Source: Schizochytrium sp. TIO01 | Lineage: Eukaryota; Sar; Bigyra; Thraustochytrida; Thraustochytriidae | Assembly: GCA_004764695.1 (NCBI GenBank) | Contig: SMSO01000016.1 | Location: 1-44,277, forward strand | Reading direction: 5' to 3' | DNA: 44,277 bases | Shown: piece by piece, positions 1-44,277 of the stretch | Layout of the letters: each line of letters opens with the position of its first letter | Numbering within the stretch: position 1 is the first letter of the stretch | The notes under the pieces: model-generated | Told to the model about the DNA's origin: nothing | The model's input: the letters and a program-made list of their open reading frames with translations, nothing else | Database searches by the model: none | Made by a program: the position numbers and the translations under genes

Positions 1-106
1 AGGTTGCGCACAGAAAGTAGGTTTGGAAGTTTGGGGAAGAATTGTAATAATATACTATTAAGAGATTAATAATATGTTAAAATAAAAATTTAGGTTGCAC
101 GAGGTT
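1..106. repeat. Partial composite-repeat spacer at left window edge
   Basis: The first 106 bases match, with several small indels, the last part of the spacer that recurs between 101-bp arrays on the right side (for example 35299-35404). The window opens on the last three bases of the long spacer hairpin's 3' arm. The contig was therefore cut inside the repeat region rather than at a natural gene boundary. Confidence 0.85.
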
Positions 107-3100
107 CTTGAAGTTTTTGGCTAGCTCCATGCTTATAGAAGGAGGATTTTCGGACTTTGGCCCCTCTTCAGTTTTACTGTTACCGGAGTCCGTGCACGAG
201 GTTTGAAGTTTTTGGGCTAGCTCCATGCTTATAGAAGGAGGATTTTCGACTTTGGCCCCTCCTTCCAGTTTTACTGTTACCGGAGGTCCGTGCACGAGGT
301 TCTTGAAGTTTTTGGCTAGCTCATGCTTATAGAAGGAGGATTTTCGACTTTGGCCCCTCCTTCAGTTTTACTGTTACCGGAGGTCGTACGAGGTTCTTGA
401 AGTTTTTGGCTAGCTCATGCTTTAGAAGGAGGATTTTCGGACTTTGGCCTCTTCCAGTTTACTGTTACCGGAGTCGTGCACGAGGTTCTTGAAGTTTTTG
501 GGCTAGGCTCCATGCTTATTAGAAGGAGGATTTTCGGACTTTGGCCCCTCCTTCCAGTTTTACTGTTACCCGGAGGGTTGCCGTGCTAACGAGGTTCTTG
601 AAGCCTTTTTTTGGGCTAGCTCACCCTGGCTTTATAGAAGGAGGATTTTCGGACTTTGGGCCCGCTCCTTCCAGTTTTACTGTTTCGAAACGTGGAGGTC
701 CGTGCACGGCAAACCTTCCTTGAGCTTTTTGGGCTTGAGCTTCCTGAGGTTATGCTTATAGAAGGAGGGATTTTCGGACTTTGGCCGCCTCCTTCCAGTT
801 TTTAGTTAGCGGAGGTCCGTTGCATCGAGGTTCTTGAAGTTTTTGGGGCTAGCTCTCATGCTTATAAGAAGGAGGATTTTTCGACTTTGGCCCTCTTCCT
901 AGTTTTTACTGTTACAAGAGGAAGGTCGTGACGGGGTTGAAGTTCAGGCAAGGAGGTTCGTTGCCTTGTTTTAACTGTTGAGGTCCCTGCACATTTTGAA
1001 TAGCTCCTAATGCTATATAGAAGGAGGATTTTCGGACTTTGGCCTCCTTCAGTTTTACTGTTACGGAGGTCGTGCACGAGGTTCTTGAAGTTTTTGGGCT
1101 AGCTCCATGCTTATAGAAGGAGGATTTTCGGACTTTGGCCCTCTTCCAGTTTTACTGTTACCGGAGGTCTGCACGAGGTTCTTGAAGTTTTTGGGCTAGC
1201 TCCATGCTTATAGAAGGAGGATTTTCGGACTTTGGCTCCTTCCAGTTTTACTGTTACCGAGGTCCGTGCACGAGGTTCTTGAAGTTTTTGGGCTAGCTCC
1301 ATGCTTATAGAAGGAGGATTTTCGGACTTTGGCCCTCCTTCCAGTTTTACTGTTACCGGAGGTCGTGCACGAGGTTCTTGAAGTTTTGGGCTAGCTCCAT
1401 GCTTATAGAAGGAGGATTTTGGACTTTGGCCCTCCTTCCAGTTTTACTGTTACGGAGGTCCGTGCACGAGTTCTTGAAGTTTTGGGCTAGCTCCATGCTT
1501 ATAGAAGGAGGATTTTGGACTTTGGCCCTGCTTCCAGTTTTAACTGTTACCGCGGAAGGTGCGTGCACGGAGGGTTCTTGAAGTTTTGTGGGCTAGCTCC
1601 ATGCTTATAGAAGGAGGATTTTCGCTTTGGCCCTCCTTCCAGTTTTACTGTTCCGGAGGTCCGTGCACGAGGTTCTGAAGTTTTTTGGGCTAGCTCATGC
1701 TTATAGAGGAGGATTTTTCCGGACTTGGGCCCCTCCTTCCAGTTTTTAATCTGTTTTACGGAGGTCCGTGCACGGAGGTTCTTGGAAGTTTTTGGGCTAG
1801 TCTATGCTTTATAGAAGGAGGATTTTCGGACTTTGGCCCTCCTTCCAGTTTACCTGTTACGGTGGGAGTGCCGTGCACGAGGTTTGAAGTTTTTGGGCTA
1901 TCTCCAGTGTTATAGAAGGAGGATTTTCGGACTTTTGCCTCCTTCCAGTTTTACCTGTTACCGGGAGGTCCGTGCACGAGGTTCTTGAAGTTTTTGGGCT
2001 AGCTCCATGCTTATAGAAGGAGGATTTTCGGACTTTGGCCCCTCCTTCCAGTTTTACTGTTACCGGAGGTCCGTGCACCGAGGTTCTTGAAGTTTTTGGG
2101 CTAGCTCCATGCTTATAGAAGGAGGATTTTCGGACTTTGGCCCCTCCTTCCAGTTTACTGTTACCAGGAGGTCCGTGCACGAGGTTCTTGAAGTTTTTGG
2201 GCTAGCTCCATGCTTATAGCAGGAGGATTTTCGGACTTTGGCCCCTCCTTCCAGTTTTACTGTACCCGGAGGTCCGTGCACGAGGTTCTTGAAGTTTTTG
2301 GGCTAGCTCATGCTTATAGAAGGAGGATTTTCGGACTTTGGCCCTCCTTCCAGTTTTACTGTTACCGGAGGTCCGTGCACGAGGTTCTTGAAGTTTTTGG
2401 GCTAGCTCCATGCTTATAGAAGGAGGATTTTCGGACTTTGGGCCCCTCCTTCCAGTTTTACTGTTACCGGAGGTCCGTGCACGAGGTTCTTGAAGTTTTT
2501 GGGCTAGCTCCATGCTTATAGAAGGAGGATTTTCGACTTTGGCCCTCCTTCCAGTTTTACTGTTTACATGGAGGAGGTCGTGACGAGGTTCTTAAGTTTG
2601 GCTAGCTCATGCTTATAGAAAGGTTTCGGACTTTGCCTCCTCCAGTTTAGTTACGGAGTCGTGCCGATTTGGAGTTTTGGCTAGCTCATGCTGTATTATA
2701 GAAGGAAGGATTTTTCGGACTTTGGGCCCTCTTCCAGTTTTACTGTTACCGAGGTCCGTGCACGAGGTTCTTGAAGTTTTGGCTAGCCTCCATGGCTTAT
2801 AGAAGGAAGGATTTTCGAAAACTTTGGCCCTCCTTCCAGTTTTACTGTTACCGAGGTCCCGTGCACGAGGTTCTTTGAAGTTTTTGGCTAGCTCCATGCT
2901 TATAGAAGGAGGATTTCGGACCTTGGCCCGTCCTTCCAGTTTTACTGTTTACCGGGAGTCCAAGTGCACGAGGTTCTTGAAGTTTCTTGGGCTAGCCTCC
3001 ATGTTTTTAGAAGGAGGGATTTTCGGGACTGTGGCCCCTCCTTCCCAGTTTTTACTTTACCGGAGGTCCCGTGCATCGAGGTTGCTTGAAGTTTTTGGGC

Positions 3101-4188
3101 TAGCTCCATGCTTATAGAAGGAGGAATTTTCGGACTTTGGCCCTCCTTCCAGTTTTACTGTTACCGGAGGTCCGTGCACGAGGTTCTTGAAGTTTTTGGG
3201 CTAGCTCCATGCTTATAGAAGGAGGATTTTCGGACTTTGGCCCCTCCTTCCAGTTTTACTGTTACCGGAGGTCCGTGCACGAGGTTCTTGAAGTTTTTGG
3301 GCTAGCTCCATGCTTATAGAAGGAGGATTTTCGGACTTTGGCCCCTCCTTCCAGTTTTACTGTTACCGGAGGTCCGTGCACGAGGTTCTTGAAGTTTTTG
3401 GGCTAGCTCCATGCTTATAGAAGGAGGATTTTCGGACTTTGGCCCCTCCTTCCAGTTTTACTGTTACCGGAGGTCCGTGCACGAGGTTCTTGAAGTTTTT
3501 GGGCTAGCTCCATGCTTATAGAAGGAGGATTTTCGGACTTTGGCCCCTCCTTCCAGTTTTACTGTTACCGGAGGTCCGTGCACGAGGTTCTTGAAGTTTT
3601 TGGGCTAGCTCCATGCTTATAGAAGGAGGATTTTCGGACTTTGGCCCCTCCTTCCAGTTTTACTGTTACCGGAGGTCCGTGCACGAGGTTCTTGAAGTTT
3701 TTTGGGCTAGCTCCATGCTTATAGAAGGAGGATTTTCGGACTTTGGCCCCTCCTTCCAGTTTTACTGTTACCGGAGGTCCGTGCACGAGGTTCTTGAAGT
3801 TTTTGGGCTAGCTCCATGCTTATAGAAGGAGGATTTTCGGACTTGGCCCCTCCTTCCAGTTTTACTGTTACCGGAGGTCCGTGCACGAGGTTCTTGAAGT
3901 TTTTGGGCTAGCTCCATGCTTATAGAAGGAGGATTTTCGGACTTTGGCCCCTCCTTCCAGTTTTACTGGTTACCCGGAGGTCCGTGCACGAGGTTCTTGA
4001 AAGTTTTTGGGCTAGCTCATGCTTATAGAAGGAGGATTTTCGGACTTTGGCCCTCCTTCCAGTTTTACTGTTACCGGAGGTCCGTGCACGAGGTTCTTGA
4101 AGTTCAGGTTTTTGGGCCTAAGCCTCCATCGCCTTATACCAAGGAGGATTTTCGGACTTTTGGCCCACCTCCTTCGCAGTTTAATGTT
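107..4188. repeat. Left tandem array of ~101-bp units (about 40 copies)
   Basis: The unit is the same 101-bp sequence as in the right-hand arrays, recognisable by GCTTATAGAAGGAGG and CTTTGGCCCCTCCTTCC. An internal inverted repeat, GAAGGAGG with CCTCCTTC, could form an 8-bp hairpin in each unit. From about 107 to 3100 nearly every copy has one or more single-base gains or losses. From about 3150 to 3960 the copies are almost perfect, and the last one or two before 4189 are degraded again. Small ORFs on both strands here are repeat artefacts without conserved domains. No gene is seen. Confidence 0.95.
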
Positions 4189-4242
4189 GGGTACTTTGTA
4201 TAGAGCGTGTATATCAAAACGGGTTCGATTCCCGTTCTACCC
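4189..4242 (+). other. tRNA-like minihelix, left boundary copy (acceptor stem + T arm only)
   Basis: GGGTA at the 5' end pairs with TACCC at the 3' end, enclosing a T arm with stem ACGGG/CCCGT and loop TTCGATT. The 20-odd bases between acceptor strand and T arm cannot hold a D arm plus an anticodon arm. It is the divergent, slightly longer relative of the 50-nt element at 34829 and in every right-hand composite repeat. It marks the boundary between the left array and single-copy DNA. The class is described under findings. Confidence 0.6.
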
Positions 4243-4244
4243 CT

Positions 4245-4264
4245 GAGGCAAAGTAAAATGCCTC
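4245..4264 (+). other. Hairpin directly after the tRNA-like element
   Basis: GAGGCA and TGCCTC form a perfect 6-bp stem around an 8-base A-rich loop, starting two bases after the minihelix. The same hairpin with a slightly different loop follows each right-hand copy (34880-34900 is the first). The fixed pairing of minihelix plus hairpin suggests a processing or transcript-end signal; that role is inferred. Confidence 0.6.
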
Positions 4265-4315
4265 TTATTCGTTTTTAATAAATATTCGTCTTAATTAGTA
4301 ATATAATTAATTCCA

Positions 4316-4469
4316 GAAGCCGAAGGTTCGCCCCACTATTCTCGACATAGAGCAAGATCACGCCGCTACGGAGGAGAGTGTCTTGTAATAGAATACAGCT
4401 GGGACCGCTACTGGACTGTTCAACAGGTTCAGATGCCATAAGCGGGGGTTCGACTTCCCCTGGGCTTCA
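4316..4469 (+). ncRNA. Possible mitochondrial tmRNA-like RNA (ssrA candidate)
   Basis: About 154 bases are bounded by tRNA-like ends. The 5' GAAGCCGA pairs with the 3' TGGGCTTC (seven of eight positions), with a following A as discriminator. A T arm GGGGG-TTCGACT-TCCCC sits directly inside the 3' end. After the 5' acceptor strand comes AAGGTTCG, resembling the GGNTTCGA of the tmRNA D-analogue. The interior folds into at least two hairpins: CAAGA/TCTTG with CAC/GTG, and CTGGAC/GTTCAG around TTCAA. Mitochondrial tmRNAs without a message domain are known from jakobids and oomycetes. I could not find a clear P2 helix, so another structured RNA, including 5S rRNA, is not excluded. Confidence 0.35.
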
Positions 4470-5816
4470 GTATCTAGTTTTTCTAAAATAGCCTTTTTAG
4501 CTGAAAAAGTTTACCATAAGTAATTTAATTGAATGAGAAGGTATCATTATGGTAAGCGCGAAAAAAGGAAGGATTGCCGCATAGGTTTCTCAGCTTATGC
4601 GTTGGTATTGCGTTTCTCAAGTGAACTAGTGTATAAACTCTTTATAATAAGGCTTAACAAGACCTAAAACCAGCAAAGATTTAAAAAAAAATTTCTAACG
4701 AAGATGAAGATAGGGTGGCCCACGCCAATGCGCGCAGTAGTTAGAGAGGTAGTAGTTTATTCAATGCTATCGAATTGCGGCAAGGATCATATCTCCTTGC
4801 TAGTAATGGGGAACCGGAGTGGTGTCAGTGCACTTGCCCTAATAAGGCAGTGAGATCGAATGAAATAACTTAGCTGGCATACTCGTATGGGAGGAAGTGT
4901 TGTTTGAGGCATGGAATTCAAGTGCGAGGCAAAGTGATGAAACGAAGTCTGCTTTGCTAGCCAATTCGTAGTATTTTCGTATGCGGATTAGACCTATTGA
5001 ATGAAAGTTTGAGAAAGTCGTCGCGAGGGTACGCGAGTTATATTATATCTAGAGCGAGACGCTTGTCCTAATTCTTTCTAGGCAAGTGGATTGCAAGGTT
5101 GGGGTGTCAAGAAGTTCATGGTAGTTGGAGAGGAGTGTGTGATGTAGTAGTCACCGGTATGCTTGTAGGAGAGTAACTTTTATTATATGGAGAATTCTAG
5201 CAAAAGGAGGGGAGCAGCTTGTATGAGGGTTGTTTTTACTTGTTTGTGATGTCGGATAGGGCGATCTATCTACGTGAGTTGTTCACTTTGTGAGCGACAA
5301 GAGTACCATACGGTATCGAGTCCTGTTTGGGATGTAGTTTTTTTGGTTATTTTATGCGGTTTTGTTTAGAGAAAGTTTATGTGTTGGAAGACGCAGCTTT
5401 ATTAGATTGATTTTGTTAATTCTAATTAATTAGTAATCTTGGTATTTATGAAAAGGGAGTTTAAAAGAGTGGTAAAAAGAAAGGTATGCATTATAAAGTG
5501 AAATAAAGCTTGGTTAGTAATGCGCAGCTAGCTGAGTGGAGTTTCGTGCGCAGCTTTATATGTATGTCTGGAATTATACTACGAATTTATACTTCGTTAG
5601 AGTAGAGACGGGTGAAAGTTATGATGGTTTCAAATTAATCGAACAGGTTGTTGTTGGATAGCCTTAAAGGAGTATCTATCTAAACTAATTATATGCCATT
5701 TAAATGAAATTCCTTACGGGTGTCTTGTGTGTGAAAGCCAAGGCTAGCCTTTGTGTTAGCTTGGTTTATTACAGTAATCGTTATTATACGTATTTTGTAT
5801 TCAATTCTATTTGTGG
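4470..5816 (+). other. 1.35-kb non-coding, hairpin-rich region of unknown function
   Basis: No ORF of note on either strand, and the sequence is visibly richer in G and C than neighbouring genes. Local inverted repeats run the whole length: 4511-4519/4547-4555 (TTACCATAA), 4578-4583/4596-4601 (CGCATA), 4780-4786/4794-4800 (GCAAGGA), 4831-4838/4846-4852, 4929-4934/4952-4957 (GCAAAG), 5021-5025/5032-5036 (TCGCG), 5062-5070/5079-5086, 5581-5585/5593-5597 (ACGAA) and 5738-5746/5757-5764. This looks like a long structured RNA or a worn intron. A GTGCGAG at 4923 recalls a group II 5' end, but I found no domain V and no maturase, so no class is assigned. Confidence 0.5.
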
Positions 5817-6542
5817 ATGATTTATAAATTTTTTATTCAGGACTTGGTATATAGGTTGTTTTATGTTATCCTGTCTTTTATTATAACCAGTTTTGTTATC
5901 TTTTTTAAAAAAAGCAATCTTTTGTATATCGTAACAATATCCATTGATTCTTATAGGTTTATTATTCTATCTCCTTTTGAGTTGTTTAATACAGATGTCA
6001 TTTTTAGTATTTACTTTGGTTTTTTTGTTTCACTCGTCGTTTTTTTGATTCAAGCTTATTGCTTTTTTATACCCGCTTTGTACCTTCATGAGCAACGGTT
6101 GGTTCGTTTTTTGCTACTTTGTTTTTTGAGCCTTTATTTTTTTGCGGGTATCAGTTGTTTTGCTTATTTCTTGCCTAAGTTGTGGTGTTTTTTTATTCAG
6201 TTTAGTATAGCGACGAGCTTTTTTTCTATTGATTTCATATTTAATTATTCTTTTTTTATACGCTTTATTATACTTCTACATTTTGGGATGGTTTTTATAT
6301 TTAGCTTTTTCCCTGTACTACTGAGTATCCTTTTTGGTTTTACGTCATTTAGTAGTAGTTTTGTGTTTTATAATAGGCGTTACTTTTATGTTATATTTAG
6401 TATTTGCGGTGGGATTCTATCTCCCCCAGATCTACTTACTCAGGTTATCATCTTCGCTGTGCTTTCAATGTTTTTTGAAGCTGTCCTACTACTTATATGT
6501 TTCTTTAAAAATTTTAAAGTGTTATTTAATGCGTTTTCCTAA
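5817..6542 (+). CDS. tatC: Sec-independent (Tat) translocase subunit TatC
   Basis: TatC is the multispanning receptor of the twin-arginine translocase in the inner membrane. It moves folded proteins such as the Rieske protein. The 241-residue protein is very hydrophobic with about six membrane spans. It carries the SPFELF motif near residues 52-57, the FFIPALYLHEQ segment, and near the C-terminus the SPPDLLTQ motif followed by a final span. The first ATG is used; a TTG six bases upstream is the only alternative. It overlaps rpl2 by 14 bases. The last codons include TTA (6522), a codon otherwise avoided. One more A in the run 6516-6518 would end the gene at TAA touching the rpl2 ATG. Confidence 0.85.
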   Translation: MIYKFFIQDLVYRLFYVILSFIITSFVIFFKKSNLLYIVTISIDSYRFIILSPFELFNTDVIFSIYFGFFVSLVVFLIQAYCFFIPALYLHEQRLVRFLLLCFLSLYFFAGISCFAYFLPKLWCFFIQFSIATSFFSIDFIFNYSFFIRFIILLHFGMVFIFSFFPVLLSILFGFTSFSSSFVFYNRRYFYVIFSICGGILSPPDLLTQVIIFAVLSMFFEAVLLLICFFKNFKVLFNAFS

Positions 6543-7215
6543 ACTTCTTTCAAAAGGTATTTCTAAAAATTCTGGGAGGAATAATTCCGGAAAAATTACA
6601 TGCCGCCATAAAGGAGGGGGTCATTCTAAAAAGCTTCGTTTGCTAGGTCTTAGTAAAAAGGCGTTTGGTAGTTATTCAATTATTAGTTTTCACTATGATC
6701 CTTTTCGTAATGTATCCCTTGCACTAGTTCAACATTCGGAGTCTAAACTATACTCTTTTGTACTTAATACCTCAGGTATAGAGGTAGGTAACTCTTTTAG
6801 TTTTTCTTCTCAATCAAATGTTACTTATAGTGAGCTTTTGCCAGGTACTCGTTGTTTTGTTTCCTCTTTTCCTTTGGGTTCTTTTCTACATGATGTTGAC
6901 TGTAAGTATGCAAAGTCTGCAGGTTCTTTTTGTACCCTTGTTCAAAAATCTGATAAATTTTGTTTCATTAGGTTGTCCTCTGGTGTTATTAAAAAAGTTT
7001 CTTCTTTTGTATTTGCTTCTTATGGTAAAGTAGGTAATGAGCGTTTTTATCTAAAAAATCTGTTTAAAGCAGGTCAATCTCGTTGGATAGGAAAAAGGCC
7101 TACCGTTCGAGGAGTTGCTATAAATCCTGTAGATCATCCACATGGAGGCGGTGAAGGTAAGTCTTCTGGGGGACGTCCTTCTGTAAGTCCTTGGGGATGG
7201 TTGACAAAAAAATAA
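6529..7215 (+). CDS. rpl2: Large-subunit ribosomal protein uL2
   Basis: uL2 is a core mitoribosomal protein near the peptidyl transferase centre. At 228 residues it is shorter than bacterial L2 (about 270) but has both ends of the family. The N-terminal domain carries SGKITCRHKGGGHSKKLR, and the C-terminal RNA-binding loop carries NPVDHPHGGGEGKSSGGRP with the conserved histidine. The ATG at 6529 was chosen because upstream in-frame sequence lies inside tatC and lacks L2 similarity. It leads the rpl2-rps19-rps3-rpl16 cluster, the old bacterial S10 operon order. A conserved Arg in GKRPTVRG is encoded by AGG, showing AGG is Arg here. Confidence 0.93.
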   Translation: MRFPKLLSKGISKNSGRNNSGKITCRHKGGGHSKKLRLLGLSKKAFGSYSIISFHYDPFRNVSLALVQHSESKLYSFVLNTSGIEVGNSFSFSSQSNVTYSELLPGTRCFVSSFPLGSFLHDVDCKYAKSAGSFCTLVQKSDKFCFIRLSSGVIKKVSSFVFASYGKVGNERFYLKNLFKAGQSRWIGKRPTVRGVAINPVDHPHGGGEGKSSGGRPSVSPWGWLTKK

Positions 7216-7228
7216 ATCAAATTTTCAA

Positions 7229-7531
7229 ATGTTTCTAGAAAGGTCTTCTTATATTTCTGAAAATCAAATTAATAAAGTAGTTAAGATTCACAATGGAAAA
7301 GAATTCGTTGAAGTTTTGGTTATTAAATCTATAGTAGGTATAAAGGCGGGTTGTTTCGCACCCACTCGTAAGCCTCGAAAAAATAAAAAATTATATCCTA
7401 AATGTATTCTTCTATTAAATTTTCAGATACTCTATTCACAAAATTTTCGTATAGTTTTTGGTTTAGTAAAGGTTTGTTGGTATCAAAGGTTATTGATACT
7501 ACTCTATTTTCTTTGGGTTATTTGCCTGTAA
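7229..7531 (+). CDS. rps19: Small-subunit ribosomal protein uS19 (3' end doubtful)
   Basis: uS19 binds the 30S head. Residues 1-55 are the family core, with HNGKEFVEVLVIKSIVGIK and FAPTRKPRK matching the usual end of S19. The open frame then runs about 45 residues further, 130 bases into rps3, with no S19 similarity and with the avoided codon TTA at 7391 and later. The same bases read in the rps3 frame have no TTA. One extra A in the run 7378-7383 would put TAA right after RKPRKK, the expected end of S19. The real 3' end is therefore probably near 7386. Confidence 0.85.
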   Translation: MFLERSSYISENQINKVVKIHNGKEFVEVLVIKSIVGIKAGCFAPTRKPRKNKKLYPKCILLLNFQILYSQNFRIVFGLVKVCWYQRLLILLYFLWVICL

Positions 7532-8073
7532 AATCTACTTTGAACTTTAATAGTTCTTATTGTTACATTACCCTAGATTTGTTTCAATTTAAGTCTAGCT
7601 ATACTTCAGCTCTTTTTTTGAAAGCAGTATCTCTTTTGGAAAAGCATATTTCTTTGCTTATTTTGGCGGGTATTCCAACTCGCATTTTTATTAAATCGTC
7701 TGCAGTTTCATCTGAATCGTCACTTTTTGAAACTATCTTTAGTTTGGCTTCTAAAGGTTTTAATGTAAGTCATCTAGTGGCCAAAGTTATTGTCACCCTT
7801 CTAGAAAAAACTGCTCGTCATAGTCGAGTGCTTGACGTTTGTTTTAGTACAATTACCCGCGTTTTTAATTCATCTACTAATTCTCGAATCGTAGGTCTAA
7901 AAATTAATGTGCAAGGTCGCGTAAATGGATCTGATAGGTCTAAAAAAATAGTTTTGTCTTTGGGTACTGTGTCCCGTAAAACTTTTATAAAAGTAACTGA
8001 TATAAATCATTCTTTTGCTAAAACTCCTTATGGAGTGCTTGGTGTTAAAGTTTGGTGTTCTTATTCTAATTAA
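7402..8073 (+). CDS. rps3: Small-subunit ribosomal protein uS3
   Basis: uS3 lies at the mRNA entry of the small subunit. The 223-residue protein is recognised mainly by its C-terminal domain: the VSHLVAKVIVTLLEK helix, GLKINVQGRVNGSDRSKK, and the terminal TPYGVLGVKVWCSYSN, matching the GVIGVKVW end of bacterial S3. The N-terminal KH part is divergent. It starts inside the over-extended rps19 frame, and rpl16 follows after 5 bases. Leucine codons in the overlapped stretch follow the genome's usual TTG/CTN pattern, supporting this frame as the coding one. Confidence 0.9.
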   Translation: MYSSIKFSDTLFTKFSYSFWFSKGLLVSKVIDTTLFSLGYLPVKSTLNFNSSYCYITLDLFQFKSSYTSALFLKAVSLLEKHISLLILAGIPTRIFIKSSAVSSESSLFETIFSLASKGFNVSHLVAKVIVTLLEKTARHSRVLDVCFSTITRVFNSSTNSRIVGLKINVQGRVNGSDRSKKIVLSLGTVSRKTFIKVTDINHSFAKTPYGVLGVKVWCSYSN

Positions 8074-8078
8074 TTAAA

Positions 8079-8522
8079 ATGTGTTCACTTCGTCCTAAAC
8101 GTATAAAATTTGCAAAGTATCAGCGAGGTCGTCTTAAGTGTTCTTCACCGGGTATTCAAGATCTACTTGCTACAAATTTGCCTTCTTTTACTTTGATTTC
8201 AACTGAATCTTGTTACGTTACGAATAATCATCTTAGCGTAGCTATTAAGCTAATCAAGAAAAAGCTAGTTCGTAAAGGAATTCTTCGTTTGCACGTATTT
8301 CCTGATAAACCTTTTACGTCTAAAAGTATTGGTGCTCGAATGGGTAAAGGTAAGGGTGCTATCTCCATTTGGAAAGCTAAAGTGTCTCCTGGTTCTGTTA
8401 TCTTTTCTATTTCTGGGGTTTCTGAAACTATCGTAGTAGATGCTTTTAATTCTATATCTAAAAAATTTCCCTGTTCAGTAAAAGTTGTAAAACGTAATTT
8501 TCCAGCCTCATTCTTATATTAA
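8079..8522 (+). CDS. rpl16: Large-subunit ribosomal protein uL16
   Basis: uL16 sits near the A site and 5S region of the large subunit. The 147-residue protein begins RPKRIKFAKYQRGRLKC, the basic N-terminus of the family. Its core has KSIGARMGKGKGAISIWKAKVSPG, the near-invariant RMGKGKG loop, followed by the VIFSISGV strand. The length fits the family (about 136-140). It closes the rpl2-rps19-rps3-rpl16 cluster. A 50-nt tRNA-like element lies between its stop and nad7. Confidence 0.95.
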   Translation: MCSLRPKRIKFAKYQRGRLKCSSPGIQDLLATNLPSFTLISTESCYVTNNHLSVAIKLIKKKLVRKGILRLHVFPDKPFTSKSIGARMGKGKGAISIWKAKVSPGSVIFSISGVSETIVVDAFNSISKKFPCSVKVVKRNFPASFLY

Positions 8523-8541
8523 GTGTTATTTTTACCCTCTT

Positions 8542-8591
8542 AGTGGTACTCGTAGTATTATATAAATAGGGGTTCAATTCCCTTTGCCACT
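8542..8591 (+). other. 50-nt tRNA-like minihelix between rpl16 and nad7
   Basis: AGTGGTA pairs fully with TGCCACT (one G-T pair) as a 7-bp acceptor stem. The T arm is AGGGG-TTCAATT-CCCTT. Only 19 bases join the two, too few for D and anticodon arms, and no anticodon hairpin is visible. The length and arm spacing equal those of the element at 34829, and both linkers contain TATATAAA. It lies where a tRNA would normally separate two genes, so a role as an RNase P/RNase Z cleavage signal is the simplest inference. Confidence 0.65.
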
Positions 8592-8605
8592 TTACTGAAT
8601 TTATT

Positions 8606-9835
8606 ATGGCACTTACAAAACGAAAAATAAATAAAGAGCTAAAGAATTTTACTCTAAACTTTGGTCCTCAACATCCCGCTGCTCACGGGGTTTTGCGTCT
8701 TGTTTTGGACTTGCAAGGAGAAAATGTTCTTCGTGCAGATCCTCACATTGGTCTTTTGCATCGAGGTACTGAAAAATTGGTTGAACATAAGAATTATATG
8801 CAAGCATTGCCTTATTTCGATAGGCTGGACTATGTTTCTATGATGGCCCAAGAACACACTTATTCTATAGCAGTTGAATCATTGATGAATATTCAAGTAC
8901 CTAAACGTTCTATGTATATTAGGGTTATCTTTTTGGAAATCACTCGTCTATTGAATCATTTGCTATTTATTAGTTGCCACGCGCTTGACGTTGGGGCTAT
9001 GACCGCTTTTTTTTGGGGATTCGAAGAACGGGAAAAACTTATAGAGTTTTATGAGCGTGTTTCTGGTGCTCGAATGCACGCTGCTTATGTACGTCCCGGA
9101 GGGGTTGCTTACGACATTCCTATAGGCTTGTCAGCAGATATTTATAGTTTTTGTGAAGCTTTTCGGGTTCGTCTAGATGAATTTGAAGAGTTGCTAACCG
9201 AAAACCGTATTTGGAAACAACGTCTAGTTGATGTGGGAGTTGTTACCATAAAAGATGCTGCTTCTTGGGGGTTTAGTGGTGTTATGCTTCGAGGTAGCGG
9301 AGTTTGTTGGGATTTGCGTAAAAACACTCCTTATGAAATCTATGATGAACTCGATTTTTCGGTTCCTGTAGGTACAAACGGAGATTGCTATGACCGTTAC
9401 CTTGTTCGAGTAGCTGAGATGCGAGAATCTTTGTCAATCATCGTTCAGTGTTTGAATAATCTTCCACAAGGTTCTGTTAAAGTAGACCACAAAGTGTCTG
9501 CCCCTTCTCGTAAAGAATTGAAACATTCTATGGAAGCTACTATTCAACACTTTAAATACTTCTCTGAAGGTTTTTCAGTTCCCGCAGGTGAAATTTATAT
9601 AGCGACTGAAGCCCCTAAAGGAGAATTCGGTGTATTTCTTGTTTCTGACGGATCTTCAAAACCTTATCGTTGTAAAATAAAAGCGCCCGGATTTGCTCAT
9701 TTGCAAGGGCTAGACATAATAGCAAAAGGACATCTAATTGCTGATGTAGTTACCATTATTGGTACTCAAGATATTGTTTTTGGAGAAGTTGATCGTTTAT
9801 TTAGGTCAGCTTTGCGGATGTGGTGTAAAGGTTAA
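8606..9835 (+). CDS. nad7: NADH dehydrogenase subunit 7 (complex I 49-kDa subunit)
   Basis: Nad7 is the matrix-arm subunit of complex I that, with Nad9 and partner subunits, forms the ubiquinone site. The 409-residue protein starts with [19 protein letters not shown] and contains [21 protein letters not shown], the [17 protein letters not shown] loop and, near the end, [11 protein letters not shown] and [12 protein letters not shown]. Family members normally end at GEVDR. Here about 12 more residues follow, beginning with the avoided codon TTA (9797) and running into trnG. One extra T in 9796-9798 would give a stop just after VDR. Confidence 0.97.
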
Positions 9836-9884
9836 CACTTTAGCCTTCCAAGCTAATTATGAGGGTTCAAGTCCCTTCATCCGT
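9814..9884 (+). tRNA. trnG: tRNA-Gly(UCC)
   Basis: Cloverleaf with acceptor GCGGATG/CATCCGT, anticodon stem TTAGC/GCTAA around loop CTTCCAA (anticodon TCC) and T arm GAGGG-TTCAAGT-CCCTT. It overlaps the annotated 3' end of nad7 by 22 bases and ends a few bases before rnl. Confidence 0.9.
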
Positions 9885-9892
9885 TTTTATTT

Positions 9893-12350
9893 ATGGCATT
9901 TGAAGGATCTCTAGGTAATGTTAATATAGAGGCGTTTTTATATGCGATAAGCTAACCTATTTCGGTTAGATTCCTCTAGGAAAACCATTAATTTATTTTA
10001 TTTATAACCTTGCGAATTGAAACATCTTAGTAGCAAGTTAAAAAATTAAACAAGGAGTTGAAAGTAGTGGCGAGCGAAATCAATTTAAGCTTAAGGATTT
10101 TTTGCAAAAAATTTTAAAACCATAGAAGGTATTTAAGTCCTGTATTTTGTAAAAATTTCTTATACATTAGTAAGTTGAGACATGTTATCTTTACTGAAAA
10201 TAGGAGAACCATCTTCTAAAGCTTAACTTAACATTAACCGATAGCGCACAAGTACTGTAAAGGAAAGAGTGAAATCAAACTGCTTTTTATGCTAGAGTAG
10301 TTTAAAGCTATTATAGCGTGCTTTTTGTATTACGAACTGAAGAGTTAATAAAAGTAGCCCAGCTTAAGTGGAGACATGTAGGCGTACGTGAAAGCAAAAA
10401 TTCAATATTATGTTACTTTTATTATACCCGAAACCAAGTGATCTATTTATGAACTAGCGGATGTATATTTGCATTCGGCTGAACCCGTATCTGTTGCAAA
10501 AGATTGGGATGATTTGTGAATAGGAGTGAAAGGCTAATCAAACTTGGAAATAGCTGGTTCTTTGCGAAATCTATTTAGGTAGAGTGTTAAATACTAAAAA
10601 AGGGGGTAGAGCTCTGTTTAGGGAAGGGGGTGTCACTTACTAACTCTTTGCAAACTACGAATACCTTTTTTAAGAATATTTAATAAACAAACAATAGGCG
10701 ATAAGGTCTTTTGTTGAGAGGGAAACAGCCCAGATTTATCGCTAAGGCCTTTAATGTTTTTTAAGTGCAAAAAGAGTTTATATCCAATGACAGTTAATAT
10801 GTAGGCTTGGAAGCAGCCATCATTGAAAGAAAGCGTAGTAGCTCATTAACTAAGGGTATAGGTTCTGAAAATGTAGGAGACTAAAAAAACAGCCGAAGCG
10901 GAAACAGAGCTTAAAAGCTCTGGGTAGCAAAGCTTTTTGTATAAGTTAGCATACGTTGTAAAATGTGTGTGTTTATCAATTTGATTATTTCAGTATGAGT
11001 AACGGAAAACACTCTGTGAATGAGTGTCGTCTGAATCCTCCAGGTTTCCTAAACAAATGTTGTTCAGTTTAGGGTTATTCGGTCCCTAATTAATTAGCTG
11101 AAAAGTTATTATGATGGGTTTTATATATCTAATGAAAAAAAGTAATCTAGAAAATTATATAAGGTTTACCGTACTTAAACCGACACAGGTGAGGTAGCAT
11201 AGTTATGCTAAGACGTAGAGATATTTATTTAAAAGGAACTCGGCAAATTGGCCTCGTAACTTCGGGAGAAGAGGCGCTTTCTTGATTAAAGAGAAAGTTG
11301 CAAAAAAACGGAAATAGCAACTGTTTACTAAAAACACAGGTCTTTGCAAACACGTAAGTGGTAGTATAAGGACTGACTCCTGCCCGGTGCTGTTATTTTA
11401 ACTTTTATAGTATTTGCTATAAAACTAAGAACCAGTAAACGGCGGCAGTAACTCTGACTGTCCTAAGGTAGCGAAATTCATTGGTCACTAATTATGATCC
11501 CGCATGAATGGAGTAATGACTGTTTCACTGTCTCTTAAATAATCTCTGTGAAATTTATTTGCTCGTGAAGAAGCGAGCGTATTCTAAAAAGACGGAAAGA
11601 CCCCGTGAACTTTTACTGTATCTTTATATTGTTCAAGGTTTTCTATTGTACACTGGAAGTGGTAGTTTAATTACATAAGTGAAAGTCCACTCTTTAGTCT
11701 ACCTAGACTCATTTTTTTAATAAAAGACCGTATAAGGAAGGCAGTTTATCTGGGGCGGATTCCTTTTAAAAAGTAACAAAGGAGTGCAAAGGCAAGTTAT
11801 ACTTTAAAAAAGTAAGCAGTGTAACGGCAATAAAAACTTGCTTGACTGTAAGAGGTACATCTCGCACAGGGGTTTAAAAGCCGGCCGTAGTGATCCGGTG
11901 TTTTTTAATGGACAAGACATCGCTTAACGAATAAAAAGTACTCCGGGGATAACAGGCTAATGTTCTTCAAGAGCTCATATCTAAAAGAACGTTTGGCACC
12001 TCGATGTCGACTCAACGCAACCTGAAGCTGAAGCCGGTTTCAAGGGTTTGGCTGTTCGCCGATTAAAGCGTTACGTGAGTTGGGTTTAGAACGCTGTGAA
12101 GCAGTTTGGTCCCTATCTTTTAGAATTTATTGAAAGTAAACAAAATGTTTAACTAGTACGAGAGGACCGTTAAGCACTATCCTCTTATGAACCTGTTGTC
12201 TAATGGCATCGCAGGGTAGTAACGATAGTTCAGAATAATTGCTGAAAGCATCTAAAGCAAGAAATCTTTTTGTTATCTTTCTAAACAAAGTGAAAGAACA
12301 TCTCTTTGATAGGTCACGTGTGTTTTTAGCTTAGTGATACTAATTTTATT
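9893..12350 (+). rRNA. rnl: Large-subunit ribosomal RNA
   Basis: The 5' end is placed where the sequence begins to match bacterial 23S (GGCATTTGAAGGATCT, then GCGATAAGC). GTGGCGAGCGAAAT follows at about 10067, CTGTCCTAAGGTAGCG near 11457, ACTCCGGGGATAACAGG near 11941, and the sarcin-ricin loop AGTACGAGAGGACCG at about 12154. The gene looks continuous, without intron or fragmentation. It is shorter than E. coli 23S, with AT-rich expansion segments. End points are good to perhaps 20 bases. rnl lies upstream of rns, the reverse of the bacterial order. Confidence 0.95.
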
Positions 12351-12409
12351 TTTTATTTTATTATATAGTTTACATTTTTTTAGTATTTATTAAATACTAT
12401 TTAATATTT

Positions 12410-13728
12410 TTATGTAAGTTTGATCTTGGCTTAGGATGAACGTTAGTGAAATGTTTTACACATGCGAGTTGAAAAGCGTACGGGTGAGTTTGTTAAGTAT
12501 TTATCTTGAAAAAGAGAAGCTTTTCGGAAAGCAAGGTAGTAGGTCGTTTAATAGACTGACCTAGCCTATGACTTTAAGCGGTTTCGAAAGAAAGATCCGC
12601 CACAATGGCACTGAAAAAAGGGCCATACTCTACGTAGAGGCAGCAGTGAAGAATCTTAGGCAATGAGCGAAAGCTTGACCTAGCAATTTCACAAAATGAA
12701 GAAGGCAATTTTGTTGTAAAGTTTAGTAATAAGTTTAAATAATGATATAAACTTATTTCTTAGTCCTGACCAATATGCGTGCCAGCAGTCGCGGTAATAC
12801 GTGAAGGGCTTACGTTATCTATACATTAGGCGTAAAACGTTTGTAGGTGGTTATTTTTGTTATTTTCTAAATTTTAATTAAACTTTAATTTTGAAATAAT
12901 ACGTTATATCTAGAGGTTCTGAGAAGAAAATAGAATTTTTGAAGTACGGGTAAAATCGGTTGATATCAAAAGGACTTTTTTGTGAAGACAATTTTCTACG
13001 AAAACCTGACACTGAGAAACGAAAGCGCAGGTAGCAAAAAGGATTAGAGACCCTTGTAGTCTGCGCCGTAAACGATGTTTATTGTTTAGTGAAATTACTC
13101 TTCGGAGATTTTCACTAAATAAGCTAACGCTAAATAAACTGCCTGGAGAGTACCCCGGCAACGGTGAAATCCAAAAGAATTGACGGGAGCTAGTATAGGC
13201 AGCGGAGCATGTTACTTAATTCGACAATACGCGAGTAATCTTACCAAAGCTTGACAGGAATCTTTTTAACAGGTGTTGCATGGTTGTCTTCAGCTCGTGT
13301 TTTGAAATGTATGGTTTAGTCCTTAAACGAGCGAAACCTTTTTTTAAAGATGTTTTTTCATCTTTAAATCAGCTGAGATAATCAGTTTGAAATTTAAGAC
13401 TAAGACAAATCTTCATGACCCTTATGCTTTGGGCTGTAAACGTGCTACAATGGTAAATTCAAAAAGAAGCAATAAAGAAATTTAAAGCAATCCTTTTAAC
13501 CATTACCGTAGTTCGGATTAAAAGTTGAAACTCACTTTTATGAAGTTGGAGTTGCCAGTAATCGTGGATCAGCACGCCACGGTGAAATTTTTTACCTAGC
13601 TTTGTACATACCGCCCGTCATGTTATGGGAGGTTTCGTTGTATGAAATGGTTTTAGCCTATAGTATAACGCAGCTGACTGTAATAAAGTCGTAACAAGGT
13701 AGCCGTAAGTGAACTTGCGGCTGAATTT
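12410..13728 (+). rRNA. rns: Small-subunit ribosomal RNA
   Basis: It starts at AGTTTGATCTTGGCTTAGGA and contains the 530 loop GTGCCAGCAGTCGCGGTAAT (12779), AAAAGAATTGACGGG (13173), the decoding-site ACCGCCCGTCA (13611) and GTCGTAACAAGGTAGCCGTA (13688). After GAACTTGCGGCTGAATTT the sequence turns AT-rich and has no CCTCC, so there is no bacterial-type anti-Shine-Dalgarno. This fits the lack of purine-rich ribosome binding sites before the genes. The 60 bases separating it from rnl are pure AT-rich spacer. Confidence 0.95.
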
Positions 13729-13827
13729 ATAAATAAATTTTAATTATAATATCTTTGTATAAAGAAACATTCGGAAACTTTATACTTTTACTTTTTTAAA
13801 TACTACTCAGGGAATCAAAAAAAGTTT

Positions 13828-13914
13828 GGAGAAGTGGCAGAGAGGTCGATTGCGAACGTTTGCTAAACGTTTACAGGTTAAAACTTGTCGCTGGTTCGAA
13901 TCCAGTCTTCTCCG
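13828..13914 (+). tRNA. trnS: tRNA-Ser(GCU)
   Basis: Class II tRNA with acceptor GGAGAAG/CTTCTCC, anticodon loop TTGCTAA (GCT) between AACGT/ACGTT, a long variable arm and T arm CTGG-TTCGAAT-CCAG. It reads AGC/AGU and heads a trnS-trnQ-trnH trio between rns and rpl6. Confidence 0.93.
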
Positions 13915-13930
13915 TTTTGTTTTATATTGT

Positions 13931-14002
13931 TGGGATATAGCTTAAAGGTAAAGCTTTAGTTTTTGGTACTAAAAGATATAGGTTCGAATCCTGTTATCCC
14001 AG
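13931..14002 (+). tRNA. trnQ: tRNA-Gln(UUG)
   Basis: Acceptor TGGGATA/TATCCCA with discriminator G, anticodon loop TTTTGGT (TTG), and T loop TTCGAAT. Typical length. Confidence 0.92.
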
Positions 14003-14019
14003 CAGCATTTTGTATGTAG

Positions 14020-14092
14020 GTGGGTATAGTACAGTGGTTAGTACGCTTGCTTGTGGTGCAAGATGTCGTAGGTTCAAATCCTTCTTCCCGCC
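14020..14092 (+). tRNA. trnH: tRNA-His(GUG)
   Basis: Anticodon stem CTTGC/GCAAG holds loop TTGTGGT (GTG). The acceptor GTGGGTA pairs with TTCCCGC apart from a T-T pair. The template G at 14019 faces the C discriminator, as expected for the extra G(-1) of histidine tRNAs. Confidence 0.92.
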
Positions 14093-14106
14093 ATTAACTT
14101 TTTATC

Positions 14107-15117
14107 ATGTATTTTACAGTGGTTATAAAAGATGGATTCTCTTTCTCTGAAAATCAATCTTTTTATATTATTACAGATTCATTTAATAATAAAAGCTTTG
14201 CGTTTAAAAAAGAGTTCTTTTTTCAGGTATTTAACGAAACATCGTCTATCCAATTTGTGTGTTCGAAACGTTCATTTTTGACTAAATTTAAGTCCCTACA
14301 ATCTAAAATTATCTCTTTCATATCTAATAAAGTTTTTTCTGAAAAATTTTCTATAGTAGGGGTAGGTTACAAATGTTCTCTAATTTCTCAAAATACTTTC
14401 CAAATTAACATTGGGCTTAGTCACCCTGTTTTGTTTACTATTCCTAAAGGTATTGTTGTGGAAATTAGTAAAGACCAAACTAAAGCTTTTTTCTATTCTA
14501 TAAATTATAGTCTTCTAAAAGAATTCGTTTCTTTTATTTGCCAACAAAAACAAACTGATCCTTATAAAGGTAAGGGTTGTTTTATAATAAGCAAAGTTTC
14601 TGTGTTGCCTCTAAAAGAAGGTAAACGTTCTAAATTATTTATTATTATGAAATCTGTTAAAATAATCTTTTTTTCTTCTATTTTGTCAAAGTATGGTTTG
14701 CTTTATTCTAAGCAAACTCAAGCGTTTATGAAAGTTTTCTACTTTATTACCAATCTGCGTAAAAGTCAAGTTTCTTTTTGTATTGTAGGGAATTCAAAAT
14801 CAATAGCACGCTTCTTTTATATGTTTAAAAATGAATCCGTTACTTTTTTGAGTAAATGGGTTCCTGGTACTCTATCCAATTCTCAAAAAAATTCTCGATC
14901 TTTTTATCCTGATATTTTGATCGTTATGGGCTTTAAAAAAAATCTTGTCGCTATTTTGGAAGCAAATAAAAAGGGGATTCCTGTAATCTGTTTTTCTAAC
15001 GAAAGTTCTCTAAAGAAATATTCTTTTTATTTGCCTTACGTTATTTTTTGTGATCCTCGTCAAATTAAAGCTCTTTGGTTTTCTATATTTCTTTTTTTTA
15101 CATCTTTTAAAAAATAA
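14107..15117 (+). CDS. rpl6: Ribosomal protein uL6 continuing in frame into uS2 (rpl6-rps2 fusion ORF)
   Basis: One uninterrupted 336-codon frame. Residues 1 to about 176 are uL6: FSIVGVGYKC, GLSHPVLFTIPKG, and DPYKGKGCFI near the C-terminus, ending around PLKEGKRSK as L6 proteins do. Residues from about 181 are uS2. Bacteria and related algae have two genes, from two different ribosomal subunits. There is no stop between the halves, and the linker contains the avoided codon TTA (14635). It may be a translated fusion, or a stop lost through a sequence error just before 14647. rps4 starts two bases after the stop. Confidence 0.85.
   Translation: MYFTVVIKDGFSFSENQSFYIITDSFNNKSFAFKKEFFFQVFNETSSIQFVCSKRSFLTKFKSLQSKIISFISNKVFSEKFSIVGVGYKCSLISQNTFQINIGLSHPVLFTIPKGIVVEISKDQTKAFFYSINYSLLKEFVSFICQQKQTDPYKGKGCFIISKVSVLPLKEGKRSKLFIIMKSVKIIFFSSILSKYGLLYSKQTQAFMKVFYFITNLRKSQVSFCIVGNSKSIARFFYMFKNESVTFLSKWVPGTLSNSQKNSRSFYPDILIVMGFKKNLVAILEANKKGIPVICFSNESSLKKYSFYLPYVIFCDPRQIKALWFSIFLFFTSFKK
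14647..15117 (+). CDS. rps2: Small-subunit ribosomal protein uS2 portion of the fused frame
   Basis: The internal ATG at 14647 opens the uS2 part (156 residues), shorter than bacterial S2 but with its core: FMKVFYFITNLRKSQVSFCIVGNSKS, KWVPGTLSN (the W-GG-LTN region of S2), PDILIVMGFKKNLVAILEANKKGIPVICF, and a closing IFCDPRQIKAL strand. It could be translated separately from this ATG if the upstream frame really ends. As the sequence stands it is the C-terminal half of the rpl6-rps2 frame. Confidence 0.8.
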   Translation: MKSVKIIFFSSILSKYGLLYSKQTQAFMKVFYFITNLRKSQVSFCIVGNSKSIARFFYMFKNESVTFLSKWVPGTLSNSQKNSRSFYPDILIVMGFKKNLVAILEANKKGIPVICFSNESSLKKYSFYLPYVIFCDPRQIKALWFSIFLFFTSFKK

Positions 15118-15118
15118 A

Positions 15119-15616
15119 ATGCTTAAGTTTAAACAACTAAAAAAACTAAAAATAAATCCTATCTATTCTCAAAAATTTGTTGCTCATTGTTGTAAGCCGC
15201 AAAATACTTGGGTTTCCATTTTGAAACAAGCTCAAAAAAATAGGGTTTCTTCATTTGTACGTTTGCACGCAATTAAAAAAGATGTTTTTAATCAGCGCAA
15301 ACAAGTTAAGTACACTTATGGTTCATCTTCTCCAAGTCCACTTAAGCTTGATTTTCTTATTTGGAGTTCTCGTTTCTATCCTTCACTATTGGCAGCTCGT
15401 CATGCTGTTTGTTCTAGTAAAGTAGTCGTAAATGGAATTGTTCAAAAAAATCCAAATTTCATTTTGTCAGCGGGAGATCTTGTTCATATTCAGGGAAATA
15501 TCACTATTAATGGTTCATTTTTTACTACCGTAAATCAAAATGTAGCTTTGCAAGCTATTATTCCCCAAAATTTGGAAATCAGTTTTAGTACACGCAGTTT
15601 TGTAGTTTGTTACTAA
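15119..15616 (+). CDS. rps4: Small-subunit ribosomal protein uS4
   Basis: uS4 nucleates small-subunit assembly. The 165-residue protein has the S4 RNA-binding domain at about residues 80-125: FLIWSSRFYPSLLAARHAVCSSK, then VVVNGIVQKNPNFILSAGDLVHI. The start is the ATG two bases after the rps2 stop; earlier in-frame starts lie inside rps2. The N-terminal zinc/linker part of bacterial S4 is shortened. A 45-nt tRNA-like element separates it from rps8. Confidence 0.92.
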   Translation: MLKFKQLKKLKINPIYSQKFVAHCCKPQNTWVSILKQAQKNRVSSFVRLHAIKKDVFNQRKQVKYTYGSSSPSPLKLDFLIWSSRFYPSLLAARHAVCSSKVVVNGIVQKNPNFILSAGDLVHIQGNITINGSFFTTVNQNVALQAIIPQNLEISFSTRSFVVCY

Positions 15617-15626
15617 CTACGTGTTT

Positions 15627-15671
15627 ACGGGGGTTTCGGTTAATTAAAAAGGTTCAAGTCCTTTTCCTCGT
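15627..15671 (+). other. 45-nt tRNA-like minihelix between rps4 and rps8
   Basis: ACGGGGG pairs with TCCTCGT (7 bp, two G-T), and a T arm AAAGG-TTCAAGT-CCTTT lies directly inside. Only 14 bases link the acceptor strand to the T arm, so D and anticodon arms are absent. It belongs by structure to the class at 8542 and 34829, although the linker sequence differs. It is placed exactly between a stop codon and the leader of the next gene. Confidence 0.55.
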
Positions 15672-15684
15672 TTAAATATATTTT

Positions 15685-16059
15685 ATGATAAATTTTCAAA
15701 GGCTTATCTCTTCTTTGAATATAGGAATTCAACAAAATGCAAGTGTTGTGCAAGTTCCTAATTCTAAACAAAATCTTCAATTTATTTCTTTGCTTTATAA
15801 AGAAGGTTTTATTAAAGCTTTTCAATTTTCTGGTCGTAATATTAAAGTTTTTCTTTTCAAAAATAATAGTCTTTTGAAAGGTAAAAAATTTATTCTTTTT
15901 TCACACAATAAAAAAGATGTTTACGTATCTACTAAAAATTTGTGGGCGCATAGTGGACTTTGTTCGTTGTTTATCTCTACTTCAAAAGGTTCATTGGTTC
16001 ATTATTCAAAAAGTTTTTCAAATCTAAAAGGAGGTAAATTGCTTGCCGCCACTATCTAA
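15685..16059 (+). CDS. rps8: Small-subunit ribosomal protein uS8
   Basis: uS8 binds the central domain of the small rRNA. The 124-residue protein shows the N-terminal helix with SLLYKEGFIKAF, corresponding to the L-EGFI motif of S8, and the C-terminal LFISTSKGSLVHY, matching the S8 STSKG signature. The final strand KGGKLLAATI takes the place of the GGEVLAYVW end. The ATG at 15685 is the only start compatible with this N-terminus. nad2 follows after 12 bases. Confidence 0.9.
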   Translation: MINFQRLISSLNIGIQQNASVVQVPNSKQNLQFISLLYKEGFIKAFQFSGRNIKVFLFKNNSLLKGKKFILFSHNKKDVYVSTKNLWAHSGLCSLFISTSKGSLVHYSKSFSNLKGGKLLAATI

Positions 16060-16071
16060 TTTTCTATTCTT

Positions 16072-17589
16072 ATGATTTCATTGCTAACTCATGATTTTTT
16101 TTCGGGATTTCCACTTCTTTTTTTGGCACTTTCCGCATGTTTTTTTCTTTCATTCTTTTCGTTTTTCTTTAGTAAAGCTGTTATTATTAACTCTCAAAAA
16201 AAACATTTTGTTATAAAGCACTACGCTTTTAATATAACTCTTCTAATTATTGCATTTACATTTATAATTGAACTTAACACTCCTATTCAAAATTATTCTA
16301 GTTTTTGGGGATTTTTGAACTTTGATTTCTATTCACATAGCCTTTCTCTAATCGTTTTGTTTTTGAGTTTTCTTAGTTTTTTGAGCAGTCGTTCTTATAT
16401 TATAACAAAATTTTCTTTTACCTTTGAATATTTTTTTCTTATTCTTTTCGGTATCTTTTCTCTAATAGGTTTGCCTGCTTGCTCTGATTTTTTGGGTATT
16501 TATCTATTTTTGGAACTTCAATCTCTTATCTTTTATACACTAGCCTGTTTTAATAGGTCATCCGCTTTTTCTACAGAAGCCGGAGTTAAATATTTTATTA
16601 TGGGTGCATTTTCTTCGGGGATTCTTCTATTTGGTATGTCTCTTATTTATGGGATGTGTGGGTCGTTGAATTTTGAAATTTTGAAAACACTTTTGTTTTA
16701 TTTTTCAGAAGCTACTTTTTCATTTAACTACTTCGTAACTTATTTTGGTTTCTTTTTGATTGTGTGCAGTTTCCTATTTAAACTTAGTGCTGCACCTTTT
16801 CATTTCTGGTCACCCGAAGTTTATGAAGGTTCTGTAGCTCCAGTAAGTTTGTTTTTTGCAGTAGTTCCTAAAATTGCTCTGTTTGGGTCTCTTGTTCGAA
16901 TTAGCGTGGGTGTTTTCTTTGAATTCTCAGCATTTTGGACAGTTTTGTTTGCTATCGTAGCATTTCTTTCACTGCTTTTTGGTAGTTTTTCTGCACTAGC
17001 TCAGAAAAAAGTAAAGAAATTTTTGGCATTCAGTTCTGTTACTCACGTAGGTTTTATAATAGCCGCTTTGTCAGCGCATAGTTTTGATGGCCTTGTAGGT
17101 TTGTTCTTTTATTTGCTAGTTTATAGTTTTCTTTCATTGTGTTTTTGGAGTTTTGTAGTCCTTATGCACAAAGAAAAAAATAGTTCATTTCTAGTAGATT
17201 TTAAAATTTTGGCAAAACAAAATCCGTTTATTGGAGGTAGTCTTTGTATTTTGTTGTTTTCGATAGCTGGTATTCCTCCTTTGTCTGGGTTTGGAGCAAA
17301 ATTTTTTAGTTTTATAGCTGTAGTAGAACAAAATGAATTCTTGTTGGCTGTTGTAATAGTATTGTTTGCTGTCGTGAGTTGTTTTTATTATTTGCGTGTA
17401 ATTAAATGGATCTTTTTTGATAATTCTTCAAATGCAGTAACCATTCAAAGTAATTATAACTTGACTTTTACATTCAGTCGATTGGAAGCTTATCTAATTT
17501 CTTTTAGTTTGTTTATATCAAGTATTCTTTTTATGCTACCTGATTTTTGTATGCTGGTGGCACATCGTATGGCCCTTTCACTTTTTTAA
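16072..17589 (+). CDS. nad2: NADH dehydrogenase subunit 2
   Basis: Nad2 is one of the antiporter-like proton-pumping membrane subunits of complex I. The 505-residue protein has about 14 hydrophobic spans. It carries the family core EAGVKYFIMGAFSSGILLFG, the broken-helix region FKLSAAPFHFWSPEVYEGSVAPVSLFFAVVPK with its lysine, and KKVKKFLAFSSVTHVGF. Length is normal for algal nad2. The 3' end overlaps a small hairpin (17588-17604) just before trnF. Confidence 0.97.
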   Translation: MISLLTHDFFSGFPLLFLALSACFFLSFFSFFFSKAVIINSQKKHFVIKHYAFNITLLIIAFTFIIELNTPIQNYSSFWGFLNFDFYSHSLSLIVLFLSFLSFLSSRSYIITKFSFTFEYFFLILFGIFSLIGLPACSDFLGIYLFLELQSLIFYTLACFNRSSAFSTEAGVKYFIMGAFSSGILLFGMSLIYGMCGSLNFEILKTLLFYFSEATFSFNYFVTYFGFFLIVCSFLFKLSAAPFHFWSPEVYEGSVAPVSLFFAVVPKIALFGSLVRISVGVFFEFSAFWTVLFAIVAFLSLLFGSFSALAQKKVKKFLAFSSVTHVGFIIAALSAHSFDGLVGLFFYLLVYSFLSLCFWSFVVLMHKEKNSSFLVDFKILAKQNPFIGGSLCILLFSIAGIPPLSGFGAKFFSFIAVVEQNEFLLAVVIVLFAVVSCFYYLRVIKWIFFDNSSNAVTIQSNYNLTFTFSRLEAYLISFSLFISSILFMLPDFCMLVAHRMALSLF

Positions 17590-17604
17590 ATGGTAAATCC
17601 ATTT
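17588..17604 (+). other. Intergenic hairpin after nad2
   Basis: AAATGG-TAAAT-CCATTT forms a perfect 6-bp stem with a 5-base loop. It begins in the nad2 stop codon and ends two bases before trnF. It is one of several small perfect hairpins that sit directly upstream of tRNA genes here; the role is unknown. Confidence 0.5.
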
Positions 17605-17606
17605 TC

Positions 17607-17679
17607 GCTTAAGTAGCTCAGTTGGCAGAGCATAAGACTGAAAATCTTTGTGTCACTGGTTCAAATCCAGTCTTAAGCA
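17607..17679 (+). tRNA. trnF: tRNA-Phe(GAA)
   Basis: Acceptor GCTTAAG/CTTAAGC, D arm GCTCAGTTGGCAGAGC, anticodon loop CTGAAAA (GAA), T arm CTGG-TTCAAAT-CCAG, discriminator A. Confidence 0.95.
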
Positions 17680-17691
17680 ATTTATTTTATT

Positions 17692-17982
17692 ATGATTCGT
17701 GGTTATTTTCAACTTTATAGTTTTAAATCTATACCTTCTTCTGTTAAACAAAAAAAGGTATTCACTTTTAACAAATCTCATCATGTAAATAAAAAATCTA
17801 AGACATCCGCAAGTCTTGTTTTTTATAAAACTAAAGCATCTTCACTTCATACATTTAGTTCGTGGTCAGATATAAAAAATTTTTATATTTATCAAGCACT
17901 TTCTATTTTTTCTAAAAAAATTACTTTTAGTTTTCGTATGAAAGTGGTTGCTTGCCCTTATAGTTTAATGGTTAGAACATAG
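17692..17982 (+). CDS. rps10: Small-subunit ribosomal protein uS10 (3' end doubtful)
   Basis: uS10 belongs to the small-subunit head. The 96-codon frame contains KKVFTFNKSHHVNKKSKTSA, matching the FTVL-SPHVNKKSREQFE strand and loop of S10, followed by a divergent C-terminal half (KNFYIYQALSIFSKKITFSF). The last dozen codons run 29 bases into trnE and use TTA (17965) and AGA (17974), both avoided elsewhere. One T fewer in the run 17931-17934 would give a TGA stop at about 17940, a normal place for S10 to end. Confidence 0.75.
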   Translation: MIRGYFQLYSFKSIPSSVKQKKVFTFNKSHHVNKKSKTSASLVFYKTKASSLHTFSSWSDIKNFYIYQALSIFSKKITFSFRMKVVACPYSLMVRT

Positions 17983-18025
17983 CTTTTTCGTAGCTCAAGT
18001 GAGAGTTCAATTCTCTCTAAGGGTA
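17954..18025 (+). tRNA. trnE: tRNA-Glu(UUC)
   Basis: Acceptor GCCCTTA/TAAGGGT, D arm GTTTAATGGTTAGAAC, anticodon loop TTTTCGT (TTC) on a four-pair stem, T arm GAGAG-TTCAATT-CTCTC. The annotated rps10 frame overlaps its first 29 bases. Confidence 0.9.
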
Positions 18026-18039
18026 ACTCTTATTAGAAA

Positions 18040-18828
18040 ATGACACAAAAACATCCTTTTCATCTTGTCGACCCTAGTCCTTGGCCAATGGTCGCTTCTA
18101 TTTCTGCTTTTATTACCACTACAGGTGGTGTTCTTTTTATGCATAACTATAACGGTGGAGGTAGCTTTCTATTCTTTGGATTCGTTATGCTATTGTACAC
18201 TATGTTTGTGTGGTGGCGTGATGTAGTTCGAGAAGGTACTTTTGAAGGGCAACACACTTCAATTGTACAATTGGGGCTTCGTTTTGGTATAATCTTGTTT
18301 ATTGTATCCGAAGCAATGCTTTTCTTTGCTTTCTTTTGGGCTTTCTTTTGGGCAAGTCTAGCACCTGTTCCTGAAATTGGTTCTGTATGGCCTCCTAAAG
18401 GTATTGAAACCCTTTCCGCTTGGGAAGTTCCTTTTTTGAACACTGTAATTCTTCTTAGTTCTGGTGCTTCTGTTACTTGGGCGCATCATGCTATTATTGC
18501 AGGTTATCGAAAAGAAGCAATTCTTTCTTTGTCTATTACTGTTGCTTTGGCGGTAGTTTTTACAGGGTTGCAATTGTTTGAATATAAAAATGCTCCATTT
18601 ACCATCGCAGATGGTATTTATGGAAGTACTTTTTATATGGCAACCGGTTTTCATGGTTTCCACGTATTCGTAGGAACTGTTTTTTTGACCGTATGCCTTT
18701 ATCGTGTATTTGCATATCACTTTACAAAACAACATCATTTTGGATTTGAAGCTGCTGCCTGGTATTGGCACTTTGTGGATGTTGTTTGGTTGTTTCTTTT
18801 TGTAAGTATTTATTGGTGGGGAAATTAA
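18040..18828 (+). CDS. cox3: Cytochrome c oxidase subunit III
   Basis: Core membrane subunit of complex IV that supports the proton pump but binds no redox metal. The 262-residue protein has seven spans. It opens [12 protein letters not shown], contains [41 protein letters not shown], and closes [21 protein letters not shown], all signature sequences. The length is that of typical Cox3. atp6 starts one base after the stop, so both are surely on one transcript. Confidence 0.98.
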
Positions 18829-18829
18829 T

Positions 18830-19585
18830 ATGTTTTTTAGTCCTTTGGAACAGTTTGAAATTTATCCTATTTTGCCTTTGCGCATAGGAGCTTTTGATCT
18901 TTCATTTACAAACTCTAGCTTTTTTTTGCTTTTGATTTGTTTGGTATACGTTTTTTTTGTTAAATTGGTTTATTCTAATGGTAGTGGGTTCTTTATTCCA
19001 AATCGTTGGCAATTGTTGTTTGAAAATTTTTATTCTTTCAGTGCTGATATGGTAGAAGAAAATATGGGTGCTAAAGGTCAAACTTTTGTGCCTTTTATTT
19101 TTGGACTTTTTATGTTTTTGCTTTTGGCAAACACTTTTGGAATGGTTCCTTATAGCTTTACAGTTACTTCTCATTTGATTGTTACTTTTACTTTGTCTGC
19201 TTTGGTATGGGTAGGTAAACTATATGTAGGTATTAAACATCACGGTATTCGTATTTTGGGTGTTCTTTTGCCTGGAGGTATTCCTTTTGCAATGGTGCCT
19301 TTCTTCGTAGTTGTTGAACTTTTGAGTTTTTTTATTCCTCTAGCCGCATTGGGTATTCGACTTTTTGCAAACATGATGGCTGGTCACATTCTTATGAAAG
19401 TTATTGTAGGTTTTTGTTGGTCTATGCTATTGGCAGGAAATGTTTTTTTTCTAGCTCACTTTATTCCTATGGGAGTATTGTTTCTTTTGTTGTTTCTAGA
19501 AACTGCTGTTGCATTTATTCAGGCTTACGTATTTACTATGTTGACTTGTCTAATGACAGGTGATATGGTTCACGGAGGTCATTAA
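18830..19585 (+). CDS. atp6: ATP synthase F0 subunit a (ATP6)
   Basis: Subunit a forms the proton half-channels against the c-ring. The 251-residue protein has the essential arginine in AALGIRLFANMMAGH, with the partner helix FLETAVAFIQAYVFTMLTC near the C-terminus and NTFGMVPYSFTVTSHL in the middle. The 251-residue length is usual, with no long presequence. It follows cox3 with a one-base gap. A perfect hairpin (19591-19607) and trnN follow. Confidence 0.97.
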   Translation: MFFSPLEQFEIYPILPLRIGAFDLSFTNSSFFLLLICLVYVFFVKLVYSNGSGFFIPNRWQLLFENFYSFSADMVEENMGAKGQTFVPFIFGLFMFLLLANTFGMVPYSFTVTSHLIVTFTLSALVWVGKLYVGIKHHGIRILGVLLPGGIPFAMVPFFVVVELLSFFIPLAALGIRLFANMMAGHILMKVIVGFCWSMLLAGNVFFLAHFIPMGVLFLLLFLETAVAFIQAYVFTMLTCLMTGDMVHGGH

Positions 19586-19590
19586 TTATT

Positions 19591-19607
19591 ATGTAGGTTT
19601 ACTACAT
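19591..19607 (+). other. Intergenic hairpin abutting trnN
   Basis: ATGTAG-GTTTA-CTACAT is a perfect 6-bp stem with a 5-base loop. Its last base directly precedes the first base of trnN, and it begins five bases after the atp6 stop. Confidence 0.55.
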
Positions 19608-19679
19608 TCTCTAGTAGCTCAGGGGTAGAGCATTTGGCTGTTAACCAAATTGTCGTTGGTTCAAATCCAATCTAGGGAG
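19608..19679 (+). tRNA. trnN: tRNA-Asn(GUU)
   Basis: Acceptor TCTCTAG/CTAGGGA, anticodon stem TTTGG/CCAAA around CTGTTAA (GTT), T arm TTGG-TTCAAAT-CCAA, discriminator G. Confidence 0.95.
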
Positions 19680-19697
19680 TTTATTAAATTTTTATAT

Positions 19698-20471
19698 ATG
19701 CTTTTTACTTTGTTTGGTTATTGTGATGCTGCTACTCCATGGCAATTCGGATTTCAAGACCCTGCTACTCCTATCGCAGAAGGTATTATTCGATTTCATC
19801 ACGATTTGATGTTTATTATGGTTTTTGTTGTAGTTTTTGTTTTTTGGATGCTTACTCGTATCGTAATGCATTTCAACGTAAAAACCAACCCTAACCCTTC
19901 AGCTGTAGTTCACGGAACTACTATTGAAATTATTTGGACTTTGATTCCTGCAGTTCTTCTTATGATTATTGCAGTTCCTTCTTTTGCTCTTCTATACTCT
20001 GTAGATGAAGTAGTAGATCCCTCTGTTACTTTGAAAGTTATTGGGCATCAATGGTATTGGTCATACGAATACTCTGACTATGAAAATGAAGATGGAGAAA
20101 ATCTAGTTTTCGATTCTTACATGTTGCCTGATGATGAATTGTCTTTGGGAGATTTGCGAATGTTGGAAGTAGATAACCGTGTAGTATTGCCTGTTGATAC
20201 TCATGTTCGTCTTATTGTAACCAGTGCTGATGTGCTACATTCTTGGACTGTACCGTCTTTTGGAGTTAAAATGGATGCTTGCCCTGGTCGTCTTAACGAA
20301 GCTAGTTTGTTTATTCAACGTCCTGGTGTTTTTTATGGTCAATGTAGTGAAATTTGTGGTGTAAACCATGGATTTATGCCTATCGCAGTAGAAGCTTTGA
20401 AACTAGAAGATTACGTTTCTTGGGTAGCTGCTAAACTAGAAGACGCTTTATTTTTAGTATATGTATCTTAG
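19698..20471 (+). CDS. cox2: Cytochrome c oxidase subunit II
   Basis: Cox2 carries the CuA centre that accepts electrons from cytochrome c. Two N-terminal membrane helices are followed by the cupredoxin domain with [14 protein letters not shown], the [14 protein letters not shown] segment and the CuA ligands in [17 protein letters not shown]. It starts at ATG 19698; the frame upstream lies in trnN. The tail after AAKLEDA uses TTA twice (20448, 20454) and overlaps tatA by 11 bases. One T fewer at 20447-20449 would stop the gene at TAG before tatA. The main body (257 residues as read) is normal length. Confidence 0.97.
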
Positions 20472-20604
20472 CTTTTTTCAAATTTGTTTTGTTGTACTTA
20501 TCGCTTTTTTGCTTTTTGGTAATTCTAATAATCTTATTAAAACATTTAAAAAGAATATTAAAAATATTCAAAAAGAATTTCAAAAAAAAGAATTACAACA
20601 TTTC

Positions 20605-20625
<21 letters not shown>
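20461..20625 (+). CDS. tatA: Sec-independent (Tat) translocase subunit TatA, 54 residues
   Basis: TatA forms the pore-like assembly that works with TatC. The small frame has the family layout: one N-terminal membrane helix ([16 protein letters not shown]), the FG hinge, then an amphipathic basic helix ([21 protein letters not shown]). It is easily missed because of its size and overlaps: 11 bases with the annotated cox2 end and 21 bases with trnW at its own 3' end. With tatC at 5817 it completes a minimal Tat system. Identification rests on length, hinge and charge pattern rather than strong sequence identity. Confidence 0.7.
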
Positions 20626-22200
<1,575 letters not shown>

Positions 22201-22201
22201 A

Positions 22202-22221
22202 TTAAAAGCTTTTAGCTTTAA
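22202..22221 (+). other. Intergenic hairpin between cox1 and nad4
   Basis: AAAGCT-TTT-AGCTTT forms a 6-bp stem flanked by further A-T pairing. It occupies most of the 27-base gap, one of the few junctions between large genes with neither a tRNA nor a tRNA-like element. Confidence 0.45.
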
Positions 22222-22227
22222 AAAATT

Positions 22228-23706
22228 ATGTCATTTCTTTATATTTCTTACCTTATTGGTATTCCCGCTTTTATCGGTAGTTTTCTTTTGATTTTTCCAC
22301 TATCAAATAAAGTATCAAAGCAACTTGCTTTGGGAGCATCACTTATTAGTTTTTATATTTCTATTCTAATGTGGGTGTTTTTTGATAATAACAACGGTGC
22401 GTTTCAATTCGTAGAAACTTATAATTGGTTTAGTTCATCCAATCTAGCTATTACCTTTGGAGTCGATGGAATTTCTTTGTTCTTTATTCTATTGACAGCT
22501 TTTCTAATTCCTATTTGTCTTCTATCTTCTTGGTCGTCTGTAAAAACAAAAAATCATCTTTTTACTGATCGTCATTATTTTGCTCTTTTTCTTTTGATAG
22601 AAAGTATGATTTTTATCGTATTTACTTCACTAGATTTGATCGTTTTTTATACTTTTTTTGAAGCCGTTTTGATGCCTATGTTTTTTATTATCGGTGTTTG
22701 GGGTTCCCGTGAACGTAAAATTCGTGCATCTTATCTATTTTTTATGTACACTCTTTTTGGTTCTCTATTTATATTGCTTGCTATCGTATTCATCTATATA
22801 GAATGCGGTAGTACTCATTATTTGATGCTTTTGGAAACTAGTTTTAGTCCTGAACGTCAAAAAATTTTGTGGCTAGCTTTCTTTTTCTCATTCGCTGTTA
22901 AAGTGCCTATGTTGCCTGTACATTTGTGGTTGCCTGAAGCGCACGTAGAAGCACCTACTGCGGGTTCTGTTCTACTAGCTGGAGTGCTTTTGAAATTGGG
23001 TACTTACGGTATAATCCGTTATTCTTTGCCATTGTTTCCATTGGCTAGTTTTTATTTTCGTCCTTTTGTATTTACTTTGGCATCTTTGGCAGTTGTTTAT
23101 TCTTCAATAACCGCTATTCGTCAAAGTGATATAAAACGTGTGATTGCTTACGCTTCAGTTGCTCACATAAATATAACTGTAATTGGCTTGTTTAGTTTTA
23201 ATTTGGTAGGTGTTGAAGGTGCTATTTTTCAAATGCTATCACACGGTGTTGTTTCAGGAGCTTTGTTTTTGTGTGTAGGTGTATTGTATGATCGTCATCA
23301 TAGCCGATTGATTAAATATTATGGCGGACTTGTGCATACTATGCCTCTTTTTGTAATTCTATTTCTTGTATTTACTATAGCAAATATTGCATTGCCAGGT
23401 ACTTCCAGTTTTGTTGGAGAGTTCCTTATCTTGTTTGGTACTTTTTATGCTAATTCATTCGTAGCTTTTGTAGCCGCGACTAGTATGATTTTGGGAAGTG
23501 CGTATTCTCTATGGCTTTTTAATCGTCTGTGTTACGGTAACCTCAAATTGCAATACATTCAAGTTTCTTTTGATATTACAAAACAAGAATTTTGGGTGTT
23601 TATGCCATTGTTGTTTCTTACTATCTTTGGGGGTATCTTTCCCGGTATTTTTTTGGATCCTCTACATACTAGCTGTAGCGTTTTGCTTTCAGTTTTTTAT
23701 TTATAA
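22228..23706 (+). CDS. nad4: NADH dehydrogenase subunit 4
   Basis: Antiporter-like proton-pumping subunit of complex I. The 492-residue protein has about 14 spans. It carries FYTFFEAVLMPMFFIIGVWG with the essential glutamate, FFFSFAVKVPMLPVHLWLPEAHVEAPTAGSVLLAG with lysine and broken helix, SDIKRVIAYASVAHIN, and FVGEFLILFG. Length is normal. The final codon is TTA directly before TAA. nad11 begins three bases after the stop, starting a chain of tightly linked complex I genes (nad4-nad11-nad1-nad4L). Confidence 0.98.
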   Translation: MSFLYISYLIGIPAFIGSFLLIFPLSNKVSKQLALGASLISFYISILMWVFFDNNNGAFQFVETYNWFSSSNLAITFGVDGISLFFILLTAFLIPICLLSSWSSVKTKNHLFTDRHYFALFLLIESMIFIVFTSLDLIVFYTFFEAVLMPMFFIIGVWGSRERKIRASYLFFMYTLFGSLFILLAIVFIYIECGSTHYLMLLETSFSPERQKILWLAFFFSFAVKVPMLPVHLWLPEAHVEAPTAGSVLLAGVLLKLGTYGIIRYSLPLFPLASFYFRPFVFTLASLAVVYSSITAIRQSDIKRVIAYASVAHINITVIGLFSFNLVGVEGAIFQMLSHGVVSGALFLCVGVLYDRHHSRLIKYYGGLVHTMPLFVILFLVFTIANIALPGTSSFVGEFLILFGTFYANSFVAFVAATSMILGSAYSLWLFNRLCYGNLKLQYIQVSFDITKQEFWVFMPLLFLTIFGGIFPGIFLDPLHTSCSVLLSVFYL

Positions 23707-23709
23707 AAT

Positions 23710-24342
23710 ATGATTTCTCTATATATTAACAATTCTAAAGTACTTGTACAGAAAAATTCAACCGTATTTCAAGCTTGTGCAAAAGTCGGTGTTGTAATTC
23801 CTCGTTTTTGTTTTCATGAACGTTTGCTTATCGCAGGTAATTGCCGTATATGTTTGGTGGAAATCGAAAAATTTCCTAAACCTGTAGCTTCGTGTGCAAT
23901 GCCCGTAAGTGAAAATATAAAAATTTTTACTGATACTCCATTGGTAAAAAAAGCACGTGAAGCTGTAATAGAGTTTTTGTTGATTAATCATCCTCTGGAT
24001 TGTCCTATTTGTGATCAAGGGGGTGAATGTGATTTGCAAAATCAATCTTTTCATTATGGAACTAATTCTTCTCGTTTTTTTTCAAAAAAACGTAGTGTGG
24101 TTGATAAGAATGTAGGTCCTTTTATTTCTATAATTATAACCAGGTGTATCCATTGTACTCGTTGTGTTCGTTTTCTAAATGAAGTTGCTGGTTATTCTTT
24201 TTTTGGTATAACCGGTCGTGGATATGCCTCTGAAATTGGTACTTTTGTCCAAAAATCTCTTAAATCAAAACTTTCCGGTAATATTATTGATCTATGTCCT
24301 GTTGGTTTTATTTCTATTAAAAAATACAATGTTTTATATTGA
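23710..24342 (+). CDS. nad11: NADH dehydrogenase subunit 11, N-terminal Fe-S domain only
   Basis: Nad11 (75-kDa/NuoG) carries Fe-S clusters of the complex I matrix arm. This 210-residue protein has only the N-terminal part: the 2Fe-2S ferredoxin fold with [20 protein letters not shown] and SCAMPV, the HxxxCxxCxxxxxC cluster in [14 protein letters not shown], and [11 protein letters not shown] with DLCPVGF for the next 4Fe-4S centre. The molybdopterin-oxidoreductase-like domain (about 450 residues more in bacteria) is absent from the window. As I recall, brown algae keep a similarly short gene in the mitochondrion. It overlaps nad1 by 14 bases. Confidence 0.95.
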
Positions 24343-25333
24343 AAGTGTACTTAAAGTTTTGGGTATCGTAGTTCCTTTGCTAGTAGGTATTGCATTGTTT
24401 ACTGTGGCTGAGCGAAAAGTTTTGAGTAGTATTCAACGTAGGCGAGGTCCAAATATTATTGGAGCTTTCGGATTGTTGCAAGCCTTTGCAGATGGTCTTA
24501 AACTATTGTTGAAAGAAACTGTTTTGCCAAGTAGTTCAAACAAAGCTTTGTTTGTAATTGCTCCAATAATTACTTTTTTCTTGAGTCTTATAGGTTGGGC
24601 AGTTATTCCCGTAAATGAAACTTATGTGTTTGCTGATCTAAATGTAGGTGTTTTGTATATCTTTGCAATTTCGTCTCTAGGAGTTTACGGTATTATTATT
24701 TCTGGTTGGGCAAGTAACTCAAAATACGCTTTTTTGGGTGCCCTTCGTTCTGCTGCCCAAATAGTTTCCTATGAAATTTCAATAGGTTTTATTATAATAA
24801 ACGTTATTCTTTGTGCAAATTCTCTAAACCTTACTCAAATTGTTTTGGCTCAAGAAGCTATTTGGTATTGTGTGCCTTTGCTACCTATATTTATTTTGTT
24901 TTTTGTTTCATGTTTGGCTGAAACAAATCGTCACCCTTTTGATTTGCCTGAAGCTGAAGCTGAACTTGTTTCCGGGTATAATGTTGAATATTCTGCTATG
25001 GGTTTTGCATTGTTCTTTTTGGGTGAATATGGTAATATAATTTTGATAAGTTCTCTAAATGTTATTCTATTTATAGGAGGATGGCTATTTCCATTGCAAA
25101 TTTTTGAAGGTTGTTTTTGTTTTGCTATTAAAACATTCTTTTTTATTAGTTTGTTTATTTGGGTCCGTGCCGCATATCCTCGTTATCGTTATGATCAACT
25201 AATACGCCTTGGATGGAAAGTATTTCTTCCTTTGTCTATAAGTTGGACTATTTTGACTGCAAGTATTCTATTGAGTTTTAATTGGTATATTTCTTTACAT
25301 GTTTTTGGATATCTTTTATTTTATTTTTGTTAG
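24329..25333 (+). CDS. nad1: NADH dehydrogenase subunit 1
   Basis: Membrane subunit of complex I at the quinone channel. The 334-residue protein carries [96 protein letters not shown] and [18 protein letters not shown]. The ATG at 24329 is chosen because it yields the normal N-terminus; in-frame ATGs further upstream lie inside nad11. The tail contains TTA at 25295 and 25316 and overlaps nad4L by 35 bases, but I saw no single-base change that would end it earlier. Confidence 0.97.
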
Positions 25334-25607
25334 TTTTTGTTTGTTTTTTATTGGAGTATGTGGTATTGTTCTAAACAGGAAAAGTATTTTGATTATCTTG
25401 ATATCAATTGAAATTATGTTGCTAGCTGTAAATCTTCAATTTTTGTTTTTTTCTGTTTATTTGGATGATCTTTATGGCCAAGTATTTTCACTATTTGTTC
25501 TTACTGTTGCAGCGGCAGAATCCGCGATTGGTTTGGCTATTTTGGTTTGTTATTTTAAAGTTCATACTAGTGTAGAAATAAAAACAGTTAATTTGCTTCA
25601 AGGATGA
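25299..25607 (+). CDS. nad4L: NADH dehydrogenase subunit 4L
   Basis: Small three-helix membrane subunit of complex I (NuoK). The 102-residue protein has [27 protein letters not shown] with the conserved glutamate of helix 2, then [32 protein letters not shown] with the second glutamate. Both size and sequence are typical. The start lies 35 bases inside the nad1 3' end. It ends in TGA five bases before trnI. Confidence 0.97.
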
Positions 25608-25612
25608 AGCAT

Positions 25613-25685
25613 GGGCGTGTAGCTTAGTGGTTAAAGCTTTCGGTTGATAATCGAAAGACCAAAGGTTCAAATCCTTTTACGCCTA
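25613..25685 (+). tRNA. trnI: tRNA-Ile(GAU)
   Basis: Acceptor GGGCGTG/TACGCCT, anticodon stem TTCGG/TCGAA around TTGATAA (GAT), T arm AAGG-TTCAAAT-CCTT, discriminator A. It reads AUU/AUC; AUA codons, which are used here, need a different tRNA. Confidence 0.94.
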
Positions 25686-25695
25686 TCCCTTTATA

Positions 25696-25769
25696 AGGCA
25701 GTTAGCTCAATAGGTTAGAGCATTTCGTTTACACCGAAGAGGTTGGCGGTTCAAGTCCGCTGCTGCCTA
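25696..25769 (+). tRNA. trnV: tRNA-Val(UAC)
   Basis: Acceptor AGGCAGT/GCTGCCT, D arm GCTCAATAGGTTAGAGC, anticodon stem TTTCG/CGAAG around TTTACAC (TAC), T arm GGCGG-TTCAAGT-CCGCT. Confidence 0.95.
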
Positions 25770-25780
25770 AATTTTATTAT

Positions 25781-26374
25781 ATGTTTACTTTCTATAAATG
25801 GATTAGCTCAGTTCTTGCAAACGTGCTAAATGGTAGTTTCTTTATAAATGATCATATCACTTTGGTCGTTAAAAAAGAATCTCTAATTGATGTAATACGT
25901 TTTCTAAAAAGTAATTCACATTGCCAGTTTATTGTTTTGAGTGATATCGCAGGGGTAGATTACCCTTTTCGAGCAAATCGCTTTGAAGTAGTTTATCAAC
26001 TGCTATCTATTAGGTATAACTGTCGAATTACTGTTAAAGTAAATCTTGCTTCAGAAGAAGCAGTACCTTCTATTACATCTATTCATGAATCCGCGAATTG
26101 GTATGAGCGAGAAGCATTTGATCTTTTTGGAATCTTTTTCTCAAATCACCCTGATCTTCGTCGTATTCTAACTGACTACGGTTTTGAAGGGCATCCTATG
26201 CGTAAAGATTTTCCTCTAACTGGATTTCATGAATTGCGTTACGATATTGAAAAAAAACGAGTTGTTTGTGAACCACTTGAACTTTCTCAAGAATTCCGTA
26301 ATTATACTTTTAATTCTTCTTCTCAGCTTACTAAGCCTGTTATTTCTTTATTTTTAAATGAAACGTTGGACTAA
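25781..26374 (+). CDS. nad9: NADH dehydrogenase subunit 9 (complex I 30-kDa subunit)
   Basis: Matrix-arm partner of Nad7 (NuoC). The 197-residue protein has the 30-kDa signature [18 protein letters not shown] followed by [24 protein letters not shown] and a normal C-terminal region. The annotated end overlaps cob by 17 bases. Its last codons include TTA at 26348 and 26354. One T fewer in 26347-26349 would give TAA immediately before the cob ATG, removing the overlap and the rare codons. Confidence 0.96.
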
Positions 26375-27506
26375 ACAGCCTATTCTGGCTATTATCAATA
26401 ATCATATCGTTGACTACCCTACTCCTATCAATATTAGTTATATGTGGGGATTCGGATCTTTGTCAGGGCTTATGTTGGTTGTTCAAATTCTTACTGGTGT
26501 TTTTCTTGCTATGCATTATACTCCTCATGTAGATCTCGCTTTTAGTAGTGTAGAACATATTATGCGTGATGTAAATAATGGTTGGCTTCTTCGTTACCTT
26601 CATGCAAATGGAGCAAGTTTCTTTTTTATTGTTGTTTACATTCACATGTTTCGTGGTCTATACTATGGATCATATGCGCATCCTCGTGAATTGCTATGGT
26701 GTTCTGGAGTAGTTATTTTTATTTTGATGATGGCTACTGCTTTTATTGGATATGTTCTTCCTTGGGGTCAAATGTCTTTTTGGGGAGCTACCGTTATTAC
26801 TAATCTTATTTCTGCTATTCCTGCTGTAGGTGAATCTGTGGTTAATTGGGTTTGGGGAGGTTTTTCAGTAGATAATCCTACTCTAAATCGTTTCTTTAGT
26901 TTGCACTATATTTTGCCTTTTGTTATTGCAGCTTTGGCATTGGTTCACTTGGTACTTTTGCACCAAGATGGATCAAACAACCCTTTGGGAGTAGATTCAA
27001 AATCTGATACCATTAGTTTTTATCCTTATTTTTATGTTAAAGATCTATTTGGGTTGATTCTTTTGTTTATTGTTTACTCTTATTTTGTGTTTTTTGCTCC
27101 AAATGTTTTGGGTCACAGTGATAACTATATTATGGCAAATCCTATGGTTACTCCTGCACACATTGTTCCTGAATGGTACTTTTTGCCATTCTATGCTATT
27201 TTGCGTTCTATTCCTCACAAATTGGGTGGTGTTATTGCTATGTTTGGTGCTATCGTTTGTTTGATGGCTTTGCCATTCATTAACACTTCAGAAGTTCGTT
27301 CATCTGTATTTCGTCCTATTTTCCGAAAATTTTTTTGGTTGTTTGTTGTTGATTGTATGATTTTGGGTTGGATTGGTCAAAATGTAGTTGAATATCCTTA
27401 TGTAGAAATTGGGCAAGTTTGTACTGTTTTCTACTTCTTCTTTTTGCTAGTTCTAATTCCTCTTTTGGGTCGTTTTGAAAGTATGCTAATGCGAGCATCA
27501 CTTTAA
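26358..27506 (+). CDS. cob: Cytochrome b
   Basis: Central subunit of complex III with hemes bL and bH. The 382-residue protein starts [23 protein letters not shown]. It carries the heme-ligating histidines in [12 protein letters not shown] and [20 protein letters not shown] on helix B and in the [20 protein letters not shown] helix, the [20 protein letters not shown] segment, and the Qo-site PEWYFLP motif followed by [13 protein letters not shown]. No intron and normal length. Confidence 0.99.
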
Positions 27507-27514
27507 AACGTTTT

Positions 27515-27588
27515 GGCGGTATAGCTCAGTTGGTTAGAGCATGGGAATCATAATCCTGGGGTTGCAAGTTCAAATCTTGCTATCGCTA
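27515..27588 (+). tRNA. trnM: tRNA with CAU anticodon (elongator Met, or Ile2)
   Basis: Acceptor GGCGGTA/TATCGCT is fully paired, so it is not the initiator. D arm GCTCAGTTGGTTAGAGC, anticodon loop ATCATAA (CAT), T arm GCAAG-TTCAAAT-CTTGC. Only two CAU tRNAs are present, so either elongator Met or the lysidine-type Ile(CAU) for AUA is not separately encoded. I cannot tell from sequence alone which this is; Met is the default. Confidence 0.85.
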
Positions 27589-27594
27589 AATTTT

Positions 27595-27668
27595 CGGGGT
27601 GTAACGCAGTTGGTTAGCGTGTTAGTTTTGGGAACTAAAAGTCGTATGTTCAAGTCATACCTCCCCGA
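27595..27668 (+). tRNA. trnP: tRNA-Pro(UGG)
   Basis: Acceptor CGGGGTG/CTCCCCG (one T-T pair), anticodon stem TTAGT/ACTAA around TTTGGGA (TGG), T arm GTATG-TTCAAGT-CATAC, discriminator A. Confidence 0.94.
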
Positions 27669-27680
27669 TCTTTATTTTAA

Positions 27681-28289
27681 ATGCTTTCCTTTCTTTTTTA
27701 TATTTTTAGCTCTATTTTGCTAATTTCTAGTTTGTTTGTTATTATAACAACTAACCCTGTTTATTCGGTATTTTATCTTATTCTTGGTTTTTGTAATGCA
27801 TCCGCAATCCTTTTGTTGTTTGAGCTAGAATTTCTTGGTTTTTTGCTTTTGATTGTTTACGTAGGTGCTATCGCAGTACTTTTTCTTTTTGTTGTTATAA
27901 TGTTGAATGTTGCAGTTTCTCGAGAACATTCTTCAAATTTTTTTGGTTATCTGTTTTTTGCTGTCATTTTTTGTAGTTTTTTTGTAATAACCCAAAATTT
28001 TTCATATAATACAAGTCTTTTTTTTCAACAATCATATTTTTCTTGGTTTTCTTCATACGATTCATCCCAAAACGTATTGCTTATAGCAAACGTTTTGTAT
28101 TCTTATTATTTTGTACCTTTTTTGCTAGCCGGGTTTGTTTTGCTAATTGCCATGGTAGGTGCTATCGTTTTGACACTAAATCCAACCCTATTTTATAATA
28201 GCCAATCTTTGATTTTTAAAAAACAAAAAGTTTATCAACAACTTTCGCGCCAATCAAATAAAGCTGTTTTTTTGTTTAAACGTAATTAA
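27681..28289 (+). CDS. nad6: NADH dehydrogenase subunit 6
   Basis: Membrane subunit NuoJ of complex I. The 202-residue protein has five spans. The conserved helix 3 reads LEFLGFLLLIVYVGAIAVLFLFVVIMLNV, including the pi-bulge region; earlier comes NPVYSVFYLILGFCNASAILLL. The C-terminal extension after LTLNPTLF is basic. Its TAA shares one base with the rps7 ATG, the TAATG arrangement also seen at rpl14/rpl5. Confidence 0.96.
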   Translation: MLSFLFYIFSSILLISSLFVIITTNPVYSVFYLILGFCNASAILLLFELEFLGFLLLIVYVGAIAVLFLFVVIMLNVAVSREHSSNFFGYLFFAVIFCSFFVITQNFSYNTSLFFQQSYFSWFSSYDSSQNVLLIANVLYSYYFVPFLLAGFVLLIAMVGAIVLTLNPTLFYNSQSLIFKKQKVYQQLSRQSNKAVFLFKRN

Positions 28290-28684
28290 TGTTCTTTTCT
28301 AAACTAAATTCATTTATTATAAATAAAGGTACTCGTAAAGTGGCAAAAAAAAATCTTGCTAAAACATGCTTGCTTTTTTTGAAAAGTTCAGTTTCAAATT
28401 CTGAAAAACTTATTAGTTTTTCTAGTTTTATGAAAAAAAGTTTTGATAAAGCCTCTTTGCCGCTAGCTCAAAAAAGGCTTCTTCATAAACGTAATGCAGT
28501 TGTTATTATACCCCTTTCAAAATCAAAACAAATGTTGAAAAGTATATCTTCTTTTGTTCGTTCTGCCCAAAAAGCTTCTTTTTCTCAAGTATTTTTTAAA
28601 GAAATTATATCTAGTCAATCAAATCAAGGGAGTGTATTTATAAAAAAAATTACTTCTTTGAAATCTATTGAAAAAGCTCGTTAA
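28289..28684 (+). CDS. rps7: Small-subunit ribosomal protein uS7
   Basis: uS7 organises the small-subunit head near the E site. At 131 residues it is shorter than bacterial S7 (about 156). Visible family features are FIINKGTRKVAKKNLAKTCLLFL (the first helix pair) and, at the C-terminus, the SSFVRSAQKASFSQVFFKEIISS helix with GSVFIKKITSLKSIEKAR, matching the kkRE-HKMAEANKA end of S7. The position just before rps12 is the reverse of the bacterial str operon order (rps12-rps7). Confidence 0.85.
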   Translation: MFFSKLNSFIINKGTRKVAKKNLAKTCLLFLKSSVSNSEKLISFSSFMKKSFDKASLPLAQKRLLHKRNAVVIIPLSKSKQMLKSISSFVRSAQKASFSQVFFKEIISSQSNQGSVFIKKITSLKSIEKAR

Positions 28685-28691
28685 TAAATAA

Positions 28692-29078
28692 ATGTCCACT
28701 CTTTTGCAATCTATAAAACGTAAAAAAAGTAGTTTCATTAAAAAAGAAACTGCTTTGAAAAAAGCACCCCAAGCAAGTGGTGTTTGTTTGAAAGTTTTTA
28801 CTATGTCTCCAAAAAAGCCTAACTCTGCTGTACGTAAAGTAGCCAAAGTGCTTTTGAGTAATAAAAACATTATTTCTGCGTATATTCCAGGCGAAGGACA
28901 TAACCTTCAAGAACATTCTAGCGTATTGGTTCGTGGAGGTCGTGTTAAGGATCTACCTGGAGTTCGTTATAAAATTGTACGTGGGGCTAAAGATACTGCC
29001 GGTGTTATAAAACGAAAAACATCGCGTTCTAAATATGGAGCCCCTAAACAATTATGGAGGAATAGCTCAGTTGGTTAG
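28692..29078 (+). CDS. rps12: Small-subunit ribosomal protein uS12 (3' end doubtful)
   Basis: uS12 lies at the decoding centre. It contains the invariant [15 protein letters not shown] and [20 protein letters not shown], followed by [22 protein letters not shown] and RSKYGA. Family members end just after SKYG. Here about ten more codons follow, containing TTA (29052) and running 23 bases into trnD. One extra C in the run 29041-29044 would give TAA directly after KYGAP. The true 3' end is probably near 29047. Confidence 0.95.
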
Positions 29079-29129
29079 AGCGTAAGCTTGTCGAGCTTAA
29101 TGTCGCGAGTTCAAATCTCGTTTCTTCCG
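29056..29129 (+). tRNA. trnD: tRNA-Asp(GUC)
   Basis: Acceptor GGAGGAA/TTCTTCC, D arm GCTCAGTTGGTTAGAGC, anticodon stem TAAGC/GCTTA around TTGTCGA (GTC), T arm GCGAG-TTCAAAT-CTCGT, discriminator G. Confidence 0.95.
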
Positions 29130-29143
29130 TTTCTTTTTATTAA

Positions 29144-29506
29144 ATGACTTTTTTGCTTTTTGAATATTCTTTTATTCTTATTTTTTGCATAGTTGCTGCA
29201 ATCCTTTCTTTTGTTATTTTTATAGCTTCTTTTTTGTTGGCTACTCAAAATAATTACGCTGAAAAAGTTTCTCCATATGAATGTGGATTTGATCCTTTTG
29301 AAGATGCGCGTAATCAATTTGATGTCCGTTTTTATTTGGTTGCTATCCTTTTTCTTATTTTTGATTTGGAAGCTAGTTTTTTGTTTCCTTGGTCTATTAT
29401 AGTGGGTAAACTGGGATCTTTTAGTTTTTGGATTATAATCGATTTCTTTGTTGAATTGGTTATCGGTTTTCTTTATGCCTGGAAAGTAGGTGCTCTTGAA
29501 TGGTAA
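29144..29506 (+). CDS. nad3: NADH dehydrogenase subunit 3
   Basis: NuoA homologue of complex I. The 120-residue, three-span protein has the quinone-side loop [20 protein letters not shown] with the conserved cysteine, then [23 protein letters not shown] with its acidic pair. Length and sequence are typical. It sits alone between trnD and the initiator tRNA. Confidence 0.98.
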
Positions 29507-29522
29507 TTCCTTAATCAGGATT

Positions 29523-29595
29523 TGCGGGGTAGAGTAATGGTTATCTCATTAGGCTCATAACCTAAAGATTGGAGGTTCAAATCCTCCCCCCGCCT
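29523..29595 (+). tRNA. trnfM: Initiator tRNA-Met(CAU)
   Basis: The acceptor TGCGGGG/CCCCGCC leaves position 1-72 unpaired (T-C), the hallmark of bacterial-type initiators. The anticodon stem TTAGG/CCTAA holds CTCATAA (CAT), the T arm is GGAGG-TTCAAAT-CCTCC and the discriminator is T. The mismatch is what separates it from the CAU tRNA at 27515. Confidence 0.88.
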
Positions 29596-29616
29596 TTATT
29601 AAAAATTTTAAAATAA

Positions 29617-29844
<228 letters not shown>

Positions 29845-29850
29845 GTTATC

Positions 29851-29868
29851 GCTTTCTTATTTGAAAGC
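29851..29868 (+). other. Intergenic hairpin between atp9 and trnL
   Basis: GCTTTC-TTATTT-GAAAGC is a perfect 6-bp stem with a 6-base loop, four bases upstream of trnL(UAG). It belongs to the same class as 17588 and 19591. Confidence 0.5.
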
Positions 29869-29872
29869 TTTT

Positions 29873-29954
29873 GCTGCTTTGGTGGAATTGGTAGACACGG
29901 TGGATTTAGGTTCCATTTAATTTATTAGTGCAAGTTCAAGTCTTGCAAGCAGTA
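29873..29954 (+). tRNA. trnL: tRNA-Leu(UAG)
   Basis: Class II tRNA. Acceptor GCTGCTT/AAGCAGT, anticodon stem GTGGA/TCCAT around TTTAGGT (TAG), T arm TGCAAG-TTCAAGT-CTTGCA. It reads the CUN codons. Confidence 0.93.
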
Positions 29955-29956
29955 TT

Positions 29957-30028
29957 GGGAATGTAGATCAATGGTAGATCATTTGCTTTGCAAGCAAAAT
30001 GTTGTTGGTTCAAATCCAATCATTTCCA
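29957..30028 (+). tRNA. trnA: tRNA-Ala(UGC)
   Basis: Acceptor GGGAATG/CATTTCC, anticodon stem TTTGC/GCAAA around TTTGCAA (TGC), T arm TTGG-TTCAAAT-CCAA. It starts two bases after trnL(UAG). Confidence 0.95.
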
Positions 30029-30041
30029 AAATAATCTTTAT

Positions 30042-30314
30042 ATGAAAAGTTCTCTAAGTAAAAATCGTAAGTATAAACTAGATTCTATTTTTAACCCTAC
30101 CGTTTTTAATTCTTTTGATACAATGGCTAGTTTTTATACTCCTTTCTCTAAAAAAGTAGTCGTAGAAAAAAATATAAAAACAAAATTGAATAATCGCTGC
30201 TTTCTAACAGGGCGTTCCCGTTTTGTTTTTAGGTTTTTTAAAATTTCTAGGATAAGTATTCGACGAGTATTGCTTCAATATCGTGTTTCTGGTTTGTCGT
30301 CTTATTCTTGGTAA
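30042..30314 (+). CDS. rps14: Small-subunit ribosomal protein uS14
   Basis: uS14 binds the 3' domain of the small rRNA. The 90-residue protein has the family C-terminal half: KLNNRCFLTGRSRFVFRFF, corresponding to NRC-TGRPRG, then KISRISIRRVLLQYRVSGLSSYSW with the terminal G-SSW. The start chosen (30042) gives a normal S14 length; in-frame sequence upstream lies inside trnA. Confidence 0.93.
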   Translation: MKSSLSKNRKYKLDSIFNPTVFNSFDTMASFYTPFSKKVVVEKNIKTKLNNRCFLTGRSRFVFRFFKISRISIRRVLLQYRVSGLSSYSW

Positions 30315-30322
30315 TTATTTTT

Positions 30323-30397
30323 GCCCCTATGGTGGAATTGGTAGACGCGGTAGATTCAAAATCTATTTTTTTGCTGGTTCAAATCCAGCTAGGGGTA
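30323..30397 (+). tRNA. trnL: tRNA-Leu(CAA)
   Basis: Acceptor GCCCCTA/TAGGGGT, leucine-type D arm (GGTGGAATTGGTAGACGCGG), anticodon stem GTAGA/TCTAT around TTCAAAA (CAA), a short variable arm, T arm GCTGG-TTCAAAT-CCAGC. Anticodon CAA reads UUG only. No tRNA for UUA was found. Confidence 0.92.
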
Positions 30398-30412
30398 ATC
30401 CATTTTTATTTT

Positions 30413-30817
30413 ATGCTATATCCTCAAATAACTCTAAATGTTCTTGATAATAGTGGAGTTCGTGAAGTTCGTTGTGTTCATATTAAAAATAAACGTTATG
30501 CTAATAATGGGGTAGTGGGATCCGTATTTGTGGGAGTTGTTCAAGCAATGAAAAATCAAACAAATAAACAACAAAAATTTAAAAAGGGTCAACTAGTGGC
30601 GGGCCTTTTTACTGGGTCAAAGAAAGAAACTTCTTTGAATATGTATTCAACCGGTTTTTATGCTAAATACTCTCAAAATTATTGTGTTCTATTGGATATT
30701 AAATCTTTTAGGAAAAATCAAAAAAATTTGGGATCTCGTTCCCAAGGTGCTGTTTCCTTTATTATTAAACAAAAAGGTTTTTATAAAGCGTATAGTCTAT
30801 TTGATAATTATTTTTAA
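30413..30817 (+). CDS. rpl14: Large-subunit ribosomal protein uL14
   Basis: uL14 lies on the subunit interface. The 134-residue protein has QITLNVLDNSGVREVRCVHI, matching the L14 TxLxVADNSGA start, and RYANNGVVGSVFVGVVQAMKN, matching the GDxIxVSVKxA strand. The C-terminal half is divergent, but NYCVLLDIKSFRKNQKNLGSRSQGAV aligns with the ENAxVLI...GTRIFGPV region. It opens the rpl14-rpl5-rps13-rps11 cluster; its TAA shares one base with the rpl5 ATG. Confidence 0.88.
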   Translation: MLYPQITLNVLDNSGVREVRCVHIKNKRYANNGVVGSVFVGVVQAMKNQTNKQQKFKKGQLVAGLFTGSKKETSLNMYSTGFYAKYSQNYCVLLDIKSFRKNQKNLGSRSQGAVSFIIKQKGFYKAYSLFDNYF

Positions 30818-31353
30818 TGTTTCGTTTTAATCAATTTTATTCACGTGTAGTAAAAAAAGATCTAATATCTTCTATAAAATCAAAGCATTTTTCGTTGCAA
30901 TCGCAAGTAAGTTTGAAATCTTTTGATTTTAATAAGGATCTTTTTGGTTCTTGTTGGCTTTTGATAGAATTTATATCATTGCGAAAACCTACACTACTTT
31001 ATTCTAAAAAAGATGTTGCTCGTTTGAAATTGCGTCGAGGTCAATTTGTTTCATTTTCTTCTTCTTTTTCGTTTGAGCAAACTATATCTTTTTTGAATTA
31101 TTTGTTCACCTTTTATTGTATGTACTCAAATAATGCCTTGGCATTTCTATTTAAACGTGAACATTCTTCTTCTAGGTATGTTGCTGATATTAAGACTATA
31201 AATATTTATAGTATTGAAAATGAGAGTGATCGTTTTAAATCATTGATTAACGAAGCTTTTTCAGTTCAACTATTCCATTCGTCTATTTCTACAAAAGAAT
31301 TTTCTTTTTTTATAAATAGCCTTCAAATTAATTCTACTTATGATTCAATTTAA
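30817..31353 (+). CDS. rpl5: Large-subunit ribosomal protein uL5
   Basis: uL5 contacts the central protuberance. The 178-residue protein is divergent but keeps WLLIEFISLRKPTLLYSKKDVARLKLRRGQFVSFSSSF, corresponding to the L5 block iTGQKPxxTxAKKSIAxFKLREG, followed by the TISFLNYLFTF helix. It starts on the last base of the rpl14 stop and overlaps rps13 by 14 bases. Confidence 0.87.
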   Translation: MFRFNQFYSRVVKKDLISSIKSKHFSLQSQVSLKSFDFNKDLFGSCWLLIEFISLRKPTLLYSKKDVARLKLRRGQFVSFSSSFSFEQTISFLNYLFTFYCMYSNNALAFLFKREHSSSRYVADIKTINIYSIENESDRFKSLINEAFSVQLFHSSISTKEFSFFINSLQINSTYDSI

Positions 31354-31696
31354 AAAAGATCTTATAAAAAGTAAAATCTTCTTTGCATCTGTTTTGTCTA
31401 CTATTTACGGCATTGGTCCTCATTTGAGCAAACGTATTTGTGTTTCATGTGGTATTTTGTCGCAAACTCCTGCTTATATAGTTACCTCTACTCAACAAAA
31501 TCAAGTACTTAATTGGATTGAAAAAAATCTTCTTGATGATTATAAAATAGAGGCAAATTTGCGTAAATATATTAAAGATAATAAACTTTTGCATATGAAA
31601 ATAAAAAGTTATAAAGGATTTCGATATTCTTCTAATTTGCCTGTTCGAGGGCAACGTACTAAAACAAATGCTAAAACAGTAAAAAAAATTCGTTAA
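31340..31696 (+). CDS. rps13: Small-subunit ribosomal protein uS13
   Basis: uS13 bridges the subunits from the small-subunit head. The 118-residue protein has the helix-two-turn-helix segment STIYGIGPHLSKRICVSCGI and the C-terminal basic tail HMKIKSYKGFRYSSNLPVRGQRTKTNAKTVKKIR, matching YRGxRHxxGLPVRGQRTxTNARTRKG. Length is normal. It starts within rpl5 and is followed by rps11 after two bases, the bacterial alpha-operon order. Confidence 0.96.
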   Translation: MIQFKKDLIKSKIFFASVLSTIYGIGPHLSKRICVSCGILSQTPAYIVTSTQQNQVLNWIEKNLLDDYKIEANLRKYIKDNKLLHMKIKSYKGFRYSSNLPVRGQRTKTNAKTVKKIR

Positions 31697-31698
31697 AT

Positions 31699-32040
31699 AT
31701 GTTTTCTATCTATATTAATAGTTCTTTTAATAATACCCATCTATCCATTTATTATAATAAACGAATAGTTTTTAAAGCTTCATCTGGTATGTCTTCTATT
31801 CGGGGGAGTTTTAAAAAAAATTCAAATATGTCTCTTATTATGTTGGGTGTGCACGCTGCAAATTTTTTGGAAAGTTTTTTCAACGGTAAACCCCGTATCA
31901 TTTTTTATTTTTCTGGATTGGGGAAAGGTAAATTTTATATTTTGAAAGCTTTTCAAAAATTTCAAATTGAACATTGTTATTTTAGTGCGTCTGTTCCTTT
32001 TAACGGGTGTCGTCAAAAGAAAAAAAGGCGTCTTTTATAA
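31699..32040 (+). CDS. rps11: Small-subunit ribosomal protein uS11
   Basis: uS11 lies on the small-subunit platform. The 113-residue protein has NSSFNNTHLSIY, the SSGMSSIRGSFKKNSNMS block, AANFLESFF, GLGKGKFYILKAFQ, and the C-terminal signature VPFNGCRQKKKRRLL, corresponding to TPxPHNGCRPPKKRR. The N-terminal extension of bacterial S11 is missing. The last codon before TAA is the rare TTA. Confidence 0.95.
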   Translation: MFSIYINSSFNNTHLSIYYNKRIVFKASSGMSSIRGSFKKNSNMSLIMLGVHAANFLESFFNGKPRIIFYFSGLGKGKFYILKAFQKFQIEHCYFSASVPFNGCRQKKKRRLL

Positions 32041-32047
32041 CATATTG

Positions 32048-32132
32048 GGCAAATGTCTGAGTGGTTTAAGGTTCCAGTCTTGAAAACTGGTAAGAATCGT
32101 ATTCTTCGCAGGTTCGAATCCTGCTTTGCCCG
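32048..32132 (+). tRNA. trnS: tRNA-Ser(UGA)
   Basis: Class II tRNA. Acceptor GGGCAAA/TTTGCCC, anticodon stem CCAGT/ACTGG around CTTGAAA (TGA), long variable arm, T arm GCAGG-TTCGAAT-CCTGC, discriminator G. It reads UCN. Confidence 0.95.
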
Positions 32133-32146
32133 TATCTTTTTTATTC

Positions 32147-34114
32147 ATGTATTTCTCGATTGTTTTGTTTCCATTTTTGGGATCCGTTTTGGCAGGTATA
32201 GGAGGGCGCCTTTTGGGGCGTAATGGTTCTGTTATCATCAGTACCAGTTCTGTTCTAGTCTCATGTATTTTGTCTTGGTACGTATTTTTTTCATTTCTGT
32301 TTTCTCCTATAAGTATCCATTTTCAACTTTGGCCTTGGATAGAAGTAGGTTCATTTAATGTTCAATGGGGGTTTTTGTTTGATAGTTTGACTGCTACTAT
32401 GTTGATCGTAGTTTGTTCTGTTTCTCTATTGGTTCATATCTATTCTTCTTCATACATAGAAGAAGACCCTCACCTACCCCGTTTTATAAGTTATTTGTCA
32501 TTGTTTACCTTTTTTATGCTAATCTTGGTAACTGCAAACAACTTTATTCAAATATTTGTGGGTTGGGAAGGTGTTGGTTTGTGTAGTTATCTTCTTATTA
32601 ATTTTTGGTTTACTCGAATCCAAGCAAATAAAGCTGCTATTAAAGCTATGTTTATAAATCGTATCGGAGACTATGGTTTGGCTCTCGGAATTTTCGCTAT
32701 CTATTTTTCTGTAGGTTCTATCGATTATGCTACTGTGTTTTCTTGTGTACCTTCATTGGTAGGTACAAAAATTTATCTTTTTTGGTTTTCTATCGATACT
32801 ATCACCGCTATTAGTTTGCTACTTTTTGTAGGAGCTGTTGGTAAATCAGCGCAGCTAGGGTTGCATACTTGGTTGCCTGACGCTATGGAAGGTCCAACTC
32901 CTGTTTCTGCACTAATTCACGCTGCAACTATGGTTACCGCAGGTGTTTTTCTTCTCGCAAGGTGTTCTTCTTTTATTGAATTTTCTCCATTTGCGTTGCA
33001 AGTAATCACCGTTTTTGGTGCTTCTACTGCTTTTTTTGCAGCTACTACTGGATTGTTGCAAAATGATTTGAAAAAAGTTATTGCATATTCTACTTGTTCT
33101 CAGTTGGGTTACATAGTATTTGCTTGTGGCCTTTCTTCTTACCAAGTTGGTGTTTTTCATCTAGCTAACCACGCTTTTTTTAAAGCTTTGTTGTTTTTGT
33201 GTGCTGGTTCAGTTATTCATGCTATAGGAGATGAACAAGATATGCGAAAAATAGGAGGTCTTGCCAAATTGCTGCCCTTTACTTATAGTTCTATAATGAT
33301 TGGTTCTTTGGCTCTTGCTGGTTTTCCTTTTCTTTCAGGATTTTATTCAAAAGATGTTATTCTTGAAAATGCTTATGGTTCATTTTCTTCTACAGGTCAC
33401 TTCGCTTTTATTTTGGGAAGTATGGCTGCTTTTTGTACATCTTTTTATTCTATTCGTTTGTTGTATCTTACCTTTTTGTCTCCTGTAAATGGTTTTCGAA
33501 GGAGGTTTGAAAATGTACATGAGTCTCCATTTCGTATAGCATTTCCTCTTTTTGTTTTGATTTTTGGAAGTGTTTTCTTTGGTTATCTTTTTAAAGATGC
33601 TATTATTGGAGTAGGAAGTTCTTTTTTTAATCATGCTCTATTCGTAGCTCCAAATCATTTGAATGTATTTTTTGGAGAGTTTTTGCCAACTTCAATTAAA
33701 TTGTTTCCTACTATACTAGCGTTTTTGGGTATGATCTCATCATTCATCTTTTATAAGTATAATTCAATTTATTTGTTTAATATAAAACAACATTATATTG
33801 GGCGTTCACTTTATATTTTTTTTAATAAAAAATGGTTTTTTGATAAAGTGTATACCGAAATAGTGGGTCAATCCGGTTTGCGATTCGCTTATGATATTTC
33901 ATACCGTTTGCTAGATCGAGGTATTCTTGAAATCTTGGGACCTTTTGGGCTAAGTCATACCATTAGTTCTATTAATTTTTCTCGTTTTAGTTCAGGTCAT
34001 CTGTTTCATTATATATTTGTAATTTTGTTTTTTATTTGTGCTTATTCATGCTTTCTATTTTTTTCTATTTCTCCTTTGTTCTTTTTTATTTTTCTATGTC
34101 TTGCTATTGTTTAA
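32147..34114 (+). CDS. nad5: NADH dehydrogenase subunit 5
   Basis: Distal antiporter-like pump subunit of complex I, with the long lateral helix at its C-terminus. The 655-residue protein carries FVGWEGVGLCSYLLINFW, TRIQANKAAIKAMFINRIGDYG, GAVGKSAQLGLHTWLPDAMEGPTPVSALIHAATMV, and the distal KKVIAYSTCSQLGYIVFACG. The ATG at 32147 gives the normal N-terminus MYFSIVLFPFLGS; in-frame codons upstream lie in trnS. Length is normal, with no intron. Confidence 0.98.
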   Translation: MYFSIVLFPFLGSVLAGIGGRLLGRNGSVIISTSSVLVSCILSWYVFFSFLFSPISIHFQLWPWIEVGSFNVQWGFLFDSLTATMLIVVCSVSLLVHIYSSSYIEEDPHLPRFISYLSLFTFFMLILVTANNFIQIFVGWEGVGLCSYLLINFWFTRIQANKAAIKAMFINRIGDYGLALGIFAIYFSVGSIDYATVFSCVPSLVGTKIYLFWFSIDTITAISLLLFVGAVGKSAQLGLHTWLPDAMEGPTPVSALIHAATMVTAGVFLLARCSSFIEFSPFALQVITVFGASTAFFAATTGLLQNDLKKVIAYSTCSQLGYIVFACGLSSYQVGVFHLANHAFFKALLFLCAGSVIHAIGDEQDMRKIGGLAKLLPFTYSSIMIGSLALAGFPFLSGFYSKDVILENAYGSFSSTGHFAFILGSMAAFCTSFYSIRLLYLTFLSPVNGFRRRFENVHESPFRIAFPLFVLIFGSVFFGYLFKDAIIGVGSSFFNHALFVAPNHLNVFFGEFLPTSIKLFPTILAFLGMISSFIFYKYNSIYLFNIKQHYIGRSLYIFFNKKWFFDKVYTEIVGQSGLRFAYDISYRLLDRGILEILGPFGLSHTISSINFSRFSSGHLFHYIFVILFFICAYSCFLFFSISPLFFFIFLCLAIV

Positions 34115-34131
34115 TAAAATTAACAAGGATT

Positions 34132-34203
34132 GGGTGCATAGCTCAGTGGTAGAGCAGAGTCCTTTTAAGTCTTTTGTCGGGGGTTCAATTCCCTTTGCAC
34201 CCA
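34132..34203 (+). tRNA. trnK: tRNA-Lys(UUU)
   Basis: Acceptor GGGTGCA/TGCACCC, D arm GCTCAGTGGTAGAGC, anticodon loop CTTTTAA (TTT) on a stem with one T-T pair, T arm GGGGG-TTCAATT-CCCTT. Confidence 0.92.
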
Positions 34204-34215
34204 AATTTTATTCTA

Positions 34216-34620
34216 ATGCCTCAACTAGATATTACTACTTTTCTTTCTCAAATTTTTTGGCTTCTTCTGTTTTTTTGGTTGTTTTATTTTATTACTTTTC
34301 AAACAGTTGTTCCCCTAATTGTGAATGCTCTTAAAATGAGGGTAAAACGCTTTTCTTCTATTCAACTATCATCTTCAGAACTTCAAAAAGAAGTTAGTTC
34401 CGTTTCAGCTAAATATGATACTTTTTTCAGTGAATCTTGTGGTTCTTGCTACAAACTAGTTCAAAAATCGTATTCTAACGTAGCTTCTTGGGCTTTGAAA
34501 TCTTCAAAACAAGTTTCATCTCAATTTAAATTTACTCCTAATTATTTGAATAATTTGGTAAATTCTTTTATTCAATTGCAATTGATAAAACGAGTTTTAT
34601 TGCAATTGTTGAGGAAGTGA
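34216..34620 (+). CDS. atp8: ATP synthase F0 subunit 8
   Basis: Peripheral-stalk-associated subunit of complex V. The 134-residue protein starts MPQLDITTFLSQIFWLLLFFWLFYFI, the MPQLD opening and single membrane helix of ATP8, followed by a hydrophilic, Ser/Lys-rich domain as in other algal and plant versions. It begins at ATG 34216; upstream in-frame sequence lies in trnK. It ends in TGA inside trnY (10-base overlap), with one TTA seven codons before the stop (34597). Confidence 0.93.
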   Translation: MPQLDITTFLSQIFWLLLFFWLFYFITFQTVVPLIVNALKMRVKRFSSIQLSSSELQKEVSSVSAKYDTFFSESCGSCYKLVQKSYSNVASWALKSSKQVSSQFKFTPNYLNNLVNSFIQLQLIKRVLLQLLRK

Positions 34621-34691
34621 CAGAGTGGTTATTGTGCTTGGCTGTAAACCAAGTTCGTTTCGAGTCGTTGGTTCAAGTCCAACCTTCCTCA
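34611..34691 (+). tRNA. trnY: tRNA-Tyr(GUA)
   Basis: Acceptor GAGGAAG/CTTCCTC, anticodon stem CTTGG/CCAAG around CTGTAAA (GTA), and a long variable arm as in bacterial tRNA-Tyr. T arm TTGG-TTCAAGT-CCAA. The first 10 bases overlap atp8. Confidence 0.94.
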
Positions 34692-34706
34692 TTATAAAAA
34701 TAGCTT

Positions 34707-34780
34707 GGCCATGAAGCATAATTGGTTTATGCACTAGGTTGCAAACCTGGGGATTATGGGTTCGAGTCCCATGATGGCTT
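34707..34780 (+). tRNA. trnC: tRNA-Cys(GCA)
   Basis: Acceptor GGCCATG/GATGGCT (one G-G pair), anticodon stem CTAGG/CCTGG around TTGCAAA (GCA), T arm ATGGG-TTCGAGT-CCCAT, and the U73 discriminator characteristic of Cys tRNAs. It is the last conventional gene before the right repeat region. Confidence 0.92.
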
Positions 34781-34789
34781 AAAAGTTAT

Positions 34790-34827
34790 TTTAAAGCTAA
34801 AATAGCTTAAACTTTTTATAAAAGTTT
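34790..34827 (+). other. Two tandem hairpins at the end of the gene region
   Basis: TTTAAAGCTA (34790-34799) pairs with TAGCTTAAA (34803-34811), and AAACTTTT (34809-34816) pairs with AAAAGTTT (34820-34827). They share three bases, so they are alternative or sequential folds. They lie between trnC and the first right-hand tRNA-like element and could mark the end of the gene-region transcript; this is inference. Confidence 0.45.
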
Positions 34828-34828
34828 T

Positions 34829-34878
34829 GGGTAGCTTTGGTATAAGTATATAAAATGGGTTCAATTCCCATTCTACCC
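34829..34878 (+). other. 50-nt tRNA-like minihelix, first right-hand copy
   Basis: GGGTAG pairs with CTACCC as acceptor stem; the T arm is ATGGG-TTCAATT-CCCAT; the linker is 19 bases. Eight further copies head the composite repeats (starts 35060, 35791, 36724, 37556, 38489, 39220, 40355, 41389). There the T stem is ACGGG/CCTGT with loop TTCGATT. Between the two versions the second T-stem pair changes from T-A to C-G, a compensatory double change, and the third from G-C to G-T. Every copy is followed two bases later by the GAGGCA/TGCCTC hairpin. Confidence 0.65.
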
Positions 34879-35059
34879 TGAGGCAGGGTAAAAATGCCTC
34901 TTATTTGTTCTATCTTAGTGTGAGAAGCTAACTATTACAGAGAATAAGTGTTTAAATGATAAAATTTAGGTTGCACGAGGTTCTTGAAGTTTTGGAGCTA
35001 GCTCCATGCTTATAGAAGGAGGATTTTCGAACTTTGGCCCCTCCTTTCAATTTTTATGT
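34829..35059. repeat. Short composite repeat copy lacking the 197-bp module
   Basis: It contains the minihelix, the hairpin, a shortened spacer and one 101-bp unit (231 bp total). It equals a full composite minus a segment of 197 bp. That segment is bounded in the full copies by the direct repeat TGTTTAAATG, of which this copy keeps one. It forms the junction between single-copy DNA and the long right array. Confidence 0.85.
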
Positions 35060-38000
35060 GGGTAGCTTTGGTATATGTATATAAAACGGGTTCGATTCCT
35101 GTTCTACCCTGAGGCAGGGTAAAAATGCCTCTTATTTGTTCTATCTTAGTGTGAGAAGCTAACTATTACAGAGAATAAGTGTTTAAATGGGGTTAATATC
35201 GATGACGCTAGAGTTAATTTCCATTTTAGACACTGTACCTCCTTTCTAGCTATCCTCTACACCTCCTCTGACGCAGGTTCACGGAGGAGGAGGTGTAGAG
35301 GTTGCGCACAGAAAGTAGGGTTTGGAAGTTTGGGGAAGAATATGTAAATAATATACCTATTCAGAGATTAATAATATGTTTAAATGATAAAATTTAGGTT
35401 GCACGAGGTTCTTGAAGTTTTTGGGCTAGCTCCATGCTTATAGAAGGAGGATTTTCGGACTTTGGCCCCTCCTTCCAGTTTTACTGTTACCGGAGGTCCG
35501 TGCACGAGGTTCTTGAAGTTTTTGGGCTAGCTCCATGCTTATAGAAGGAGGATTTTCGGACTTTGGCCCCTCCTTCCAGTTTTACTGTTACCGGAGGTCC
35601 GTGCACGAGGTTCTTGAAGTTTTTGGGCTAGCTCCATGCTTATAGAAGGAGGATTTTCGGACTTTGGCCCCTCCTTCCAGTTTTACTGTTATAGGAGGTC
35701 CGTGCACGAGGTTCTTGAAGTTTTGGAGCTAGCTCCATGCTTATAGAAGGAGGATTTTCGGACTTTGGCCCCTCCTTCCAATTTTTATGTGGGTAGCTTT
35801 GGTATATGTATATAAAACGGGTTCGATTCCTGTTCTACCCTGAGGCAGGGTAAAAATGCCTCTTATTTGTTCTATCTTAGTGTGAGAAGCTAACTATTAC
35901 AGAGAATAAGTGTTTAAATGGGGTTAATATCGATGACGCTAGAGTTAATTTCCATTTTAGACACTGTACCTCCTTTCTAGCTATCCTCTACACCTCCTCT
36001 GACGCAGGTTCACGGAGGAGGAGGTGTAGAGGTTGCGCACAGAAAGTAGGGTTTGGAAGTTTGGGGAAGAATATGTAAATAATATACCTATTCAGAGATT
36101 AATAATATGTTTAAATGATAAAATTTAGGTTGCACGAGGTTCTTGAAGTTTTTGGGCTAGCTCCATGCTTATAGAAGGAGGATTTTCGGACTTTGGCCCC
36201 TCCTTCCAGTTTTACTGTTACCGGAGGTCCGTGCACGAGGTTCTTGAAGTTTTTGGGCTAGCTCCATGCTTATAGAAGGAGGATTTTCGGACTTTGGCCC
36301 CTCCTTCCAGTTTTACTGTTACCGGAGGTCCGTGCACGAGGTTCTTGAAGTTTTTGGGCTAGCTCCATGCTTATAGAAGGAGGATTTTCGGACTTTGGCC
36401 CCTCCTTCCAGTTTTACTGTTACCGGAGGTCCGTGCACGAGGTTCTTGAAGTTTTTGGGCTAGCTCCATGCTTATAGAAGGAGGATTTTCGGACTTTGGC
36501 CCCTCCTTCCAGTTTTACTGTTACCGGAGGTCCGTGCACGAGGTTCTTGAAGTTTTTGGGCTAGCTCCATGCTTATAGAAGGAGGATTTTCGGACTTTGG
36601 CCCCTCCTTCCAGTTTTACTGTTATAGGAGGTCCGTGCACGAGGTTCTTGAAGTTTTGGAGCTAGCTCCATGCTTATAGAAGGAGGATTTTCGGACTTTG
36701 GCCCCTCCTTCCAATTTTTATGTGGGTAGCTTTGGTATATGTATATAAAACGGGTTCGATTCCTGTTCTACCCTGAGGCAGGGTAAAAATGCCTCTTATT
36801 TGTTCTATCTTAGTGTGAGAAGCTAACTATTACAGAGAATAAGTGTTTAAATGGGGTTAATATCGATGACGCTAGAGTTAATTTCCATTTTAGACACTGT
36901 ACCTCCTTTCTAGCTATCCTCTACACCTCCTCTGACGCAGGTTCACGGAGGAGGAGGTGTAGAGGTTGCGCACAGAAAGTAGGGTTTGGAAGTTTGGGGA
37001 AGAATATGTAAATAATATACCTATTCAGAGATTAATAATATGTTTAAATGATAAAATTTAGGTTGCACGAGGTTCTTGAAGTTTTTGGGCTAGCTCCATG
37101 CTTATAAAAGGAGGATTTTCGGACTTTGGCCCCTCCTTCCAGTTTTACTGTTACCGGAGGTCCGTGCACGAGGTTCTTGAAGTTTTTGGGTTAGCTCCAT
37201 GCTTATAGAAGGAGGATTTTCGGACTTTGGCCCCTCCTTCCAGTTTTACTGTTACCGGAGGTCCGTGCACGAGGTTCTTGAAGTTTTTGGGCTAGCTCCA
37301 TGCTTATAGAAGGAGGATTTTCGGACTTTGGCCCCTCCTTCCAGTTTTACTGTTACCGGAGGTCCGTGCACGAGGTTCTTGAAGTTTTTGGGCTAGCTCC
37401 ATGCTTATAGAAGGAGGATTTTCGGACTTTGGCCCCTCCTTCCAGTTTTACTGTTATAGGAGGTCCGTGCACGAGGTTCTTGAAGTTTTGGAGCTAGCTC
37501 CATGCTTATAGAAGGAGGATTTTCGGACTTTGGCCCCTCCTTCCAATTTTTATGTGGGTAGCTTTGGTATATGTATATAAAACGGGTTCGATTCCTGTTC
37601 TACCCTGAGGCAGGGTAAAAATGCCTCTTATTTGTTCTATCTTAGTGTGAGAAGCTAACTATTACAGAGAATAAGTGTTTAAATGGGGTTAATATCGATG
37701 ACGCTAGAGTTAATTTCCATTTTAGACACTGTACCTCCTTTCTAGCTATCCTCTACACCTCCTCTGACGCAGGTTCACGGAGGAGGAGGTGTAGAGGTTG
37801 CGCACAGAAAGTAGGGTTTGGAAGTTTGGGGAAGAATATGTAAATAATATACCTATTCAGAGATTAATAATATGTTTAAATGATAAAATTTAGGTTGCAC
37901 GAGGTTCTTGAAGTTTTTGGGCTAGCTCCATGCTTATAGAAGGAGGATTTTCGGACTTTGGCCCCTCCTTCCAGTTTTACTGTTACCGGAGGTCCGTGCA

Positions 38001-41000
38001 CGAGGTTCTTGAAGTTTTTGGGCTAGCTCCATGCTTATAGAAGGAGGATTTTCGGACTTTGGCCCCTCCTTCCAGTTTTACTGTTACCGGAGGTCCGTGC
38101 ACGAGGTTCTTGAAGTTTTTGGGCTAGCTCCATGCTTATAGAAGGAGGATTTTCGGACTTTGGCCCCTCCTTCCAGTTTTACTGTTACCGGAGGTCCGTG
38201 CACGAGGTTCTTGAAGTTTTTGGGCTAGCTCCATGCTTATAGAAGGAGGATTTTCGGACTTTGGCCCCTCCTTCCAGTTTTACTGTTACCGGAGGTCCGT
38301 GCACGAGGTTCTTGAAGTTTTTGGGCTAGCTCCATGCTTATAGAAGGAGGATTTTCGGACTTTGGCCCCTCCTTCCAGTTTTACTGTTATAGGAGGTCCG
38401 TGCACGAGGTTCTTGAAGTTTTGGAGCTAGCTCCATGCTTATAGAAGGAGGATTTTCGGACTTTGGCCCCTCCTTCCAATTTTTATGTGGGTAGCTTTGG
38501 TATATGTATATAAAACGGGTTCGATTCCTGTTCTACCCTGAGGCAGGGTAAAAATGCCTCTTATTTGTTCTATCTTAGTGTGAGAAGCTAACTATTACAG
38601 AGAATAAGTGTTTAAATGGGGTTAATATCGATGACGCTAGAGTTAATTTCCATTTTAGACACTGTACCTCCTTTCTAGCTATCCTCTACACCTCCTCTGA
38701 CGCAGGTTCACGGAGGAGGAGGTGTAGAGGTTGCGCACAGAAAGTAGGGTTTGGAAGTTTGGGGAAGAATATGTAAATAATATACCTATTCAGAGATTAA
38801 TAATATGTTTAAATGATAAAATTTAGGTTGCACGAGGTTCTTGAAGTTTTTGGGCTAGCTCCATGCTTATAGAAGGAGGATTTTCGGACTTTGGCCCCTC
38901 CTTCCAGTTTTACTGTTACCGGAGGTCCGTGCACGAGGTTCTTGAAGTTTTTGGGCTAGCTCCATGCTTATAGAAGGAGGATTTTCGGACTTTGGCCCCT
39001 CCTTCCAGTTTTACTGTTACCGGAGGTCCGTGCACGAGGTTCTTGAAGTTTTTGGGCTAGCTCCATGCTTATAGAAGGAGGATTTTCGGACTTTGGCCCC
39101 TCCTTCCAGTTTTACTGTTATAGGAGGTCCGTGCACGAGGTTCTTGAAGTTTTGGAGCTAGCTCCATGCTTATAGAAGGAGGATTTTCGGACTTTGGCCC
39201 CTCCTTCCAATTTTTATGTGGGTAGCTTTGGTATATGTATATAAAACGGGTTCGATTCCTGTTCTACCCTGAGGCAGGGTAAAAATGCCTCTTATTTGTT
39301 CTATCTTAGTGTGAGAAGCTAACTATTACAGAGAATAAGTGTTTAAATGGGGTTAATATCGATGACGCTAGAGTTAATTTCCATTTTAGACACTGTACCT
39401 CCTTTCTAGCTATCCTCTACACCTCCTCTGACGCAGGTTCACGGAGGAGGAGGTGTAGAGGTTGCGCACAGAAAGTAGGGTTTGGAAGTTTGGGGAAGAA
39501 TATGTAAATAATATACCTATTCAGAGATTAATAATATGTTTAAATGATAAAATTTAGGTTGCACGAGGTTCTTGAAGTTTTTGGGCTAGCTCCATGCTTA
39601 TAGAAGGAGGATTTTCGGACTTTGGCCCCTCCTTCCAGTTTTACTGTTACCGGAGGTCCGTGCACGAGGTTCTTGAAGTTTTTGGGCTAGCTCCATGCTT
39701 ATAGAAGGAGGATTTTCGGACTTTGGCCCCTCCTTCCAGTTTTACTGTTATAGGAGGTCCGTGCACGAGGTTCTTGAAGTTTTTGGGCTAGCTCCATGCT
39801 TATAGAAGGAGGATTTTCGGACTTTGGCCCCTCCTTCCAGTTTTACTGTTACCGGAGGTCCGTGCACGAGGTTCTTGAAGTTTTTGGGTTAGCTCCATGC
39901 TTATAGAAGGAGGATTTTCGGACTTTGGCCCCTCCTTCCAGTTTTACTGTTACCGGAGGTCCGTGCACGAGGTTCTTGAAGTTTTTGGGCTAGCTCCATG
40001 CTTATAGAAGGAGGATTTTCGGACTTTGGCCCCTCCTTCCAGTTTTACTGTTACCGGAGGTCCGTGCACGAGGTTCTTGAAGTTTTTGGGCTAGCTCCAT
40101 GCTTATAGAAGGAGGATTTTCGGACTTTGGCCCCTCCTTCCAGTTTTACTGTTACCGGAGGTCCGTGCACGAGGTTCTTGAAGTTTTTGGGCTAGCTCCA
40201 TGCTTATAGAAGGAGGATTTTCGGACTTTGGCCCCTCCTTCCAGTTTTACTGTTATAGGAGGTCCGTGCACGAGGTTCTTGAAGTTTTGGAGCTAGCTCC
40301 ATGCTTATAGAAGGAGGATTTTCGGACTTTGGCCCCTCCTTCCAATTTTTATGTGGGTAGCTTTGGTATATGTATATAAAACGGGTTCGATTCCTGTTCT
40401 ACCCTGAGGCAGGGTAAAAATGCCTCTTATTTGTTCTATCTTAGTGTGAGAAGCTAACTATTACAGAGAATAAGTGTTTAAATGGGGTTAATATCGATGA
40501 CGCTAGAGTTAATTTCCATTTTAGACACTGTACCTCCTTTCTAGCTATCCTCTACACCTCCTCTGACGCAGGTTCACGGAGGAGGAGGTGTAGAGGTTGC
40601 GCACAGAAAGTAGGGTTTGGAAGTTTGGGGAAGAATATGTAAATAATATACCTATTCAGAGATTAATAATATGTTTAAATGATAAAATTTAGGTTGCACG
40701 AGGTTCTTGAAGTTTTTGGGCTAGCTCCATGCTTATAGAAGGAGGATTTTCGGACTTTGGCCCCTCCTTCCAGTTTTACTGTTACCGGAGGTCCGTGCAC
40801 GAGGTTCTTGAAGTTTTTGGGCTAGCTCCATGCTTATAGAAGGAGGATTTTCGGACTTTGGCCCCTCCTTCCAGTTTTACTGTTATAGGAGGTCCGTGCA
40901 CGAGGTTCTTGAAGTTTTTGGGCTAGCTCCATGCTTATAGAAGGAGGATTTTCGGACTTTGGCCCCTCCTTCCAGTTTTACTGTTACCGGAGGTCCGTGC

Positions 41001-41388
41001 ACGAGGTTCTTGAAGTTTTTGGGTTAGCTCCATGCTTATAGAAGGAGGATTTTCGGACTTTGGCCCCTCCTTCCAGTTTTACTGTTACCGGAGGTCCGTG
41101 CACGAGGTTCTTGAAGTTTTTGGGCTAGCTCCATGCTTATAGAAGGAGGATTTTCGGACTTTGGCCCCTCCTTCCAGTTTTACTGTTACCGGAGGTCCGT
41201 GCACGAGGTTCTTGAAGTTTTTGGGCTAGCTCCATGCTTATAGAAGGAGGATTTTCGGACTTTGGCCCCTCCTTCCAGTTTTACTGTTATAGGAGGTCCG
41301 TGCACGAGGTTCTTGAAGTTTTGGAGCTAGCTCCATGCTTATAGAAGGAGGATTTTCGGACTTTGGCCCCTCCTTCCAATTTTTATGT
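35060..41388. repeat. Seven higher-order composite repeats (731-1135 bp)
   Basis: Each composite is a 327-bp spacer (minihelix, hairpin, 197-bp module) plus n copies of the 101-bp unit. Starts and lengths: 35060 (731, n=4), 35791 (933, n=6), 36724 (832, n=5), 37556 (933, n=6), 38489 (731, n=4), 39220 (1135, n=8), 40355 (1034, n=7). The penultimate unit always reads GTTATAGGAGG in place of GTTACCGGAGG. The last unit has GTTTTGGAGCTAG and passes into the next minihelix. Copies are nearly identical. No protein-coding potential is seen. Confidence 0.95.
35180..35386. repeat. 197-bp module with a 15-bp hairpin, bounded by TGTTTAAATG
   Basis: This is the first of eight copies, one in each full composite. 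The direct repeats are at 35180-35189 and 35377-35386. Inside, CCTCTACACCTCCTC (35254-35268) pairs perfectly with 35287-35301 around an 18-base loop. The hairpin recurs 194 bases after each minihelix start (for example 35985, 36918, 37750). It is the strongest inverted repeat in the window and the best candidate for a replication or recombination site, though nothing in the sequence proves that. The left window edge falls in its 3' arm. Confidence 0.75.
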
Positions 41389-44277
41389 GGGTAGCTTTGG
41401 TATATGTATATAAAACGGGTTCGATTCCTGTTCTACCCTGAGGCAGGGTAAAAATGCCTCTTATTTGTTCTATCTTAGTGTGAGAAGCTAACTATTACAG
41501 AGAATAAGTGTTTAAATGGGGTTAATATCGATGACGCTAGAGTTAATTTCCATTTTAGACACTGTACCTCCTTTCTAGCTATCCTCTACACCTCCTCTGA
41601 CGCAGGTTCACGGAGGAGGAGGTGTAGAGGTTGCGCACAGAAAGTAGGGTTTGGAAGTTTGGGGAAGAATATGTAAATAATATACCTATTCAGAGATTAA
41701 TAATATGTTTAAATGATAAAATTTAGGTTGCACGAGGTTCTTGAAGTTTTTGGGCTAGCTCCATGCTTATAGAAGGAGGATTTTCGGACTTTGGCCCCTC
41801 CTTCCAGTTTTACTGTTACCGGAGGTCCGTGCACGAGGTTCTTGAAGTTTTTGGGCTAGCTCCATGCTTATAGAAGGAGGATTTTCGGACTTTGGCCCCT
41901 CCTTCCAGTTTTACTGTTACCGGAGGTCCGTGCACGAGGTTCTTGAAGTTTTTGGGCTAGCTCCATGCTTATAGAAGGAGGATTTTCGGACTTTGGCCCC
42001 TCCTTCCAGTTTTACTGTTACCGGAGGTCCGTGCACGAGGTTCTTGAAGTTTTTGGGCTAGCTCCATGCTTATAGAAGGAGGATTTTCGGACTTTGGCCC
42101 CTCCTTCCAGTTTTACTGTTACCGGAGGTCCGTGCACGAGGTTCTTGAAGTTTTTGGGCTAGCTCCATGCTTATAGAAGGAGGATTTTCGGACTTTGGCC
42201 CCTCCTTCCAGTTTTACTGTTACCGGAGGTCCGTGCACGAGGTTCTTGAAGTTTTTGGGCTAGCTCCATGCTTATAGAAGGAGGATTTTCGGACTTTGGC
42301 CCCTCCTTCCAGTTTTACTGTTACCGGAGGTCCGTGCACGAGGTTCTTGAAGTTTTTGGGCTAGCTCCATGCTTATAGAAGGAGGATTTTCGGACTTTGG
42401 CCCCTCCTTCCAGTTTTACTGTTACCGGAGGTCCGTGCACGAGGTTCTTGAAGTTTTTGGGCTAGCTCCATGCTTATAGAAGGAGGATTTTCGGACTTTG
42501 GCCCCTCCTTCCAGTTTTACTGTTACCGGAGGTCCGTGCACGAGGTTCTTGAAGTTTTTGGGCTAGCTCCATGCTTATAGAAGGAGGATTTTCGGACTTT
42601 GGCCCCTCCTTCCAGTTTTACTGTTACCGGAGGTCCGTGCACGAGGTTCTTGAAGTTTTTGGGCTAGCTCCATGCTTATAGAAGGAGGATTTTCGGACTT
42701 TGGCCCCTCCTTCCAGTTTTACTGTTACCGGAGGTCCGTGCACGAGGTTCTTGAAGTTTTTGGGCTAGCTCCATGCTTATAGAAGGAGGATTTTCGGACT
42801 TTGGCCCCTCCTTCCAGTTTTACTGTTACCGGAGGTCCGTGCACGAGGTTCTTGAAGTTTTTGGGCTAGCTCCATGCTTATAGAAGGAGGATTTTCGGAC
42901 TTTGGCCCCTCCTTCCAGTTTTACTGTTACCGGAGGTCCGTGCACGAGGTTCTTGAAGTTTTTGGGCTAGCTCCATGCTTATAGAAGGAGGATTTTCGGA
43001 CTTTGGCCCCTCCTTCCAGTTTTACTGTTACCGGAGGTCCGTGCACGAGGTTCTTGAAGTTTTTGGGCTAGCTCCATGCTTATAGAAGGAGGATTTTCGG
43101 ACTTTGGCCCCTCCTTCCAGTTTTACTGTTACCGGAGGTCCGTGCACGAGGTTCTTGAAGTTTTTGGGCTAGCTCCATGCTTATAGAAGGAGGATTTTCG
43201 GACTTTGGCCCCTCCTTCCAGTTTTACTGTTACCGGAGGTCCGTGCACGAGGTTCTTGAAGTTTTTGGGCTAGCTCCATGCTTATAGAAGGAGGATTTTC
43301 GGACTTTGGCCCCTCCTTCCAGTTTTACTGTTACCGGAGGTCCGTGCACGAGGTTCTTGAAGTTTTTGGGCTAGCTCCATGCTTATAGAAGGAGGATTTT
43401 CGGACTTTGGCCCCTCCTTCCAGTTTTACTGTTACCGGAGGTCCGTGCACGAGGTTCTTGAAGTTTTTGGGCTAGCTCCATGCTTATAGAAGGAGGATTT
43501 TCGGACTTTGGCCCCTCCTTCCAGTTTTACTGTTACCGGAGGTCCGTGCACGAGGTTCTTGAAGTTTTTGGGCTAGCTCCATGCTTATAGAAGGAGGATT
43601 TTCGGACTTTGGCCCCTCCTTCCAGTTTTACTGTTACCGGAGGTCCGTGCACGAGGTTCTTGAAGTTTTTGGGCTAGCTCCATGCTTATAGAAGGAGGAT
43701 TTTCGGACTTTGGCCCCTCCTTCCAGTTTTACTGTTACCGGAGGTCCGTGCACGAGGTTCTTGAAGTTTTTGGGCTAGCTCCATGCTTATAGAAGGAGGA
43801 TTTTCGGACTTTGGCCCCTCCTTCCAGTTTTACTGTTACCGGAGGTCCGTGCACGAGGTTCTTGAAGTTTTTGGGCTAGCTCCATGCTTATAGAAGGAGG
43901 ATTTTCGGACTTTGGCCCCTCCTTCCAGTTTTACTGTTACCGGAGGTCCGTGCACGAGGTTCTTGAAGTTTTTGGGCTAGCTCCATGCTTATAGAAGGAG
44001 GATTTTCGGACTTTGGCCCCTCCTTCCAGTTTTACTGTTACCGGAGGTCCGTGCACGAGGTTCTTGAAGTTTTTGGGCTAGCTCCATGCTTATAGAAGGA
44101 GGATTTTCGGACTTTGGCCCCTCCTTCCAGTTTTACTGTTACCGGAGGTCCGTGCACGAGGTTCTTGAAGTTTTTGGGCTAGCTCCATGCTTATAGAAGG
44201 AGGATTTTCGGACTTTGGCCCCTCCTTCCAGTTTTACTGTTACCGGAGGTCCGTGCACGAGGTTCTTGAAGTTTGTT
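41389..44277. repeat. Last composite with an open-ended array of at least 25 units
   Basis: After one more minihelix and full spacer, the 101-bp unit repeats from about 41730 to the window end: 25 complete copies plus a part. The copies appear identical and all carry the GTTACCGGAGG form. No terminal variant unit is reached. The last seven bases depart from the unit, probably a contig-end effect. If the molecule is circular, the array should continue to another minihelix and the first part of a spacer before joining position 1. Confidence 0.93.

Follow-up and report, generated by a model that had tools for sequence, protein, structure and literature searches.

The window, as we call the whole stretch of DNA analysed, starts with the first base of contig C15 in a 64-Mb eukaryotic assembly of 37 contigs and is 44,277 bases long. 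Its content is a mitochondrial genome, for which rnl, rns, 21 tRNAs and approximately 35 protein genes were annotated. When the genes were read with table 4, they overlapped tRNAs, and TTA was confined to the 3' ends of reading frames or their vicinity; these gene maps were dropped for NCBI table 23 (TTA as stop), and the tRNA overlaps they had given were false. With table 23, 15 of the 35 genes end in TTA and most overlaps are gone, while all coding sequences of window 5811-34599 together contain no internal TTA in 7,565 codons, no AGA and 27 uses of AGG. TTA as a stop is a known peculiarity of Thraustochytrium aureum mtDNA (AF288091; PMC5203790), and the published mitogenome of Schizochytrium sp. 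TIO1101 (KU183024) has 21 tRNAs, TTA stops, an rps19 of 165 bp and a nad5 of 1968 bp (PMC7799850), the latter two being exactly the lengths found in the window. The algal mitochondrion assumed in the original prediction was thus not borne out; since TTA serves only as stop and the TIO1101 traits (21 tRNAs, rps19 and nad5 lengths) are matched, the host is a thraustochytrid close to Schizochytrium/Aurantiochytrium. A eustigmatophyte or pelagophyte host was rejected on the basis of the TTA usage. No trnR or trnT gene was found in the mtDNA, although CGN (216 codons) and ACN (314 codons) are used, and import of tRNA-Arg and tRNA-Thr is implied by these common codons.

A second assembly of the same circle, contig C37 (41,662 bp, its ends joining at window 29319/29320), allowed the window to be controlled. 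From 4170 to 29319 the two differ at 17 sites, all of them indels and 12 of them inside 4176-4243, while window 31022-35300 is identical in C37. One extra C in C37 was seen in trnD (window 29066). Window 1-4250 is a noisy 101-bp tandem array with many indels, and C15, which extends beyond the window and carries the mtDNA repeatedly, is an over-assembled concatemer, C37 being the cleaner circle. An apparent 150-nt tRNA-like fold at 4312-4472 was gone after correction with the C37 sequence. Window 4480-5800, some 1.3 kb in length, contains no long reading frame and may be an unrecognised structured RNA or a remnant, and an Rfam search of the 4171-5810 region revealed no mitochondrial tmRNA or other Rfam RNA. 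Two small open reading frames (17695-17967 and 20461-20595) resemble rps10 and tatA by eye, without a Pfam match.

In a scan of both strands, we looked for TTCRANT loops on a 5-bp T stem that adjoins a 7-nt acceptor strand without any spacer. Every match was on the + strand: besides the 21 tRNAs, these were the elements M1 and M2, the R copies and a weak alternative at 4425. The same scan yielded zero minihelices on the - strand (Table 1).

Table 1. Minihelix elements and the hairpin accompanying the R copies (window positions).
Feature	Position	Strand	Length	Structure	Surroundings
M1	8542..8591	+	50 nt	acceptor AGTGGTA/TGCCACT; linker 19 nt; T arm AGGGG-TTCAATT-CCCTT	rpl16/nad7 gap; rpl16 stop TTA 8514-8516 upstream, nad7 ATG 8606 downstream
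M2	15627..15671	+	45 nt	acceptor ACGGGGG/TCCTCGT; linker 14 nt; T arm AAAGG-TTCAAGT-CCTTT	rps4/rps8 gap; rps4 stop 15616 upstream, rps8 ATG 15685 downstream
R0	34829..34878	+		acceptor GGGTAG/CTACCC (6 bp), 6-bp T stem; T arm ATGGG-TTCAATT-CCCAT	49 nt past trnC, the final gene ahead of the repeats
R1-type copy 1	35060..35109	+		T arm ACGGG-TTCGATT-CCTGT	
R1-type copy 2	35791..35840	+			
R1-type copy 3	36724..36773	+			
R1-type copy 4	37556..37605	+			
R1-type copy 5	38489..38538	+			
R1-type copy 6	39220..39269	+			
R1-type copy 7	40355..40404	+			
R1-type copy 8	41389..41438	+			
L (left R copy)	4189..4242	+	54 nt in window, with indel errors; 50 nt in C37	in C37: T arm ACGGG-TTCGATT-CCCGT; sequence GGGTAGCTTTGGTATATGTATATAAAACGGGTTCGATTCCCGTTCTACCC	left repeat edge
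Hairpin GAGGCA...TGCCTC	34880..34900	+			one base 3' of R0; also behind other R copies

Minihelices of about 50 nt, each with an acceptor and a T arm carrying a TTCRANT loop, had been predicted and are present as described, the proposed fold being the MFE structure of each element. The stack consists of 7+5 bp in M1 and M2, whereas R, with C x T at acceptor pair 7, has 6+6 bp. The junction between T arm and acceptor is 0 nt in all three independent elements, and all mitochondrial elements share a 12-bp stack and a 7-nt TTCRANT T loop. The linkers, 19 nt in M1 and R and 14 nt in M2, are unpaired in the predicted folds and are indeed too short for D and anticodon arms, but their range of 14-24 nt in the original prediction had to be corrected to 14-19 nt, because the length of the copy at 4189 in the window is an indel error; what had been taken for a longer copy reads 50 nt in C37 and lies where 12 of the 17 differences between the contigs are found. 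A GGT located four to six bases into the linker of R and M2 could imitate the D-loop G18-G19 contact, a thought that stays speculation because M1 has no GGT.

All copies of the predicted set were recovered, and C15 and C37 agree on the sequences of M1, M2, R0 and the eight R1 copies. As independent elements, however, they amount to three types (M1, M2 and R, the latter comprising R0, the eight R1 copies and L) and not to eleven or more, since the repeat copies constitute one family, in which the eight R1-type copies are mutually identical (35060-35109 to 41389-41438). The predicted T-A to C-G double change in the T stem was confirmed within this family (ATGGG/CCCAT in R0 vs ACGGG/CC(T or C)GT in R1 and L), where it is accompanied by one G-C to G-U change. 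Together with the hairpin that follows it, R0 has a folding energy z of -2.22, and a cut after N73 of an R minihelix would leave this hairpin at the 5' end of the downstream RNA.

Junction distances were measured with the table-23 gene boundaries, which gave 21 CDS-CDS junctions. At 19 of these the gap ranges from -14 to 27 nt, and the other two, 89 nt at rpl16/nad7 and 68 nt at rps4/rps8, are occupied by M1 and M2, respectively; the two elements thus lie between protein genes as predicted and fill the only CDS-CDS gaps exceeding 27 nt. From the element to the ATG we counted 14 nt (M1) and 13 nt (M2), as compared to 12-22 nt at 13 tRNA-to-CDS junctions, and from the stop to the element 25 nt (M1) and 10 nt (M2), inside the CDS-to-tRNA range (up to 28 nt). 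A T immediately precedes the 5' edge of every element, as it does in 17 of the 21 tRNAs. Because ATG distance, stop distance and preceding T all match the tRNA junctions, the elements behave as tRNAs in gene spacing, and the claim that they are placed where a tRNA would separate genes holds for the spacing on both sides, the U at N-1 and the pairing pattern. The only other gaps longer than 28 nt are rnl/rns (50 nt) and rns/trnS (91 nt). These contain simple hairpins without a T loop, TAGTATTTATTAAATACTA at 12358-12407 in the former and GTATAAAG/CTTTATAC at 13737-13827 in the latter, which may represent further processing or end signals.

Such elements are poorly explained by chance. Dinucleotide shuffles of the 41.7-kb circle produced 0.035 perfect minihelices per genome (both strands), compared to the two independent ones seen (M1 and M2), and shuffles of the two CDS-CDS gaps gave 5 matches in 40,000. 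The folding energy itself is ordinary (z -0.9 to -1.6), and the evidence is carried by T loop, placement and pairing and not by folding energy. When pairs were counted on the linker-free core of M1, M2, R0, R1 and L, 8 of the 12 pairs were changed on both sides, and 95% of the cells pair, compared to 73% after shuffling and 44-63% with one strand slid. Given that the three types may not share an ancestor, these statistics are to be read as one design met by different sequences, and not as compensations within a lineage. A parent tRNA was also sought for each element among the mitochondrial tRNA cores and none stands out; descent from particular tRNAs is not visible, because no element is closer to one tRNA than the tRNAs are among themselves.

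The age of the elements and the constraint on them can be judged from nuclear copies. A nuclear mtDNA fossil (C24:61680-61875), 94% identical to the M2 locus, holds M2 in its 45-nt form with both stems unchanged, whereas three of the 14 linker bases and one T-loop base differ. M2 is therefore not a recent assembly deletion of a tRNA, and the scenario in which full tRNAs were lost in this way, raised as a caveat to the original prediction, is disfavoured by this fossil as well as by the agreement of both assemblies. In the case of R, a 270-nt part of the mitochondrial repeat unit including the minihelix (window 35011-35281) has ten nuclear relatives of about 89% identity on C34, C7, C5, C23, C18, C8 (two copies), C31, C14 and C24, sitting in a larger nuclear repeat of more than 1.2 kb (six copies read). 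Several of them are near contig ends or on small contigs. The T loop of all ten is TTCTRTT and not TTCRANT, the T-loop purine being lost, and five of the ten have new acceptor mismatches, a decay that appears as expected where the fold is no longer needed. M1 has no copy outside the mtDNA in this assembly. Concerning related mitogenomes, nad7 and nad2 searches of viral contigs found no relative and a cox1 search of the same contigs found five loci of 44-58% identity, while a nad2 search of genome contigs returned bacterial relatives only and no thraustochytrid mitogenome.

These findings bear on the possibility that the elements are decaying pseudogenes of tRNAs that lost their D and anticodon arms by deletion at the junctions and persist without function. 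Such an origin would agree with the tRNA-like positions and with the missing trnR and trnT genes despite the use of CGN and ACN codons, but it would require that three elements lost the same middle and kept 12 paired bases plus an intact T loop, even though decay should strike the stems too, as it did in the nuclear copies. Moreover, dead gaps of 68-89 nt between protein genes are otherwise absent in this compact genome, and the nuclear fossil indicates that the 45-nt M2 is not a fresh deletion, leaving the pseudogene explanation unlikely. It is also quite improbable that the elements are mRNA-stabilising terminal hairpins or transcription or replication signals that resemble a T arm by accident, with the R copies acting in replication or recombination of the repeat region. 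While the R copies are confined to that region and each is followed by the second hairpin GAGGCA/TGCCTC, a plain hairpin needs neither a 7-nt TTCRANT loop nor an exact 12-bp acceptor/T stack, and M1 and M2 are located between genes, distant from the repeats.

A dispersed mobile or repeat element with a tRNA-like head would account for the multicopy nature of R and for the ten nuclear relatives of its 270-nt segment. However, M1, M2 and R agree at only 16-19 of 31 core bases, a similarity not exceeding that between unrelated tRNAs, the R copies multiply with the surrounding repeat unit and not alone, and M1 is confined to the mtDNA, so that we consider this origin very improbable. Finally, radically shortened working tRNAs, as an answer to the missing tRNA genes for Arg and Thr, are hardly credible, since the armless mitochondrial tRNAs of mites and nematodes retain the anticodon arm and an unpaired linker of 14-19 nt cannot hold a 17-nt anticodon arm plus connectors.

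The preferred reading, to which we give a probability of about 0.72, is that the elements are minimal, stripped-down tRNA-like RNA-processing signals in a thraustochytrid mitochondrion. The nuclear genome encodes a 797-aa PRORP (on C31) as well as an RNase Z domain (on C13), and genes for both enzymes that would process an RNase P/RNase Z minihelix are thus present. The first 48 residues of the PRORP are arginine-rich with a single acidic residue and resemble a mitochondrial presequence; a mitochondrial location is predicted only for PRORP. In the mechanism that we infer, the elements would be transcribed inside long precursors, where each would fold into the acceptor/T-arm half of a tRNA. RNase Z would recognise the 3' edge and leave a 13-14-nt leader on nad7 and rps8, mitochondrial PRORP would probably recognise the 5' edge and thereby end the rpl16 and rps4 messages, and the piece of 45-50 nt would be cut out and discarded. 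At the R copies, precursors would be severed on either side of the repeat region as well as inside it.

ELAC2 clamps exactly the acceptor/T-arm minihelix (PMC11996679). Acceptor/T hairpins are also cleaved by Arabidopsis PRORP1, at the tRNA-like site and in a manner that depends on the T loop, but compared to the parental pre-tRNA the rate is approximately 1000- to 2500-fold lower and binding is 200-fold weaker (PMC4975455). By analogy, the 3' cut by the predicted RNase Z appears to be the more secure half of the mechanism, since ELAC2 clamps the minihelix and PRORP1 is slow on such hairpins, while the 5' cut by PRORP is plausible. Because of this low rate, the cut at the 5' edge may be weak, barring some compensation by the PRORP of this species or by the linker. 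As a counterpoint to the elements being signals, the 19 other CDS-CDS junctions do without any such signal.

If the cuts are real, the elements represent a natural case of a tRNA reduced to the part recognised by RNase P and RNase Z, showing processing and decoding to be separable in evolution. They would then also be native substrates of the minihelix type, on which the way a protein-only RNase P measures its target could be tested, and would supply two missing gene ends in the mitogenomes of DHA-producing thraustochytrids. It is conceivable, although doubtful, that import made mitochondrial tRNA genes dispensable for decoding and that thraustochytrid mtDNA retained no more than the half read by the enzymes. 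The elements would then be a natural set of minimal RNase P/RNase Z substrates punctuating the genome, and the PRORP would be adapted to minihelices on which other PRORPs are barely active.

Among the closest known systems, tRNA punctuation in mitochondria agrees with the elements in arrangement, since they match the 21 tRNAs encoded here in position, spacing and orientation; in contrast to these tRNAs, the elements have no anticodon or D arm and hence no decoding role. With the tRNA model (RF00005), M1 scored 12.3 bits and R0 16.8 bits compared to 29, and the anticodon arm is absent in all folds. The same stacked architecture is found in the pATSer acceptor/T-stem model substrates, which PRORP1 cuts at a tRNA-like site (PMC4975455). 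These are artificial and cut about 1000-fold slower than pre-tRNA, whereas the elements described here are natural and have a linker strand of 14-19 nt. We found no description of such a minihelix set in the open-access literature searched, and the published account of the Schizochytrium mitogenome lists 21 tRNA genes but says nothing of minihelices (PMC7799850).

The t-elements of plant mitochondria are tRNA-like and located near mRNA ends, where cuts by RNase P and RNase Z define transcript ends (PMC11658184; PMC8003010), and they are described as tRNA-gene homologues with a typical tRNA-like secondary structure (PMC11658184). M1 and M2 likewise place a tRNA-like fold next to predicted gene termini, 10-25 nt past the stop and 13-14 nt before the ATG. 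Unlike t-elements, they consist of acceptor and T arm only and have no recognisable parent tRNA, the best identity to any mitochondrial tRNA core being 23/31, which is the level between unrelated tRNAs. In Rfam, M1 matched mascRNA-menRNA (RF01684) best, with exactly its own ends and at 19.3 bits (E 0.048), below the gathering cut-off of 42.5 bits, and M2 and R0 had no match to this family. The mascRNA-menRNA family includes the tRNA-like signal that is associated with MALAT1 and is cut by RNase P and RNase Z (PMC11658184). As 3' end signals of MALAT1 and MEN beta, mascRNA and menRNA share with the elements an uncharged, tRNA-like top half with a T loop, but they belong to animal nuclear lncRNAs and span 56 model positions with remnants of the other arms. 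The architecture of the elements would be compatible with release from a longer RNA by RNase P and RNase Z, as in mascRNA-menRNA. Because they are without the middle arms and a recognisable parent tRNA, their sequences suggest that the elements are a variant of the tRNA-like processing-signal kind, outside both the mascRNA-menRNA and the t-element families.
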